A stretch of DNA of 64,000 nt. It comes from Butyrivibrio sp. GTDB taxonomy: Bacteria > Bacillota_A > Clostridia > Lachnospirales > Lachnospiraceae. Every line of letters starts with the position of its first letter. The first letter of the stretch is position 1. Made by a program: the position numbers and the translations under genes. The stretch covers positions 1-64,000 of the forward strand of contig JAGOGF010000001.1 of assembly GCA_017996845.1 (NCBI GenBank), written 5' to 3'. Positions 1-64,000 of this stretch are shown here, piece after piece. The notes below the pieces were generated by a model, which worked only from the letters and a program-made list of their open reading frames with translations, had not been told where the DNA came from and ran no database searches.

Positions 1-1
1 T

Positions 2-463
2 TACATTATGCTGCAGAAGATCAGAATGGACGATCATTTGTGCGTCACACAGAACGTAAATGAAAAAGCACTTACCGCAAAGGTTCCCAAAATCAGCTTA
101 CAGACACTTGTGGAAAACTCCATTCTGCATGGTCTGCAGGGAACCCATACTCATATCAATATTTCCCTTGCGGTTTATTATCAGGATGACGATCTGCATC
201 TGTGTGTAAGAGATGATGGATGCGGAATAGACACGATATCGCTGATGGAACTGCGTGAAAGTCTGCATGTACAGACGCTTCAGGATACAGGAAAATCAAT
301 TGGACTTGTCAACCTGTACAACCGGATTCATTTGATGTATTCTGACCTTGCCAATCTGGAGATCGACAGTCAGACAGGAGAAGGTTCCTACACACTTGTT
401 ACATTGACAATTCCTGCTGTACAGGGAGAACTGCCTGATCTGCAAAAAGGAGGAAAGAACTGA
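2..463 (+). CDS. Sensor histidine kinase, YesM type, C-terminal part only
   Basis: This is the C-terminal ATP-binding part of a sensor histidine kinase whose start lies left of the window; the frame is open to the edge. The N-box reads VENSILHGL and is followed by a DDGCGI G1-type motif and a GLVNLYNRI segment, the arrangement of YesM/LytS-family kinases (HATPase_c). Such kinases phosphorylate an AraC-type response regulator, usually in answer to extracellular sugars. Its stop codon overlaps the start of the next gene by one base (TGATG), so the two are translationally coupled. The sensor domain and phospho-accepting histidine are not visible here. Confidence 0.9.
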   Translation, partial: YIMLQKIRMDDHLCVTQNVNEKALTAKVPKISLQTLVENSILHGLQGTHTHINISLAVYYQDDDLHLCVRDDGCGIDTISLMELRESLHVQTLQDTGKSIGLVNLYNRIHLMYSDLANLEIDSQTGEGSYTLVTLTIPAVQGELPDLQKGGKN

Positions 464-1200
464 TGAAAACACTTATCGCTGATGACGAGCGTCCTGTCAG
501 AATTGCTATCAGTAAACTGGGGCAATGGGGGAAATATCATTTGGAACAGCCTGTTCAGGTTGAAAATGGTCAGGAAGCGCTCAGTGCCATGTATGAGCTT
601 AAACCCGCCATTGTTTTCGTAGATATCCAGATGCCCGTCATGAACGGCCTGGATTTTCTCGAAAAAGCATCTGCTGAATTCCCAGGTACCGTCTATATCA
701 TTGTGAGCGGATATGACGAGTTCTCTTATGCACAAAAGGCAATTCATTACGGTGCAATCGATTATCTTCTCAAACCCATCGAAGAAGATAAACTCAATGC
801 TGCCATAGAAAAAGCTGTTCGTATACTTTGCCCGGATTTCCCAGGTGATGGTCAGGTGCAGGATGCCTCAGATATAAAGGCTGAAGAAGTAATCGAGATC
901 ATAAAAGAAAAGATCGACCATGAATACAGTGAAAATATCCGAATCAGTGACTTTTCCACAAAGTACTTTTTTTCCAAAGAATATCTGTCTAAACTTTTCA
1001 AAACCAGATATGGAATCGGGATTTATGAATATCTGCAAAAAGTCAGAATGGAACGCGCCGCTGCCCTTCTGCGTGATCCGGATATCAAGATTCTGGATAT
1101 CTCATCACGCATCGGGTATGCGGACAACAATTATTTCAGTAAAGCGTTTCGAAATTATTATAATCTGACGCCGACAGAATTCCGTAAACAAAAGGAATAA
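463..1200 (+). CDS. AraC-type response regulator (YesN family)
   Basis: A 245-residue two-component response regulator. The N-terminal receiver has the acidic pair near residues 7-8, the likely phospho-acceptor Asp54 in VFVDIQMPVMNG and the conserved Lys104 in YLLKPI. The C-terminal 100 residues form a double helix-turn-helix of the AraC class with the typical ISSRIGYADNNYFSKAFR segment. A strong ribosome site (AAAGGAGGAAAG) lies just before the ATG, inside the end of the kinase gene. Its partner is the kinase immediately upstream. Regulators of this type normally activate a nearby sugar-transport operon; since everything to the right is convergent, the target probably lies left of the window. 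Confidence 0.93.
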   Translation: MKTLIADDERPVRIAISKLGQWGKYHLEQPVQVENGQEALSAMYELKPAIVFVDIQMPVMNGLDFLEKASAEFPGTVYIIVSGYDEFSYAQKAIHYGAIDYLLKPIEEDKLNAAIEKAVRILCPDFPGDGQVQDASDIKAEEVIEIIKEKIDHEYSENIRISDFSTKYFFSKEYLSKLFKTRYGIGIYEYLQKVRMERAAALLRDPDIKILDISSRIGYADNNYFSKAFRNYYNLTPTEFRKQKE

Positions 1201-1213
1201 ACTAGCCGTTTCT

Positions 1214-2629
1214 TTAGTTCAAACCTTTCTTTTTCCCCAGTTCATCAAATAATTGTGAAAAGCTGTCATACTGTTCACAATTTGAAAAAAGGAAGGAATC
1301 CGGCAGTTTCATGATCTGCCCGATATCATAGGTCTGCAGCAGTGGTTTTAAAATGTATTTTTCCTCCAGCATATACAAAAGCGCACGCTGTCTGAATGCC
1401 AGCACATACCTGTCTGCTTTTGCAGCCTGCGAAAAGCCTGTATTGCATAAATATTCCACCGTTTTTTCAGCCCTGTCAGCCTCCATATGGTGATTCCACA
1501 AAAGTGCTATCTGTTTCTGCAACTTCATCCATGGGGAATTTTCTTTGGGTATGACCATCCCCATGAATCTGGCATCCTTGTAGGACCACAGGGTAAAGGA
1601 TATATCATACTGATCAAACAGATCCAATGTATCCCTGATTAACGGAAAAGTCTTTTCAAATCCGTTTGTTGCTATTTCATAACCTGCTTCTCCACACAAT
1701 ATGGGCCTGCCAAACTGCTCTGCCGATGCGATCAGCTTCTGCATGACCTGCGCAAATTTTTCCTTCCGCATCGCAGGATCATAGTTGTCATCATACAGAT
1801 CCGGATACCAGACTGTCGGATAAAAATGGAATTCCAGTGCAAGCTGTTCTTCTGCAATCCCCTGCATGCATTCAAAACAGGATGCAAAATGATCTCCCTC
1901 CAGAAAAATAATATGAACGGGATCATTGGCACGAATTGCAGCAATCACCTTCTTATAAAAATCATTCAATATCGCCGCTGCATTTTGTACTGCGATTCCG
2001 GTGGCGATATCTGCTGCTGCATCATTTCCCTCCAATAACTGCGGAATCAGAAACGGTTCATTCAGCACGTCATAACCCAGCAAATATTCCTCATTTTGAT
2101 AATGTGCTGCAATCTTTCCCCACAAGGAAATAATCTGCCTTCGGAAAACATCATATTCCCAAAATTCCGTGTATCCATTTCCATTGTCACTGTGCCAGTC
2201 CGGGTTCTGTCCACCAGGAGCCGTATGCAGATCGAGCAGCACATATATCCCATATCTGTGTGCCAGATCCATCAGATAATCAAGGTACTCGAAACCTTTT
2301 TCCTTGAGCATATCCGCATTCTGATCATCCAAAAAGAGTCTGTAGTTAAAAGGTACCCGAACCAGATTGATCCTGTTTGCTTTTAGAAACCGAAAATCCT
2401 CTTCGGTAATAAAATCATATACAAACCGGTCAAAAAATTTTTCTGCATTCTGTGTACCAAATGCATCTGCAAAGGTCCTTCTGATCTGAACATCTGTCCC
2501 CGGTATTCCCAACATGAAGTGCTCCATATTCAGCCATGAACCGATACCAATTCCGTTGAAGAACAGCTTTTTGTCTTCTTTACAGTATTCTTTTCCCTGT
2601 ACCTGCACAAATTTCTGTCGATTATCCAT
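1214..2629 (-). CDS. Glycoside hydrolase family 5
   Basis: A 471-residue (beta/alpha)8 hydrolase of the GH5 type, resembling exo-beta-glucanases more than secreted endoglucanases. Visible markers are GIGIGSWLNMEHF near residue 26, RVPFNYR near 91, the acid/base Glu191 in DVLNEPF and the probable nucleophile Glu314 in LCGEAGYE. The Cys before the nucleophile is unusual but both catalytic Glu residues are present. There is no signal peptide, so it acts in the cytoplasm, presumably on an imported beta-linked oligosaccharide. It is last in a minus-strand operon, 21 bases after the GH35/42-like gene. The ribosome site is weak (AGAAAG). The linkage cleaved cannot be read from sequence alone. Confidence 0.88.
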   Translation of the reverse strand: MDNRQKFVQVQGKEYCKEDKKLFFNGIGIGSWLNMEHFMLGIPGTDVQIRRTFADAFGTQNAEKFFDRFVYDFITEEDFRFLKANRINLVRVPFNYRLFLDDQNADMLKEKGFEYLDYLMDLAHRYGIYVLLDLHTAPGGQNPDWHSDNGNGYTEFWEYDVFRRQIISLWGKIAAHYQNEEYLLGYDVLNEPFLIPQLLEGNDAAADIATGIAVQNAAAILNDFYKKVIAAIRANDPVHIIFLEGDHFASCFECMQGIAEEQLALEFHFYPTVWYPDLYDDNYDPAMRKEKFAQVMQKLIASAEQFGRPILCGEAGYEIATNGFEKTFPLIRDTLDLFDQYDISFTLWSYKDARFMGMVIPKENSPWMKLQKQIALLWNHHMEADRAEKTVEYLCNTGFSQAAKADRYVLAFRQRALLYMLEEKYILKPLLQTYDIGQIMKLPDSFLFSNCEQYDSFSQLFDELGKKKGLN

Positions 2630-2650
2630 AACAATTCTGCGCTTTCTTTT

Positions 2651-4252
2651 TTATTCCGGTGTTTTGGGATTCAAACGGATGCGGATCACTTCTCCTGTCA
2701 GTACATACTGGGAGAAATTGCTCTCATCCCCGTTTCTTCTGAAATCACATACCCAGGTATCGCCTTCAAAATGCCCTTCTTCTACAGAAAGGAAATTAAG
2801 CTGCGAAAAAGATCTTGCATTCATATGGCTGTAGCTTCGCTCATCAGCAGCATCCGGAATTTTGATAAAATCAAGCGCCACCCCCGCCCCGCCAAGATAG
2901 AATTCATTTTCACCTGTCTGTACCAGAATTGCTCTTCCCCGCACGTTTCCGTGTTCCTGCCCTGTCAGCTTTGCTTTATCCACTGAAAGTGAGTAGCCGT
3001 AATTCATGGTAAGATATTTTGTAAATTTTGCTATGATATGATACTGCTCATTTCGCAGATATCTGTACTTTTCAAATTCATCTTCCGTAATGGCATAAAC
3101 ATGGCCACTTCCCCGATATTTCATCAGCAGTGGTACCATTGCAGCAATGGTACGCATGCTCAGCGCAATATCGCGGCTTTCCGGTCTGATTGTTTCATCG
3201 GCTTCCAACATGGATTCTGCGCCAAAACAGAACAGCCCTGCTGCTCCATATTGTCCCGCAGCCAGGATAAGATTCATCGCGTTTGCTTCGCCTCGTATCG
3301 GAGATTCCGGAATATACAGCGGATTATCTTTTCTGCTGTAATTCCGACATATTCTTTCATAGGTTCTGCGGTCTTCATTATAGATATCAGGCCCGATCAC
3401 ATCGATGTCCGGTGTCGCGACTTTCCACAGATCCAGCATACGGCTGACCGGCGCACCTGCATTATAGCAAAGCCCTGCTTCTTCATAACTGTTTTCCCCA
3501 ACCATCAGGTTTACACTCATCGGAAGCGGATAGATTTCTTTCCCGGCTCTGGCAATTGCATTAATATAACGGGCGGTATACCATGCAGAAAAGGCTTCCT
3601 GCGCATATCTTCCAAATTTTCTTTTCCATGGAGACAACGCAGCCGATACTTCTGATAAACTTTCCGTTTGCGCATTTTCAATTACGATATCGGACAGTTC
3701 CTGCGGAACTTCTTTTGCATAATCCGCTTCAGCTGCTTCCGAATAGTCACGGTCCGTACCGCCGTATCCCATCTCATTTTCAACCTGTACCGCAATTACT
3801 GTGCGTTCTGTACCATCGTATTCTTTGAGAAAATTCATCAGCCTGCAAAAAGCTGCCTTATCCCGCTTCAGAGTATTCATGCAGTGCACGGAAAGTGCCT
3901 CCAGGGGTGCCTTATTACACTCTTTTGCCATCAGAAATGCAGCAGGATTCAGTTTAATGTATTCCGGTACATAATTGGGATGACCATTTTTACTTGTCCC
4001 AAACCACAACAGAATCAAATACAAGCCTGCGGCACGTGCTTCATCAATCAGCTTTTTAACATGCGCTGTATCATATTGATCTTTTTCCGGTTCCAGCAGA
4101 TACCAGTATATGGGAGCTTCCATACAATTACCGTTTACTGCCTGAATTGCTTTTATCGTCTTTTGTATCAGCCTCGTATCTGTTGAGGAATTGTGCGCCT
4201 GTAAGCCAATCGGAAATATTTCTTTATCAGATTTATTTTTGAAAACAAACAT
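2651..4252 (-). CDS. GH35/GH42-like beta-galactosidase family protein
   Basis: A cytoplasmic TIM-barrel glycosidase of 533 residues that resembles the GH42/GH35 clan proteins carrying a DUF5597-type C-terminal domain. The acid/base motif IAVQVENEMG lies near residues 153-161 and a candidate nucleophile Glu lies in LYIPESPIRGE. I place the start at the ATG at 4252, because GGGAAGG sits seven bases upstream. A longer reading to 4297 would begin with GTG and has no ribosome site. The gene sits 50 bases after the response regulator and just before GH5, so kinase, regulator and two hydrolases look like one transcript. The likely role is removing terminal beta-galactosyl or similar units; the exact substrate is unknown. 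Confidence 0.83.
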   Translation of the reverse strand: MFVFKNKSDKEIFPIGLQAHNSSTDTRLIQKTIKAIQAVNGNCMEAPIYWYLLEPEKDQYDTAHVKKLIDEARAAGLYLILLWFGTSKNGHPNYVPEYIKLNPAAFLMAKECNKAPLEALSVHCMNTLKRDKAAFCRLMNFLKEYDGTERTVIAVQVENEMGYGGTDRDYSEAAEADYAKEVPQELSDIVIENAQTESLSEVSAALSPWKRKFGRYAQEAFSAWYTARYINAIARAGKEIYPLPMSVNLMVGENSYEEAGLCYNAGAPVSRMLDLWKVATPDIDVIGPDIYNEDRRTYERICRNYSRKDNPLYIPESPIRGEANAMNLILAAGQYGAAGLFCFGAESMLEADETIRPESRDIALSMRTIAAMVPLLMKYRGSGHVYAITEDEFEKYRYLRNEQYHIIAKFTKYLTMNYGYSLSVDKAKLTGQEHGNVRGRAILVQTGENEFYLGGAGVALDFIKIPDAADERSYSHMNARSFSQLNFLSVEEGHFEGDTWVCDFRRNGDESNFSQYVLTGEVIRIRLNPKTPE

Positions 4253-4302
4253 CTTGTTACCTTCCCTGCCTGATATGGCATTTTCATTCACTGACACTTA
4301 TG

Positions 4303-4998
4303 TCATGTTTTCTTATTCATTTTTGTGTAAATCAGATCATACAAACCCATCCGGTCGATCAGAGATACAACCTCCCCGGTCGAATCCAAATCAAATTTTT
4401 TCAGAATTTCATGGATCTGCGATTTGATGGTAGACATTTCAACATGCCGCAGTTCACAGATCTCTGCTCTCGTCCGATGCTGTATCAGTAAATCCAGTAT
4501 TTCCAGTTCCGTAGAAGTAAGCGATGTTACGATATTGACTGCAAGCAGAAAACTGTTTTCACAGGAGCGAACCCGCTTAAATTCTCCCAATATTTTACTG
4601 GCGATCTCCGGACGCAGCGGACTCTTGTTCTCATATGCATCGCGTATACTTTGCATGATTTCTTCCGGCTGTGCATTCTTGAGAATATAATCACAGACGC
4701 CCATCTGAAATGCCGTAAAGATCAGTTCATCTTCTTCATATACCGTCAGAATGATGATTTTAACATGTCTGTCCTTCTGAAAGATTTTCTGAGCTGCACG
4801 TATTCCCGCATCAGCAGTCTCCATCTCAATATCCATCAGAATAACATCCGCATTCTGCAGGCTTTGCTGCGTTACAGCCTCTTCGCCGCTTCCGACATCT
4901 GCGCAGACTTCCATATCACCGGCAGAATTCAATATTTTCACATATCTTTTGCGGATCGGTTCCATATCTTCCGCAATCAATACTTTTATTTTATCCAC
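4303..4998 (-). CDS. LuxR/NarL-type response regulator
   Basis: A 231-residue response regulator. The receiver has acidic residues at 10-11, the likely phospho-acceptor Asp56 in VILMDIEME, a Thr in IILTVYEED and Lys near 102. The C-terminal part (about 165-225) resembles a LuxR-type helix-turn-helix, starting LTSTELEILDLL, though diverged from the NarL consensus. It starts with GTG at 4998, with GGAAGGAG six bases upstream; the GTG lies inside the last codons of the kinase gene, so the two overlap and are coupled. It probably controls this operon and possibly the divergent binding-protein gene at 6658. Confidence 0.88.
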   Translation of the reverse strand: MDKIKVLIAEDMEPIRKRYVKILNSAGDMEVCADVGSGEEAVTQQSLQNADVILMDIEMETADAGIRAAQKIFQKDRHVKIIILTVYEEDELIFTAFQMGVCDYILKNAQPEEIMQSIRDAYENKSPLRPEIASKILGEFKRVRSCENSFLLAVNIVTSLTSTELEILDLLIQHRTRAEICELRHVEMSTIKSQIHEILKKFDLDSTGEVVSLIDRMGLYDLIYTKMNKKT

Positions 4999-6559
4999 CT
5001 GATTCTCCTTCCGTGCTGTTCGCGTGGCATATCTGTATTTCGTTCTTCTTTACTTTCTTCCTGCAAAATGGAGGGAAGAAGAATTTTGAAGGTTGTCCCG
5101 GAATGCTCCTGACTGGTAACTTCAATTTTTCCGCGTGTACCTCAATGATCTTATAGGTCAAAGATAATCCGATTCCCCAGTGCTGTTTAATTGGCTGGGA
5201 GGAAACAAAAGGTGTAAAAATCTTATTCAGATTTTCTTTTGGTATTCCCACACCATTGTCGGAAATTGATAATTGTACCCAGTTGTTAACTGATTCAATC
5301 TGAAATTCCAGTATATTGTCCCTTTTTTCTTCTTTCCGCATTGCATCAAGCGCATTTACGATGATATTGTGAATTGCCTGTTCAAAATAATCAGAATCAA
5401 CCATTACATCCGGCACAGAATCCCTATACTCCGTGATCACTTTACAGTCAGCCATTTTCGCCTTCATATGCAACTGTATTACATCCATCAGCTGAGACAA
5501 ATCTGTCCGTTCCAGAACCAGCTTCGACATCTTCGTACTGCGATGAATTTCATCCAGTCTGTCATACAGATTCCCGCAGTCTTTGAGTATCTGCTGTTTC
5601 ATTTGCATATTATCTGTACCTACTTCAAGCAGATCAATTTCCGACTGCAATGCCAGAATTTCATTTTTCATATAGTGGCAGAAGGTTTTGGATGTTGTAT
5701 CTGCAGCATCGATCTGCCTTGTAATATACAATCTGTTATTATCCAGCTTTTGCTGCAGTTTCAGGTTTTTGACAAGATAATACAGAATTGCGACACCTGC
5801 AAGTGTGATATAGTACGGGAAAAGGCTGTAAATTTTATGGCTTTGCTCAGTCAGTGGAATCTGCTGATAAATCGTATAACCGGCAATTCTTGAGATTTTT
5901 GTCAGAAAAGCCGGTGCAAACCAGAAAACGAATATGAAAGCAACCTCAACCCCACAATAACAAACACATTCTCCCCATGCATAAATACGGAAAAAATTTG
6001 ATGAAGAAATTTTCTGATTGGCAAAATAAACCAGCAGAATCGACAGAATCAGCAACCCGTTATTCCCGACAATCGTTATTTTTGAAAAAACATTTTCGAT
6101 CATTTCTATTTTATCTGCTTCAAATACGTTTCCGCACAACAGGCAATATAGCTTTGTATGAATCAACGGATCATAAAATATTGCCTGAACGGAAAGATAT
6201 AGTATCAATGCTCTTCCGATCTTGTGATCATGATGCAACCGCATATCAGACATAAAGGCAAAAGTAAACAACATACTGAAATAAATAAAAAAAAGCGTTG
6301 CAATATTCATCAGCCGAAGTGAAAATGACTGTGGAATATTAGAATACATCAGTATATCCCATACCGGTTTCGGAAAAGAAAAATACTGATTCAGCACATT
6401 ATAATAATACGCATCCTTTGAAATATAGAAAATCAGCGCAACAATATCGATCATAAAAAAAGAAAGCGTGGTAATCAGATATTTATCCGATTCCCTCTTA
6501 TCATTTCTTGTTAAAAAGAATAGAATCAGAACAATGATAATAAAAATAAAATAGAACAT
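4991..6559 (-). CDS. Membrane sensor histidine kinase with frameshifted C-terminus
   Basis: A 522-residue sensor kinase. The N-terminal 265 residues form about seven to eight hydrophobic helices with no large extracellular domain. A short cytoplasmic stretch carries the likely phospho-accepting His295 in TFCHYMKNEI. The ATP-binding domain follows with N-box IVNALDAM, DNGVGIP, a TPF F-box and GIGLSL. After the G2 box, near position 5131, the reading changes: the encoded tail is unlike any kinase, while one extra base would restore the standard ending EVTSQEHSGTTFKILLP and a TAA overlapping the regulator start. This is either a one-base deletion in the strain or a sequence error. A strong AAGGAGG site precedes the ATG. 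Confidence 0.82.
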   Translation of the reverse strand: MFYFIFIIIVLILFFLTRNDKRESDKYLITTLSFFMIDIVALIFYISKDAYYYNVLNQYFSFPKPVWDILMYSNIPQSFSLRLMNIATLFFIYFSMLFTFAFMSDMRLHHDHKIGRALILYLSVQAIFYDPLIHTKLYCLLCGNVFEADKIEMIENVFSKITIVGNNGLLILSILLVYFANQKISSSNFFRIYAWGECVCYCGVEVAFIFVFWFAPAFLTKISRIAGYTIYQQIPLTEQSHKIYSLFPYYITLAGVAILYYLVKNLKLQQKLDNNRLYITRQIDAADTTSKTFCHYMKNEILALQSEIDLLEVGTDNMQMKQQILKDCGNLYDRLDEIHRSTKMSKLVLERTDLSQLMDVIQLHMKAKMADCKVITEYRDSVPDVMVDSDYFEQAIHNIIVNALDAMRKEEKRDNILEFQIESVNNWVQLSISDNGVGIPKENLNKIFTPFVSSQPIKQHWGIGLSLTYKIIEVHAEKLKLPVRSIPGQPSKFFFPPFCRKKVKKNEIQICHANSTEGESGG

Positions 6560-6577
6560 TGCGCCTCCTTTTTCGTT

Positions 6578-6606
6578 TTGCTATTCTGAATTATGCTTAT
6601 TATAAT
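6578..6606 (+). promoter_or_regulatory. Sigma-A-type promoter for the lone binding-protein gene
   Basis: TTGCTA at 6578-6583 and a perfect TATAAT at 6601-6606 are separated by 17 bases. The -10 lies about 50 bases before the TTG start of the lipoprotein gene. It sits in the short divergent region shared with the kinase operon, so a regulator bound here could act on both. Confidence 0.6.
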
Positions 6607-6657
6607 CTAAAATAAAACGAAAATGGATTCAGTTTTACCATGCAAAGGAGATATCAT

Positions 6658-7956
6658 TTGAAACGCTGCCTGTCTTTTCTTACTGCCATTCTTTTTTCCG
6701 TTACCATATGCTGTACCGGATGCGGTACGATACTTGACCCTGCTGCAGATACCGCTTCCTCAATAGCCTCCTCTGGTGATAATAATGTAACCACACTCAA
6801 TTATTACGTATGGGTTGATGAAGTTCCCTATGCTACCACGGCAGCAAATGCTTTCAATGCACTGCATAATAATATTAAGGTCTGTATTCGTTCTTTGGAT
6901 AATACCGGTTATGAAAAGCAGCTGGATACGGTAATGAACGACACAAAAACAGCTGTTGATCTGTTCGGTACCAAGGGTATGGCTTCTACCATCCAGCTTG
7001 TACAAAAAAACAGGGTCCTTGATATTACAGATTATATCAAAGACAGTATCAAAGACGGATCTTTGAATGTTACTGCCTACGGTACCATGTTTAACAGCAC
7101 GCTATACCAGAACCGCTACTATTGCCTTCCATCACGTTCTACCTGCTGGGAACTTTATTATAATAAAACTGTTTTTGACCGTGCCGGTATTCCGTATCCC
7201 AAACAAATGACCTGGGACGAATACTGTGATCTTGCTCAAAAACTGACCTCCGGAAGCGGTAAAACCAAAGTATGGGGTGGTTACTGGGTAGACTGGATCC
7301 CAAGCTTTATAGCCCTGCAGCATGGCAGCTACTTAACCGATGATGATCTGACCTATGCCAGAGAATCTCTGACACTTTTTAACCGGTTATACAATATTGA
7401 CCATTCTCATGTCAGTTACCAGGAAATGATCAGTTTCCCTGATCCGGATCATGAGGTCTACCGAATGTTCAAGGCAAATAAAGTTGCAATGGTTCCGCAG
7501 GGTGAATGGATGATCAATGACCTGATCAGCAGCAATACTGATGTTGACTGGGATATTGCACCCATGCCGATTGATCCGGATGAAAGCGCCGGTACTACTG
7601 TCGGACAATATCAGTTTGTCAACATTGCAGCCTCCTGTGCGCACCCTGCAGAAGCTTTTGCCTTTATGAAATTCCTATGTGGAAAAGACGGTGCTGCCAT
7701 TTATGCACAGAATGCTATATTGCCTGCCTATTTTGATGATAACATTGCAAATGAATATCTGAAGGCAACCGGCAAGGAATCTGCCCGCATCTTTCTGGAA
7801 GCAAGGAAATATATTGAACAGCCTCCTGTTGCCGGTTATCAGGAATGCCTCGAATCCTTTACAACACAGGCTGAATCCTATTTCTCCGGGCAAATAACCC
7901 TTGATGAAGCAATGTCTGGGTTTGAGCAAACACGTCAGGCAGTTTACGGTAAATAA
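6658..7956 (+). CDS. Extracellular sugar-binding lipoprotein, not linked to permeases on its strand
   Basis: A family 1 solute-binding protein of carbohydrate ABC importers, about 432 residues. I choose the TTG at 6658, since AAAGGAG lies seven bases upstream; the ATG at 6640 lacks such a site. The signal peptide ends in CCTGC, a lipobox-like site, so the mature protein is lipid-anchored outside the membrane. It shares many blocks with the binding protein at 9845-11194, such as a LP-SR/TR-TCW segment and QMTW-EY, so the two are paralogs. It is on the plus strand, converges with the permeases at 7972-9759 and diverges from the kinase operon. It may feed those permeases or present ligand to the kinase. 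Confidence 0.88.
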   Translation: MKRCLSFLTAILFSVTICCTGCGTILDPAADTASSIASSGDNNVTTLNYYVWVDEVPYATTAANAFNALHNNIKVCIRSLDNTGYEKQLDTVMNDTKTAVDLFGTKGMASTIQLVQKNRVLDITDYIKDSIKDGSLNVTAYGTMFNSTLYQNRYYCLPSRSTCWELYYNKTVFDRAGIPYPKQMTWDEYCDLAQKLTSGSGKTKVWGGYWVDWIPSFIALQHGSYLTDDDLTYARESLTLFNRLYNIDHSHVSYQEMISFPDPDHEVYRMFKANKVAMVPQGEWMINDLISSNTDVDWDIAPMPIDPDESAGTTVGQYQFVNIAASCAHPAEAFAFMKFLCGKDGAAIYAQNAILPAYFDDNIANEYLKATGKESARIFLEARKYIEQPPVAGYQECLESFTTQAESYFSGQITLDEAMSGFEQTRQAVYGK

Positions 7957-7966
7957 ACTGCCTTTT
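7938..7966 (+). terminator. Intrinsic terminator of the binding-protein gene
   Basis: GGCAGTTTA pairs with TAAACTGCC around a seven-base loop, followed by TTTT. The stem overlaps the stop codon at 7954-7956. It separates this transcript from the convergent permease gene. Confidence 0.7.
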
Positions 7967-7971
7967 CACAT

Positions 7972-8832
7972 TTACCCTTTTAAACCTGAAAACGCAACTC
8001 CCTCGATCAGATATTTCTGTGCAATACAATAAATCAACAGAATCGGTATCAGAGAGCATACCGTTCCAGCCATGATCAGACCATAATCTGTCTTGTATAA
8101 AGACCGGAATCCTGCAAGTCCCAGCTGAATCGTCTTGTACTGATCGTCATCCAGATAAATCATCGGTGCCAGATAATCATTCCACATAAAAGTAAATTCA
8201 AAAACCGTCAGGGTTGCTATACCAGGACCACATAACGGAAACATGATTTTGGAAAAATTTCCAAATTCGTTACAGCCATCTATTCTTCCCGCTTCGCACA
8301 AATCATCCGGAATGCCCATCATAAACTGACGCAGGAGAAAAATACCAAATGCACTGACAAGATTCATAATAATGACAGCTTCCGGCTTATTGTACAAACC
8401 AAGGCCCTTATTGATCATAAACTGCGGAATCATGATTGCATGCCAGGGTACCATCATCGTTGCAAGATATACCATAAAAATGGCATCTCTTCCCGGAAAA
8501 CGGAGTTTGGAAAAAGCATACGCAGCCAGAGAGCAGGTGAATATCTGTCCAATTGTAACGATAACCGAATAAATCAGTGTATTTGTAAAATATTTCAGAA
8601 ATGGAATTTCAGTCCATACTGAAACATAATTTTTTAATCGGACCGGATCAGGAATCCACCGGATCGGGTACAGAAAAATTTCATTATTGCTCTTGAAAGA
8701 AGCCGATACCATCCAGATAAACGGAACAACCATAATCAGTACTACCACTATCAGTACGATAAACAAAATACCATCAGATACTTTCCGCTTTATACTTCTT
8801 CCTGTTTTCATTTTTTCAATTGCGTTATTCAT
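7972..8832 (-). CDS. Carbohydrate ABC importer permease, MalG type
   Basis: A 286-residue integral membrane permease with six predicted helices. The EAG signature for contact with the ATPase appears as CEAGRIDGCNEFGNFSKIMFP, near residue 187. The family imports oligosaccharides delivered by a lipoprotein binding protein. AAGGGGAA precedes the ATG. It lies 15 bases after the MalF-type permease and completes the operon 11194-7972. No ATPase gene accompanies it, as is usual for Gram-positive sugar importers that share one MsmK-like ATPase. Confidence 0.93.
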   Translation of the reverse strand: MNNAIEKMKTGRSIKRKVSDGILFIVLIVVVLIMVVPFIWMVSASFKSNNEIFLYPIRWIPDPVRLKNYVSVWTEIPFLKYFTNTLIYSVIVTIGQIFTCSLAAYAFSKLRFPGRDAIFMVYLATMMVPWHAIMIPQFMINKGLGLYNKPEAVIIMNLVSAFGIFLLRQFMMGIPDDLCEAGRIDGCNEFGNFSKIMFPLCGPGIATLTVFEFTFMWNDYLAPMIYLDDDQYKTIQLGLAGFRSLYKTDYGLIMAGTVCSLIPILLIYCIAQKYLIEGVAFSGLKG

Positions 8833-8847
8833 ATTTTTCCCCTTAGC

Positions 8848-9759
8848 TTAATATACAACCCATTTCTTCTGTCCCCGGAACTGTATCCCTGTGATAATCA
8901 GAATAATGGCAAACAGGAAATATGCTTCTGCGGATGCATATCCGAAATGCATATATTTAAAGCCCTCCTGATAGATTCGGTAAACAAGCACGTTGGTTGC
9001 ACGTCCCGGTCCTCCTTCTGTCATGATATTGATCAGATCAAAAACCTGGAATGAATTTATGATCAGCAAAATCAAAATCAGGAATGTAGTAGGTGAAAGC
9101 AGTGGCAAAGTAATATGGAAAAATTTGGTCAATCCACTTGCACCATCAACCTCCGAAGCTTCATAGAGCTGCTTCGGAATTCCCTGCAGTCCTGCAAGAA
9201 AAATGATCATATAATAACCTGACCATTTCCATACTGTTACGATCATAACTGCAGGAAGCGCTGATTTTGTTGATAACAGCCATCCCGGCGGATTCGCTAT
9301 TCCGATGCTTTTTATAAAGTTGTTGATTGGCCCGACTGTAGGGTTAAAGAGCAGTGTCCAGATGATGCCGACCGCCACCATAGATGTGATATACGGGAAA
9401 AAGAAAACCGTCTTGAATACTGACGATCCTTTAATTCCTTTATTAACGGCTACTGCCAGCAGCAGGGACAAAATCATCGTCCCCGGAACGGTAAACAGGG
9501 TATATACAATATTATTTTTAAATGATACAAGGAAATAGCTGTCCTTGAACATCGCTGCATAATTCTGTAATCCAACAAAATTCATTGTCTTAAATCCATC
9601 ATAGTCCGTAAGTGAAATGTATAACCCCATAAAGATCGGAATGATCATAAATGTAATGAATATGACCAGACTCGGAAGAATGAAGAGGTAACCTGAAATA
9701 ACTTCACTTTTACGGTATTTTACCTTTACACCGGATAACTGCTTTTTTTCGTCTTTCAT
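8848..9759 (-). CDS. Carbohydrate ABC importer permease, MalF/UgpA type
   Basis: A 303-residue permease with an N-terminal cytoplasmic stretch, a first helix around residues 22-44 and the EAG-type loop YEASEVDGASGLTKFFHITLP near residue 200. It pairs with the MalG-type permease directly downstream. AAGGAAAAAAC precedes the ATG. The gene lies 85 bases after the binding-protein gene, and an inverted repeat in that gap probably lowers its transcription relative to the binding protein. Confidence 0.93.
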   Translation of the reverse strand: MKDEKKQLSGVKVKYRKSEVISGYLFILPSLVIFITFMIIPIFMGLYISLTDYDGFKTMNFVGLQNYAAMFKDSYFLVSFKNNIVYTLFTVPGTMILSLLLAVAVNKGIKGSSVFKTVFFFPYITSMVAVGIIWTLLFNPTVGPINNFIKSIGIANPPGWLLSTKSALPAVMIVTVWKWSGYYMIIFLAGLQGIPKQLYEASEVDGASGLTKFFHITLPLLSPTTFLILILLIINSFQVFDLINIMTEGGPGRATNVLVYRIYQEGFKYMHFGYASAEAYFLFAIILIITGIQFRGQKKWVVY

Positions 9760-9778
9760 GTTTTTTCCTTCATCTTAT

Positions 9779-9814
9779 GAAAGGGGAAGATATACCTGTC
9801 TATCCTCCCCTTTC
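9779..9814 (-). terminator. Intercistronic hairpin between binding-protein and permease genes
   Basis: GAAAGGGGA at 9779-9787 pairs with TCCCCTTTC at 9806-9814. The following uridine run is short, so it may act as a partial terminator or as a 3' stabiliser of the binding-protein mRNA rather than as a full stop. Confidence 0.55.
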
Positions 9815-9844
9815 TATGATCTGTATTATGAACTGCTGCCGTAA

Positions 9845-11194
9845 TTACTTATTGTATTTGGCACGAAGCTCGTCTGCCTGTGCTGTAAAATCTTTCATAC
9901 ACTTGTTAATGTCTTCTTCACCAAGGAAATAGAGTTGTGCATTTTCGTTCAATGCATTTGCAAATTCATCATACCCTGCTGCATTTGGCTGTTCCTGAAC
10001 TTTCTTTGCATCAAAGAGATAATGAACGGAGGCTTTCCCGCTTGCTTTTTCAAGTGCCTGTTCTGCACTGTCTGAAGAGTATGCGTGGATCATACCAGTA
10101 CTTGCATAAATCTCTGATCCCTTTTCTCCACACAGATAATTCAGGAAGTCATATGCTTCATCCGGGTGTTTGCAACCGCTTGTAATAGCTGCATACTGGA
10201 ACTGTCCCCATGAAGTACCATCTGCTACGCCTTCCGGAACGGGCATCGGTGCAACTTCCCAGTTTACATTGGTATCTCCTGAAGCCTGTGCATTCATGAG
10301 CATATTGACACTCCATTCTCCGTTCGGAAGAAGTGCAACATGACCATTCTCAAATTCAGACATATAATCATACGTTCCGGAAGATACATCTGCATAAGAA
10401 TAATGTGTTCCGTTTGTCATAAATGTATTTAAAAGTTCGAGAGATTTCTGAATATACTGTGTATTGGCATCATTTACATATACGCCGTGCTGAACGGAAT
10501 AGAACTGATAAATCCATGGTACCCAGTATCCAGCCTTGATTGCAGTACCATCCCCGGCAGTCTTACCTTTGAGTCCGTCTGCAACTTTCTTGGAATAATC
10601 CACATATTCTTCCCATGTCATCTGTCCCGGTGCATCAACACCTGCTTCTTTCAACAGATCTGCATTATAAAAAAGTGCCCAGCAGGTTGTTCTTGTCGGA
10701 AGTGCATAATACTTCCCATCAACATCACTGGTTTTCCACATTTCTCCATATTTGGATGTATCAAGACCACTTTTGGATATTCTGTCAGTAACATCCAGAA
10801 GCGCACCCTGATTCGCATAATTGGTCATCTGTGAAACGCCGCGAATATCCACCAGATCTACCGAAGTATCACCTGCCAGCATTACTTTGAGCTTATCATC
10901 ATAATCATCACTGGCAACCGTATTCAAATCAACTTCTACCTTATCCTGTGAAGCATTATATGCTTCAACTACTTTTTTGATGTAGTTTTCCTCATCACTC
11001 CAGATATAGAATGAAAGTTTTACCTTTTCTCCGCTTGCAACAGTTGTTGCAGAAGCTTCTGATGTTGCAGCGTCCTGCCCCTTTTCCTGTGATGAACCTG
11101 CTGTACCCGTCGCTGATCCGCAGCCGGCCAGCCCAGCTATCATCATTGCAGACAATGAAACGGCAACCATACGTTTTAACACATTTTTCTTCAT
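9845..11194 (-). CDS. Extracellular sugar-binding lipoprotein
   Basis: A 449-residue family 1 solute-binding protein, the first gene of the importer operon ending at 7972. The start is the ATG at 11194, with GGGAGG six bases upstream; an in-frame ATG at 11239 has no ribosome site. The signal peptide runs to the lipobox LAGC and is followed by a Gly/Ser/Ala-rich linker, as in lipid-anchored proteins. The mature domain shows YYALPTRTTCWALFYN and MTWEEY, shared with the paralog at 6658. The bound sugar cannot be inferred. The upstream DUF624 transcript ends at a terminator at 11320-11360, so this gene has its own promoter, which I could not place with confidence. Confidence 0.92.
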   Translation of the reverse strand: MKKNVLKRMVAVSLSAMMIAGLAGCGSATGTAGSSQEKGQDAATSEASATTVASGEKVKLSFYIWSDEENYIKKVVEAYNASQDKVEVDLNTVASDDYDDKLKVMLAGDTSVDLVDIRGVSQMTNYANQGALLDVTDRISKSGLDTSKYGEMWKTSDVDGKYYALPTRTTCWALFYNADLLKEAGVDAPGQMTWEEYVDYSKKVADGLKGKTAGDGTAIKAGYWVPWIYQFYSVQHGVYVNDANTQYIQKSLELLNTFMTNGTHYSYADVSSGTYDYMSEFENGHVALLPNGEWSVNMLMNAQASGDTNVNWEVAPMPVPEGVADGTSWGQFQYAAITSGCKHPDEAYDFLNYLCGEKGSEIYASTGMIHAYSSDSAEQALEKASGKASVHYLFDAKKVQEQPNAAGYDEFANALNENAQLYFLGEEDINKCMKDFTAQADELRAKYNK

Positions 11195-11319
11195 TTGTAA
11201 CCTCCCATTTAAATTTCCGATACCATTTAACAGCTTCATACTTACAGGGTAATTCTAATGAATATCAGGGTTATCGAACAGGTTGATCTTTTATCCACCC
11301 TGTCAGATATACCCATTAT

Positions 11320-11360
11320 AAAAAGACCGCCCGGAAGTTTATCTTCCAAACGGTCTTTTT
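11320..11360 (-). terminator. Intrinsic terminator after the GH31/DUF624 operon
   Basis: AAAAAGACCG at 11320-11329 pairs with CGGTCTTTTT at 11351-11360, with an inner CGGAAG/CTTCC stem. On the minus strand it ends in a run of U just after the DUF624 stop at 11378. It separates that operon from the next importer. Confidence 0.85.
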
Positions 11361-11377
11361 ATTCGATTCTCTTTATT

Positions 11378-12025
11378 CTATTCTGCCCTGTCTTCCATTT
11401 CAGGTTCATACCTTTGGAGCACATTTTCCATAAACTCTGACAGTACAAATACTGCAGGCCCGGGAATCAGAATAAGCAGAAAAACAAATTTGTATAATAA
11501 TACGCCAATACAAAACAGCATACACCAGATCATGACTGTTGTTCCCAAATGTCTGACTGCCATGTAGGCAGATTGCTTCAAAAGCCATACAGACCCCATT
11601 TCATATCTGGAGAGCGCTGCGAATAAATATATTGTGATCGTTATGACTCCCAACAAAACTGCAATATAAAACATCAGCATAAACAATGCCAGATTGCCAT
11701 TTGCCCGGTTCAGCAAAATGGTAATATTAGAAACTGCAGTTCCTGAGATGATTAACATAATCAGTGTCAGAATACTTCCCTGTTTCAGATTCATTTTGAA
11801 GGAATGAAAAAAACTGCGTATCGGATAACTTTCTCCTTTTTTGATACATTTCACTACTGCATAATACAATGCCGAAGAAGCTGCTCCAATCGTCACCAAA
11901 GGTATACTGCATATAATCCACAGAATTCCCAGTACCAGAAGATCAAATACCGCATTCATGAAACTGATATATTTTTCACTGTATCCTGCACTGTCATGCT
12001 GATCTGTATTTGCTTTTTTTTTCAT
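11378..12025 (-). CDS. DUF624 (YesL-like) membrane protein
   Basis: A 215-residue membrane protein with about five hydrophobic helices, matching the DUF624/YesL pattern: an N-terminal FDLLVLGILWIICSIPLVT helix followed by IGAASSALYYAVVKC. YesL-like proteins occur next to family 1 sugar-binding proteins and YesMN pairs in Firmicutes; their biochemical role is unknown and I do not propose one. AGGAGA precedes the ATG. The gene begins 27 bases after the GH31 stop and is the last of the run 19561-11378. Confidence 0.85.
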   Translation of the reverse strand: MKKKANTDQHDSAGYSEKYISFMNAVFDLLVLGILWIICSIPLVTIGAASSALYYAVVKCIKKGESYPIRSFFHSFKMNLKQGSILTLIMLIISGTAVSNITILLNRANGNLALFMLMFYIAVLLGVITITIYLFAALSRYEMGSVWLLKQSAYMAVRHLGTTVMIWCMLFCIGVLLYKFVFLLILIPGPAVFVLSEFMENVLQRYEPEMEDRAE

Positions 12026-12052
12026 TTTTCTCTCCTGATTTACTGATACTGA

Positions 12053-14062
12053 TTACTGAAAGGTAACTTCTGCCAGTTTGTCTTTCCTGATAAAAACAGG
12101 AATACAGTCAAGGGAAGCCGCTGCTTCTATTATGGTATTTCCCTGATACAGCCTGCCATCATAAAGTTCTCTCCATTCTCCCTCCGGAAGATAAAGCTGT
12201 CTGCTCCTGCCCCCTTCCTGCAGAATCGGAGCAACCAGAATATCCGGTCCGAACATGTATTCATCTTCTACTTCCCATGCGTCCATATCCGCAGGAAAAT
12301 CAAAAAACAGCGGACGCATAACAGGAGCACCGCTCTTGTGTGCCTGCTCCATGACACTGCGAATATAAGGACGCATTTTTTCTCTCAGAATCAGATACTT
12401 CCGGCAAATCTCATACACTTCTTCTCCGTATGACCAGACTTCATTGTCAGCACCACTAAGACACTTTCCGCCACCGCTTTTCCCGATCGGCTCTTTGAAT
12501 GGTTCACGGAATCCGTGCAGTCTCATAACCGGACAAAAAGTTCCAAACTCAAACCAACGAATCAGCAGCTCCCTGAACGAAGGATCCTGAATGTTTCCAC
12601 CGTGAAAGCCTCCAATATCAGTTGTCCACCAGGGGATTCCTGCAATCCCCATATTCAGTCCTGCACGCAGCTGATTATTGAGTGAACAGAAAGAAGAGTC
12701 TATATCTCCCGACCATACCAGGGCACCATATCTTTGTGAACCGGCCCAGGCACAACGTAACAGATTTACTATATTATCCTGCCCCTCTGCCTGCATTCCC
12801 TCATATACCATCCTGGCATACTGTCTGGGATAAATATTACCAATTTCCTTGTCTGCTCCCCTGTAGAAACGATAATGCTGGTATTCATAGCCCGTCAGTT
12901 CAGGTTCCGCCTCATCCAACCAGAACAGGTGGATGCCCTTTTGATAATAGTTTTCCTTTATCTTTTCCCACACGTAATTTCTGGTATCCGGATTGGTAAC
13001 ATCGATAAATGCTGCATTTCCGAGCTGACCCAGCCGTTTTCCCCGCTCGGTTCTTATCAGATACCCCAGCTCGGTCATCTCTTCATAATTTTCGCTCTCT
13101 CCGTCTACCGTCGGCCAAATGGAAACCATCAGCGTAATGTTCATTTCCCGAAGTTCTCTTACCATTCCTTCCGGATCCGGCCAGTAATCTTCGTCGAATT
13201 TCCAGTCCCCTTCATGCGGCCAGTGAAAGAAATCAACCACAATTACATCAATTGGCAGCTCTCTTCTGCGATATTCCCGCGCAATATTCAAAATTTCTTC
13301 CTGCGTCTGATACCTGAGTTTACACTGCCAGAACCCCATCCCATATTCCGGCATCATCGGTACTCTTCCTGTTAATTCCGAATAATTTGACTCTATCTCC
13401 GCCGGTGTATTCCCTGTCGTAATCCAGTAATCCATCTGTTTGGTGGAATCTGCCCGCCATTCTGTCAGATTTTTGCCAAAAGCGACACTTCCGATTGCAG
13501 GATTATTCCATAAAAAGCCATATCCCCTGTCAGAGAGCACAAACGGAACACTGGCCTGCGAATTGCGATGTGCCAGCTCAAGTGTACATCCTTTGAGGTC
13601 AAGATAAGGCTGCTGATACTGACCCATTCCGAATAGCTTCTCTTTATCACATGCCTCAAACCGCAGTGTCAGACGATAATTGTCCATTGCTTCATAGGAT
13701 TCAAATGTTCTGGGGGCAATCTCCAGTGCGCTGTTAAACTCTTTCCTGCCTTCTTCTGCCATTGTGCGTATCCGCTCATATTCTTCCAGAAGCAGCTGCC
13801 CATTCCCCTTCCTGAAACGCAGTTTTCCTGTTCTTGTCATCTCACAGATCAGATCTCCGTTTTGTATAAAAGTACTTGTTCCTTCCTGTTTTATACTGAC
13901 TTTGCAGGTATATTGCGGCAGAAGGGCTGAGGTATCATCTTCGGAATTGAATTCATACCTCTGCGTGGCACGGATCCGAAAACTGTTCTTTCCCCAGGGT
14001 TCTATACACAGCAGTTCTTTATCAAAACGTCGAAGAAGCCTGTTTTCTTCCTTTTTCAGCAT
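12053..14062 (-). CDS. Glycoside hydrolase family 31, alpha-xylosidase-like (second copy)
   Basis: A 669-residue GH31 enzyme with an N-terminal beta-sandwich, a (beta/alpha)8 barrel and a C-terminal beta domain. The probable nucleophile is Asp383 in FWLDEAEPE and the acid/base is Asp453 in LVWSGDI. The WLDEAEPE form resembles the WMDATEPD motif of bacterial alpha-xylosidases more than the WxDMNE of alpha-glucosidases, so I lean to alpha-xylosidase. It has no signal peptide. It is a tandem paralog of the gene directly upstream, with long shared blocks such as MPEYGMGFWQCKLRYQTQEE and DVIVVDFFHWP. The gap between the two genes is 64 bases. Differences in the aglycone region may give the copies different substrates. 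Confidence 0.87.
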   Translation of the reverse strand: MLKKEENRLLRRFDKELLCIEPWGKNSFRIRATQRYEFNSEDDTSALLPQYTCKVSIKQEGTSTFIQNGDLICEMTRTGKLRFRKGNGQLLLEEYERIRTMAEEGRKEFNSALEIAPRTFESYEAMDNYRLTLRFEACDKEKLFGMGQYQQPYLDLKGCTLELAHRNSQASVPFVLSDRGYGFLWNNPAIGSVAFGKNLTEWRADSTKQMDYWITTGNTPAEIESNYSELTGRVPMMPEYGMGFWQCKLRYQTQEEILNIAREYRRRELPIDVIVVDFFHWPHEGDWKFDEDYWPDPEGMVRELREMNITLMVSIWPTVDGESENYEEMTELGYLIRTERGKRLGQLGNAAFIDVTNPDTRNYVWEKIKENYYQKGIHLFWLDEAEPELTGYEYQHYRFYRGADKEIGNIYPRQYARMVYEGMQAEGQDNIVNLLRCAWAGSQRYGALVWSGDIDSSFCSLNNQLRAGLNMGIAGIPWWTTDIGGFHGGNIQDPSFRELLIRWFEFGTFCPVMRLHGFREPFKEPIGKSGGGKCLSGADNEVWSYGEEVYEICRKYLILREKMRPYIRSVMEQAHKSGAPVMRPLFFDFPADMDAWEVEDEYMFGPDILVAPILQEGGRSRQLYLPEGEWRELYDGRLYQGNTIIEAAASLDCIPVFIRKDKLAEVTFQ

Positions 14063-14126
14063 GTTATCCCTTTCTGATCTTACTTCTGTTTTGTGATGCT
14101 ATCCTTTATTTTACTATGTTTTCTCC

Positions 14127-16214
14127 TTATATTCCCAGTTTAAATCCATCCCGGGTAAATAACGGAATCTGATCCAGCGGTGTTTCAACACTCACGCTTT
14201 GGCCTCCGCCGGTTCTCTCTCCTGTCCAGACATTTGTCCAGGTACTTCCTTCCGGCAAATATATGATTTTGGATTTCTGACCTTTCTCCATTACCGGAGC
14301 AACCAGAATCTTATTACCAAACATATACTCTGATTCATTCTTCCATGCCTCAGCATCCTGCGGGAAATCATAAAACAACGGCCGCATGAGAGGATCTCCT
14401 TTTTCATGCGCAGCCTGCATCAGTTCCCGTATGTATGGTCTCATTTGTTCACGAAGCGCGATATATTTTTTACAGATTTCATACACCTGATCTCCATATG
14501 ACCAGATTTCATTTGGTGCACCTGACACACAGGCAGCTCCTCCGGTTGTCCCCTGCTGCGGTTGATAAGGCATCCGATATCCGTGTAGTCGCATAACAGG
14601 ACAAAACGTGCCATATTCAAACCATCTCAGGAACACTTCGTGATACGTTTCGTCATTGATATTGGCTCCAAAAAAGCCTCCAATATCCGTCGTCCACCAT
14701 GGGATTCCTGCAATTCCCATGCTGAGGCCTGCGCAGAACTGATTCTGCAGACTTTCAAATGTGGAATGAATATCGCCTGACCATACCAGTGCACCATACT
14801 TCTGGGAACCTGCCCACGCACATCGCAGCAAATTCACAATATTTTCCTGACCTGCTTCCTGCATGCCATCAAAAAATGTTTTGGCATACATCACCGGATA
14901 AGTATTTCCGACCTGCACATTCGGTCCTTCGTGATATCTGTAGTTTTCAAAATCATATACTGTGTATTCCGGTTCCGCCTCATCCAGCCAGAATATCTTC
15001 ACGCCTTTATCATAATAATTCTTCCGGCACTTTTTCCATACATACTCTCTGGCTTCCGGATTGGTCGGATCAAACTGGATTGTGTTCCCCTGATAGGTAT
15101 TATCGATACGAACGCCTTTCTCCACTCTGGTCAAGAGTCCCTTTGCCATCATTTCTTCAAAATTCTCACTGTTATAATCAACCATTGGCCATACAGAAAC
15201 CATAAGCTCGATTCCCTTTTCCTGCAGTTCCCGGATCATTGCATCCGGATCCGGCCAGTAGGTCTTGTCAAATCTCCAGTCTCCCTGTTTGGGCCAGTGG
15301 AAGAAATCAACCACAATGACATCTATCGGTATCTGACGCCTTTTGTATTCTCTTGCAACCTCCAGAAGTTCCTCCTGCGTCTGATAGCGGAGCTTACACT
15401 GCCAGAATCCCATCCCATACTCCGGCATCATAGGGACTTTTCCGGTTGCATCCGCATAGGAATGTTCGATCTCTTCCGGTGTATCGCCTGCTGTAATCCA
15501 ATAATCCAGCTTTTTGGTCGAAAGGGCGATCCAACTGGTAATATTCTTGTTAAAATTCACTTTTCCGATTGCAGGATTATTCCACAAAAAGCCATATCCC
15601 AGTGAAGAAATATAAAATGGAACACTTGCCTGTGAATTTCTATGTGCCAGTTCAAGCTCTGCTCCCTTTAAATCCAAAAATTTCTGCTGATACTGACCCA
15701 TTCCATAAATTTTCTCATTTGCATTTGCCTCAAAACGCATCGTCAGTTCATAGTCTCCACCAATAATCGGTTTGAATTCTCTTGCTTCTACCTCCAGTGA
15801 GCTTGTCGTAACTGCAAACATATCTCTTCTGTTTCTGACATATTCCTCCAGCAGTAATTTCCCTTTATCATTATAAAAAGTAATTTTCCCTATGTTATTA
15901 ATCTGTGCTGAAATTTTTCCATTTTTAATACTTGCCGAAAACGCTTCAATCCTGATTTCTGAATGATTGCCCACAGGCTTTTGATCCAGCGCCCATAACT
16001 CCTGCGGCATAGCTGATTCCTTGCTGGAACGTACCCGCAGACTGTTTGCCCCCCAGGGTTCAATTATCACACGTTCTGCATCATATCTGTAATACAGTGA
16101 ACCATCTTTTTCTGAAAAGTATCCCAACAGAAAATCACTGTCAGATCTGAAATCTCCGGTTTTCTGCTCTTTTTTTTCTTCATTTATTATATGAATATCC
16201 ACTTTTCCCTCCAT
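14127..16214 (-). CDS. Glycoside hydrolase family 31, alpha-xylosidase-like (first copy)
   Basis: A GH31 enzyme of up to 695 residues. Nucleophile Asp411 lies in FWLDEAEPE and acid/base Asp481 in LVWSGDI. The N-terminal 30 residues are polar and not conserved in the downstream paralog. The start is uncertain: the ATG at 16214 has only AAGAAGGG 20 or more bases upstream, while a GTG four codons later follows GGAGG at five bases. It follows the MalG-type permease by 47 bases and clearly belongs to that importer operon, so it should process the imported sugar in the cytoplasm. Compared with the second copy it has a longer loop around residues 365-382. Confidence 0.87.
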   Translation of the reverse strand: MEGKVDIHIINEEKKEQKTGDFRSDSDFLLGYFSEKDGSLYYRYDAERVIIEPWGANSLRVRSSKESAMPQELWALDQKPVGNHSEIRIEAFSASIKNGKISAQINNIGKITFYNDKGKLLLEEYVRNRRDMFAVTTSSLEVEAREFKPIIGGDYELTMRFEANANEKIYGMGQYQQKFLDLKGAELELAHRNSQASVPFYISSLGYGFLWNNPAIGKVNFNKNITSWIALSTKKLDYWITAGDTPEEIEHSYADATGKVPMMPEYGMGFWQCKLRYQTQEELLEVAREYKRRQIPIDVIVVDFFHWPKQGDWRFDKTYWPDPDAMIRELQEKGIELMVSVWPMVDYNSENFEEMMAKGLLTRVEKGVRIDNTYQGNTIQFDPTNPEAREYVWKKCRKNYYDKGVKIFWLDEAEPEYTVYDFENYRYHEGPNVQVGNTYPVMYAKTFFDGMQEAGQENIVNLLRCAWAGSQKYGALVWSGDIHSTFESLQNQFCAGLSMGIAGIPWWTTDIGGFFGANINDETYHEVFLRWFEYGTFCPVMRLHGYRMPYQPQQGTTGGAACVSGAPNEIWSYGDQVYEICKKYIALREQMRPYIRELMQAAHEKGDPLMRPLFYDFPQDAEAWKNESEYMFGNKILVAPVMEKGQKSKIIYLPEGSTWTNVWTGERTGGGQSVSVETPLDQIPLFTRDGFKLGI

Positions 16215-16261
16215 AACAGAGCGTTTTCACGCTTCCCTTCTTCAAACACTGCCATATCAGA

Positions 16262-17137
16262 TCATTCCTTTACTGCTCCTGCCGTCAATCCTCCGACAAT
16301 ATATTTCTGCAGGAAAACAAACAAAATGATAACCGGTGTAACCAGAATTGTTCCATACGCCATAATACAGTTCCATTTGGTTCCCCACTTACTTTGGAAT
16401 TTATATATATTAGCTGTAAGTGGACGCATATCTGACTGCACATTAAATGTCATGGAATAGGCAAGATCATTCCAGCCGCTCAAAAAGGATATGACTAAAA
16501 CAGTTATAATTCCTGTCTTAATAGCGGGTATCATAATTCTGACAAAGGATTCCAGTACATTACACCCGTCGATTCGTGCGGCGTCATCCAAAGAAGATGG
16601 TACCCCTTTAAAATAAGGTCTGAGCGTTACGACAATAAACGGAACTGAACCTGATGAAATTGCAAGTGCAGGTCCGATATAGGTTCCAAGCAAATGAAAT
16701 CTGCTGAAGATCAGATACATTGGCGTCAGCATCAAGGATGCCGGCAGCATCTGCGTTACCAGAAAGGTCAGCAGAAACCCTTTCCCTCCGGGAACTTTAT
16801 ATCTTCCCATTCCGTATGCAGCCGTCACGCCAAATCCCATTGACAGGAACATGGACAAAAATGCAATGATCAGGCTGTTTTTTAATGAGGAAATAAACTC
16901 CGCATCCTGAAAATTGAGTTTCCAGGGTCTTAATGTAAAATGATGCGGATAATAAGTCACCAGTTTACCAAAAGACTCCGCATCCGATTTAAAAGACATC
17001 ATCACAAGCCAGTATATCGGAAAAAGAAAAATAACTGCTACGATTACTGAAACAATACACAAAATAGCATTGTTTCTTCTTTCTTTGTGTGTCATTGCTT
17101 CTTCCCGAAGCTTCAGTGTTCTGACAAGTCCTGCCAT
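16262..17137 (-). CDS. Carbohydrate ABC importer permease, MalG type
   Basis: A permease of about 291 residues with six hydrophobic helices and the ATPase-contact loop DDAARIDGCNVLESFVRIMIP near residue 190. The upstream permease ends at 17140. Three start candidates lie within ten bases of AAGGAGG; the ATG at 17137 has spacing ten, and a TTG at 17143 would overlap the upstream stop. It is the third gene of the importer 19561-16262 and is followed by the two GH31 genes. Confidence 0.92.
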   Translation of the reverse strand: MAGLVRTLKLREEAMTHKERRNNAILCIVSVIVAVIFLFPIYWLVMMSFKSDAESFGKLVTYYPHHFTLRPWKLNFQDAEFISSLKNSLIIAFLSMFLSMGFGVTAAYGMGRYKVPGGKGFLLTFLVTQMLPASLMLTPMYLIFSRFHLLGTYIGPALAISSGSVPFIVVTLRPYFKGVPSSLDDAARIDGCNVLESFVRIMIPAIKTGIITVLVISFLSGWNDLAYSMTFNVQSDMRPLTANIYKFQSKWGTKWNCIMAYGTILVTPVIILFVFLQKYIVGGLTAGAVKE

Positions 17138-17139
17138 AA

Positions 17140-18033
17140 TCAATCATCCTCCTTGGAAATCAGACGCAGATAAAATAGCCCGATCACAAATAAAACTGCA
17201 AACAATACCATTGCAACCGCCGATCCTTTTGAGAATTCATATTGTTTGAATGAAAGATTATACGCATATGTTCCCAGCACGTCTGTTGAATTCAACGGGC
17301 CTCCCGCAGTCATAATGAACATCAGATCAAATGCCTTGAATGTATATATGAATCCCAGCATGAGAACTGCAAGAATTGCCGGTTTCATAAGCGGAATCGT
17401 GATCAGCCAGAATCTTTGCCAGATATTGGCACCATCTACCTCCGCGCTTTCCAGTACCTCTGTAGATATCCCGTCCAGCCCTGATGTGAGCAACAGCATA
17501 TTAAACGGAATCCCAACCCAGCAGTTCATTGCAATTACCGCAGCCATGGCTGTTGATGGCTGCAAAAGCCAGTCCACCGGAGCATTGATCAATCCCGTTC
17601 TGATCAGCAGATCATTGATCACACCACTGGATTTATCAAACATATTCTTACCAAGAAGCGCTGTTACGGACATGGGCATCATATACCCGACCAGAATCAT
17701 TCCACGAATCGGTCCCGCAAAAGAAAATTTCTTGGTAAACAAAAGGGCAAAGAGAAATCCGATTGTGAACTGAAAAAACAGACACCAGAAAGTAAATACA
17801 AAAGAATTTTTCAGCACCAGTAAAAAAGTTGCATTATGAAACAGCTCATAATAATTTTTAAATCCGATAAAAGTAGATGTTCCTGCCGCAAATGTTTTAA
17901 CATTAACATTTTTAAAACTCAAAAAAATATTATAAATAAGGGGATACCCCAAAATAATCAGCATATAGATAAATCCGGGCAGAATAAAAGAATATCCTTC
18001 TCTGCGCTTTTTTTGTGCCATTGTAAGTTTCAA
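17140..18033 (-). CDS. Carbohydrate ABC importer permease, MalF/UgpA type
   Basis: A permease of about 297 residues with six helices and the loop ESAEVDGANIWQRFWLITIP near residue 205. The frame is open up to 18117, but that region is occupied by the terminator-like hairpin at 18056-18106, so the first 28 codons are probably not translated. The best start is the TTG at 18033, ten bases after AAAGGA, or the ATG four codons later. It pairs with the MalG-type permease whose gene overlaps or abuts its end. Confidence 0.9.
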   Translation of the reverse strand: MKLTMAQKKRREGYSFILPGFIYMLIILGYPLIYNIFLSFKNVNVKTFAAGTSTFIGFKNYYELFHNATFLLVLKNSFVFTFWCLFFQFTIGFLFALLFTKKFSFAGPIRGMILVGYMMPMSVTALLGKNMFDKSSGVINDLLIRTGLINAPVDWLLQPSTAMAAVIAMNCWVGIPFNMLLLTSGLDGISTEVLESAEVDGANIWQRFWLITIPLMKPAILAVLMLGFIYTFKAFDLMFIMTAGGPLNSTDVLGTYAYNLSFKQYEFSKGSAVAMVLFAVLFVIGLFYLRLISKEDD

Positions 18034-18055
18034 GCCACCCACATCCTTTCTTCTT

Positions 18056-18106
18056 AAAAAGACTGCTACAGGAATCATTTCCATGAATTTCTGCAGCAGT
18101 CTTTTT
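18056..18106 (-). terminator. Intercistronic terminator/attenuator between binding protein and permeases
   Basis: AAAAAGACTGCT at 18056-18067 pairs perfectly with AGCAGTCTTTTT at 18095-18106, giving a U-rich tail on the minus strand. It lies between the binding-protein stop and the permease start and should end a large share of transcripts after the binding-protein gene. Confidence 0.8.
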
Positions 18107-18157
18107 GGATACGGCATTTATGAATCAGCCGCATGATTTGTTTCTATTTTCCCACCT

Positions 18158-19561
18158 TTACTTTGCAGTATCTGGAAGTGGTGTTTCCTTTAGAATCGGA
18201 TTGATTACAGATGCTGCCTGTGCCATAGCATCTTTCGGCGTACTTTGTCCTAAAATTGCAGACTGTTCTGCTGTCCAGATTGCTTCTGAAATAGTCGGCC
18301 ACTGTGGGTGTGGGCCTCTTGCTACCGCAAAGTTCATGGAATCATTAAATACCTTATATCTTGCATCCTCTGTCCAGAAAGATTTCAGTTTAACGGCATC
18401 ACTTCTTACCGGAAGTTTTCCTGCAACTTCACACCAGTCTGCATTGTTCTGTGCAGATTCCATTGTTTCAAGGAATTTAACACATTCTGCTACATGCTTA
18501 CTGCTTGCACATACACCAAAATTCTCGCCGCCGATTACGGTTGCCTGATGACCATTCTCTGATGGCATCGGAACATATTCATATTTCCATGTAACCGTAT
18601 CCTTGAGATCCCCGTCCAGAGACTGTGCTACCTGCCATGTTCCGGATTCCAGCATTGCCGCTTTCCCTGCAGCCCATGCATTCATTGCATCTCCCTGTCC
18701 CCAGTTGACAACCTCATTGCTCATATAACCATTTTTTTCAAGATCTGCAAGGAATGATACTGAACGAACCGATGCATCGGAATCAATTGCTCCGACTGAT
18801 CCGCCTGCACCATAGAGCCACGGAACGAACTGGAAGGTACCTTCTTCATTTGAAATGGCACTCATTGCAAATCCATATACACCATTTTTGGCATCCGTCG
18901 TTGCCTTTGCTGCAGTTTCAAATTCTTCCCATGTTGTAGGTGCCTTATCAATTCCTGCTGCCTTGAGCATGTCCATATTGCACAAAAGAGCAAGACAATT
19001 GGAGTTATTTGGAAGGCCATACAAATGTCCGTCAGATCCTTTGCAGGAAGAAAGCGGTCCTGCATAAAACTGTGACAGATCGTTCCACTGTTGCAGGTAG
19101 GTATCAATATCTGCAAATACACCCAATGAAATATAAGATGCCATATCCGGAGAATCTACCATTCCGATATCCGGAAGATCCCCTGAAACTGCTCCGATCG
19201 TATATTGTTTCATCAGTTCGTCTCTGGAAACAAAAGTCGGTACAATATAAATCTCCTTCTGAGATTCATTGTAGGCCTTAATCATTTTGTTCAGTGCGGT
19301 TGCTTCGCCTTCAAAATAGTGCCATAAAGTTACAGTAGCGCCGCCGTTTGGCTCCCCGATCTGATCCGGTGTTGCTGCTGTCTGATCAGACGTCGTTGCT
19401 GCTGCCGTTGCTTCAGCAGCGGTTGCCTGTTCCGCACTGCTGGACGAAGCTGTTCCCTCTGTTGTTTCACCCGTACTTGTTGTGCTTCCACATGCAGCCA
19501 TTGATACAACCATAGCTCCTGAAAGCATTACCGCTGATACTTTTTTTAAAGTATTTTTCAT
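18158..19561 (-). CDS. Extracellular sugar-binding lipoprotein
   Basis: A 467-residue family 1 solute-binding protein. The signal peptide ends at SMAACG, a lipobox, and is followed by about 45 Ser/Thr/Ala/Glu-rich residues that likely tether it to the membrane. The mature part begins near GGATVTLWHYFEGE. It heads the operon binding protein, two permeases, two GH31 genes and DUF624. GGGAGG precedes the ATG. The adjacent YesMN pair (22366-19784), read in the same direction, is the probable regulator. The protein is not closely similar to the binding proteins at 6658 and 9845, so it probably binds another sugar. Confidence 0.92.
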   Translation of the reverse strand: MKNTLKKVSAVMLSGAMVVSMAACGSTTSTGETTEGTASSSSAEQATAAEATAAATTSDQTAATPDQIGEPNGGATVTLWHYFEGEATALNKMIKAYNESQKEIYIVPTFVSRDELMKQYTIGAVSGDLPDIGMVDSPDMASYISLGVFADIDTYLQQWNDLSQFYAGPLSSCKGSDGHLYGLPNNSNCLALLCNMDMLKAAGIDKAPTTWEEFETAAKATTDAKNGVYGFAMSAISNEEGTFQFVPWLYGAGGSVGAIDSDASVRSVSFLADLEKNGYMSNEVVNWGQGDAMNAWAAGKAAMLESGTWQVAQSLDGDLKDTVTWKYEYVPMPSENGHQATVIGGENFGVCASSKHVAECVKFLETMESAQNNADWCEVAGKLPVRSDAVKLKSFWTEDARYKVFNDSMNFAVARGPHPQWPTISEAIWTAEQSAILGQSTPKDAMAQAASVINPILKETPLPDTAK

Positions 19562-19760
19562 GCTTATCCTCCCTTTTTCTACCGATAAATGTCGTTTGCA
19601 CGTGATACTTTTGCCGAAAGCACTCAGCTCTTTGATTTCTCCAATGGTGCTTCATCAGAAAAATCTGCTACGTTTTTAATCTGATATGATTGTATCGTAT
19701 GGGAGTTTTCTCCAAAAGATTCAGAATTAAGATTTGGTCCTTTTTTTAGAGTAAAAAATT

Positions 19761-19785
19761 AATATTAAAGAACAATTTTAATATT
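19761..19785 (-). terminator. AT-rich hairpin at the end of the response-regulator gene
   Basis: AATATTAAA and TTTAATATT form a nine-pair stem overlapping the stop codon of the regulator, followed on the minus strand by AATTTTTT. It is terminator-like but very AT-rich, so it may be weak. Confidence 0.4.
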
Positions 19786-20518
19786 ACCGGTTTCTCAAAT
19801 ATTCATTTACACTGACTCCGGTTTCCTCTTTGAAACATTTGCAAAAATATTTTGCATCCGTGAAACCAACCTGATATGCAATATCATCCTTATCCGTTTT
19901 CCCTTCCTGTAAAAGCTTTTTTGCCATTTCAATTCGATATTTTCTTAAAAACCTGGCAAAATTATCTCCGATATTTTTGGCAAAAAGATAACTGAAATAT
20001 TCTGCGGTTACCCCAAGCGTTTCCGCAATATCCTTTTGCGTAATTTTTGACTGATACGATTTTTCGATAATAATGAGTGATTTTCTGATTAATGGATGAA
20101 CTCCCGGGTATTCTCTTACCAGTTCATTTTTTTCACTATCTGCATCGCTGTTATCAACATGCGCCAGTTTATATAACACCCGTCTCACATCTTCGAGTGC
20201 GATCGGCTTAACCAGATAATCTGCTACGCCAAGCGAAATAGCCTTTCTTGCTGTTTCAAACTCTTCATATGCACTGATAATGACGAATTCTGTTTTTATG
20301 AACTGTGCATTCGCTGCCATGATCAGTGCCATACCATCCATCACCGGCATCCTGATATCCGTCATGACCACGTCCGGATTCAACATGTGGATCAATTCCA
20401 ATGCTTCTTTCCCGTCAAGAGCTTCTCCTACCACATGAAAGTCTTCTCCGATTTGTTCAATCAGATTCCTTAATCCTCTGCTTGCTCTTGGTTCATCCTC
20501 CACGATCAGTATTGTCAT
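19784..20518 (-). CDS. AraC-type response regulator (YesN family)
   Basis: A 244-residue response regulator. Asp54 in VVMTDIRMPVMDG is the likely phospho-acceptor and Lys104 is in YLVKPI. The C-terminal AraC-type double helix-turn-helix includes DIAYQVGFTDAKYFCKCFKEETG. Two consecutive ATG codons follow GGGGG; the second (20518) has the better spacing. The cognate kinase gene ends 18 bases upstream. Its most likely target is the importer operon starting at 19561, whose upstream region has TACAAT but no clear -35, as expected for an activated promoter. Confidence 0.93.
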   Translation of the reverse strand: MTILIVEDEPRASRGLRNLIEQIGEDFHVVGEALDGKEALELIHMLNPDVVMTDIRMPVMDGMALIMAANAQFIKTEFVIISAYEEFETARKAISLGVADYLVKPIALEDVRRVLYKLAHVDNSDADSEKNELVREYPGVHPLIRKSLIIIEKSYQSKITQKDIAETLGVTAEYFSYLFAKNIGDNFARFLRKYRIEMAKKLLQEGKTDKDDIAYQVGFTDAKYFCKCFKEETGVSVNEYLRNR

Positions 20519-20536
20519 CATAACCCCCGTATTTTT

Positions 20537-22366
20537 CTACATACCTGATTCTGTTTCCGGTATCGGAAGCTGGAAAGTAAATTCCGTTCCTTTATCTGCT
20601 TCCGTTATCAGTGAAATAGAAAGTTTGTCCCCGTAAAACATTCTCATTCTTGTGACAACATTGAGTATTCCTACTCCAGCACGACTTTTCCCCTTTTGCG
20701 CAATCGTACCTTTTGTCCTGAGTATTTCCTGAATTTTCTCTTCAACAGAAGGCTCCATTCCCTTCCCGTTATCTGAGATGGATACCTGCAGCCTTCCGTC
20801 CTTTTCCATCGCGCTGATTCTGATAATGCCACCGCTGTGCCTGCCTGCAAGTCCATGTATGATACTGTTTTCCACAAATGGTTGCAGCATCAGTTTACAG
20901 CAGGGCCAGTCACCATATACCTCATCATAGCTGATCTCATAATTAAACAGGTCTTCAAATCTTGCTTTCTGCAGATAGAGATACTGTTCAATCCATGCAA
21001 CTTCCTGCCTGAAAAAGACCTCCTGGCGTTTCTGATCAAAGGTATACCGCAGTATATTCGAAAGTTTTCTGATCATAACGGAAACTTTATCATTCCCGTT
21101 TTCCATTGCTTCGTAATTGATGATTCCAAGCGTATTGCAGATAAAATGCGCATTGATCTGTGATTCCAGCGCTTCCCATTCTGCCTGATACTGCCGTTCC
21201 AGAAATATCATTGCAAGCTGATGCTGCCGCTCCACTTCCTTTTCCTTCTCTAACAACTGATCTACCATTCGATTGTATTCCTGGGCCAGCTGCCATATTT
21301 CGTGTGCCCCTTCAATTTTAATTTTTTCATGGAAATTTCCATCTTTAACTGTTTGAATTGCATTTGATATTTTATGCACGGGTCTTAGTATCCGTTTCAT
21401 CATATAGGAAACGATAGCAATATAAGTCAGTAATATCAGAATATAAAGATAATAACCTCTGCTGTAAATCTGATTCACATGTTCTTTCAATTCATTTTCT
21501 TCAATCCTGATATTTAAAGTCCAACCGAAAAAGTTCAGCTGTTCACTGCATATCTTGACTTCTCCTGCATCAGTCAGTATTTCAACCGCTTTCCCGATAT
21601 AGTTTTTATTTCTGTGATAAAGAATTTTTCCTTTCGAATCAGCAATATATCCCTGTAGATAATTCACCTTGGGAATCTCGACCGTATCAAGAAAATCCCT
21701 GAACAAGTCCATTTTATATGTAACCACCAGCACATACTTTACATTGCTCAAACCAGAATGGCCGCCCAAAACCGGATAAGCAATATGAAAAACATACATA
21801 TTACCGTTAGAAGCATGAATAGATGGTTCCGTTTCCAGTACATAACGCGGATATGGATTGATATTGTCATAATTTTTGCACTTTACAATCACTTCATTAT
21901 AAATATTCTCTATCGTTTCCATATTTCTGGTATTCCACATGACGCCCCCGCTGGAAGTTTTATATCTGTCATATTGTCCCAGTATCCCATCTGCTCCGAC
22001 AATTGCAGTTGATACTTCTTCCGAAGGATATTCACATGAGATCAGATAATTATACAGCGCCAGGCTGTTATGCCCAGTGGATTCCTCCACATTTACGGTT
22101 GCCTGATATAATTGCTGTGATACTGCCAGCTCACTGCCGAAATTGACGACATTTTCAATGGAATTGTCAATATTTTTCTTTAACGGTGCAAGTACCGCAT
22201 TCTCTGTCTGCAGACTGGTCTCTTCCAGATAATTTAAATATGCGTATCGCAGATAGTTCAAAAATAATGCAGCCAGTAAGAATACGATTAGTGACAGAAT
22301 CAGAACAAACCTTGCAATCAGATGCTTTTTTAAGTACTGGCTGATACTGCTTACCACTTTTACCAT
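20537..22366 (-). CDS. Sensor histidine kinase, YesM type
   Basis: A 609-residue kinase: first transmembrane helix about residues 18-38, an extracellular sensor domain to about 290 (Cache-like), a second helix near 295-315, a HAMP segment, a coiled coil, the His_kinase segment with the phospho-accepting His in NAHFICNTLGIIN, and an ATP-binding domain with VENSIIHGL, SDNGKGM and GVGILNVVTRM. The canonical NPHF is NAHF here. The sensor probably responds to an extracellular sugar or to a loaded binding protein. AGGAAGGG precedes the ATG. It is co-transcribed with the regulator downstream. Confidence 0.92.
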   Translation of the reverse strand: MVKVVSSISQYLKKHLIARFVLILSLIVFLLAALFLNYLRYAYLNYLEETSLQTENAVLAPLKKNIDNSIENVVNFGSELAVSQQLYQATVNVEESTGHNSLALYNYLISCEYPSEEVSTAIVGADGILGQYDRYKTSSGGVMWNTRNMETIENIYNEVIVKCKNYDNINPYPRYVLETEPSIHASNGNMYVFHIAYPVLGGHSGLSNVKYVLVVTYKMDLFRDFLDTVEIPKVNYLQGYIADSKGKILYHRNKNYIGKAVEILTDAGEVKICSEQLNFFGWTLNIRIEENELKEHVNQIYSRGYYLYILILLTYIAIVSYMMKRILRPVHKISNAIQTVKDGNFHEKIKIEGAHEIWQLAQEYNRMVDQLLEKEKEVERQHQLAMIFLERQYQAEWEALESQINAHFICNTLGIINYEAMENGNDKVSVMIRKLSNILRYTFDQKRQEVFFRQEVAWIEQYLYLQKARFEDLFNYEISYDEVYGDWPCCKLMLQPFVENSIIHGLAGRHSGGIIRISAMEKDGRLQVSISDNGKGMEPSVEEKIQEILRTKGTIAQKGKSRAGVGILNVVTRMRMFYGDKLSISLITEADKGTEFTFQLPIPETESGM

Positions 22367-22400
22367 TTGCTATTCCCTTCCTGGATACATGCACTTTTGT

Positions 22401-22428
22401 ATTTTATTCTGTCTTAGCTTTATGTCAT
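22401..22428 (-). promoter_or_regulatory. Promoter of the YesM/YesN operon
   Basis: On the minus strand ATGACA (22428-22423) and TAAAAT (22406-22401) are 16 bases apart, each matching five of six consensus positions. The -10 lies about 35 bases before the kinase ATG. Confidence 0.5.
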
Positions 22429-22500
22429 TCATCATTTATGTTTTGCTGATTATTATCATATTGCGGGAATATGCAGGCTTAATCAATCAGCTTTTTACAC

Positions 22501-22538
22501 AAAAAAAAGAGCCACATTCTATTCATAATGTAACTCTT
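22501..22538 (-). terminator. Intrinsic terminator after the GH13 gene
   Basis: On the minus strand AAGAG..ACATT pairs with AATGT..CTCTT, followed by eight U residues. It lies 70 bases past the GH13 stop codon and isolates that gene from the kinase operon. Confidence 0.7.
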
Positions 22539-22608
22539 CCTTGATTTTCCGGCATTCATCCTGTTTCAGGTCACTTCTTATATTACCGAAGCATATATCT
22601 GCATCCTT

Positions 22609-24153
22609 CTAGATCATGTACCAGTTCACCGATTTGGCTGGAGCTGTTAACTTCTTTTCAGCAACTTCTAGTTCCCCGCCATAACTGTATATTTTGCTTT
22701 CAGGCAGATATTCACATGCAAAATTTTCTTTTCGGGCGGACGGATTAACAACAATCAGAATTTTTTCCGTTCCATCTTCACTGCTTCTGAGATAGCATAA
22801 GGGATACTTATTTTTTTCCGCATACAGAAATTCGATCTTTCCTCTGCTCTGCAATGCTTTATGAAGCTGTCTGATTTGAATCAGATTCCTGACCGTATGA
22901 TATAAAGAATCAGGTTCTGCCATTTGCTTCTGCACCGTAGGACGATCCGCCGCCTGGTCCATCTGAATATACAACTGATCTTTCCTGGCACTGCTGAATC
23001 CGCAGTTGGTGGAATTATCCCACTGCATCGGAGAACGGGAACCGGTTCTATTGTATCCACCTTCAACCGAATATAAATTCTCCACATAACGCATGCCTAT
23101 TTCGTCCCCATAATATATAAATGGCGCTCCTGGCATGGATAACAAAAAACCAAAAACAACCTTCAGCTCATCGCCATGCAGACTGCGTGCCAATCTGTCC
23201 ATATCGTGATTACCGGATGGGATACACATCAAACCTTTACACTGCGTTTTTTCATAATTCTTTACATATTTCTCTACAAATTTCGAAACATCGCCCTTTC
23301 CTCTGGATGAAAAGAATGGCTCTTCGCATCGAAACAGATCGTTATAATGAGATGGTCCAAAATGCAGTAAGAAGTCCATATGGAAGCCTCCCATAAGAGA
23401 CTTATCCGGTTCTCCCCACTCAGACACCATTGCAGCTTCCGGAAATTCCTGATCCAGAAAGTGCCTCACTTTTTGCCAGAGTGCAATCGTTCCTTTTCCA
23501 TCCTGATCACCTTTTACCAACGACCCTGCCATATCAACCCGAAATCCGTCACAACCCATTCCGAGCCAGAAACGCATGACATCCTCCATCGCTTCAAGGG
23601 TCGCGACCGGTCCAGGTGCATCTGTTTTTTGCTGCCAACTCTCTTTCGGCTCATAAAATCCATAATTCAGCGCCGGCTGATGAGAAAAGAAATTTACAAC
23701 ACAGGCACTGTCTCTTTCCGAAATCCCGCGAATGCAGTTCATTCCCTCTGGATTATCCCACACATTGCCGGTCCAGATATAACGGTCTGTATACTCGTTT
23801 TTACCTGCTCTTTTTGATTCTGTGAACCATTGATGTTCCAGTGAGGTATGTCCCGGAACCAGATCCAGTAATAAATGCATGTCTCTCTTATGTATTTCCT
23901 TAAAAAGCCTTCTTAAATCCTCATTTGTACCATACCTTGGTGCTGCCATGTAATAATCTGATACATCATATCCTGCATCCCCGAAAGGTGACGCAAAACA
24001 GGGATTCATCCAGATTGCATTGCATCCAAGTTCCAGAATATAATCCAGCTTATTAATAATTCCCTGAAAATCACCGATTCCATCTGCGTTTGTATCACAA
24101 AAAGATTGTGGATATATTTCATAAAAAATTGCCTGATCAAGCCACTTTGCCAT
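22609..24153 (-). CDS. Glycoside hydrolase family 13 alpha-glucosidase-type enzyme
   Basis: A 514-residue alpha-amylase-family hydrolase without a signal peptide. Region I reads LLLDLVPGHTS, region II DGFRVDMAG (nucleophile Asp), region III MVSEWGEP (acid/base Glu) and region IV PSGNHDMDR. The start is the ATG at 24153, where AGGAGG lies seven bases upstream; a further in-frame ATG at 24183 has none. It probably hydrolyses short alpha-glucosides inside the cell, but alpha-1,4 versus alpha-1,6 preference cannot be assigned. It stands as a single-gene unit, divergent from the AraC-type regulator at 24353, which is a reasonable candidate to control it. Confidence 0.88.
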   Translation of the reverse strand: MAKWLDQAIFYEIYPQSFCDTNADGIGDFQGIINKLDYILELGCNAIWMNPCFASPFGDAGYDVSDYYMAAPRYGTNEDLRRLFKEIHKRDMHLLLDLVPGHTSLEHQWFTESKRAGKNEYTDRYIWTGNVWDNPEGMNCIRGISERDSACVVNFFSHQPALNYGFYEPKESWQQKTDAPGPVATLEAMEDVMRFWLGMGCDGFRVDMAGSLVKGDQDGKGTIALWQKVRHFLDQEFPEAAMVSEWGEPDKSLMGGFHMDFLLHFGPSHYNDLFRCEEPFFSSRGKGDVSKFVEKYVKNYEKTQCKGLMCIPSGNHDMDRLARSLHGDELKVVFGFLLSMPGAPFIYYGDEIGMRYVENLYSVEGGYNRTGSRSPMQWDNSTNCGFSSARKDQLYIQMDQAADRPTVQKQMAEPDSLYHTVRNLIQIRQLHKALQSRGKIEFLYAEKNKYPLCYLRSSEDGTEKILIVVNPSARKENFACEYLPESKIYSYGGELEVAEKKLTAPAKSVNWYMI

Positions 24154-24248
24154 ATAATAACCTCCTGCTGTATTCTGCCGCATCCTCTTTAAATCTCATC
24201 CCAAACTGCATACTTACTTTTCATGCTGCATTTCATTGCAGAGCGAAT

Positions 24249-24278
24249 TTGCAGGGTCGGCTCATTTGATGATATAAT
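24249..24278 (+). promoter_or_regulatory. Candidate promoter of the AraC-type regulator
   Basis: TTGCAG at 24249-24254 and TATAAT at 24273-24278 are separated by 18 bases. The -10 is perfect and the -35 poor. It lies in the divergent region shared with the GH13 gene. Confidence 0.45.
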
Positions 24279-24352
24279 ACTACTGTTCAAAAGATAAATC
24301 CGCTATTATCATCTTCTTTTCTGGTACTATGATACTTTTTTGAGGTCACAAT

Positions 24353-25225
24353 ATGTCAAACTTACAAGCATCTTCCCTTGAGGAAAAACGCAGACACAGT
24401 TCTATTTTAATTCCATATACCTACTATAATTGTCAGCTGCCTGACGCTTTTTCTTATGTTCCGCTTCACTGGCACAATGAATTTGAACTTAACTTCGTAC
24501 GAACCGGAACCGGAATCTTTCGCATTGAGCAGCAGGAGATTCCCATATACAAAGGAGATATTTTTGTTCTGCAGCCGGATACGCTGCATTCTATCAGTAC
24601 AGGCTCAGGAACAGAGCTATGCTATGATACACTTGTTTTCCATTCCAGTATGCTCAGTGGTGCGATGGAAGATCGTTGCTACACAGAATTCCTACGCCCT
24701 GTCATAACGAAGCAGCGTAAAATTATTACACCGATCTCTTCAAAGGATCCGCATTATGGCCTGCTGAAAAAGTGTATACAGAATATCATGCGCTGTGCGC
24801 AGGCTGGAAGCGGCAAGCAGGATCTATTATTAAAAAGTGAACTGATGAAACTTCTGGGATTATTGGACGATGATCACAAAATCATTCAGAATACTTCCAT
24901 GAATACAAAAGAAACCGACAGTCTGCGCTGTGCACTGGAATACATTTCCGCAAATTATCAGGAACAGATTACAATTGAGCAGCTTTCTCAAAGTGCTCAC
25001 CTGAGTAAAAGCTATTTTATGAATCTTTTCAGATTGATGACCGGAATGGGTGCCATTGAATATTTGAATCATTTTCGTATAAAGGCAGTTTGCGAAATAC
25101 TGCTTGATACAGACTGCAGTATCGCAGAAGCCGCTTTTTCCTGCGGTTTCCGGAATCTGTCCAATTTTAACAGACAGTTCCGGAAAATGGTAGGCATTTC
25201 ACCCGCACAATACAGGAAAGGATAA
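24353..25225 (+). CDS. AraC-family transcriptional regulator with cupin domain
   Basis: A 290-residue regulator. The N-terminal cupin-like sugar-binding domain shows PLHWHNEFELNFV near residue 38 and GDIFVLQPDTLHSI near 74; the C-terminal AraC double helix-turn-helix (about 187-290) includes EQLSQSAHLSKSYFMNLFR and AFSCGFRNLSNFNRQFRK. It lacks a receiver, so it should sense its ligand directly. GAGGT lies about six bases before the ATG. Candidate targets are the divergent GH13 gene and the convergent GH127 operon. The next gene on the minus strand ends at 25280. Confidence 0.92.
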   Translation: MSNLQASSLEEKRRHSSILIPYTYYNCQLPDAFSYVPLHWHNEFELNFVRTGTGIFRIEQQEIPIYKGDIFVLQPDTLHSISTGSGTELCYDTLVFHSSMLSGAMEDRCYTEFLRPVITKQRKIITPISSKDPHYGLLKKCIQNIMRCAQAGSGKQDLLLKSELMKLLGLLDDDHKIIQNTSMNTKETDSLRCALEYISANYQEQITIEQLSQSAHLSKSYFMNLFRLMTGMGAIEYLNHFRIKAVCEILLDTDCSIAEAAFSCGFRNLSNFNRQFRKMVGISPAQYRKG

Positions 25226-25279
25226 ACACGCATATTTTTTTGCAATACCAAGGGTACTGCGTATCCGGATAACAGCAAA

Positions 25280-27217
25280 TTAAACTGATTGGATTTTATT
25301 CATCCAGACCGCCATTTCGCCTTTCCCACGGTTATTCCAGTAGCAATATGGTATTGCACGAAATGTATGCTCAGAATAAGTTTCCGCAGAATCTGAATAA
25401 AGCATCTGCTGTTCAGCTGTTTCTTCAAAATCCGCTTTTTTGCCAGAAACAATTGCACACATTGTTCCGCCAAATAGGGCGTCTTCATAATCTTCTCTAA
25501 CGGCTGTTGTATTAAGCTGTGCCGCTGCCAGATAACTGCCGTTATCTGCTTCTTCAAAACAATATACCCATGGTCCCCGCATCAGACATACCTTCCCGAT
25601 ATTATCCCTTACACGCGGATTGCAGTACACAAATCGAAACGCAACATCCATCTGGTAACTGATCACATCTTCAGATTTCCAGTCTCTGTCCAGATACAGA
25701 TAACCCTTTTTTTCAATCGGTTCGAACATTTTTCCGTTTATCATCAGACTGTATTTCTTAGAAAACTCCGGTTTCCTGAGCGCAATACAGAAATGCATGG
25801 TCTCTTTTTCTGGTTTCACGGTAATCTGCACATCACCGTTTGTCGGATAATCAGCTGTTGTAGTTACCTCTGCTGATCCGTTCTCAAAATTCACATGACT
25901 TTTTCCTGCAATAAACAGATTCTGAAAATAGGTATTGTCACAAATATCACAAATGTAGTTCTGCATGGATGCCAAAGTACGCGCTATGTTAGGCGGACAG
26001 CATGCTACCCCAAACCAAAGCTGCCTCTGCGTTTTAATATGGCGCATTGTCGGATTTGATTCTGCAATTTCCGGAACAACTTCCAACGGATTAACATAAA
26101 AGAAATGTTTTCCATCCAATGCAATTCCAGCAAGTAAAGTATTGTAAAGTGCTTTTTCTACAATATCCATATATTTTCCGTCATGTTCAAAACGGAACAT
26201 CCGGGCAGAAAACATCGCAAGTCCAACCGTTGCGCAGGACTCTGAATAGTTGGTATTGTTCGGAAGATCATAATCTGTTGTAAAGCGCTCTCCATATGCT
26301 GCTGATCCAATACTTCCTGTCACATACATCTGCTTTTGTGTCACATCTTCCCACAAACATTCACACTGCTGTTTCAAAGACTGATCCTGCTCTTCCAATG
26401 CAAGATCTGCCATTGCACTGTACAAATACATCGCTCTAACAGCATGTCCTTCTGCCTTGTCCTGCTGCAGAAGCGGTTTATCTGCCTGACAATAATCAAA
26501 ATCAAAATCTCTAAACTCCGGAAAAATGAAAGTTCCCTGTTTATAATTTTGTTCATTTGTGAAGTAACACGGCTGTGTTCCCCGTTTTCTGACAAAAAAA
26601 TCTGCTGTATCAAGATATCTCTTTTCTTTGGTCAGACGATACAGTTTGACAAGTGCAAGCTCTATTTCAGGATGTCCCGGATATCCCTGAAGCTGTTCTT
26701 CCTCTGGTCCGAAAACATTGCAGATATAGTCAGCAAACCTGCACACAACATCCAGAAATTTTCTTTTTCCGGTCGCTTCATAATATGCAATGGCAGCTTC
26801 GATCATATGTCCTGCTGTATACAGTTCATGTCCTTCGAACAGATCGTTCCAACGTTTCTTTTTTTCGATTGTATAATAGGTATTAAGATATCCGTCTTTA
26901 CACTGGGCCCCCGCAATCAGATCAATTGCCTCATCTGCCCATTTTTCAAGTTGCTGATTTTCTCCTCTGGCTGCTGAGAAGCCAACCGCTTCCAGCCATT
27001 TTGCAACATCTGTATCCTGAAAGACAGCCCCCATGTGGGCTCCTTCTTCCAATCCGTTTGCAATTCGAAAATTTCGCATACAATAGCTTTTTTCAGCTCC
27101 CGGAACCTGATCATTGATCAAATCCCATTGAAATGGAAGAATGACTTCTCTGACAAGATTAATATATTTATTCCATATATGATCATCAATTACCACATTT
27201 TTCATTTTATTATTCAT
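25280..27217 (-). CDS. Glycoside hydrolase family 127 (DUF1680), beta-L-arabinofuranosidase-like
   Basis: A 645-residue protein of the GH127 family, whose known members remove beta-L-arabinofuranosyl groups through a zinc-bound cysteine nucleophile. The Cys pair in WFGVACCPPNIARTL lies near residue 405 and matches the catalytic/metal site; NYSESCATVGLAMF lies before it. There is no signal peptide. It is the last gene of the operon binding protein, two permeases, LacI regulator and GH127. Its ATG overlaps the LacI stop (ATGA), so it is coupled to the regulator. Some DUF1680 proteins have other sugar specificities. Confidence 0.88.
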   Translation of the reverse strand: MNNKMKNVVIDDHIWNKYINLVREVILPFQWDLINDQVPGAEKSYCMRNFRIANGLEEGAHMGAVFQDTDVAKWLEAVGFSAARGENQQLEKWADEAIDLIAGAQCKDGYLNTYYTIEKKKRWNDLFEGHELYTAGHMIEAAIAYYEATGKRKFLDVVCRFADYICNVFGPEEEQLQGYPGHPEIELALVKLYRLTKEKRYLDTADFFVRKRGTQPCYFTNEQNYKQGTFIFPEFRDFDFDYCQADKPLLQQDKAEGHAVRAMYLYSAMADLALEEQDQSLKQQCECLWEDVTQKQMYVTGSIGSAAYGERFTTDYDLPNNTNYSESCATVGLAMFSARMFRFEHDGKYMDIVEKALYNTLLAGIALDGKHFFYVNPLEVVPEIAESNPTMRHIKTQRQLWFGVACCPPNIARTLASMQNYICDICDNTYFQNLFIAGKSHVNFENGSAEVTTTADYPTNGDVQITVKPEKETMHFCIALRKPEFSKKYSLMINGKMFEPIEKKGYLYLDRDWKSEDVISYQMDVAFRFVYCNPRVRDNIGKVCLMRGPWVYCFEEADNGSYLAAAQLNTTAVREDYEDALFGGTMCAIVSGKKADFEETAEQQMLYSDSAETYSEHTFRAIPYCYWNNRGKGEMAVWMNKIQSV

Positions 27218-28305
27218 TTTTGTTTACCATCACATTTTTTCGTAGTTTTGAGCTGTTCAGATAGATTATAAATGGAAGCCCCCTTAATCACGGTACAAGG
27301 ATAGATAGCATTGTTCATACATACATTTTCCCCGCTGATATTCTCTATCAGCATTTCCAGTGCCCGATATCCCATTTCCTGCAATGGCCTCTCCGCTGTC
27401 GTCAGCTGCGGATAGATATATCTTGCCACATCTGCATGATCGAATCCCGTGACAGAAAGATCCTCCGGTATTCTAAGTCCCAGCTCCTCTGCTGCATAAT
27501 ATATTCCAACTGCCATTTCATCATTCATCGCAACAATTGCCGTAGGTCTGTCATTTGATGAATTTTCCATATTTTTCTGAAGCATCTTAAACGCAGCATC
27601 CCTTGCATCTTCAAATTTCCAGTTTCCTGTTGCAATAAAGGATTCCGGAATGGCAATCTCTGCATCCTTTAATGCACGCAAAAAACCTGAGAAACGCATT
27701 TGAGCAGGTTCTGATGTTTTCAGTCCATTCATTACCGCAATTCTGGTATGTCCTTTGTCAATTACCATCTGTGTCAGCTGATATGCTGTCTGTTCATTAT
27801 TATATCTGACAGATGAACCTTCACCATCCGCATAACAGTAACAATATACAACCGGTATGCTGCTGTTCTTTACTACATGACTGATCTTCCGGTCATGCAT
27901 ACCGATGTATATAATCCCATCCACCTGCATGCTCAGAAGAACATTGATCTCGTGGTCAATATCCTCCTGGTATTCTGAAATATCTTCAAAGCGTGATCCG
28001 ATTTTACTTAATAATCGTAAATTACATAAAATTGTATTGTACTTTTTTTTCTCTGCAATTTCATTTATTCCATCAATGATATAGGCTGTATGTGCTACTT
28101 TGATGTCCTCCACAATGATCCCGATCAATCTGCTTTCATTCTTGCGCAGACTCTTTGCCAGCATGTTGGAATGATACCCCGTTTCCTTTATGATCTTTTC
28201 CACTTTGATACGGGTTTTTTCACTGACCGCCGCAGAGTGATTAATTACATATGATACGGTTGCCGTTGAAACACCTGCAAGATCCGCAATTTCTTTTAAG
28301 GTCAT
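27214..28305 (-). CDS. LacI-family transcriptional regulator
   Basis: A 363-residue repressor with an N-terminal LacI helix-turn-helix (LKEIADLAGVSTATVSYVIN) and hinge helix, then a periplasmic-binding-protein-like sugar sensor domain. AGGAGG precedes the ATG with a ten-base spacing. It is encoded inside the operon it probably controls: two palindromes with TTTAATCG cores stand around the promoter of the first gene at 31597-31677. The inducer should be a sugar derived from the imported oligosaccharide. Confidence 0.93.
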   Translation of the reverse strand: MTLKEIADLAGVSTATVSYVINHSAAVSEKTRIKVEKIIKETGYHSNMLAKSLRKNESRLIGIIVEDIKVAHTAYIIDGINEIAEKKKYNTILCNLRLLSKIGSRFEDISEYQEDIDHEINVLLSMQVDGIIYIGMHDRKISHVVKNSSIPVVYCYCYADGEGSSVRYNNEQTAYQLTQMVIDKGHTRIAVMNGLKTSEPAQMRFSGFLRALKDAEIAIPESFIATGNWKFEDARDAAFKMLQKNMENSSNDRPTAIVAMNDEMAVGIYYAAEELGLRIPEDLSVTGFDHADVARYIYPQLTTAERPLQEMGYRALEMLIENISGENVCMNNAIYPCTVIKGASIYNLSEQLKTTKKCDGKQK

Positions 28306-28350
28306 TTTCTGTATTCCTCCTGATCATCCCTTTGGCATCATTTCAGATTA

Positions 28351-29193
28351 TCAGCCTTTGAGTCCGGTTGTCTTGATTCCACCCACCAGATATTTATTTC
28401 CGAACAGATATAAAACCATGGGCGGAACAATCATAAGTGAAGATGCTGCCATGATTGACGGCCAGTTGATCACAAATGCATTACCCGATGTATACATATA
28501 AGATGTCATAAGGGCAATCGTCAAGGTTCTCCACCTGTCACTGTTGATATAGAAAACCGGCTGCGTCAGTTCATTCCACCAATATACTGATGATAACACA
28601 CCGATTGTCACAAATGTAGGCTTTGAAATCGGAACGATAATTTTATAAAAAATCTGGAATCTCGTACAGCCGTCTATAATTGCTGCCTCATCCAGTTCCT
28701 TTGGTATACTGCGGAAAAACTGGCGTACCAGAAAAACATTATACGGATAAGCAAAAAACGATGGAACAATCATCGGGAACAGTGAATCCAGCCATCCAAT
28801 TTTTCCGAACATAATATACTGTGGAATAATAAGCGCTATATTCGGAATCATCATTGTAGCAACGATGATGGAAAAGATCAGATTTTTCCCCTTGAATTCC
28901 ATTCGTGCAAGCGGATATGCCACAAGGGAGGATGAAATCAGCGTTCCTACTGTATTACCTACCATCAGAAGTACCGTATTACGTACATACAGTAACAAAC
29001 TGGAATGTGTAAAAATATAATTGTAATTGGCAAATGTTGCATGTACCGGAAATACTTTTGCCGAGCTGGAAAACTCTGTAATTGTTTTAAATCCGCCTGT
29101 AAGTATCCATATGATCGGACAGAACATCACAAATGCTACCAGTGTTTTTATGATATATAGAATTACTTCATCAAATTTCTTCTCTGCTGTCAT
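28351..29193 (-). CDS. Carbohydrate ABC importer permease, MalG type
   Basis: A permease of about 280 residues with six helices and the loop DEAAIIDGCTRFQIFYKIIVP. I use the ATG at 29193, with AAAGGA eight bases upstream; the ATG at 29211 overlaps the stop of the preceding permease and lacks a proper site. It belongs to the LacI/GH127 operon. Confidence 0.92.
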   Translation of the reverse strand: MTAEKKFDEVILYIIKTLVAFVMFCPIIWILTGGFKTITEFSSSAKVFPVHATFANYNYIFTHSSLLLYVRNTVLLMVGNTVGTLISSSLVAYPLARMEFKGKNLIFSIIVATMMIPNIALIIPQYIMFGKIGWLDSLFPMIVPSFFAYPYNVFLVRQFFRSIPKELDEAAIIDGCTRFQIFYKIIVPISKPTFVTIGVLSSVYWWNELTQPVFYINSDRWRTLTIALMTSYMYTSGNAFVINWPSIMAASSLMIVPPMVLYLFGNKYLVGGIKTTGLKG

Positions 29194-29210
29194 GCTGCAT
29201 TTCCTTTCCA

Positions 29211-30143
29211 TTATGTTTCATAATAAACGGTTTTACGTGATATCAGGAATATGATCCCGCCAAAAGCCGCAGCAACCAGAAACAGCACAACAGAAAGCGC
29301 ACATGCATATCCGACTTTCATATTGCTGAAAGCCTCCTTATATATCAGCAGGCTCAAAACCTGAGTGTAGCCATTTGGATCCCCGTTTTCACCGCTTAAC
29401 GGATACAACAGTGCAAAAGAACCGTTCAACGCACTGATACAGCCATTGACTGCATTAAATAATACAATGGGTGAAATTGCAGGCATCGTGATATGCCAGA
29501 ATTTTGCCCATGCACCTGCACCATCCATTTCACATGCTTCGTACAGTTCCGACGGAACATCTCCAAGTCCTGATCTGAATATCAGCATCATCTGTCCGGT
29601 ATTGTAGATAAATAATGTAACGAAGAAAACCGCCACATATACCGTATGCGTATCAAGCAGCCAGTTGATCTTAACGTTTTGCCCGGATATCATGCTGATC
29701 AGTCCATTCAATAATCCGGAATCTTTTCCAAAAATTGTCCGAAACGCATATGCCAGTGCAACAGTCGGGATTACGGATGGCAGGAAATAGCAGAACTGGA
29801 ATATTCCATTCAAACGCTGCTTGCGGTTCAGAAGAAGTGCCATGATGATTGCCCAGATCGTTGTAACCACTACCATTACAACAGTAAAAAATATTGTTAC
29901 TTTGAAAGAATTTAAAAAGGAAACACTTTTGAACATATTCTTATAATTTGCAAGTCCGATAAAGTTTGATATTCCGTTCAGCTTTCGATTTGTCATGCTG
30001 TTATACAACATAAATCCAATGGGAAACAGCGTAAAACAGACAAATCCGATAAACCATGGGATGCAAAATGCATATGCTGTCAGATTGGTTCTTGTTTCTT
30101 TGGACAGCTTTGTTTTTTTCAGTTGATCATTTTGTTTATGCAA
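29211..30143 (-). CDS. Carbohydrate ABC importer permease, MalF/UgpA type
   Basis: A permease of about 310 residues with six helices and the loop YEACEMDGAGAWAKFWHITMP. The nearest ribosome site, GGAGGA, is only one base from an ATG at 30149 but well spaced from the TTG at 30143, which I therefore prefer. The gene begins just after the terminator-like hairpin at 30181-30216. Confidence 0.9.
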   Translation of the reverse strand: MHKQNDQLKKTKLSKETRTNLTAYAFCIPWFIGFVCFTLFPIGFMLYNSMTNRKLNGISNFIGLANYKNMFKSVSFLNSFKVTIFFTVVMVVVTTIWAIIMALLLNRKQRLNGIFQFCYFLPSVIPTVALAYAFRTIFGKDSGLLNGLISMISGQNVKINWLLDTHTVYVAVFFVTLFIYNTGQMMLIFRSGLGDVPSELYEACEMDGAGAWAKFWHITMPAISPIVLFNAVNGCISALNGSFALLYPLSGENGDPNGYTQVLSLLIYKEAFSNMKVGYACALSVVLFLVAAAFGGIIFLISRKTVYYET

Positions 30144-30180
30144 GATCATTCCTCCATACTGTTACGATGCTGATATCTCT

Positions 30181-30216
30181 AAAAAACAGCGGGTTCAGAT
30201 AACCGGAACCCGCTGT
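30181..30216 (-). terminator. Intercistronic terminator/attenuator between binding protein and permeases
   Basis: ACAGCGGGTTC at 30186-30196 pairs with GAACCCGCTGT at 30206-30216; on the minus strand the stem is followed by six U. It is a full intrinsic terminator inside the operon, placed as in the other two importer operons of this window. Confidence 0.82.
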
Positions 30217-30251
30217 CATTTATCTTCTCAGCATTATTCTATCCGTGTCCG

Positions 30252-31580
30252 TCAATAACCTATTGTTTCCGCAGCGTACTGGGAAGCCTTTTCGACTGCC
30301 TGATCAGCTGTTTCTGTTCCAAGCAGGGCATTATTGAACTCACTGATTGCATTGCTGGTTACTCCTGAAGGAAGACATGTGTATCCAAAAACACCTGCAT
30401 TAAGTGAATCAGTTATGGCATCCCAATTCTGAATCGGTGTTCCGTCTACTTTCCATGCTCCCTTGGCAGCAATAGACTTGATTGCAGACATATTTCCGCT
30501 TGCCTTGGAATTTACTGTCTGACCTGCTTCACTCATCAGATACTCTATAACTTTAAAGGCAGCATCCTTATTTTTGCTCTTGGAGTTGAGTGTATAGAAA
30601 CCAGTATGAAGTGTATTATATTTCACCTTGTTGGTCGGAATCGTTGCAATATCCCACTTGAAAGGAAGTGTATTTTTGTAGGTTCCGATTACCCAGCTTC
30701 CCTGCCAGCTCATAGCTGCTTTTCCGGCTGCAAAATTGTCTGCTGTATCGGAAGAAGGTTCCGGCATAACACCATTTTTAACCATATCCGCACAATCAGA
30801 AACAAATGCTTTTGCACCATCTCCGATCACCATTTTGCCGCTCGCAGGATCATATACCTGGTCTCCTGCTCCGCCGATACCAGCCCACCATGTCTGTGTA
30901 TTGGGAAGATCAAAACCATAAACCTGTGTTGTATTACCGCTTTTTTGTGTCAGTTTCTCTGCTGCACTCTTGAAATCTGCATAGGACCAGTCATTGGTCG
31001 GGTATGCTATCCCGGCTTTATCAAACATATCCTTGTTATAATACATAAGTTCAGTAGCTGCACACCATGGAAGACCATATGTACCGCCAAGACCTTCTGA
31101 TAATTTTGACACTGCGTCGATCATGTCATTGGTCTGAATAGATGACTTCGCAAGATAATCGTCCAGTTTATCAATACCGCCTGCCTGCGCAAAGTTCTTG
31201 ATATCATTTTCCCATACTACATAAATATCCGATGAACTATCTCCGGTGGATACCATCTGATTTAATTTTGATGAATAATCACTCTCCGGTATAACCGTAA
31301 CATTTACATGTATTCCAGTCGCTTTTTCACATTGTGCATACATATTAAGACTTTCATCTGAATTGGGTTCATTCCAGACCGTCAGTGTTACACTTTGTCC
31401 TGCTGCAGAAGTATTACCATCTGTTTTGGCTGTTTCCGAAGCTGCTGTACTTTCTGCTGCCGAAACACTCGCCGCTGCAGAACCTGTTGATCCGGATGTA
31501 CTGGCATTTCCGCATCCGATCAGCAACCCTGGTACCATTGCCGCTGCCATTCCCAATGAGATTATTTTTTTAGCCTGCAT
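30252..31580 (-). CDS. Extracellular sugar-binding lipoprotein
   Basis: A 442-residue family 1 solute-binding protein. Its signal peptide ends at the lipobox LIGC (Cys near residue 23) and a Ser/Ala-rich linker of about 35 residues follows, before VTLTVWNEPNSDE, the start of the binding domain. GAGAGGG lies seven bases before the ATG. First gene of the operon that continues with two permeases, LacI and GH127, and the gene whose promoter carries the LacI-type operators. The context suggests an arabinose-containing oligosaccharide as ligand, by inference from GH127 only. Confidence 0.93.
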   Translation of the reverse strand: MQAKKIISLGMAAAMVPGLLIGCGNASTSGSTGSAAASVSAAESTAASETAKTDGNTSAAGQSVTLTVWNEPNSDESLNMYAQCEKATGIHVNVTVIPESDYSSKLNQMVSTGDSSSDIYVVWENDIKNFAQAGGIDKLDDYLAKSSIQTNDMIDAVSKLSEGLGGTYGLPWCAATELMYYNKDMFDKAGIAYPTNDWSYADFKSAAEKLTQKSGNTTQVYGFDLPNTQTWWAGIGGAGDQVYDPASGKMVIGDGAKAFVSDCADMVKNGVMPEPSSDTADNFAAGKAAMSWQGSWVIGTYKNTLPFKWDIATIPTNKVKYNTLHTGFYTLNSKSKNKDAAFKVIEYLMSEAGQTVNSKASGNMSAIKSIAAKGAWKVDGTPIQNWDAITDSLNAGVFGYTCLPSGVTSNAISEFNNALLGTETADQAVEKASQYAAETIGY

Positions 31581-31596
31581 TGTATAACCCTCTCTT

Positions 31597-31613
31597 TAAT
31601 CGTTTAACGATTA
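31597..31613 (-). promoter_or_regulatory. LacI-type operator, site 1
   Basis: TAATCGTTTAACGATTA is an inverted repeat with perfect eight-base arms (TAATCGTT and AACGATTA) around one central base. It lies just upstream of the binding-protein ribosome site and shares the TTAATCGNTTAA core with site 2 at 31662. Confidence 0.7.
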
Positions 31614-31661
31614 TTTGCTGATATTTCTGATAATAATTGCATATTTCCCTTTGTTTATCTT

Positions 31662-31677
31662 ATTTAATCGATTAAAT
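31662..31677 (-). promoter_or_regulatory. LacI-type operator, site 2
   Basis: ATTTAATCGATTAAAT is a perfect 16-base palindrome with the central CG typical of LacI-family operators. It starts 11 bases past the -10 element, where bound repressor would block transcription start. Confidence 0.78.
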
Positions 31678-31688
31678 TTTATGCTTTT

Positions 31689-31717
31689 ATACTAACCTCC
31701 CATTCAAATCATGTCAA
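31689..31717 (-). promoter_or_regulatory. Promoter of the LacI/GH127 importer operon
   Basis: On the minus strand a perfect TTGACA (31717-31712) and TAGTAT (31694-31689) are separated by 17 bases. Operator site 2 lies over the expected transcript start. Confidence 0.68.
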
Positions 31718-31731
31718 GAGGACATAATATC

Positions 31732-31776
31732 AAAAAAAGCAGCTGCAAAATTGTGCATTTTGCAGCTGCTTTTTTT
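31732..31776 (-). terminator. Strong intrinsic terminator after mgtA and its small partner
   Basis: A perfect 19-pair stem (31732-31750 with 31758-31776) built around GCAGCTGC with A and T tails on the two sides. It lies directly after the stop of the small gene at 31797 and can work in both directions. Confidence 0.9.
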
Positions 31777-31796
31777 TGATTATTACACACCTGGAT

Positions 31797-32099
31797 TTAC
31801 AGTTCGTTTTTTCTGTTCATCCACTCATTATTTTTTCCATTACAATATTCAGCTTCTTTTTTCTTTATCCACCGGTCCCTGTCTGACATCAGGGCGAGCA
31901 TTTCATCCACAATTTCATCTGCGCTCTTCGGTTTTACACAGTTCAGATACACAATCATCCGGTCAATCATTTTGCTGCTGTGCAGATTTCTGGCAATTGC
32001 AAGTGCCAGTTCCTGCGGATATCCAAGTTGCATCACTGCCGCGCAAAGTTTTCGACAGGCATCTGCATAATCTTCCACATTTCTATGTTCCTTTTCCAT
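31797..32099 (-). CDS. Small conserved cytoplasmic protein downstream of mgtA
   Basis: A protein of about 100 residues, highly charged and helical, with no membrane segment or known motif that I recognise. Key segments are DACRKLCAAVMQLGYPQELA, DRMIVYLNCVKPKSADEIV and a Lys/Glu/Asn-rich tail. The start is uncertain: the ATG at 32099 lies four bases after the mgtA stop, with only AAAGAA or a distant GGAGAG as ribosome site; the frame also stays open upstream to 32165 inside mgtA. The tight spacing and the terminator just after it indicate one transcript with mgtA. Function unknown. Confidence 0.6.
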   Translation of the reverse strand: MEKEHRNVEDYADACRKLCAAVMQLGYPQELALAIARNLHSSKMIDRMIVYLNCVKPKSADEIVDEMLALMSDRDRWIKKKEAEYCNGKNNEWMNRKNEL

Positions 32100-32103
32100 T
32101 TCT

Positions 32104-34707
32104 TTACAACCACTCTCCATTTTTTCTGATATAAATACGCTTGACTGCTTCAATCGCAACCGCATACAGCAGCAGGATCAGGAGCAGGAACCCGTAATAA
32201 CTTCCCGGCATGACAACGAAATGAAAACTGCTGATCGAATGTAATGCAAACGGCAGAAACAATGCTGCAAGAATCCCGCAGAAAGAAGAAAAGATGAGTC
32301 TGATATCTGCACGGGACTGCAAAAAAGGAATTTTGGATGTCCGGATAAAATGCACAATAATCGTCTGTGAAATCAGTCCCTCCATAAACCAGCCTGTCTG
32401 AAACAGCATCTGCTGGTCTGTGCTGTGATACCCCAGAATGAACCAGAGTACTGCAAACGTTGCGACGTCAAATACACTCGAAACAGGGCCCAGTACATTC
32501 ATAAAATGCGAGAGACTGTGCGTGTCCCACTTCTTTGGTTTGCGCATAAACTCTTCATCTACATTATCCCAGGGGATCGCAATCTGCGTAAAATCATAGA
32601 CCAGATTCTGAATCAGCATCTGAATCGGAATCATCGGCAAAAACGGTAAAAAAATGCTTGCGACAAGAACAGAAAAAACATTTCCGAAGTTGCTGGACAA
32701 AGCCATCTTCATATATTTCATAATATTTCCATATATCCGTCTTCCTTCGTATACCCCGTCTTTCAAAACAGCAAGACTTTTTTCAAGCAAAATAATATCG
32801 CTGCTTTCTTTTGCAATATCCGTTGCGGTATCTACCGAAATTCCTACATCTGCATGCCGCAGGGATGGCGCATCGTTTACCCCGTCTCCCATATATCCCA
32901 CCACATGTCCGTTTTCACGCAGCAGATCTACCACGCGCTGCTTCTGCATCGGGGCAAGACGTGCATAAATATTGGTATGCTCAACTGCATCTCTAAGCGC
33001 TGCATCATCGAGCGCTTCTACCTGTTCCCCCGTCAGTGTTCCCTGCATACGGATACCAACCTGCCCGCAGATATTTTCCACAACAGATTCCGCATCTCCT
33101 GAAAGGACCTTCACATCTACGCCTGCTTCGTATAATGCACTTACTGCTTTTTCCACATCGGGTTTTGGCGGATCCAGAAACGCAACATAACCCATAAATG
33201 TCATATTTTTTTCATCCGCACCGCTGAAAGTACGGATATCAATCTGTTCTCTTTTTTCTGCTACTGCAATAACATGCATTCCTTCTTTGCCAAGTTCTGC
33301 AACATTTTGCAGAATATCCTGTGCCGCAGCATCTGTCAGTGGTTCATCTGCTTCGCCTCTCCTTACAAAAGAGCAGATTTTGATAATTTCTTCGGCTGCA
33401 CCTTTTGAAATCAGCCTGTGCTGCCCGTCGCTGCTCTGAATGACAACGCTCATCCGTCTGCGCTCGTAGTCAAACGGTATTTCGTCTATTTTGGCATAAT
33501 CTGCCACATCCGTTTTGACACCGTTTTCTTCTCCGTAATCCAGAATTGCATGATCAATCAGATTTTTGATTCCTGTAGAAAAAAAACTATTCAGATAAAC
33601 ATAATCCAGAATGCGGCGATCCTGCTTACCATCTGCATCCAGGTATCGCTGCAGAACAATATTATCAGCCGTCAGCGTTCCCGTTTTGTCCGTGCACAGA
33701 ACATCAATCGCGCCAAGATTCTGAATCGCGGACAGATTTTTCACAATTGTCTTTTTCTGTGCCAGAAACTGGGCCCCACGGGAAAGTGTCGCATTAACGA
33801 TCATGGGCAGCATGCCGGGTGTGATACCGACTGCTACGGAGATGCTGAACATAAACGCGGTCAGCCAGTCCTTTTTCACAACCCCGTTGATGATAAAGAC
33901 GGATAATACAACGATGATCATATAGCGCAGCATCGTAGCGGTAATAACCGACAGTCCCTTTTCAAAATTGGTCTTTCCCTTGCCACTTTCCACCGTCTGT
34001 GAAATACTGCCAAGGTATGTATCACGCCCGGTCTGAATCACGACGCCGACACCCGATCCGGATCGCACATCACAGCCCATCAGACAGATATTATCCAGTT
34101 CACTGGAATCCTTTGTAATATCGCATGCACCGGACTTCTTCTCCACAGGCAGGGATTCCCCCGTAAACATCGACTGCGAGATAAAAAGATCTCTTGCTGA
34201 AAGCAGATAGATATCCGCAGGCACAATACTGCCGCTGCCCAGTTCTACAATATCTCCTACCACCACCTGATCCAGATCCACTTTCACCAGATTTGCATCC
34301 CGCCTCACATCTACATGGGAATGAATCATGGTACGCAGCTTTTCACTTGCAAGGTAAGCATTATAATCCTGAACAAAACGAATGACAGCACTCAGTACAG
34401 CCAGCAAAAAAATAATACCAGCACCAAGCCTGTCATTCAAAAAGAACGATACAATTCCCAGAACAAGTAATACGAGAATAAACTCATCCAAAAAGGATTT
34501 GAACAGAAAAACATACCAGGGAACAGCTTTTGTACTGTGAACCTGATTGGGCCCGTACTTTTCCAGCCGCTCCTGCGCCGTCTGTGCAGAAAGCCCTGCT
34601 TCTGCACATTCAAATGCAGAAAGAACCCCCTTTGCATCCATTGCCGCATACTTTCTGTAAACAGCTTCCAATTGCGTACTGGGGCGCTGACTCTTATTAT
34701 TTCTCAT
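32104..34707 (-). CDS. mgtA: Magnesium-importing P-type ATPase, MgtA/MgtB type
   Basis: An 867-residue P3B-type ATPase that brings Mg2+ into the cell using ATP. An N-terminal cytoplasmic segment (GLSAQTAQERLEKYGPNQV) is followed by helices 1-2, the actuator domain with FTGESLPVEK, helices 3-4, the phosphorylation motif DKTGTLT near residue 337, the P-domain GDGVNDAPSL and six C-terminal helices. The start is the ATG at 34707 with GGAGGA before it; in-frame codons up to 34761 lack a site. Length is close to the roughly 900 of MgtA. No M-box (Mg2+ riboswitch) fits in the 97 bases before it. Confidence 0.93.
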   Translation of the reverse strand: MRNNKSQRPSTQLEAVYRKYAAMDAKGVLSAFECAEAGLSAQTAQERLEKYGPNQVHSTKAVPWYVFLFKSFLDEFILVLLVLGIVSFFLNDRLGAGIIFLLAVLSAVIRFVQDYNAYLASEKLRTMIHSHVDVRRDANLVKVDLDQVVVGDIVELGSGSIVPADIYLLSARDLFISQSMFTGESLPVEKKSGACDITKDSSELDNICLMGCDVRSGSGVGVVIQTGRDTYLGSISQTVESGKGKTNFEKGLSVITATMLRYMIIVVLSVFIINGVVKKDWLTAFMFSISVAVGITPGMLPMIVNATLSRGAQFLAQKKTIVKNLSAIQNLGAIDVLCTDKTGTLTADNIVLQRYLDADGKQDRRILDYVYLNSFFSTGIKNLIDHAILDYGEENGVKTDVADYAKIDEIPFDYERRRMSVVIQSSDGQHRLISKGAAEEIIKICSFVRRGEADEPLTDAAAQDILQNVAELGKEGMHVIAVAEKREQIDIRTFSGADEKNMTFMGYVAFLDPPKPDVEKAVSALYEAGVDVKVLSGDAESVVENICGQVGIRMQGTLTGEQVEALDDAALRDAVEHTNIYARLAPMQKQRVVDLLRENGHVVGYMGDGVNDAPSLRHADVGISVDTATDIAKESSDIILLEKSLAVLKDGVYEGRRIYGNIMKYMKMALSSNFGNVFSVLVASIFLPFLPMIPIQMLIQNLVYDFTQIAIPWDNVDEEFMRKPKKWDTHSLSHFMNVLGPVSSVFDVATFAVLWFILGYHSTDQQMLFQTGWFMEGLISQTIIVHFIRTSKIPFLQSRADIRLIFSSFCGILAALFLPFALHSISSFHFVVMPGSYYGFLLLILLLYAVAIEAVKRIYIRKNGEWL

Positions 34708-34803
34708 GTTTTCCTCCATGCCGGAGCATCTTTGGGGAAGGTACGCGTTGAAAAGCTGCATGTGCAGATTTTTTCATCTGTCACCATAAACCAATCCCGC
34801 TTC

Positions 34804-35928
34804 TCAACTGAGCAGTTCTGCCGGTACCGCGGCCGCCATTCTGCGATAACCTTCCTTGCTGGGGTGCAAATGATCTCCACTGTCGCATTCTTTCGCAAGT
34901 GCCCGCGGATTCTTCGGATCACAAACCTCCAGATCAAAATCGATATAGCCGTCAATCAGCTCTGTTCTTCGAATCCACTGATTGTATGCACTTCTGATGT
35001 TTTCCCGAAATGGTGCATAAGTACGCCATCCTTCAATCGGCAGAAGTGTTCCCACATATACTTTATAACGATAACTTCTTGCAAGTGCAATATATTTCTG
35101 CAATCCGTCAATCAGCTGCTGCGCGGTCGGCAGATCACTCATCGGCCGAAATGGATTAACTTCCGTACCCACCGGATGAATGATATCATTGATTCCCTGC
35201 TGAATAATTACTGTATCTGCGCCCTCTGTTGGTACTTCATGCGCAAAACGTCTGCTTCCCATCAGTCCATAGGATTGGTATGTCAGACAGCTGTATTCCC
35301 GCAGTATCCGGGAACCACTGGTTGCCCTGCGGATAACTGCTGTATGCCTGAAACTTTCCTTCTGACATCGCAGTGCAAGATCATCCGGCCAGTCCTGTGC
35401 TGTAATGGAATCACCATAACAGACAATGGCACGGTTGGTTTCTGCGGTACGCACTGAGACGTTGCTCAAAAAATAGAAATAGTGTGTGGACCTGCATATC
35501 CCAATTGGAATATCTGAGTCCTGTGTCTGGTCTCCTTCTGCATAAATTGCTCCGTCAGAAAGTGGTCCGCATGTGTAAACACAGGATCGCATCTGTGTAT
35601 ATTCACCCAGATAAAAACTGATTCGAAATGTGCTCTCTGCTGCGATTTCACAGGAAATTACATCAGATACCACTTTCTCTCCCGGCAAAACGGTAACGGA
35701 TCTGTTCCCTGCAAAAGTAATTGGTATAAAACTTTTCTTTATATATGCTGTAGTTTTTGTTATTGTAATGGCCTGTGTGCCACAGTAATTGTCATAGGAA
35801 ATTCGTATGGCATCTCCTGTAAACTGTGAATAAATAGGGTAACGCAGTGTAATGTCTCTGCCATAACTTTCAGGCCGGCTTTCTCCGATTGATACAGCGT
35901 TTCCCCATATGCTTGCAAAATGACTCAT
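34804..35928 (-). CDS. SGNH/GDSL-family esterase
   Basis: A two-part cytoplasmic protein of about 374 residues. The first 165 residues are a beta-rich domain like those that precede carbohydrate esterases. The SGNH hydrolase domain begins with block I YGDSITAQDW, has the block III Asn in QQGINDI and ends with block V SGDHLHPS (catalytic Asp and His). Such enzymes deacetylate sugars or short esters. The ATG at 35928 follows GAGGA at about five bases; a TTG four codons earlier has none. It lies between a diguanylate cyclase and mgtA. Its link to the sugar loci is inferred from family only. Confidence 0.85.
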   Translation of the reverse strand: MSHFASIWGNAVSIGESRPESYGRDITLRYPIYSQFTGDAIRISYDNYCGTQAITITKTTAYIKKSFIPITFAGNRSVTVLPGEKVVSDVISCEIAAESTFRISFYLGEYTQMRSCVYTCGPLSDGAIYAEGDQTQDSDIPIGICRSTHYFYFLSNVSVRTAETNRAIVCYGDSITAQDWPDDLALRCQKESFRHTAVIRRATSGSRILREYSCLTYQSYGLMGSRRFAHEVPTEGADTVIIQQGINDIIHPVGTEVNPFRPMSDLPTAQQLIDGLQKYIALARSYRYKVYVGTLLPIEGWRTYAPFRENIRSAYNQWIRRTELIDGYIDFDLEVCDPKNPRALAKECDSGDHLHPSKEGYRRMAAAVPAELLS

Positions 35929-35976
35929 GATATTCCTCAAACTGCTTTCAGCGTAAAATTCAAAAATATACTATCT

Positions 35977-37101
35977 TCAAAAAACTTTTACTGGCTTATT
36001 GGTACTGATCGATACCTTGTTTCTCCCACCATTTTTAGATCGATAAAGTGCCGCATCTGCATGATCCACTGCACTCCTGAAATCACCTTTATAGAACGCC
36101 ACACCTGAAGAAATCGTAAAGGGTATGGGACGGTCTTCTGCATTCTGAACATCTTTTCGGATTTTTTCCATACGGACATAGGCTTCTCCAATGCTGCAAT
36201 AATCAAGCAGAAGCAGAAATTCCTCCCCGCCATACCGAATCACAGTATCACATATATTCGCATGATCGGTCAGTTTTTTCCCCAGATAACGCAGTACCTG
36301 ATCTCCCATATTATGACCATATGTATCATTTACGTTTTTGAACCGGTCAATATCAACCATCACAATTGCCAGCGGCATATGATATCCCGTCAGCACATTT
36401 TCTGCCGTCATTTCTTCCAGTTTTTGTCTGTTATAGACCTGCGTAAGCGGATCTGTAACCAATGCTTTCTCAAGTTCCAGTTCGGTCAGAAAGTGTTCAA
36501 AAAATGTAAGGTTCAATGCAAGCTGTGCCAGCAAAATGGCAAGTGCACAGGGAATATTCAGCGCCATAATCACATCAAAATTCTGAAAATGATTAATCTG
36601 ATTGGATATGCTCAGTTCAGCAAAGAAAAGTATATATGAGATCACTCCCTGCCGCAAGCTGCTCCCAAGCGCAATAATCATGATGATCAGATTCATGGAA
36701 AAAGATCCTTCACTGAAATGTGTTTTATCCTCCAGATAATACACTGCCCAAATCGTTGCCAGAAAAATACTGTGCAGCAAAAAATAATTTGCGTATATCT
36801 TGTATCTGTAATTTTTGATTTTTCTTTCAAAAATAATATACAGAATCAGGGGGCCGATGATAGACATTCTGGGTATCAACGTCGGTAAAATTCTTCCTCC
36901 GTTCAACTGATAATCCGAATACAGATACCCAAGAGATATAATACTGGTACAGATCAGTGCAATCCTGATAAAAAACTGATAATATCCCGCTTTTCGTTCA
37001 TAATATTGCCGGCGCCTGTCCCAGCTCATCTTCCGCATGATGGTATAAAGTTCAAAAAGGTGCTTCCCATCAAACTCTTTATAATCCATGCTGTATTCCA
37101 T
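35977..37101 (-). CDS. Membrane diguanylate cyclase (GGDEF)
   Basis: A protein of about 374 residues that should make cyclic di-GMP. The N-terminal half has about six hydrophobic helices (roughly 48-200) without a recognised sensor family, and the C-terminal half is a GGDEF domain starting DPLTQVYNRQKLEE. The active site reads RYGGEEF, which is functional in many cyclases. The allosteric inhibitory RxxD five residues before it is NICD here, so product inhibition through the I-site should be absent. The start is uncertain among TTG 37107, ATG 37101 and ATG 37089. The stop is 49 bases from the esterase start. Confidence 0.87.
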   Translation of the reverse strand: MEYSMDYKEFDGKHLFELYTIMRKMSWDRRRQYYERKAGYYQFFIRIALICTSIISLGYLYSDYQLNGGRILPTLIPRMSIIGPLILYIIFERKIKNYRYKIYANYFLLHSIFLATIWAVYYLEDKTHFSEGSFSMNLIIMIIALGSSLRQGVISYILFFAELSISNQINHFQNFDVIMALNIPCALAILLAQLALNLTFFEHFLTELELEKALVTDPLTQVYNRQKLEEMTAENVLTGYHMPLAIVMVDIDRFKNVNDTYGHNMGDQVLRYLGKKLTDHANICDTVIRYGGEEFLLLLDYCSIGEAYVRMEKIRKDVQNAEDRPIPFTISSGVAFYKGDFRSAVDHADAALYRSKNGGRNKVSISTNKPVKVF

Positions 37102-37233
37102 CTCCAAATCTTTTTGTTATACGGTATATCGTAAAACATTACAACAGTCCCGTCAACCAATACTGGAAACAGGCCACAGCCCCTATACTGTTTTGACCAA
37201 AAAAACGAAATAATGAGAAAATATTTTATCCGG

Positions 37234-38082
37234 TTATCGAAGTGTTCTGTTAAAAAAAGCAATGATTTCCTTCCATACAGCCTTCTGAAAAAAGCGAATA
37301 TCCGCATGATCCGCACCTGTAAGTTCCAGCAGCATCACATCACATCCTTTTTCTTCCAACGCATCATGCAGTACCTCACCCTGTGAAAAAGGTACCGTCT
37401 GGTCCTGATTGCCATGCAGAATCAGGAATGGCGGAGCCATTTTAGTCACTTTGGAAACAGGGCAGATCTGATATGCATCTTCCTTATGCGTCATCGTATT
37501 ACGTCCAAGCAACAAAGATTCCGGTGATGCTGCACACTGTTCTGCAGTCTCATAATGCATCCTGGTCACATCTGTCGGCGGATACCACGGACAGGCTGCC
37601 TGAACTTTGCTGGACTGATCCAGATATTCTCCAACATCCAGCCCCGGATCATTATCAAGCGCTGCCATACACGTCAGATACCCACCTGCGGACTCGCCCA
37701 TCACGCCGAAGTGCCCGGTATCAATGCAATACCTTTTGGCATGCGCTCTCAGATAACGAATACCTGCTTTTACATCCTGAATCTGAACCGGATACTCTCC
37801 TTCATTTGTCGTACGATATTCCACACTGGCAACTACAAATCCTTTTCTTGCAAGTTTACTCAGATATGCCAGATGCGCCGACTTATCCATCCGCAGCCAG
37901 GCTCCTCCGCAAATCCATACAACACAGGGATATTCCTTTCCGCTCTGATCTTCCGGATAGATAATATCCATTTTCAAATCTCTGCGGGTGTGTCCAAACC
38001 ATGAATCCACCTGTGCAAAAGCTATATCTGTTGTTACTACATACTGCGGTTGTGTTACCTCAACATCTATTTTTTTTCTCAT
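37234..38082 (-). CDS. Alpha/beta hydrolase, esterase of the feruloyl/acetyl-esterase-like family
   Basis: A 282-residue cytoplasmic alpha/beta hydrolase. The oxyanion-hole motif VVWICGGAW is near residue 58, the nucleophile Ser lies in MGESAGGYL near 130, and the catalytic Asp and His are probably in GNQDQTVP and GADHADI. This is the pattern of BD-FAE-like esterases, known to remove acyl groups from plant polysaccharides or sugar acetates. AGGAGG lies ten bases before the ATG. It runs alone on the minus strand, followed by the diguanylate cyclase 130 bases further on, with no obvious terminator between. It is divergent from pepF. Confidence 0.87.
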   Translation of the reverse strand: MRKKIDVEVTQPQYVVTTDIAFAQVDSWFGHTRRDLKMDIIYPEDQSGKEYPCVVWICGGAWLRMDKSAHLAYLSKLARKGFVVASVEYRTTNEGEYPVQIQDVKAGIRYLRAHAKRYCIDTGHFGVMGESAGGYLTCMAALDNDPGLDVGEYLDQSSKVQAACPWYPPTDVTRMHYETAEQCAASPESLLLGRNTMTHKEDAYQICPVSKVTKMAPPFLILHGNQDQTVPFSQGEVLHDALEEKGCDVMLLELTGADHADIRFFQKAVWKEIIAFFNRTLR

Positions 38083-38266
38083 GCTGCTCGATCCTCCTGT
38101 TTCTCATCAGACAATTAGTTACAGTATATCATTGCACTTTACGTCAGACCAGTATCCTGCGTCATTCTGATTTATATCTTTTTTCTGTGGCATATATTGG
38201 GTTAATGGTTTAAACTGGATATGTTCGTTCACATTATGTCTACTAATTTCAGAAACGGAGATTTGT

Positions 38267-40069
38267 ATGGAAACCAGAAAAATACTAAAAAGAGAGCAGG
38301 TTCCGGCAGAATATACCTGGAATCTGAAAGATATGTATCAGAGTCCTGCCGATTGGGACCTGGATGCAGAAAAGGCAACATCACTTTCTGGGGAAATTGC
38401 CGATTTTCAAGGGCATTTGGCTGATAACGCCGCGACGCTTTTATCCTGGTATCAGAAATCAGATAAAATATCTCTTCTGATGGAGCAGCTTATGGGTTAT
38501 GCATCCCTTGCTGCTGATCAGGATCTTGGCAATAATATGAACCAGGCACGAAATGGTAAGATTCTGGGGATTTACGTTGCTCTGCAGAGTGCAGCTGCGT
38601 TTGCAGATACGGAAATCATGGATATTCCGGATGCAAAGTTGGAACAGTTTTACAAAGACGCTCCCGATCTGGAGCTGTATCGTCATGCCATCGATCTGGT
38701 ACGCCACAGGAAAGCACATACCCTTTCTGCCGCAGAAGAACAGCTTCTGGCTGCAACCCGTGAAATGGCAGAAGGCCCTGCCAATATCGGATCCATTTTC
38801 AGAAATGCTGATCTGAAATTCCCCTCTGTCAAAGACAGTCAGGGAATATCGCACGACCTGACACAGGGAACCTTTATTTCTCTTATGGAAAATGAAGACC
38901 GTGTACTTCGCAAAACAGCATTTGAAACTTTCTATACTACATGGAAATCGCATGAATCACTGTCTGCGACCATTCTCGATGCACATACCAAACAGCAGCA
39001 TTTTTATGCAAAAGCCAGAAAATATTCCAGCAATCTGGAAGCAGCTCTGGATGAAACCCAGGTACCAACTGACGTATACCGCAACCTGATTGATACGGTA
39101 CACAAACATATGCCGTCCATGTATCGTTATATGGCACTGCGCAAAAAACTGCTTGGTGTTGATACCCTTCATATGTATGATCTGTACAACTCCATTGTTC
39201 CGGATGCAGATGAAAAGATCACTTTCGAGCAGGCAAAAGAAGCTGTATTCGAAGCAATCCATCCACTTGGTGCAGACTATACCAAAGTCGTAAAAAAAGC
39301 CTATGAAAATCGCTGGCTGGATGTATATGAAAATGAAGGAAAACGAAGTGGAGCATACAGTTCCGGCGGATCACGTCCGCACCCTTATATTCTTTTGAAT
39401 CACCAGGACAATCTGAACAGTCAGTTTACGCTTGTCCATGAAACCGGACACACCATGCACAGCTATCTGTCCATGCAGAACCAGCCGGTTATCTATTCGG
39501 ATTATGTTATCTTCGTAGCCGAAGTTGCAAGTACCTGCAATGAAGTTCTGATGATGAAAAATCTCTTGTCCAAAACTTCTGATCCCAAAAAGAGGGCCTA
39601 CCTTCTGAATTATTTTATGGAACAGTTCCGCACCACGCTTTATCGCCAGACCATGTTCGCAGAATTTGAACTGCAGATCAATGAAATAATTGAAAAAGGA
39701 GATACCCTTACTCCTGACAAGCTGAATCAAATTTACTATGACCTTAACAAACTGTACTATGGAACGGACATGGTCATTGACCAGGAAATTGCCTCTGAAT
39801 GGGCACGCATCCCGCATTTCTTCTACGATTATTATGTATATCAGTATGCAACCGGATTTTCTGCTGCAATTGCTCTGGCCACAAAAATCCTGCATGAAGG
39901 AGAACCTGCCGTACAGAATTATCTTAAATTCCTGAGTTCAGGAAGCAGTACCGATCCGATCAGTCTCTTAAAGATAGCCGGCGTTGACATGAGTTCTCCT
40001 GCTCCGATTGAGGATGCACTCAATCAATTCGATGAGCTGATTACTGAAATGGAAAAGCTGCTGAATTAA
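38267..40069 (+). CDS. pepF: Oligoendopeptidase F
   Basis: A 600-residue zinc metallopeptidase of the M3B family that trims oligopeptides inside the cell. The zinc motif is HETGH at residues 391-395 in LVHETGHTMHS, with the third ligand Glu in the downstream VAEVASTCNE segment. Length matches the family. GGAG lies seven bases before the ATG. Its stop codon overlaps that of the convergent hybrid kinase by two bases. It is the only plus-strand gene between 25 and 55 kb. Confidence 0.94.
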   Translation: METRKILKREQVPAEYTWNLKDMYQSPADWDLDAEKATSLSGEIADFQGHLADNAATLLSWYQKSDKISLLMEQLMGYASLAADQDLGNNMNQARNGKILGIYVALQSAAAFADTEIMDIPDAKLEQFYKDAPDLELYRHAIDLVRHRKAHTLSAAEEQLLAATREMAEGPANIGSIFRNADLKFPSVKDSQGISHDLTQGTFISLMENEDRVLRKTAFETFYTTWKSHESLSATILDAHTKQQHFYAKARKYSSNLEAALDETQVPTDVYRNLIDTVHKHMPSMYRYMALRKKLLGVDTLHMYDLYNSIVPDADEKITFEQAKEAVFEAIHPLGADYTKVVKKAYENRWLDVYENEGKRSGAYSSGGSRPHPYILLNHQDNLNSQFTLVHETGHTMHSYLSMQNQPVIYSDYVIFVAEVASTCNEVLMMKNLLSKTSDPKKRAYLLNYFMEQFRTTLYRQTMFAEFELQINEIIEKGDTLTPDKLNQIYYDLNKLYYGTDMVIDQEIASEWARIPHFFYDYYVYQYATGFSAAIALATKILHEGEPAVQNYLKFLSSGSSTDPISLLKIAGVDMSSPAPIEDALNQFDELITEMEKLLN

Positions 40070-42867
40070 ACTTTTTCACTTGTATGTTTAATCAAAACAT
40101 CGTATAACACTTTTAAATTCAAAGGTTTCGTAATATAATCATTCATCCCTGCCTCTCTGCTGCGTTCCATTGCAGCAGAGAATGCATCGGCTGTCATTGC
40201 AATGATTGGTACAGACTTTGCATCTACTCTATCCATTTCTCTGATCCTGACGGTTGCCTCATATCCATCCATAACAGGCATCTGTATATCCATCAGAATA
40301 CACGCAAATGCAAATGGTTCTGAAGTTGCAAAAATATGCGCTGCTTCTTCTCCATTTTCTGCTCTGACCGTTTCAACTCCCAGACTTTCAAGCATTCTTG
40401 TCTCAATTTCCGCATTAATTTCGTTATCTTCTGCCAGAAGTATTCGTTCGTTTATTTTTTTCGGTAAAAATTTGCTTTCTTCCTCTTTTTTTTCTGTTTT
40501 CTCTTTTTCAGGTATCATAATGTCTGCTGTAAAAGATACTGTGATATGTGTGCCTTTTCCAACCTCACTGTTGACCGATATTGTTCCCCCCATCAATTTC
40601 ACAAGTCTGTTTACAATAGACAGACCAAGTCCGGAACCTGTAACAACCTTATCACGCCCCGGATTTTTATATTCCTGTGAAAAAGGTTCAAACATAATTT
40701 TCTGAAACTCGCTGCTCATTCCAATTCCGGTATCTATAACCTGAAAAGATTCTATACTTCTTCCATCTGCTATCTTTTCACTTGAGGTGATCACTTTGAC
40801 TGACCCTCCCCGCGGTGTATATTTCACTGCGTTGGACAAAATATTCATCGCAATCTGGTTCAGTCTCGTTTCATCAATCATAAAAAGCAGTACAGCAGAA
40901 TCCGAAACAAGCTCCAGCTGCAGTCCTTTTTCCATGCAAAGGGGTTCAAAAATACTTTGTATATTAAATATAAAATCATTCCAGGAATATGGTGCATCAT
41001 GCAGTTCAATCTTGCCGCTGTCAATTCTGGATATATCCAGTACATCATTGATCAGACTCAGCAGCAAAGTATTTGAGGTTTGAATCTTTCTCAGATCATT
41101 TTGCAGTTTATCCTGATCGTTCATATCCGCAAGTGCAAAATCTGTCATATTGGCTATCGCTCCGATCGGGGTGCGGATATCATGGCTGATCCGGGAAATA
41201 AACTCACTTTTGGCACGATTGGCCATTTCTGCCTCTGCTTTTGCGGCTTGCAGTCGAATATTCTGTTGCTTTCGCAGAAAAGATGATATCAAAAAAATAA
41301 TCAAAAGTCCTGAAATGCTCAAAAAAATACTAAGGACAATCGCTGTCTGTATCGGATAATAACGTATCAGATGTTGATATGAAAAATTAGCAGCCATTGT
41401 TTCATTTTTGTTTAGAATTTCCTGCAGATTATTAACAGAGATATGTCTAAGTGATTTTGATAAAATATCAAAAAGAACCGGATTGGAATCTTTGGTCACC
41501 CCAAGTGCGATTGCTTGCGTAATCTGATTGTCTGCCTGATAATTGAAATTTTCATAAGATTGCATACGGCGATAATAAGCGGCCTGATAATCATTTAGGA
41601 AAGTGCAGTCAGCTTTTTGTGCGGCAACAGCCTCCATACAGGCTTCAGCATTGGAAAAACTGATCGTTTTATATTCCGGATATTTTACATGTACCTGCTT
41701 TTCAAGATATCCTCCTGCTATTGTTGCAACAGTCTTGACTTTTTTTCCGGATATCCTGGTTACACGGCTCACATCTCCTTTCACATACGGTTGGGTGACA
41801 AGCAGATTATGATCATTTGCCCAAACATAGTCATAGCTTACTGCCATAACGGTATCATGAGAGCTCTTACTGAAATTGTTATACACCGACTGTGTGGAAT
41901 CTGCCAAAACAAATCGAAAGGTAATTCCCGTATCTCTGCCGATCGCACGAAGTACATCCGGTGTAATTCCTTCCACATTTCCGCCTGAGTCATACTCAAA
42001 TGGAAGCCAGTTCGTTTCATAAAAGACATTTACAATGGGTTTTTGTTTCAGATAGGCAAGTTCCTGCTTCGTATAACTGATCCTCTGTGCCGCAATCGTA
42101 CCAAAATGATAATCATACAGATTCGTATTAAAGCCCTGGTTATAACTAAAAAGTTTTGCCATTGCATTATCGAGTTCTGCTTTTAGTACCGCTTTCTTTT
42201 TACTGGTAATAATATAAATCGGATCCGGGCTGCACTGTGTAAGCAAAACATATTTTTCCTGTGTACCATTAAAATTACTTTGCGCAGCAGCATCAATCTC
42301 TCCGCGATCAAGCGCCGCAAGCAGCTCTCCCACATCCGAATATGCTTTTGCCCGAAACGCAAATCCCTGCGCCCGACCATATTGTCTGAGACTATCAATG
42401 ATTGTGCTGCCGGCTTCATATCCGACTGTCATCCCTTCAAAATCGGCATAATCATCATATTGCAGTGTGGTATCACTTCTGCCGTAAAGATAACAAAGCT
42501 CCGTGCCCATAGATTCTGAAGAATAATCGTAGTATTTCAGTCGCTCATCTGTTTTGGATACACACATCAGCAGATCCAGATCTCCATTCCTGACCATAGC
42601 AAGGCATTCTGCCCACGACTTATCCACATAAACATATTGCCAGTTTGCATACTCCGCCAGCGCCTGCAGATAATCCTTCTGATAGGCGGTCAGTTCACTT
42701 TCTTCTCCCGTATCCGAATCATCATGAAGTCCTACCCGCACAATACGTTTTACCGGCTCTTCCTTGCTGTTATCAGAAGAAGCATATACCGGAAGAACAC
42801 TGACTGACAGCCAAATAAAAACAATTATATAAAGAACACTTTTTCGTATCCGCTGACTGTTCTTCAT
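40066..42867 (-). CDS. Hybrid histidine kinase with two periplasmic binding-protein domains
   Basis: A sensor of about 933 residues. A signal-anchor helix is followed by two tandem family 3 solute-binding domains outside the membrane (about 40-265 and 270-500), a transmembrane helix near 510, HisKA with His in ISRISHDIRTP, an ATPase domain (NAVKYTP, DTGIGM, GSGLGLSIV) and a C-terminal receiver with Asp in [12 protein letters not shown]. The ligand class is amino acids or other small polar solutes by family. The start is the ATG at 42867, with CAGGAG nine bases upstream. A paralog with similar design lies directly upstream. No output regulator gene is adjacent. Confidence 0.9.
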   Translation of the reverse strand: MKNSQRIRKSVLYIIVFIWLSVSVLPVYASSDNSKEEPVKRIVRVGLHDDSDTGEESELTAYQKDYLQALAEYANWQYVYVDKSWAECLAMVRNGDLDLLMCVSKTDERLKYYDYSSESMGTELCYLYGRSDTTLQYDDYADFEGMTVGYEAGSTIIDSLRQYGRAQGFAFRAKAYSDVGELLAALDRGEIDAAAQSNFNGTQEKYVLLTQCSPDPIYIITSKKKAVLKAELDNAMAKLFSYNQGFNTNLYDYHFGTIAAQRISYTKQELAYLKQKPIVNVFYETNWLPFEYDSGGNVEGITPDVLRAIGRDTGITFRFVLADSTQSVYNNFSKSSHDTVMAVSYDYVWANDHNLLVTQPYVKGDVSRVTRISGKKVKTVATIAGGYLEKQVHVKYPEYKTISFSNAEACMEAVAAQKADCTFLNDYQAAYYRRMQSYENFNYQADNQITQAIALGVTKDSNPVLFDILSKSLRHISVNNLQEILNKNETMAANFSYQHLIRYYPIQTAIVLSIFLSISGLLIIFLISSFLRKQQNIRLQAAKAEAEMANRAKSEFISRISHDIRTPIGAIANMTDFALADMNDQDKLQNDLRKIQTSNTLLLSLINDVLDISRIDSGKIELHDAPYSWNDFIFNIQSIFEPLCMEKGLQLELVSDSAVLLFMIDETRLNQIAMNILSNAVKYTPRGGSVKVITSSEKIADGRSIESFQVIDTGIGMSSEFQKIMFEPFSQEYKNPGRDKVVTGSGLGLSIVNRLVKLMGGTISVNSEVGKGTHITVSFTADIMIPEKEKTEKKEEESKFLPKKINERILLAEDNEINAEIETRMLESLGVETVRAENGEEAAHIFATSEPFAFACILMDIQMPVMDGYEATVRIREMDRVDAKSVPIIAMTADAFSAAMERSREAGMNDYITKPLNLKVLYDVLIKHTSEKV

Positions 42868-42924
42868 CTCTATCTTCTCCTGTTTCCCAATCCCCAAATA
42901 CCGTTTTTGATTTACAGCATATGA

Positions 42925-45900
42925 TCAGTCATGCTGTTCTTTCAGAAGCATTTTCAGAATTCCAAATAACTCACTGTTCTCAATTGGCTTGGCGATATGC
43001 CCGTTCATACCCGCCTCAAGTGCGCTCTTTCTGTCTTCTTCAAATGCATTGGCTGTCATTGCTACAATCGGAATATCTGCAATTCGTCCGTCTGCCAGAT
43101 ACCTGATCTGTCTGGTTGCCTCATATCCATCCATCTTTGGCATCTGAATATCCATCAGTATCAGGTCGTACTGCCCCACAGAGGCCTGTTTCATTTTATT
43201 TACTGCCACGTCTCCGTCATTTGCAATATCGACTTTAAAACCTGCTTCTGATAAAATGGTGGAAGCAATTTCCTGATTCAGTTCATTATCTTCAACCAAA
43301 AGAACTTTCTTTCCCTCAAAGTCTGCCTTTTCCTTTTCCGTTTCTTTTTTCGGCACCGTCTGATAAGGCCTCATTAACACTTCCCGCAGTTCCGACATGA
43401 ACATTGGCTTGGAACAAAATGCCGTTACCCCTGCTTCTTTTGCTTCTTCCTCAATATCAGTCCAGTCATAGGCCGTCAAAATAATAATCGTTTTATTCTC
43501 TCCGATGACCCTGCGTATTCTGCGTGCAGTTTCCACTCCATTCATATCCGGCATCATCCAGTCAATAATATAGGTACTGTACTCATCTTCTCTGTCATGT
43601 GCATACTTCGCCCTGACAACAGCTTCCTTACCGGATGTGGTCCAGTCAGCACGCATTCCAATTTCTTCCAGCATTCTGCTGACAGAAAGACAGATATCGG
43701 TATCATCGTCTGCAACCAGTGCGCGCATCCCCTTTAATTTCGAAATCGTCTCATAAGAAGAAGGCTTTTCACTGATTCGGAATTGCACATCTACAACAAA
43801 TTCTGATCCCTTTCCTATCTCACTCGTAACGGAAATTGTTCCTCCCATCATATCCACAATATTTTTGGTAATGGCCATTCCCAGCCCGGTTCCCTGTATC
43901 CCGCTGACCGTAGCACTTTGTTCTCTTGTAAACGCTTCAAAGATATGCTGCTGAAATTCCTTGCTCATTCCAATTCCTGTATCCTTTATCCGAAACTCAA
44001 ATGTTGCATATCCTTCTTTTATACAAGGCTTCTGAATAATCCGCATACTTACCGTTCCGCCCGGTTTGGTGAATTTCATGGCATTACTGAGTATATTCAG
44101 CAGAATCTGATCCAGACGCAGTTTGTCGCAATAAACATCTTCATTTACCACATCTACTGTATCCACAAAAAAATCAAGCTGCTTCGCCGCGATATCTGAT
44201 TGTATGATTGTTCTGATATCATGGAAGAGATCCGGCAGATGCATTTCCTTTTCTTCAATCTTGACTTTTCCGCTCTCAATCCTGCTCATATCCAGAACAT
44301 CATTAATCAGTGAAAGAAGATGTCTGCTGGAAACCGCAATTTTATTCAGATAATCCCGTACCTGTTCCTTATTATCAATATGTGCATCAGCAAGTGATGT
44401 AAAACCGATTATTGCATTCATCGGTGTTCGGATGTCGTGTGACATATTATTCAGAAAGCTGGTTTTCGCATGATTTGCATGTTCAGCCGATGCCAGTGCT
44501 TCTTTCAGAAGTTTCTGTGCCTCCAGTTCCTTCCCCTTAATTTCATTGATATTCTGTACTGCAAAAATAGTTTCCCTAATTTTTGTATCCTTATCTCTAT
44601 CCGAAACAATCATATTGATCCGCTGCCAGACTGCATTATTATCTTTGTATTCCAATGAAAAAATATTCTGCTTACCCAGCTTTTTATCCCACGCGGCTGC
44701 ATCAGAAAGAAACGACATCAGTTCATGGTAATCAGGCGCTACCAGTCTTTCAGATATAACCCGAAGTGCCTGACTCGCTTTTGTACACCCTCCGATAATA
44801 CTTTCAACCTTTTCATTTGTACGGATTGCTTCAAAAGAATCCTTTTCAAGGTCTACGTGATAAACAACATTGTATACATCACTCATGGAATGAATGATAT
44901 CAAGCTGTTCCTGTAATCTGGCTTCCCGTTCTTTCTCCGCCGCTACCAGATCATCTATAATTTGAAATCCCATAATTACTTCATCAATCCGTTCGCTGCT
45001 TCCATGTAACCGGATAAATTTAAGCCTTACCGAATGTTCCTCACCGCCTGCAGCGTCATGATAGCTTTGCACATATTCCTTGTTTTTACACAGCTCCATT
45101 CTGACCTTTTCAAGTTGAACGGCTTTGGTCATCATTTCCTTATCATCCGGATGCACTCTTTCTCCTATATACTTTCTCCAGAAATCCTGATAAAGATATT
45201 CCTGTTTCCCATCCTTATCGCCACTCTCCAGAACATGCCCCGGAAATTTCAGGACCCGCATTGATCCGCTTTCCAGATCCGCAATGTATACATTCCGGTA
45301 ATCATTGCTGAGCGCCTCAACAATCTTGTATTGTTCCTGAAGACGCTTCTGCCTTTTTTTCTCATTCTCAATATCCATAAAAACACCGGTCATTGCAAAT
45401 GGTATGCCATTTTCTTTTCTATCAATCTGTGCCCGGATTCGAAACCACCTATAATCCCCCTGTTTGGTTTTACAACGGTATTCAATGTCAACTATGTTCT
45501 TTCTTCCTTCAAAATCATGCAGCATATCAGCCAAAATATGCATAACCCGTTCGGCATCTTCAGGATGAAGCGTATCCTTCCATGCTTCATAGACATTGGG
45601 AAAGTCCTCTTCATCCCTGTATCCGAGCATTTGCCTGAAACCTTCACTCCATTTTGCAGATATTACCTGACACTGATCATCATATTCCAGTCTCCATGCT
45701 GCTGATTTTAATGCGGTATATATTTTTTCAATTACTGCATTCGCATCACTTGCTTGTTTTATAGCCTCTTCTTTTGCCATTGACATTGCTTCTTTTTGCT
45801 TTTTATTACCAATAAAATAAAATGCAAAAGCAATCCCGATCAGCGTTAAAAAAAGAAATGCCAAAAGGAACACTGCTGCAATATGATCTCTGGCAAAATC

Positions 45901-47244
45901 AAGCATAGTATAGGAATAAAGTCCGCTGATATAATTGTAGGATATCGTCATCGCATCGTTTTTTCCAATTGCATCAATTCCATGATTCAGTAATTGTAAC
46001 AGTTCTATATTCCCACCTGAGACGCCAAAACAAAATGCACTTGTTTTGGTAAGCGGTGCCGTGTTTACAGAAACATATCTGGAATTACTGAGCAGTCCTT
46101 TTGTCCGAAGTCCGTTCAGTATTGTACTGTCTGCCTTCCCTTCCAGAATTGCTTTAAAGCATCCTGCTGTATCATCGCAATACACAAGCTCTGCATCCGG
46201 ATATGTGGTAACCGTATACGCATACTGCATCAGATTATGTTTTCCTACTGCAATTCTGGATACCGTACTGCTGCTGTACTTCCCTGTATAGGCAAGATCA
46301 ATTGGAGCGTTGATCACTTCCCGGCTCTGCATGATACCATTTTGTTCTGAATACCAGAGATCCCCATATATTGGAAATGCTGTATCAATACTTCCCTGAT
46401 CAAGTGCTTTAAGCATTGCATCATATTCTGTAAATTCCTGATACCGGATATTCAGCTGCTTGCCTATGCCAAGTCTGGACAGCATCAATGGCATGATATC
46501 TTTGAGTACCCCTGTGACCATACCATTTTGATCTGTATCACTATAGGGAAGATAGCCCCTTAAATAGCCAATGACCAATGTATCATTTACAGACAGCCAC
46601 TCCTTTTCCTGCCCGGAAAGAGTAGTCTTAACTGTCTTTTCATCGAAATACTGATTCTGAAGATTTTGCAGAAAGACAGGTTCTTCCTGATTAATCCTGT
46701 CAAGTGCATGATTAAGTTCTGTAAGAAGGTCGGTCCTCCCCTTTGCAGCACATAAATAAAAAGGATCCCCGACAACCAGAAACAGATCTGAAAAAATTCT
46801 GTAGTTTTCTGTGGTGGCCGCACCCATTTCGCATTTCGGATAATATATTTGTTCTGCACGTCCATCTGTATAGGCAAGCCCTGCAAGAAGATCTATTTTT
46901 CCTGCAAGAAGCTGTGCATAAAGTGCATCCCTGGTCCCATATATATACTCATATTTCCATCCGGTATAGTAGGCTATTTTCTGGAGATATTCATAAGAAT
47001 ATCCACTCTTTGCCAAATGATCTCCCGCCCCATTCTGAAAATCCGGACACGCATAATACCCGACACGGACTACTTTTGTATTCTGTTCCCCGCTTTGCGC
47101 ATAGGAATTCAGATGCAAGCATCCAAAACCTGCAAGCACCATAATGACTAACACAATCATGAAAATAAATTTATGCTTCTGCTGCCTCCATGATACCCTT
47201 GCCTTTTTCCGAAATGACTTGTAGGTTATCCTTTTTTTATCCAT
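42925..47244 (-). CDS. Large hybrid histidine kinase: binding-protein domains, PAS, two receivers
   Basis: A sensor of about 1439 residues. Order: signal anchor; a shortened family 3 solute-binding domain; a complete second one; transmembrane helix in the segment after residue 460; three PAS-like domains; HisKA with [16 protein letters not shown]; ATPase domain with NAMKFTK, DTGIGM and GTGLGMAIT; receiver 1 ([11 protein letters not shown]) and receiver 2 ([12 protein letters not shown]). The first binding domain lacks much of one lobe compared with the paralog at 40066. I choose the ATG at 47244, 16 bases after the TspO-like stop; earlier in-frame ATGs overlap that gene. Ligand unknown. Confidence 0.87.
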
Positions 47245-47260
47245 AAATTCAACACCCGTT

Positions 47261-48082
47261 TCAGACATTCTGATTTTTGTTTTCTTCATTCTCCTTTTTT
47301 TCTGCACAAGGCAGTACACAAAAACCATTATGGATAAATACAGCTGCTGCCATTATCACAAGAACTGCCATTCCAGCCATTGCAATCATTTGAAGTGCAG
47401 GATATGCACCCTGAAAGCCTTCTGATGATGTCAGAAAACGATTGATACCAAGATATGCCCACGCAATCGAGAGTGGAAAAACCGCATTTCTGATTAACAG
47501 GATCACTCCTGCCACAAGAATCATTGCAGCAAGCAGCATGATAATTCCCCAGTTTTGCGGTGTAATCCCCCATCCTGTCCACTGTAGCTTAACAAGAGCA
47601 GCGGCAATGTTCACTACGGTTGCAATAAACAGCCATCCGGCATATAATCCGAAACACATCGGCAATAACCAATGCTTTCCCTGTCTGATTTCCAACAGTT
47701 TTCCACAAATCAAGGTCAATACAACCACAAAACCTGTTATAAAAATTACGGAGATTTCTATTAGTACAAATGAAAAAGTTATGATCCACAGCATATTGAG
47801 CACACAGGATATCATGAAAAGTCTGGATATCTGTTCCAGGGCATTCTGATAATAGGGATCTTCTTTTTTGATGATCATAACGATCAGAGAAGCCAGCAGT
47901 AAGGAATAGATAACACTCCAGATGCTGAAAGTCGAAGGTGCCGGAGTGATCAATGTCAGAAATCTATCTGAGATATCTTTCTGTGTCATTCCATTGATCC
48001 ATCCCGTTGCACCAAGTGTATTAATGATCAGTGTCATTACAAAAAATAATAAATTGGTCCATGCCTGCTTCGTTCTGTTCAT
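47261..48082 (-). CDS. TspO/MBR-family membrane protein
   Basis: A 273-residue protein with about seven hydrophobic segments, longer than classical TspO (five helices, 160 residues). The family mark [14 protein letters not shown] lies near residue 42, matching the TPAGYAFSIWxxIY region of tryptophan-rich sensory proteins, and further Trp residues occur in [12 protein letters not shown]. Such proteins bind porphyrins or lipophilic ligands; the role of this extended subgroup is not known to me. The start is the ATG at 48082 after AAAGGAGGGG. It is 16 bases upstream of the large hybrid kinase, suggesting a shared transcript and possibly a sensory partnership. Confidence 0.8.
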
Positions 48083-48232
48083 ACTTCCCCTCCTTTGATT
48101 TATTCCGGAATCCAAAGAACAACAAAACCAGCTGATTCATATTGAAACATACTATTATTATAATGACCTGTTTCAGATACAAAAACAAGATTATATTTTT
48201 AAAACCGTATAATTCTATACTCTTTCTTCATA

Positions 48233-49972
48233 CTATAAATCAATCATGGTATCTTCATCCTCTTTTTGTAAGACTTGATTAACAAAAAGGTCAGCAATTT
48301 CAGGGTCGAACTGTGTTCCCTTATGATCCAGTATTTCTTTGATCGCCACTTCTTTGGATAAGGCCTTACGATATGCACGGTCCTGTGTCATGGCATCATA
48401 GGAATCAACTATCGTAATCATCCGTGATAACAGCGGAATATCTGTTCCCGAAAGTCCAAGTGGATATCCTGTGCCATCCCAGTGCTCATGATGACATAAA
48501 ATATATTCGGCAATATGGCTGAGCCCTGATGTTGCATTTGCAATCCGGTAACCAACTTCCGGATGTTTTTTGATTTCTCCCCATTCTTCCTCGGTAAGCT
48601 TTTCTGTTTTGGTCAGAATCTTTTTATCAACACTGATTTTCCCAATATCATGCAGCATTGCCACCAGTTCCAGCTCATCCAGCGCATCTTCTGAAAGTCC
48701 CATTTTCTCTCCCAGCTTTTTGGATAGCTTTACCAGTCTTTCTTCGTGTTCTTCTGTTTCATTGCTTTTCTCAAGCATTGTTGTCTTGATATAGGACAAA
48801 TAATCACTATGCGGACTTTTCTGTTCCAGCAGTTTTCTTCTGTACATCAGATCCTCTGCCAGAATAATTGCTTTATCCAAAGAATCCTCTTCCTCTGTTT
48901 TTGTTGCATACCCCAGTGCAATATCAAGGAAAATTTCGTTATTTTCTTCGTCCCGCTCTTCTTTGCACATTGCCCGAATACGGTCAGCTGTCCGCTTAAC
49001 CATATTTGCATCAGTATGCGGCATCAGAATAGAAAACTCATCGCCTCCTGTTCTGGCAACAATATCTTCCTGTCTCGCACATTTAGTCAGTATATCTGCA
49101 ATTTTCCGAAGCAGCGCATCGCCTTTCGCGTGACCAAATGCGTCATTGATCAGTCTCATCCCATTAACATCACCGACAATAACGGAGACCGGAAGTTTTT
49201 CCTGTGTATCAATCAGTGTACGCACCTCATCATAATATGTTCTGTTATAAATTCCTGTCATCGCATCATGATAACTGATATATCGAACTCTCTCTTCTCT
49301 GTTCTTCCGTTCCGTAATATCACGGCTTATTCCAATCAGACCGATTATATTACCTTTCTGATCATGATAGGGTGTTTTGAGTGTTTCATAAATAACTTCT
49401 TTTCCTTCTGCATTATGTATCGTTTCCTCATTTTTCCGCGGAACATTTTTGCTCAGCATCTCAGCATCCATTCTGATAAAAAGCTCAGCCTCCTGCGCAG
49501 CAAAAAGATTTTTGTCTGTGAGTCCGATAATATCCTGTTCCTTTTTCCCTGCAAATTTTCCAAAAGCTGTATTACATCCCATATATACACCGTTCGTGTC
49601 TTTATAAAAAACAAGATCCGGAATGGAATCGATCAATGACTTCAAAAGTGCCTGTTTCTTACTGTATTCCTGGTAAAGCTTCTTATATTGTTCATTTGAT
49701 TCCCGTAATTCCATATTGGCTTTTTTCAGTGCCTCGCGGACATCCAGTGCTTCTTTCAGCGTCGGATATGTAAGCCCATAGATCAGAAAGGAGGTTATCA
49801 GCACATACAGAATTCCCTTTACGAGTGAATAGTAGAACACCTGACTTTGCTCGGTAAAACTTACCTGAACCAGCCTGTCAGAAAAAAAGATCCAGGCACA
49901 GCCGATCAGAAAATAGTGAACCGTTATTTTCAATGCTTTGCTTTGCGCAGTATTTTTTTTCATATAAATCAA
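48233..49972 (-). CDS. PAS-GGDEF-HD-GYP cyclic di-GMP signalling protein
   Basis: A protein of about 579 residues with two N-terminal membrane helices, a coiled coil, a PAS domain (SIPDLVFYKDTNGVYMGCN), a GGDEF domain and an HD-GYP domain. The cyclase site RTGGDEF is intact and preceded by the inhibitory RQED. The phosphodiesterase site shows LHDIGK and HHEHWDGTGYP. It may therefore both make and break cyclic di-GMP. A TTG at 49972 has GGAAGG seven bases upstream; the ATG three codons later is the alternative. It follows the other GGDEF/HD-GYP gene by about 54 bases in the same direction. Confidence 0.9.
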   Translation of the reverse strand: MIYMKKNTAQSKALKITVHYFLIGCAWIFFSDRLVQVSFTEQSQVFYYSLVKGILYVLITSFLIYGLTYPTLKEALDVREALKKANMELRESNEQYKKLYQEYSKKQALLKSLIDSIPDLVFYKDTNGVYMGCNTAFGKFAGKKEQDIIGLTDKNLFAAQEAELFIRMDAEMLSKNVPRKNEETIHNAEGKEVIYETLKTPYHDQKGNIIGLIGISRDITERKNREERVRYISYHDAMTGIYNRTYYDEVRTLIDTQEKLPVSVIVGDVNGMRLINDAFGHAKGDALLRKIADILTKCARQEDIVARTGGDEFSILMPHTDANMVKRTADRIRAMCKEERDEENNEIFLDIALGYATKTEEEDSLDKAIILAEDLMYRRKLLEQKSPHSDYLSYIKTTMLEKSNETEEHEERLVKLSKKLGEKMGLSEDALDELELVAMLHDIGKISVDKKILTKTEKLTEEEWGEIKKHPEVGYRIANATSGLSHIAEYILCHHEHWDGTGYPLGLSGTDIPLLSRMITIVDSYDAMTQDRAYRKALSKEVAIKEILDHKGTQFDPEIADLFVNQVLQKEDEDTMIDL

Positions 49973-50026
49973 TACACTCCCTTCCTGCTGTAAGGCCGCC
50001 CGGAACCACATATGCAGCCATTTCTG

Positions 50027-52726
50027 TCACTCTTTATCTTTTTGACTCATGATCATTTTGATAAAACTTTCTGCAATCACAGGGTCAAATTTGATTCCGG
50101 CATTTTCTCTGATAACCCGCAGTGCTTCTTCTATGCTTGCCATACTGTAATTTCCCTGATTTCTGATTCGTTCATATGTTTCTGCAACAGTGATGATACG
50201 CGAGATCAAGGGGATTTCTTCTCCGCGCAGTCCTTTTGGATAGCCGGAACCATCCCAGAATTCATGATGACCATATACCCCGTTTGCCAGATCAAGTGTT
50301 TCCTCTGATAAATTCAGCAGTCTGTAACCGGTAGCCGGATGCTGCCGCATATTATAATTTTCATCTTCTGTCAATGCTTCTGCATCTTTGGAAATAATAC
50401 TGCCGTCTAATACAGTCTTTCCAATATCATGCAGATATCCTGCATCTTTGAGTTTTCTGATTTCAGGTGCCGGAAGATTCATTGCCACCCCAAGTTCTCC
50501 GCATAATCTGCTAACTTCTTCCGAATGCCTTTTCTCCTGCGGATAATGCTCATGAAGTGTACTGATGATACTTCTGATTGCCTCCACGCCAAAACGCTTT
50601 GTTGAAATAACCTTTTCCCTGTACATCTCGGTTTCAGCAGCTTCCATGACCTTTTCAATCTGCTGGTAGCTTTCCGTTTTTGCAGCAGTCCCAACCGCCA
50701 TACTACAGGGAATCTCATTGATCCTGTAACCTGCAAATTCTTCCTTAAGCCTTGCTGCAATGCCTTTTGCATCCTCTAATCCTGTCTCCGGAAGCAGTAA
50801 ACAGAACTCATCACCTCCGACACGTGCTGCAATATCCCCTTTGCGGCAGTTATTCACCAGAACTTCCCCTGCTTTTATAATCAGTGCATCTCCATAACTA
50901 TGCCCAAATATATCATTCAGCATTTTCAGCCCATTGAGATCTATATATATGATACTGACAGGCATTTCCTCCTGTTCATCAATATCCTGCAGCCTCTGTT
51001 CAAAGCAGCCTCTGTTTGTAAGTCCCGTCATGGAATCATGGCAGCTCAGAAATTGGATTCGTTCATCTCTTTGCTTACGTTCCGTGATATCTGCAAAAGA
51101 AACCACGAATCCCATGATTTCGCTGTTTCTTAATTGTGGAAGCACTTGATACTCCACATCAAAAAAGGATCCATCAGCCTTTTGAAAAGTATCATTGACA
51201 ATATGCACTTTTCTGTCCACCTGAACAGTCCGCTCCGCTGCTGTTTCCTGTTTCGCTTTGAATGCCCCCTTTTCCCCTGCTGTATGGACAATCTGATAAA
51301 TATTCTTACCTAAAAGCGCTTTATAGTCAGAATATCCCATCAATTGAAGACAACTGTTATTGCAAAATGTGCATTTTCCTTCCAGATCGGTTCCGAATAT
51401 TGCTTCTGCTGTAGAGTTCAGGATCAGAAGCAGTTTTTCATTACTGTCATTGAGTTCTGCTGTTTTTGCAGCAACCGTTTCATTCAAATGTTCTACTGTC
51501 TGCTGTAATGCATCCGCAACTTTATTAAAAGCTTCTGAAATTCTGCCGATCTCATCGTTTCGAACGACAGGCGCCCTTCGATCCAGTTCTCCTTCGGAAA
51601 ACTTTTCTGCAGCATATAATAATCTGTCAATCGGCTTTAATAGTTTCCTGCTTACAAACGAAAAAACCAGAACTGAAACCAGAACAATCAGTCCCAACAA
51701 AAAAATCGTTACATAAAGATTCCGCATCATGATCCCGGAAAGCGGCTTTTCAGGAATAGCAGATAAAATGACCCAGTCAAGCCCAAGTTCCTGATAATCC
51801 TGCGTATGTACCGAAAGCCTCCCATTTGGTCCATCGACAGAAAGTTCTGTCGCACCCGTATCACAATATGTACGATATGCTTTATCAAAAGCCGGATTAT
51901 GCAGTACATTCAATCCCTTCCGAAGCAGTTTCCCATCATTCGAAAGAGCGTAATTCGCAATATCAGATGAATTTGCAATCAAATTTCCACTGCTTTTTTC
52001 TACAATAGCAATTGATCCGCCATAGTTTCTGACAATTGCAGAAAGTGTATCACTGATGTTTGGAAGCAAAAGCCTGGAAGCCAGAACGCCTTTTAAGCTG
52101 CCGTTTTTCCCATAAATCGGATATACCGCTGATATTGCCATTTCATTTAAAAAAGAACATTTATATACCGGCGAAAATACTGCGGTTCTGGCAATAACTG
52201 CTGCCCGATACCAGTCACCCATCTGCGGAGCCGTCCGATTGGTCGTTTCCGTATACTTGCCTGTCGTCATATCCGCATTGACAGAATAATATCTCGTCTC
52301 CCTGTTCGTTTCTTCCAGATTTTTAATCACTTCAATATTTCCATCTTTATTACGAATTGCTCCATAATAATCTCCATCTGCAGTACAGTAACTGAAACTG
52401 TAAATGTCTTCCTGATATGCTGACAGCACATCAATAAAGTAACTGTTTCTCTTCTTTTCGTCTGACAGATCGACCATCCCATCCTGCAGCATTTTATAAT
52501 TGACTTCATTAATCGCAATCGGAGCATGAATGTATGAATCGATTTTTTCATTTGTCTGATAATTTAATGTTCCTGCCAGCTCATTGGTAGCCTGTCTGAC
52601 AGAATCATACCAACTCGTAAAGACCGGATAGCCGATTGCAAACGCCATTATCAGAATCATTATGATAAAGGTCACCGTGAATATTCTGCCAATGGAACGA
52701 GGCTTGCGTGTTTTTTCTGATTTCAT
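50027..52726 (-). CDS. Cache-HAMP-PAS-GGDEF-HD-GYP cyclic di-GMP signalling protein
   Basis: An 899-residue membrane protein. Transmembrane helix at about 16-38, a double Cache extracellular sensor to about 325, a second helix, HAMP near 355-405, a PAS domain, a GGDEF domain and an HD-GYP domain. The cyclase site is RVGGDEF with the inhibitory RKGD before it. The phosphodiesterase motifs are LHDIGK and HHEFWDGSGYP. All catalytic residues look present. It is first of two adjacent genes of the same output type, so this pair probably sets local cyclic di-GMP in answer to an extracellular small molecule. Promoter at 52837-52865. Confidence 0.91.
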   Translation of the reverse strand: MKSEKTRKPRSIGRIFTVTFIIMILIMAFAIGYPVFTSWYDSVRQATNELAGTLNYQTNEKIDSYIHAPIAINEVNYKMLQDGMVDLSDEKKRNSYFIDVLSAYQEDIYSFSYCTADGDYYGAIRNKDGNIEVIKNLEETNRETRYYSVNADMTTGKYTETTNRTAPQMGDWYRAAVIARTAVFSPVYKCSFLNEMAISAVYPIYGKNGSLKGVLASRLLLPNISDTLSAIVRNYGGSIAIVEKSSGNLIANSSDIANYALSNDGKLLRKGLNVLHNPAFDKAYRTYCDTGATELSVDGPNGRLSVHTQDYQELGLDWVILSAIPEKPLSGIMMRNLYVTIFLLGLIVLVSVLVFSFVSRKLLKPIDRLLYAAEKFSEGELDRRAPVVRNDEIGRISEAFNKVADALQQTVEHLNETVAAKTAELNDSNEKLLLILNSTAEAIFGTDLEGKCTFCNNSCLQLMGYSDYKALLGKNIYQIVHTAGEKGAFKAKQETAAERTVQVDRKVHIVNDTFQKADGSFFDVEYQVLPQLRNSEIMGFVVSFADITERKQRDERIQFLSCHDSMTGLTNRGCFEQRLQDIDEQEEMPVSIIYIDLNGLKMLNDIFGHSYGDALIIKAGEVLVNNCRKGDIAARVGGDEFCLLLPETGLEDAKGIAARLKEEFAGYRINEIPCSMAVGTAAKTESYQQIEKVMEAAETEMYREKVISTKRFGVEAIRSIISTLHEHYPQEKRHSEEVSRLCGELGVAMNLPAPEIRKLKDAGYLHDIGKTVLDGSIISKDAEALTEDENYNMRQHPATGYRLLNLSEETLDLANGVYGHHEFWDGSGYPKGLRGEEIPLISRIITVAETYERIRNQGNYSMASIEEALRVIRENAGIKFDPVIAESFIKMIMSQKDKE

Positions 52727-52836
52727 TAAAATTTACCTCTCACTTTTCGGTTTCCCCCAGCACTTTATGCAAAATAGCAGCATATTGCAGGTATCAGATC
52801 TTAATCACATCCACATGCTTGCAGCGCAAGATTGCA

Positions 52837-52865
52837 ATTATATCTGTTATAATATATTTTTCCAA
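52837..52865 (-). promoter_or_regulatory. Promoter of the GGDEF/HD-GYP gene pair
   Basis: On the minus strand TTGGAA (52865-52860) and a perfect TATAAT (52842-52837) are separated by 17 bases. The predicted 5' leader is about 100 bases. Confidence 0.6.
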
Positions 52866-52885
52866 AATTATCTTATTTTAATTAT

Positions 52886-52918
52886 ACAAAAACCGACGGA
52901 CAAATGACAGTCCATCGG
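52886..52918 (-). terminator. Intrinsic terminator after the XRE-desulfoferrodoxin gene
   Basis: CCGATGGAC pairs with GTCCGTCGG (one G-U pair) around an eight-base loop, followed on the minus strand by TTTTTGTA. It lies 38 bases after the stop codon. Confidence 0.8.
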
Positions 52919-52955
52919 CATCCAAATTTCACAATATTAATTTACTTTTTTCTGA

Positions 52956-53552
52956 TTACTTTATCCGGCTGATTTTTTGCGCAAATAATCCATGTCTGTT
53001 GCAGTACCATAACAGTTTTTTTATTTTGTTTATTTTAAAACGTGCCTCAGCATTTCCTTCCGGATATAGCTTGACCATCTGTATTCCGTTATCCGATAAA
53101 GCGGCAATGAAGGAAATATAATGTTCCTTTGTCATTTCATGCTGCAGCGATACAAAATATTCATCCTCCACCTGTTCGATCGTAACCTCATGTATATCAT
53201 CTGCTTCCTCTGCTTCCAGCGGCGGCAGCGTAATGCCGCAACAGCTGATCACAGTTTCTCCCGTTGCCGAAATAATATTTCCGCAGATTGGACAAACATA
53301 GAACTTTACTTTGCTCATATTAAAAGCTCTGTTCGTATTGGATATGCTGTCCCCCGATAACAGCTCAAGTGCTGAAATACCAAGTGCTCCGGACAATTGC
53401 TCGATCAGGGTTATATCCGGATAGCCCTTTCCTGTTTCCCATTTTGAAACTGCTTTATCACTTACCTGAAGCTTTTCTGCCAGTTCCAACTGTGTCATTC
53501 CTGCTTTTTCCCGCAGCCGCTTTATAATTGTACCCGTAACATACTGATTCAT
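52956..53552 (-). CDS. XRE-type DNA-binding protein fused to a desulfoferrodoxin-like domain
   Basis: A 198-residue fusion. Residues 8-65 are a Cro/CI helix-turn-helix (MTQLELAEKLQVSDKAVSKW). Residues 84-106 match the desulforedoxin iron site with Cys87, Cys90, Cys104 and Cys105. Residues 118-190 match the superoxide reductase domain: His121, His138, His144, Cys184 and His187 correspond to the Fe(His)4Cys ligand set, including the C-terminal CNxHG motif. This suggests a regulator that senses superoxide or iron directly, or a superoxide reductase tied to DNA. AAAGGAG precedes the ATG. The gene lies 78 bases after the acetyltransferase. Confidence 0.85.
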   Translation of the reverse strand: MNQYVTGTIIKRLREKAGMTQLELAEKLQVSDKAVSKWETGKGYPDITLIEQLSGALGISALELLSGDSISNTNRAFNMSKVKFYVCPICGNIISATGETVISCCGITLPPLEAEEADDIHEVTIEQVEDEYFVSLQHEMTKEHYISFIAALSDNGIQMVKLYPEGNAEARFKINKIKKLLWYCNRHGLFAQKISRIK

Positions 53553-53630
53553 TTTGTAACTCCTTTCTGCTATCAGAATATCAAAATGATGCAGTTCTGT
53601 TTACCTACGAATAGTAGAGTTGTTCTGCCA

Positions 53631-54230
53631 TCATTCCGCTTTCCGATTTATATTTCTGATCACACGGCAGGGATTCCCGACTGCGACACAATCAGCAGGT
53701 ATATCTCTTGTTACAACACTTCCTGCACCGATTACACTGCCGTCTCCAATATGAACTCCCGGCAAAATAATAACCCCGCCGCCAATCCAGCATCCATTTC
53801 CGATGGAAACCGGCAGTGCATAAGTCCTGCAAAAATATTCTCCGCTTTCCGGTGTCCAATCCGGTGTCAGACGCTCCATAAGTTCAACCGGATGCGTTGC
53901 TGTATAAATCTGCACGTTCGAGGCAATCAGAACATTATTTCCAATCATTATCTGATTACAGTCCACAAACGTACAGTTCATATTGATCGAAACATTATTT
54001 CCAATATGGATATTGCATCCGTAATCACAGATAAAGGGTGTTCCAACCGATACATTGCTTCCGATATTTCCGAGCATCTTGTGCAAAATCTCATTTTTCT
54101 GCGTCTTCTGGTCATATAATAATCTGTTATATGCTGCCAACAAATCTCTTGCATTCTTTTTATATTCCAAAAAGATTTCGTCGTGGCAATTATAAATTTC
54201 TCCTCGCATACACTTTTCCAGTTCTGTCAT
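53631..54230 (-). CDS. Hexapeptide-repeat acetyltransferase, maltose/galactoside O-acetyltransferase type
   Basis: A 199-residue left-handed beta-helix acyltransferase that uses acetyl-CoA on sugars. The N-terminal Mac-type segment reads MTELEKCMRGEIYNCHDEIF; the repeats include IHIGNNVSINMNCTFVD, the catalytic His in YTATHPV, and IGAGSVVTRDIPADCVAVGNP near the end. The ATG at 54230 has AAGG seven bases upstream; the frame is open to 54287 but without a site. It follows the RpiR-type regulator by about 75 bases in the same direction. Confidence 0.92.
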   Translation of the reverse strand: MTELEKCMRGEIYNCHDEIFLEYKKNARDLLAAYNRLLYDQKTQKNEILHKMLGNIGSNVSVGTPFICDYGCNIHIGNNVSINMNCTFVDCNQIMIGNNVLIASNVQIYTATHPVELMERLTPDWTPESGEYFCRTYALPVSIGNGCWIGGGVIILPGVHIGDGSVIGAGSVVTRDIPADCVAVGNPCRVIRNINRKAE

Positions 54231-54305
54231 AATCATACCTTCCAATCTTTTTCTTTTGAGTCTAGGAAATATCCTGTTTTGCTTCAAGTAACAGGTTGTT
54301 TTCTT

Positions 54306-55025
54306 TCAGATTCTTCTGGCAAGTGCTTCCATCAGGAACAGCACCGGAACCTGCGAAGTTGCGTTATACCCGCCATTTACCAGCTGAATTCCCGTATAAT
54401 AAGATATGTTCCAGTCTGACATTCTGGAAATGGTTGATTCCGGCTGATTTATTATACTCAGTATTTTGCTGTTTCCTGCCTGAAATTTCTCCACAAATTT
54501 TATAATTTCCTTCGTTTCCCCTGTAACAGATAACACAATCAGCACCGTTTTCTGCTGTACAATTTCTGATACCGGATAATAAGGATCTTCCAATCCAATC
54601 GAAAATTTACCGAGATTTGAGAAATATCTTGCACCATACCTTGCCAGTGTTCCTGACGAACCAAGTCCGACAAATACTACCGTATCTGCACTTCTTATGA
54701 TATCTGCGCCTTCACTGATCTTTGCTTCAAAAGCACTCGTATTGGTTCCCTGGAAATAATGAAGCAGCTCCTGCAGATCACTTTTGGGAACCATATCTGA
54801 TTCCGCTTTTGCTGTATTTTTTAACTTTTCCTTGAATTCAGAATAACTATTACAGTTGATCTTATTGCAAAACCGTAAGATCGTCGATGTAGATACCCCC
54901 AGTTCGCATGCAAGTTCACGAATGGTCATGAATGGAAGTTTATCACTGTTTGCAATAATATATTTGCAAATAGCCATTTCCGTGCCATTGAATCTCTGAA
55001 TATTATCATAGGAAAACACAAGCAT
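54306..55025 (-). CDS. RpiR/MurR-family transcriptional regulator
   Basis: A 239-residue regulator with an N-terminal RpiR helix-turn-helix (MTIRELACELGVSTSTILRFCNKI) and a C-terminal SIS domain that binds phosphosugars (VVFVGLGSSGTLARYGARYF). GGAGG lies three bases before the ATG. It has its own promoter at 55058-55086 and may control the acetyltransferase downstream. The effector is probably a sugar phosphate, not identifiable from sequence. Confidence 0.9.
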   Translation of the reverse strand: MLVFSYDNIQRFNGTEMAICKYIIANSDKLPFMTIRELACELGVSTSTILRFCNKINCNSYSEFKEKLKNTAKAESDMVPKSDLQELLHYFQGTNTSAFEAKISEGADIIRSADTVVFVGLGSSGTLARYGARYFSNLGKFSIGLEDPYYPVSEIVQQKTVLIVLSVTGETKEIIKFVEKFQAGNSKILSIINQPESTISRMSDWNISYYTGIQLVNGGYNATSQVPVLFLMEALARRI

Positions 55026-55057
55026 AATCCTCCGTATCTGATGAATTGATATACTGT

Positions 55058-55086
55058 ATTATACCCTGTATCTTCATTACTGACCA
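55058..55086 (-). promoter_or_regulatory. Promoter of the RpiR-type regulator
   Basis: On the minus strand TGGTCA (55086-55081) and a perfect TATAAT (55063-55058) are 17 bases apart, about 33 bases before the ATG. Confidence 0.55.
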
Positions 55087-55189
55087 ATGCCTGGAATCTA
55101 CTTTTCATACTATCCTGCATCCGATGCCTATTTTGCTTTCATGATTTGTTTTTACGATAATATATTAACACTCAAATATATAACACTTA

Positions 55190-55218
55190 TTGCAACGAAA
55201 TTCAGAATGCAGTAAAAT
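55190..55218 (+). promoter_or_regulatory. Promoter of the polyphosphate operon
   Basis: TTGCAA at 55190-55195 and TAAAAT at 55213-55218 are 17 bases apart, about 44 bases before the DHH gene start. It diverges from the RpiR promoter. Confidence 0.55.
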
Positions 55219-55261
55219 AGTAAATAAATGAAAAAATAACAATATTGGGGGAAAAGTAATA

Positions 55262-56185
55262 ATGTCAGAAAAATATCGGTTGGTTACCCGGAGTGATTTT
55301 GACGGACTTGTATGTGCAATGATCCTGAAGGAAAAGGGAATGCTCGAAAGTATTAAATTTGTACATCCAAAAGATATGCAGGATGGAAAAATCCCTGTTA
55401 CAGATCATGATATTACCACCAACCTTCCTTTTGTTCCTGGTGTCCATCTTGCTTTTGACCATCACTCGAGTGAATCCGAAGCCGGAATTTCCGATCCATC
55501 CTATATCATTGATCCGCAGGCACCCAGTGCTGCACATGTCGTATACCGTTACTTTGGTGGATCCGAAGATCTTCCCAGAATAACAGCCGAAATCATGCAG
55601 GCTGTTGACAAATGTGATTCTGCGCAGTTCAGTATGGAAGATATCCTGCATCCGCAGGGATGGACTCTTATGGGTTTTCTTATGGATGCACGTACCGGCC
55701 TGGGACGTTTCCATGATTTCAGGATCTCAAACTATGATCTTATGATGGAGCTGATTGATTATTGTCTTGATCACACGATTGATGAGGTATTGGAACTTCC
55801 TGATGTAAAAGAACGTGTTAACCTGTATTTTGCTCAACAGGAACAGTTTCAGGCGCAGTTGCAGCGTGTACATTATATAGACGGAAAAGTCGTTGTCATT
55901 CCTTTAAAAGAAGAGGAAATAATCTATACCGGAAATCGCTTTCTGATCTATGCATTATATCCGGAAGCAGAAATTTCCGTACATGTAATGTGGGGTTTCC
56001 AGAAGCAGAACACTGCTGTGACAATCGGTAAATCAATCGTAAATCGTTCTTCACAGTTTGATATCGGTGAGCTGTGTCACAGATATGGCGGAGGCGGTCA
56101 TCATAATGCCGGAACCTGTCAACTGCCTAATGATACTGTAGATGCTTTGCTGCCAAAGATACTGGATGAGTTGAATGGCCGCTAA
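55262..56185 (+). CDS. DHH-family phosphoesterase, exopolyphosphatase-like
   Basis: A 307-residue cytoplasmic DHH/DHHA1 protein. The metal-binding motifs are TRSDFDG near residue 9, FDHHSSE near 66, and the DHHA1 signature GGGGHHNAG near 280. Related proteins hydrolyse polyphosphate, pyrophosphate or short nucleotides. The next gene starts 17 bases downstream and encodes a two-domain polyphosphate kinase 2, which favours a polyphosphate role. GGGGG stands about ten bases before the ATG. Confidence 0.85.
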   Translation: MSEKYRLVTRSDFDGLVCAMILKEKGMLESIKFVHPKDMQDGKIPVTDHDITTNLPFVPGVHLAFDHHSSESEAGISDPSYIIDPQAPSAAHVVYRYFGGSEDLPRITAEIMQAVDKCDSAQFSMEDILHPQGWTLMGFLMDARTGLGRFHDFRISNYDLMMELIDYCLDHTIDEVLELPDVKERVNLYFAQQEQFQAQLQRVHYIDGKVVVIPLKEEEIIYTGNRFLIYALYPEAEISVHVMWGFQKQNTAVTIGKSIVNRSSQFDIGELCHRYGGGGHHNAGTCQLPNDTVDALLPKILDELNGR

Positions 56186-56202
56186 CCGGGAGGTACAAAG
56201 GT

Positions 56203-57717
56203 ATGCTGGAGAAAGTTGATCTGAAGTACAGGATGTCCAAAGAGGAGTACAAAAGCAAAATCGGTGCACTGAAGGATTCGCTGGCTGCATGCGATGGCCC
56301 TTTAAAAAGTGCAGGACTTCCCGTCATTATCCTGTTCGAAGGTTGGGAAGCGGCGGGAAAAGGCAGTATCATTTCAAAGCTTATCCTGAATTTTGATCCA
56401 CGCTGGTTTACTATGGTCAACACACAGCCGCCAACTGCTCCAGAGCTGCGGGAACCCGTCATGTGGCGCCACTGGCTGACGATTCCATCCGCAGGCCGTA
56501 TGTCCATCATGGACCGTTCCTGGTATCAGGAAGTCAGTAATCTACGGATTGAAAATAAAGTAGATGAACTCACCAATATCCGCCATATGACTGAAATCAT
56601 TAATTTTGAACGCGGCCTTACGGATAATGGTTATCTGATCATCAAATTTTTTATTCATATCAGTCAGAAAGAACAGCAAAAAAGAATGGAAAAGCTGCGG
56701 GCACATAAAAGTACCAGCTGGCGTGTTAACGAAAATGACGAGAAAAGCTGTCGTCAATATGATAAATATTATGACGTTTATAAACAGATGCTGGAATATA
56801 CCAATACACCAAATGCACCCTGGCATGCTGTTTCCGGTATGGATGAGAAAACCTGCTGTTATCAGGTCTTCTCAATTGTAAATGATACCATGCAAACTGC
56901 ACTGAAGCTCAAAGCCGAACGGGATGAGGCTGCAAAACGACAGTCTGCCATTATCATGCCCGGACAGTATAATTTTGTCCCCATGACAAAATTATCCAAT
57001 GTAGATCTGAGTCAGACACTTACAGATGAAGAATATACAAAAGCATTGAAAAAGGAACAAAATAAACTGTCTGACCTGCATAACAAACTATATCTGCGAA
57101 AAATTCCCGTCATTATCGCTTACGAAGGATGGGATGCTGCCGGAAAGGGCGGTAATATCAAACGGGTATCCGAAGCGCTTGATCCGCGCGGCTACGAGGT
57201 TATGCCAATCGCTTCCCCTACTCCGGATGAAAAACTGCGACATTTCCTGTGGCGTTTCTGGAAAAGACTTCCCAAGGACGGTCATGTTGCGATTTTTGAT
57301 CGAACCTGGTATGGGCGTGTGATGGTAGAGCGCATTGAAGGTTTCTGTTCTGCCGGTGACTGGCAGAGAGCTTATGGAGAAATCAATGATTTTGAACGCC
57401 AGTTGTACGACTGGGGTGCCATTATCATTAAATTCTGGATTCATATCAGTAATGATGAACAACTCAGACGTTTCGAAGAGCGTCAGAAGGATCCTTCCAA
57501 GCAATGGAAGATCACAGAGGAAGACTGGCGGAATCGTGAGAAATGGCCGCAATATGAGGAAGCTGTAGACGATATGTTACAGTATACCTCTACCAGTTTT
57601 GCTCCCTGGAACATCATTGAAGGAAACGATAAAAAATATGCACGGATTAAAACTCTGAAGATAATTAACCAGGCAATCGAGGACAGACTTGCCGAAACGA
57701 AAAAGAGACAACGATAA
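56203..57717 (+). CDS. Two-domain polyphosphate kinase 2 family enzyme
   Basis: A 504-residue protein made of two PPK2 domains. Domain 1 has Walker A GWEAAGKGS near residue 48 and Walker B MDRSWY; domain 2 has GWDAAGKGG near 310 and FDRTWYGRVMVERIEGF. PPK2 enzymes move phosphate between polyphosphate and nucleotides; two-domain forms known from other bacteria phosphorylate AMP to ADP. In domain 1 the lid region is less typical (MDRSWYQEVSNLRIE), so domain 2 is the likely catalytic one. GGGAGG lies nine bases before the ATG. The transcript ends at the hairpin at 57725. Confidence 0.93.
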   Translation: MLEKVDLKYRMSKEEYKSKIGALKDSLAACDGPLKSAGLPVIILFEGWEAAGKGSIISKLILNFDPRWFTMVNTQPPTAPELREPVMWRHWLTIPSAGRMSIMDRSWYQEVSNLRIENKVDELTNIRHMTEIINFERGLTDNGYLIIKFFIHISQKEQQKRMEKLRAHKSTSWRVNENDEKSCRQYDKYYDVYKQMLEYTNTPNAPWHAVSGMDEKTCCYQVFSIVNDTMQTALKLKAERDEAAKRQSAIIMPGQYNFVPMTKLSNVDLSQTLTDEEYTKALKKEQNKLSDLHNKLYLRKIPVIIAYEGWDAAGKGGNIKRVSEALDPRGYEVMPIASPTPDEKLRHFLWRFWKRLPKDGHVAIFDRTWYGRVMVERIEGFCSAGDWQRAYGEINDFERQLYDWGAIIIKFWIHISNDEQLRRFEERQKDPSKQWKITEEDWRNREKWPQYEEAVDDMLQYTSTSFAPWNIIEGNDKKYARIKTLKIINQAIEDRLAETKKRQR

Positions 57718-57724
57718 AACAGAA

Positions 57725-57763
57725 GATCCCGCAGATCAATTCAGTATCTGCGGGATCCTTTTC
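57725..57763 (+). terminator. Intrinsic terminator of the polyphosphate operon
   Basis: GATCCCGCAGAT at 57725-57736 pairs perfectly with ATCTGCGGGATC at 57746-57757, followed by CTTTTCT. It may also serve the convergent kinase gene ending at 57822. Confidence 0.85.
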
Positions 57764-57821
57764 TGCAAACCAATCAGGACGGCCTCTTCCATATTGGAAT
57801 GCCATAATACCTGTGCAATGC

Positions 57822-59192
57822 TCAGCATTCTGCCGGACACTGCACAGGTATTGTCAGTATAAATTCACTTCCTGCTCCCTGCTTAGAATGAACTGCTATT
57901 GTGCCGCCCATCTGTTCTACATTTTCTTTCACCACATACAATCCCAACCCGTCTCCCGAAGTTCTTTCTGCATTTTTTCCCCTGTAATAGGCGTCAAATA
58001 AGTGTGGCATATCTTCTTTGGCTATTCCAATTCCCGAATCTCTGATATAAATGGATATGGCTGTATCCGTCAATTCATAGGACACCATAACTTCACCATT
58101 TGGATCTGTAAACTTATATGCATTGGCCAGCAGATTATAAATGCTCTGGCTGAGCTTGTATTTATCTGTCGTAATGACTGCTTTGTCAGAACGATTCAAA
58201 TGCAGATTAATCTTCTTGTTATCGTAGGCCACTTTCATTCCGTTAATAATCTGCTGCAGCATTATATGCAGATCAAACTGCTCAGCCTTTACTTCTTGCA
58301 GCGGCCTGTCTGCGTCAAGCAGCATACTCATGTTGGAAATAATTGCAGAAAGATCATCAATTTGTGTCTGACAAACTTTGATTTCCTCCCCGGACATTGT
58401 AATGATCCCATCCCCCAATCCTTCCAGATGCATTTTCAGGATACTGAGTGGTGTTCTTGTCTGATGAACAAACTCATCAATCACTCGCTTTCTTCCTTTT
58501 TGCCTTATTTTCAGTCGATTTTGGAGTTCTTCCAGACTGGTTTGTATGACTCTGATCTCTCTGACTCTTGAAGGTTCATAACGAGGCTGTTCACCCATAT
58601 CAATTCGCATGGCAAGCATACTCGTGTCAGTCAGATCTTTTCCCAGCCTCTTACTGACAAATATACCGATCAGACTGAGTAAGGACAAAACGATCAGAAA
58701 AGAGAGCAGACTGTTCCGAATCAAAGCATATCGAAATCTGGTAGCTACCGCTGACTGATTCAAAGTACTGTACCTGGTAATATGAAGCACCCCGGTAACT
58801 GCGCCGCCGGCAGAAATGTCAAAACTATCTACTTCTTCCGAATTTGCATGCATCATCCTGCTCATCATTCCATTCATCATGCCATAACCGGAACCGGATA
58901 CATTTTGCGCACTTGCGATCAGATCACCATTTGCATCATATAATTTGATGCTGATAATCGGATCATCCAAATGTGATTCCAACTGAACAGACAATTGCTG
59001 CCGGGTATAGCTATCATCTGACAGTGCATTTACCGCAATCTGTTTAATCTGATTCACATGATAGTTATATGTCTCAGAATTGTAGGACAAAAAATATTGA
59101 TTGGTCAGTGAATTCAAAATCAATGAATTGACTGAAACCGCCAACACCGCCGTTATTGTCAGGATAATGAGCCATTGCCTTCTGATTGTCAA
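57822..59192 (-). CDS. Sensor histidine kinase with Met-rich sensor loop
   Basis: A 456-residue kinase. Transmembrane helices at about 8-28 and 160-180 enclose a 130-residue extracellular domain with a striking Met run, GYGMMNGMMSRMMH (residues 102-115). Then a HAMP-like segment, HisKA with His243 in FVHQTRTPLSIL, and an ATPase domain with NAYKFTD, DSGIGI and GDGLGLYVV. It starts with TTG at 59192, eight bases after GGAGGT, and overlaps the regulator stop (TTGA). Methionine clusters outside the membrane often bind Cu(I), so metal sensing is possible. Confidence 0.9.
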   Translation of the reverse strand: MTIRRQWLIILTITAVLAVSVNSLILNSLTNQYFLSYNSETYNYHVNQIKQIAVNALSDDSYTRQQLSVQLESHLDDPIISIKLYDANGDLIASAQNVSGSGYGMMNGMMSRMMHANSEEVDSFDISAGGAVTGVLHITRYSTLNQSAVATRFRYALIRNSLLSFLIVLSLLSLIGIFVSKRLGKDLTDTSMLAMRIDMGEQPRYEPSRVREIRVIQTSLEELQNRLKIRQKGRKRVIDEFVHQTRTPLSILKMHLEGLGDGIITMSGEEIKVCQTQIDDLSAIISNMSMLLDADRPLQEVKAEQFDLHIMLQQIINGMKVAYDNKKINLHLNRSDKAVITTDKYKLSQSIYNLLANAYKFTDPNGEVMVSYELTDTAISIYIRDSGIGIAKEDMPHLFDAYYRGKNAERTSGDGLGLYVVKENVEQMGGTIAVHSKQGAGSEFILTIPVQCPAEC

Positions 59193-59881
59193 TTTTCATT
59201 ACCTCCAAGCAAATAACCTGCTCCGTATTTTGTCTGCAGAAATCTTGGTTTTTTCGGATCGTCTTCCATTTTCTGCCGCAGTCTTTTGATGGTACTGTCT
59301 ATCGTTCTGTCAAAGCCTTCATATTCGTACCCATATGCCTGGCTGATCAGCTGATCCCTGGACAAAACCTGTCCCTGATTCCGAAACAGTGTCTGAAGAA
59401 GTTTGAATTCAGCAGCTGTAATCGGAATTTCAGTCTCATCCTTATATAATTTCATACTTTCTGCATAAAGACGCAGATTTTCATATCGATATACCATCTC
59501 ATCATTTTGATGATAGGTCCTTTTTATCAATGCGTTAACTCTTTTAACAACTTCTTTCACACTAAAAGGTTTAACGACATAATCGTCCGCTCCAATGTCA
59601 AATCCTTTCAATCTGTCAATTTCCTCTGCTCTGGCCGTCAGGAAAATAACCGGGACTTCTGATGTTTTTCGGATCTCACGCAATACATCAAATCCGTCAA
59701 TTCCCGGCATCATAATATCAAGGAGGGTGAGATGAATCCGATTGCTGCCAAATAATTCCAATGCTTCCAGACCATTTGCTGCACAAAGCGTCTCGTAACC
59801 TTCATTTTCCAGATACTTTGCGACAATGCTGCTGATTTCCTGTTGATCTTCAACGATTAGCACGGTATAGCGCATATTCAT
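59189..59881 (-). CDS. OmpR/PhoB-type response regulator
   Basis: A 230-residue response regulator with a receiver (likely phospho-acceptor Asp in LTLLDIMMPGIDG, Lys in YVVKPF) and an OmpR-type winged helix (LLQTLFRNQGQVLSRDQLI and VRRL-like segment TIKRLRQKM). Several starts cluster at 59884-59875; the ATG at 59881 has AAGGG seven bases upstream. The kinase gene overlaps its end by four bases. The SHOCT protein gene lies about 55 bases upstream in the same direction, so the three probably form one unit. Confidence 0.93.
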   Translation of the reverse strand: MNMRYTVLIVEDQQEISSIVAKYLENEGYETLCAANGLEALELFGSNRIHLTLLDIMMPGIDGFDVLREIRKTSEVPVIFLTARAEEIDRLKGFDIGADDYVVKPFSVKEVVKRVNALIKRTYHQNDEMVYRYENLRLYAESMKLYKDETEIPITAAEFKLLQTLFRNQGQVLSRDQLISQAYGYEYEGFDRTIDSTIKRLRQKMEDDPKKPRFLQTKYGAGYLLGGNEN

Positions 59882-59935
59882 CACCCCACCCTTATGATAC
59901 CAAAAACAGTCTGATACCTTCGGATTTCATCATTT

Positions 59936-60211
59936 TCAGGTACGCAGCACTTTTTTCATTCTGCTGTATTCTTCCTCTGTAATCTCTCCTTTTGCAAAGC
60001 GCTCATTCAAAAGGCTCATTGCTTCACTGTTCTTTGCATTTGCAGCATCTGCTCTGCTTCTTCTGATCAGCATGATTATAAATGCTGCTGCGAAAGCAGT
60101 AATAATAATCATCCCTGCCATCATCAGAAAACCACCGGCTCCGCCACCCATATACCCCAGTCCGCCTTCCATACAGCGATTCAAACCACCAATTCCTCTG
60201 TAATACATCAT
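59936..60211 (-). CDS. Small SHOCT-domain membrane protein
   Basis: A 91-residue protein. A Gly/Met-rich N-terminus (CMEGGLGYMGGGAGG) leads into a single hydrophobic helix (residues 27-49). The C-terminal 30 residues are a SHOCT motif, LLNERFAKGEITEEEYSRMK. SHOCT proteins are small and often oligomerise next to membrane or stress systems; the exact function is unknown. AAGGAGG lies seven bases before the ATG. It heads the two-component operon. Confidence 0.88.
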   Translation of the reverse strand: MMYYRGIGGLNRCMEGGLGYMGGGAGGFLMMAGMIIITAFAAAFIIMLIRRSRADAANAKNSEAMSLLNERFAKGEITEEEYSRMKKVLRT

Positions 60212-60386
60212 AATATTACCTCCTTATCATTTTATCATTTTTTTTCTTACGGTGTATACATCACTTTCTGATTACAATTGTATTATCTACAAAAAATGTG
60301 GCACAAATATGGCAACTTATTTATACGAAAAATCTGCCTGATATTTATTTTAAAAATTTCCTTTATTACAGTTTTTGTATAAAGAA

Positions 60387-60429
60387 AAGACCTGGCAGCA
60401 AAAGCATTATGGCTTCTGTCCCAGGTCTT
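60387..60429 (-). terminator. Intrinsic terminator after the ferritin gene
   Basis: AAGACCTGG at 60387-60395 pairs with CCAGGTCTT at 60421-60429, with further pairing inside. On the minus strand TTCTTTAT follows. It lies about 60 bases past the ferritin stop. Confidence 0.75.
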
Positions 60430-60491
60430 ATCTGTTATTTTAGTTTGGATTAATTATATTAATAAAAGATTCTAAAAATGTTAATTCCCTG

Positions 60492-61004
60492 TCAGATCAC
60501 CAGAGAAGGTGCCGTATAAACACGCGTAGTCAGCTCATTATCCAGCAGATAAAGGCCTTTGGGATCACTTCCGAACAGATCATACCTTTTTACGATACTC
60601 TCGGTATTCTTTTCTTCCTCATTCTGCTCTCTGACGAACCAGTCCAGCAGCTGCATCGTGCGGAAATCTTTCCCTTCATAGGCAACTGCATAAATGTTAT
60701 TGATAGAAGCCGTAACCTTCTGTTCATGCTCAAACGCCGCGACTGCAGGTGTTCTGAAATCAGCAAATGACATATTGGGTGCTTTTATATCCTGCAAAAC
60801 AATTTTCTCATTATTATTCTGCAAATATTTAATAAACAACATGGCATGATCACGTTCTTCCTGTGTCTGGATATTAAACCAATTGCCAAAGCCGTTCAGT
60901 TCCTGATCAACATAATAATTTTGAATATCCAGATAAAAATACGCAGAATACCACTCCATGTTGATTTGATCATTGATCAGTTTCGTTATTTTTTCGTTCA
61001 ACAT
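60492..61004 (-). CDS. Ferritin
   Basis: A 170-residue non-haem ferritin that oxidises Fe2+ and stores it as a mineral in a 24-mer shell. Ferroxidase ligands are visible as Glu17 in NMEWYSAY and the EERDHA motif near residue 50, with further Glu in AFEHEQ and EQNEEEKN. Length and order match FtnA. GGAGG lies nine bases before the ATG. It stands alone between the SHOCT operon and the ABC-F gene, with its own terminator. Confidence 0.95.
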   Translation of the reverse strand: MLNEKITKLINDQINMEWYSAYFYLDIQNYYVDQELNGFGNWFNIQTQEERDHAMLFIKYLQNNNEKIVLQDIKAPNMSFADFRTPAVAAFEHEQKVTASINNIYAVAYEGKDFRTMQLLDWFVREQNEEEKNTESIVKRYDLFGSDPKGLYLLDNELTTRVYTAPSLVI

Positions 61005-61112
61005 AATATCATGCCTCCTCTGAATTATTGTTTTTCGTACTAACAGGATATCTGTATTTTGCCTTCATGAACAGTATATCATTTTAAAACATAACAATAA
61101 AATAATAATTTT

Positions 61113-63008
61113 TCAGTTGCAAATTCGCATCCACATCTCCATTTGTTTCTCTAATAACTCTTCTGTACTTTTTCTTCGCTCTTCCAGCAGCATCCATTCA
61201 TCAAAATGTTCTTCTGTCACGCGCTGCCTTTCCTTTATACCAGCAATTTCTTCTTCCAACTTACCGATCTCTTTTTCAAGGAATATTCTTTTGTTATTTC
61301 CACTTTTTTTCACAATAGCCAGGTTCTCTTCTATTTCTGCAGGTTTCTCGTTTCTGGGCGCCTTTTCTTCGAAAAAAGCTGCCTTTTTCAGTTTTGCCTT
61401 CTCTTCCTGATAGGAATCATAATCCCCCGCGTAAGTAACCGATCTCCGATCTTCTATTTCTACTATCTTCGTTGCAATCCGGTTGATAAAGTATCGGTCA
61501 TGCGATACAAACAATATTGTTCCCTGAAATAGAAGCAGTGCTTCTTCCAGACTCTCTCTTGCAGTAATATCCAGATGATTGGTCGGTTCATCCAGAATCA
61601 GGAAATTCACTTCCTTTTGCATCAGTTTTGCAAGTAATAATCTGCTTTTTTCTCCGCCTGACAGATTTTTCACTTTTTTAAATACCTGCTCATTCCGGAA
61701 TAAATACTTTGCAAGCAGTTCCCGTGCTTTTCCCTCATCTATGGATAAATCTTCACGAAATGTATCCAAAACTGTTTTTTCTTCATTCGAAAATGTGACC
61801 TGTTGCGGCAAATATCCGATTTGAAGGCTGCATCCGATTTTTATGACTCCAGAATCTGCTTTTTCTTTTCCCATGAGTATCTTTAAAAGCGTTGTTTTTC
61901 CACATCCGTTTTTTCCGATGATTCCAACATGCTCCTTGAAATATATATCCATGCAGAAATCTGACAGAAGCTCTTTTTCACCAAAGCACTTATTAACATC
62001 CTGCATATACACTACATCTTTTCCGGATCTTTCATCATCATCAAAATCAACCAACAGGGTTTTTCCGGATGTTTTTGGTTTTTCAACTTTTTCCATGCGA
62101 TCGAGTCTGTTCTGCATGGACTGCGCTCTTTTGAACATACTTTCATTGTCTGCTCTTGCGGCCCAATCACGCATCTGCCTGATTGCTCTTTCCATTTCTT
62201 TTATTTTTTTTTGCTGTTCTTTATACTCCGCAAGCTGTGCTTCTCTTCTTCTTTTCTTTTCTTTGCTGTAATAGGAAAAATTACCATGATACAATTCTGA
62301 TTTCCCATTTTCGATCTCTATGATCTGATTGACCGTTTTATCCAGAAAATAGCGGTCATGCGATACGATCAGTACCGTTCCTCTGTATGCTTTTATATAT
62401 TCTTCCAACCATTGCAGCATTCCCAAATCCAGGTGATTGGTCGGTTCATCCAGAATGAGAATATCCGGATTTTGTAATAACACTTTGGCAAGACCTACCA
62501 GCGTTTTTTCTCCCCCGCTTAAAGATTCAAATTTATGTTTGAGAAAATCCTCTTCTATTTTCAGTCCACTGCAGATTCGCTCAAGTCTTTCCTGCGTCCG
62601 ATAGCCATCCAGACTTTCATACTCCTCACATATCCTGCTGTAGCGAAGAAGTACTTTTTCCAAAGCAGTTTCGTCAAGCTTTCCCATTTCTGATTCCAGA
62701 ATTTCTATCTGTGCTTTTATTGCTACCTGTTTTTCAAATGCCATCCACAATACATCGTTTACCGTCATCATTTCATCATATTTGGGCAGCTGCTCCAGAT
62801 AGCCCACTGCTGCTCCCTTTCGAACTGCGATCGATCCCCCGTCACATTTTTCCTGTCCTGTGATCATTTTCAGCACCGTTGATTTTCCACAGCCGTTCAG
62901 ACCTGCAATGGCAATGCAGTCTCCCTCGCTTGCCTCTATATTTACATTTTCCAGAATCAGATCTGTTCCATAATATTTTTTTAATTCATTGCATGCTATC
63001 TGTATCAT
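61113..63008 (-). CDS. ABC-F family ATPase, probable ribosome-protection protein
   Basis: A 631-residue protein with two ATP-binding domains and no membrane segment. Domain 1 has Walker A GLNGCGKST near residue 34 and the signature LSGGEK; domain 2 has GKNGCGKTT and LSGGEK. Between them is a charged linker of the P-site tRNA-interaction type, and at the end a long coiled coil of about 90 residues. ABC-F proteins act on the ribosome; some give resistance to macrolides, lincosamides or pleuromutilins. I start at the ATG at 63008, which follows GAGAGG. The frame is open a further 51 codons into a regulatory leader with terminators, which strongly suggests antibiotic-induced expression. Confidence 0.9.
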   Translation of the reverse strand: MIQIACNELKKYYGTDLILENVNIEASEGDCIAIAGLNGCGKSTVLKMITGQEKCDGGSIAVRKGAAVGYLEQLPKYDEMMTVNDVLWMAFEKQVAIKAQIEILESEMGKLDETALEKVLLRYSRICEEYESLDGYRTQERLERICSGLKIEEDFLKHKFESLSGGEKTLVGLAKVLLQNPDILILDEPTNHLDLGMLQWLEEYIKAYRGTVLIVSHDRYFLDKTVNQIIEIENGKSELYHGNFSYYSKEKKRRREAQLAEYKEQQKKIKEMERAIRQMRDWAARADNESMFKRAQSMQNRLDRMEKVEKPKTSGKTLLVDFDDDERSGKDVVYMQDVNKCFGEKELLSDFCMDIYFKEHVGIIGKNGCGKTTLLKILMGKEKADSGVIKIGCSLQIGYLPQQVTFSNEEKTVLDTFREDLSIDEGKARELLAKYLFRNEQVFKKVKNLSGGEKSRLLLAKLMQKEVNFLILDEPTNHLDITARESLEEALLLFQGTILFVSHDRYFINRIATKIVEIEDRRSVTYAGDYDSYQEEKAKLKKAAFFEEKAPRNEKPAEIEENLAIVKKSGNNKRIFLEKEIGKLEEEIAGIKERQRVTEEHFDEWMLLEERRKSTEELLEKQMEMWMRICN

Positions 63009-63078
63009 ATTTACCTCTCTCTGTTTGCATATCCGTTTTTCATTTACTGTTATCCTTTGCAGACATGCCCTTAACCGC

Positions 63079-63115
63079 AAAAAGACCTGTGTAAGTTTTC
63101 TTACACAGGTCTTTT
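63079..63115 (-). terminator. Leader terminator 2 before the ABC-F gene
   Basis: AAAAGACCTGTGTAAG at 63080-63095 pairs perfectly with its complement at 63100-63115 around a four-base loop, followed on the minus strand by a U run. It lies inside the leader reading frame, 71 bases before the ABC-F start. Confidence 0.85.
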
Positions 63116-63126
63116 CTGATCCAGAA

Positions 63127-63155
63127 CAAAATCGTGCTGTTTTCGCACGATTTTG
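63127..63155 (-). promoter_or_regulatory. Leader hairpin at the start of the leader reading frame
   Basis: CAAAATCGTGC at 63127-63137 pairs perfectly with GCACGATTTTG at 63145-63155 around a seven-base loop. It covers codons 3-11 of the leader reading frame and has no U tail, so it is a structural element, not a terminator. Confidence 0.6.
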
Positions 63156-63344
63156 TTTCATATTATCCTTAAGAGAATTTTATTTCACTGCAGTGCATGC
63201 GATCCGTTATTACCTGAAACAGATTCTAACTTCCTGTATCCTTGCAGATTATGCAAAATGCAATTTCAAGAAAACATGCAGCCAATCATTCAGTTCAAAT
63301 CTGTCACCTGCATTTTCCAAAGAAAGCTTTTCTCCCATTGGATT

Positions 63345-63373
63345 AAAAAACCTGAGTAAGTTCTTTACTCAGG
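63345..63373 (-). terminator. Leader terminator 1 before the ABC-F gene
   Basis: CCTGAGTAA pairs with TTACTCAGG around a five-base loop, followed on the minus strand by six U. It lies about 33 bases after the stop of the 43-codon ORF. Confidence 0.8.
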
Positions 63374-63405
63374 CACAAGATTTTGATTTATGATATGGGC
63401 AAAGT

Positions 63406-63537
63406 TTACTTACTACTTTTTTGAATATTCAATTTTGGGCAGACTTCCAGCGCAGACTGAATTAAAACATGCGTAATGCCGGATAGAGAGATTGGCAGAC
63501 GGTCTAAAATTGTATTCTCAAAAAAGCACTGATTCAT
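63406..63537 (-). CDS. Short leader ORF (43 codons) upstream of the ABC-F gene
   Basis: ATG at 63537 follows a perfect GGAGG at seven bases and opens a 43-codon frame ending in TAA at 63406. The peptide begins MNQCFFENTILDRLPISL and contains the segment HVLIQSALEVCPKLN. I do not recognise a family. It lies just after a near-consensus promoter and just before terminator 1, the place of an attenuator-controlling leader peptide. It could also be an independent small protein. Confidence 0.6.
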   Translation of the reverse strand: MNQCFFENTILDRLPISLSGITHVLIQSALEVCPKLNIQKSSK

Positions 63538-63568
63538 CTCTTTGCCTCCATTTCTTTTTTATATTTGT

Positions 63569-63597
63569 AATATAGCATGCATTTTTTTTATTTTCAA
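63569..63597 (-). promoter_or_regulatory. Promoter of the ABC-F leader transcript
   Basis: On the minus strand TTGAAA (63597-63592) and TATATT (63574-63569) are separated by 17 bases, each matching five of six consensus positions. The transcript should start near 63562, giving a leader of about 550 bases before the ABC-F start. Confidence 0.7.
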
Positions 63598-63690
63598 TTT
63601 ACTTCCAGGTATAAATTATTTTATCAGAGCACCTTTTTTCTTTTTACAAATCAGTTTGGATCATACAGCCTCAATAAAATACATAATGGT

Positions 63691-64000
63691 CTATTGTATG
63701 ATTACCCGCTGATACATCGAATGATCCGGACGAAACTGTACCAGATCCCACAAATTCCCATACAGATCTTTGAAAACAGCTACTGTTCCGTAATCCGCCT
63801 CCTTCGGCTCCCTTTCGAATTCAATTCCGATTTTCTTCATTTCATGATAATCTCTCCAGAAATCATCCGTCCCCAGAAACAGAAAAACCCTTCCGCCTGC
63901 CTGGTTCCCGATGAAAGGCTCCTGCGCAGATTTCGAAGCTCTTGCAAGCAGTATGGTCGTCCCATTTGATCCAGGCGGAGATACCACTACCCATCTTTTG
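63691..64000 (-). CDS. VOC/glyoxalase-family protein, 5' end outside the window
   Basis: The C-terminal part, at least 103 residues, of a VOC-fold protein related to glyoxalase and bleomycin-resistance proteins. The frame stays open to the right edge, so the real start is outside. Visible segments are KRWVVVSPPGSNGTTILLA at the edge, FLGTDDFWRDYHEMKKIGI in the middle and a typical closing strand AVFKDLYGNLWDLVQF with the metal-ligand position Glu/Asp replaced or displaced. The specific substrate is not assignable. Confidence 0.85.
   Translation of the reverse strand, partial: KRWVVVSPPGSNGTTILLARASKSAQEPFIGNQAGGRVFLFLGTDDFWRDYHEMKKIGIEFEREPKEADYGTVAVFKDLYGNLWDLVQFRPDHSMYQRVIIQ

Follow-up and report, generated by a model that had tools for sequence, protein, structure and literature searches.

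Upstream of an ABC-F gene on the minus strand of a Butyrivibrio sp. contig lies a leader containing a short ORF and two terminators in series, which raises the question of how such a leader might control the gene and how both of its terminators might be passed. The window, that is, the whole stretch of 64,000 nucleotides that was analysed, contains all the parts listed in the first-pass annotation: a near-consensus promoter, a 43-codon ORF with a perfect Shine–Dalgarno (SD) sequence, a terminator (T1), a second ATG, a hairpin, another terminator (T2), and the ABC-F start (Table 1). Judged by comparison of sequences, the locus very probably controls an ABC-F gene of the resistance type by ribosome-mediated transcription attenuation, with two terminators placed in series, an estimate that leaves aside a coupling between the two terminators, here termed hand-over.

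Table 1. Features of the leader and of the gene that follows it, in the direction of transcription.
Feature	Position	Strand	Basis
Extended -10 promoter TTGAAA-17-TATATT, TGC before -10	63569..63597	minus	pattern scan and 32-locus comparison
Leader ORF, 43 codons; SD GGAGG at 63549-63545	63406..63537	minus	peptide matches, alignments A1 and A2
Peptide-conserved block NTILDRLPISLSGITHV	63466..63516	minus	17/17 residues shared with E. tayi
Nucleotide-level motif GGAAGTCTGCCCAAAATT, read as EVCPKL in the window	63431..63448	minus	pattern in 27 loci
S2 ACTTTGCCC, candidate antiterminator strand directly after the leader stop codon	63397..63405	minus	pairing with T1 5′ arm
Intrinsic terminator T1, 10-bp stem	63345..63374	minus	fold energy versus shuffles
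Perfect 13-bp hairpin between T1 and T2	63125..63157	minus	fold versus shuffles
Intrinsic terminator T2 with flanking A/U pairs	63079..63115	minus	fold energy versus shuffles
ABC-F protein, 631 aa, ribosomal-protection type	61113..63008	minus	NF000355 above cut-off; Pfam PF00005 and PF12848

The downstream gene is probably a ribosome-protection gene of the resistance-type ABC-F class. Its product scores 499.9 bits against the NCBIfam model 'ribosomal protection-like ABC-F' (cut-off 380), and its top sequence matches in the PDB are ABC-F proteins, including EttA and ExpZ. In the protein database, two entries (P0052 and P0053) are near-identical to it and relatives such as P0054 and P0055 share 79-91% of residues, while the remaining ABC-F relatives among the best 120 of 1639 matches (E <= 1e-150) show about 46-60% identity. 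A search of species-representative genomes with short exact words yielded 22 related ABC-F loci, none exceeding 53%.

Permissive scans of positions 61000-64000 returned one terminator versus 1.9 in shuffled sequences, T2 being absent from the output, and four promoters versus 7.8. Since promoter and terminator scans of this region are at chance level, the case rests on comparison between loci. Of 32 loci, 27 have a promoter of the type TTG-16/18-TAnnnT no more than 95 bases ahead of the leader ORF, where shuffles predict 6.3, and TG precedes the -10 element in 21 of the 32 as opposed to an expected 0.5. The promoter is preceded, at a distance of about 90 bases, by the end of a glyoxalase-like gene. 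No Rfam leader family matched the window at the gathering score; seven sub-threshold matches over 63056-63283 all concern unrelated families. The leaders of eight related loci were likewise free of Rfam matches, the three matches obtained with these loci falling elsewhere.

Conservation of the leader peptide is established by codon comparison. Throughout the conserved block, the window and Eisenbergiella tayi agree at 17/17 residues although 9/17 codons have changed, every change being synonymous, and this identity contrasts with the ABC-F proteins of the two loci, which share only about 51% of their residues. Five representatives differ within the block by 70 synonymous and 25 non-synonymous codon changes; for all 21 sequences the figures are 973 and 790, a tally into which related sequences enter more than once. 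The leader thus carries what appears to be a short translated ORF, equipped with an SD sequence and retained at the codon level. While a search with the window's own leader peptide retrieved three relatives, a profile of the peptide matched 51 database sequences (E <= 1), which derive from Clostridium, Vallitalea, Irregularibacter, and metagenomes (alignment A2 omits one of them, P0037). Leader ORFs of this family span 41-53 codons and share a conserved LDRLP or LDILP block.

Several surveys indicate where the leader occurs. Profile searches in DNA found it in 21/206 genomes of the C. puniceum family and, as weak matches, in 3/391 genomes of a class sample. A smaller profile gave a single match in the E. 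tayi family (397 genomes), which is an already known Eisenbergiella-type genome; the three matches in the E. tayi genus (13 genomes) and the one in a phylum sample (398 genomes) were likewise Eisenbergiella-type and already known. Given so few matches at the family, genus, class, and phylum levels, the leader is scattered rather than universal. Mobile elements were searched as well: words from the ABC-F gene and from the leader matched four and 32 stretches of viral contigs, respectively, none of them a relative; plasmids gave no leader match, and among the plasmid ABC-F matches listed all were below 60%, the best at 40.5%; the best ABC-F match in phages reached 45%. One phage leader match at E 1, located in a tape-measure chaperone region, was taken as chance.

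Linkage of the leader to resistance-type genes is likewise established by comparison. It was assessed in 24 of 31 loci (L023-L025 and L033-L053; L026-L032 were excluded as weak matches or as another part of a locus already in the set), and an ABC-F gene follows the leader in 19 of them at 43-56% identity, as determined by tblastn with the window protein; in one of these (L037) the match is partial, as if the gene were interrupted. The remaining five (L045-L049) carry a gene for an MFS transporter after the leader. The four MFS proteins scanned matched general efflux models only, below cut-off. Diverged leaders lie ahead of an ABC-F gene in L063 and ahead of MFS genes in L064, L065, L088, L090, and L093, and in two of nine extended ABC-F loci (L066 and L067) an MFS gene is also present after the ABC-F gene. 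Comparison by eye of the peptide records with the best 120 of 1639 ABC-F proteins suggests the same linkage in 11/51 peptide matches, whose longest contig is as long as that recorded for one of these ABC-F proteins.

Both terminators stand out from shuffled sequence. T1, which begins 31 bases past the leader stop codon and hence lies outside the leader ORF, has a fold energy of -13.7 kcal/mol (z -4.2; 2/200 shuffles as good), whereas T2 reaches -24.3 kcal/mol (z -8.7; 0/200). The hairpin between them is also real (z -6.4); it had initially been described with 11 pairs, and 13 perfect pairs were counted. The serial arrangement is kept across divergent loci. At least two terminator-like hairpins occur in 24/29 scanned loci. 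Among the 25 loci in which T2 had been assigned beforehand (by eye in L023, where the U run is short), 24 carry, in the stretch from T1 to the main gene, a second terminator no weaker than -10 kcal/mol (24/32 over all loci), versus 0.60 expected from dinucleotide shuffles; at -12 kcal/mol the count is 23/25 versus 0.30, and a narrower count restricted to even stem lengths gives 10/25 versus 0.12. Seven loci (L005, L063, L064, L065, L088, L090, and L093) have no terminator after T1 even at -6 kcal/mol, which indicates that having two terminators in tandem is a trait of LDRLP and LDILP leaders and not of all relatives. Leader peptide, tandem terminators, and promoter type are among the elements that the comparison of related loci reveals as conserved.

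How a ribosome on the leader could influence T1 is suggested by S2. In the window, eight of ten pairs can form between S2 and the T1 5′ arm, for which shuffles give p 0.085, and the pairing is contained in the fold of a window transcript cut just past this arm. The pairing attains p <= 0.05 in 10/19 loci tested (the other 13 of the 32 loci lie outside this test); in L034, L035, L041, L047, and L049 a stretch other than S2 scored best against the T1 5′ arm, and the Eisenbergiella loci and L052/L053 give no support. If the best duplex with the T1 5′ arm is sought within the 75 bases that precede T1, p <= 0.05 is found in 13/29 loci (window 0.365), and over the whole leader in 5/29 (window 0.725). 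S2 ends just before the leader stop in most Clostridium loci and starts at the end of the stop in the window, L045, and L048. As for the antiterminator pairings that the first-pass annotation proposed to look for, many Clostridium loci lend support to one, but the window's own candidate pairing is not significant, and the evidence for an antiterminator is weaker than that for the peptide and the terminators. The stretch AGTAAGT at the leader stop (63414-63408), seen in the window fold to pair with the T1 3′ arm, was the first antiterminator considered. An anti-antiterminator, formed by pairing of the nucleotide-level motif with S2, was rejected (0/26 loci at p <= 0.05, median z +0.45), which leaves as the simplest logic that a ribosome sitting on the stop codon would conceal S2 and let T1 form, whereas one held upstream, or none at all, would leave S2 exposed.

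These elements can be arranged into the following mechanism. Transcription would start near 63560. In an unstressed cell, the ribosome would read the leader to its stop codon and cover S2, allowing T1 to form and transcription to end; T2 would catch polymerases leaking past T1. A ribosome stalled on the leader or failing to start would leave S2 to pair with the T1 5′ arm, in which case T1 would not form and the polymerase would continue. The stall would probably take place while the LDRLPxSLSGI segment is being synthesised or sits in the exit tunnel. That an antibiotic serves as the signal is, like the stall site and the drugs that act, something we infer. Passage of T2 might be achieved by hand-over: the T1 3′ arm, once freed, would pair with the T2 5′ arm as the latter is made, and only polymerases antiterminated at T1 would get by.

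The leader also contains a motif at the nucleotide level, located +83 to +97 from the leader start in 27 core-match loci. It lies in frame 0 in 21 of these, in frame 1 in five, and in frame 2 in one (the pattern used has no match in 5/32 loci, and the frame in L005 depends on the chosen start). Because it is found in three reading frames, a role as a peptide-only feature was rejected. The full pattern is present in 19/204 genomes of the C. puniceum family, versus two genomes for a reversed control pattern; none of 45 matches in viral contigs is continued by [AGT][AG]A[AT]. Six identical copies in one genome (G600), judged by reading to lie within a transposase-like repeat, were dismissed as chance, and the matches in L074 and L091 look like chance as well. 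In 8/14 representatives, one or more of three truncated folds contain a small GG...CC hairpin at the motif. The motif resembles the bacterial polymerase pause consensus, and a working hypothesis is that it pauses the polymerase, thereby letting the ribosome catch up or synchronising the two. A relay, or proofreading, attenuator combined with an RNA motif that occurs irrespective of reading frame some 95 bases into the leader would amount to a modular sensor common to ABC-F and MFS genes, a conception that we regard as possible but rather doubtful.

Hand-over itself, by which one leader would control both terminators, is put forward tentatively, the odds being somewhat against it; like the S2 pairing, it is supported, though less firmly than the conserved elements. 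In the window, 9/10 positions are complementary between the T2 5′ arm (63109-63100) and the T1 3′ arm (63360-63351), and this cross pairing is stronger than plain arm shuffles at p <= 0.05 in 20/25 loci, the window included. When the T1 5′ arm is blocked and the transcript ends after the T2 5′ arm, the minimum-energy fold contains at least five pairs between the two arms in 23/25 loci. When the folding was repeated with the transcript end slightly shifted, at least five pairs formed in 22/25 loci, versus 37/150 with shuffled arms and 76/146 with arms of other clades, and at least nine pairs in 13/25, versus 9/150 and 51/146, respectively. Without the block on the T1 5′ arm, T1 is the fold in 17/25 loci. 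The unforced fold of the window contains no pairs between the T1 3′ arm and the T2 5′ arm.

A milder version of the attenuator, to which we assign an even chance, dispenses with hand-over: T2 would merely tighten the off state or be relieved otherwise, and the likeness of T1 and T2 would stem from duplication or gene conversion. Although the hairpins vary in sequence from clade to clade, own-clade partners outdo all other totals among 720 permutations in either cross pair, T1 3′ arm with T2 5′ arm and the opposite combination of T1 5′ arm with T2 3′ arm. That the opposite pair also beats all permutations, with p <= 0.05 in 16/25 loci, is what plain similarity of T1 and T2, as expected of a common hairpin ancestry, would give. 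For the T1 3′ arm of the MFS clade, moreover, three other clades provide better partners than its own T2, and the own partner takes first rank in only 3/25 loci and ranks 17th to 25th in five. A competitor for the T1 3′ arm exists in the window at the leader stop, namely the AGTAAGT stretch mentioned above, which the arm prefers, such that forcing hand-over costs 0.4 kcal/mol. Once the T2 3′ arm has been made, T2 is the favoured fold in 19/25 loci, and any effect of hand-over would thus have to be kinetic. Against a version without hand-over, a T2 that is never relieved would stop induced transcripts too. Furthermore, the pairing required for hand-over is the stronger of the two cross pairs in 21/25 loci, and the five MFS loci combine a strong pairing of this kind (mean -10.0 kcal/mol) with a weak opposite one (mean -5.1 kcal/mol).

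Two further readings depart from the attenuator more widely. The first-pass annotation had envisaged two checkpoints with two translated frames; in such a scheme, translation from the ATG at 63161, either of a second leader or of an N-terminally extended ABC-F protein, would open T2. This ATG is present with an SD-like AAGGA upstream, and its frame stays open for 51 codons into the ABC-F gene, an event with a chance of 0.013 in composition shuffles; however, in the locus of P0054, whose ABC-F protein is 83% identical in a protein-level comparison, another frame is open across T2. There, the T2-encoded peptide RKDLCKETYTGLF is in frame with ABC-F, whereas the matching peptide RKDLCKKTYTGLF of the window is out of frame, meaning that the frame is not conserved while T2 appears to be. 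Inspection by eye of the Clostridium loci likewise showed no conserved ORF between T1 and T2. We therefore consider the two-frame scheme improbable; of the original proposal, ribosome-dependent attenuation finds good support in a peptide and two terminators conserved ahead of ABC-F or MFS genes, and the second translated frame is not supported. Lower still is the probability that the terminators serve constitutively to end transcripts arriving from upstream, with the short ORF present by coincidence. Such an arrangement would fit the chance-level scans of the single sequence and the glyoxalase-like gene next to the promoter, but it is hard to reconcile with a peptide kept against synonymous turnover, with an ABC-F or MFS gene after the leader in all 24 loci examined, and with the retention of the promoter type.

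The attenuator with serial terminators offers a concrete model in which a costly resistance gene would be kept silent by two terminators that need one decision. If hand-over is true, leaky polymerases would be halted at T2, while those that have passed T1 by antitermination, that is, owing to a stalled ribosome, would go on. The long conserved leader peptide, used for both ABC-F and MFS genes, contains in LDRLPxSLSGI a candidate stall motif that is directly testable. Taken together, the sequences point to an attenuator of a known kind that appears real and conserved, with a conserved tandem-terminator design and a leader peptide family for which no description was found. Titles and abstract beginnings of the literature searched contained no description of this leader family or of a T1-to-T2 hand-over, an earlier mention being possible, and 'LDRLP' together with 'leader peptide' was not found in the top-ranked literature, where LDRLP alone could escape such a search.

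Among known systems, as far as the portions of the publications drawn on here describe them, the attenuators of antibiotic resistance (ARE) ABC-F genes such as vmlR, cplR, msrD, and related ones come closest, as they share a translated upstream ORF, an intrinsic terminator, and an ABC-F gene with the present locus (PMC9226507, PMC10201436, PMC10314930, PMC12421871). Their upstream ORFs are tiny (MIN, MR[I/M], MYLIFM), in contrast to the 41-53 codons with an LDRLP or LDILP block found here. An upstream-ORF finder has also been described (PMC10219788). In the vmlR and cplR leaders, a second layer sequesters the gene's SD sequence and acts on translation, whereas the second layer here is a terminator. 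The mefA/msrD operon likewise has two attenuation steps ahead of an ABC-F gene, but each attenuator, that of mefA and that of msrD, has its own leader peptide (PMC10314930), while here one leader is followed by two terminators. Tandem terminators with a potential antiterminator are also known from the rimP-leader of several Gammaproteobacteria (PMC2965389), which belongs to another gene and phylum and whose description there, in the part drawn on, does not include a leader peptide. A long leader with terminator and antiterminator is exemplified by bmrB, a 162-bp gene ahead of bmrCD in Bacillus subtilis, where lincomycin, erythromycin, and chloramphenicol act as inducers and inefficient translation favours antitermination (PMC4191407). 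In that system, the terminator lies inside the ORF, an anti-antiterminator has been proposed, and an ABC exporter is controlled, whereas T1 of the present leader follows the ORF.

The nucleotide motif found late in the leader ORF is kept where the reading frame or the leader itself differs. In the leader designated L025 (E. porci), the peptide-conserved LDRLP block and the motif block lie in different frames owing to a one-base difference, and the motif bases are retained despite this frame change. The same nucleotide motif, again in a different frame, is present in a second class of leaders (L088, L090, L093, and L065; exemplified by MSVVIRLSMLEYMANAHAITGNFGTHGESASKIKYN from L088), each accompanied by an MFS gene and one terminator. 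Both leader classes are present in a single genome, G510 (L039 and L093).

Within the window leader, the interval between the two serial terminators T1 and T2 contains a perfectly paired 13-bp hairpin (z -6.4) with a U-rich 3′ flank. This hairpin could be a weak terminator, the third in the series, or else a short palindrome that was inserted there. Among the 16 four-kb bins of the window, the terminal one has the lowest G+C content (0.382 vs 0.396-0.452 in the others), a value that is weakly indicative of, and compatible with, an acquired ABC-F locus.

Features of the window and of two related loci
Feature	Sequence	Coordinates
Magnesium P-type ATPase	window	32104-34761
Two large hybrid histidine-kinase-like proteins	window	40066-47328
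GGDEF-domain protein	window	50027-52726
Polyphosphate:AMP phosphotransferase	window	56203-57717
G+C minimum	window	60001-64000
Hairpin	window	63125-63157
Motif upstream of MFS-ABC-F gene pair	C. puniceum, L003	around 2330-2350
ORF and terminator region of ABC-F gene	Enterococcus larvae, L005	3737-4003

Similar bases occur near other resistance-type genes. A related nucleotide motif, GGGAGGAGTGCGTCC, lies upstream of an MFS-ABC-F gene pair in C. puniceum, where the leader-peptide profile recognized no leader. The Enterococcus larvae ABC-F gene is preceded by an ORF in which the bases of the motif recur as GTGTGTCCAAAA, together with a single terminator; this combination suggests that the arrangement is more widely spread.
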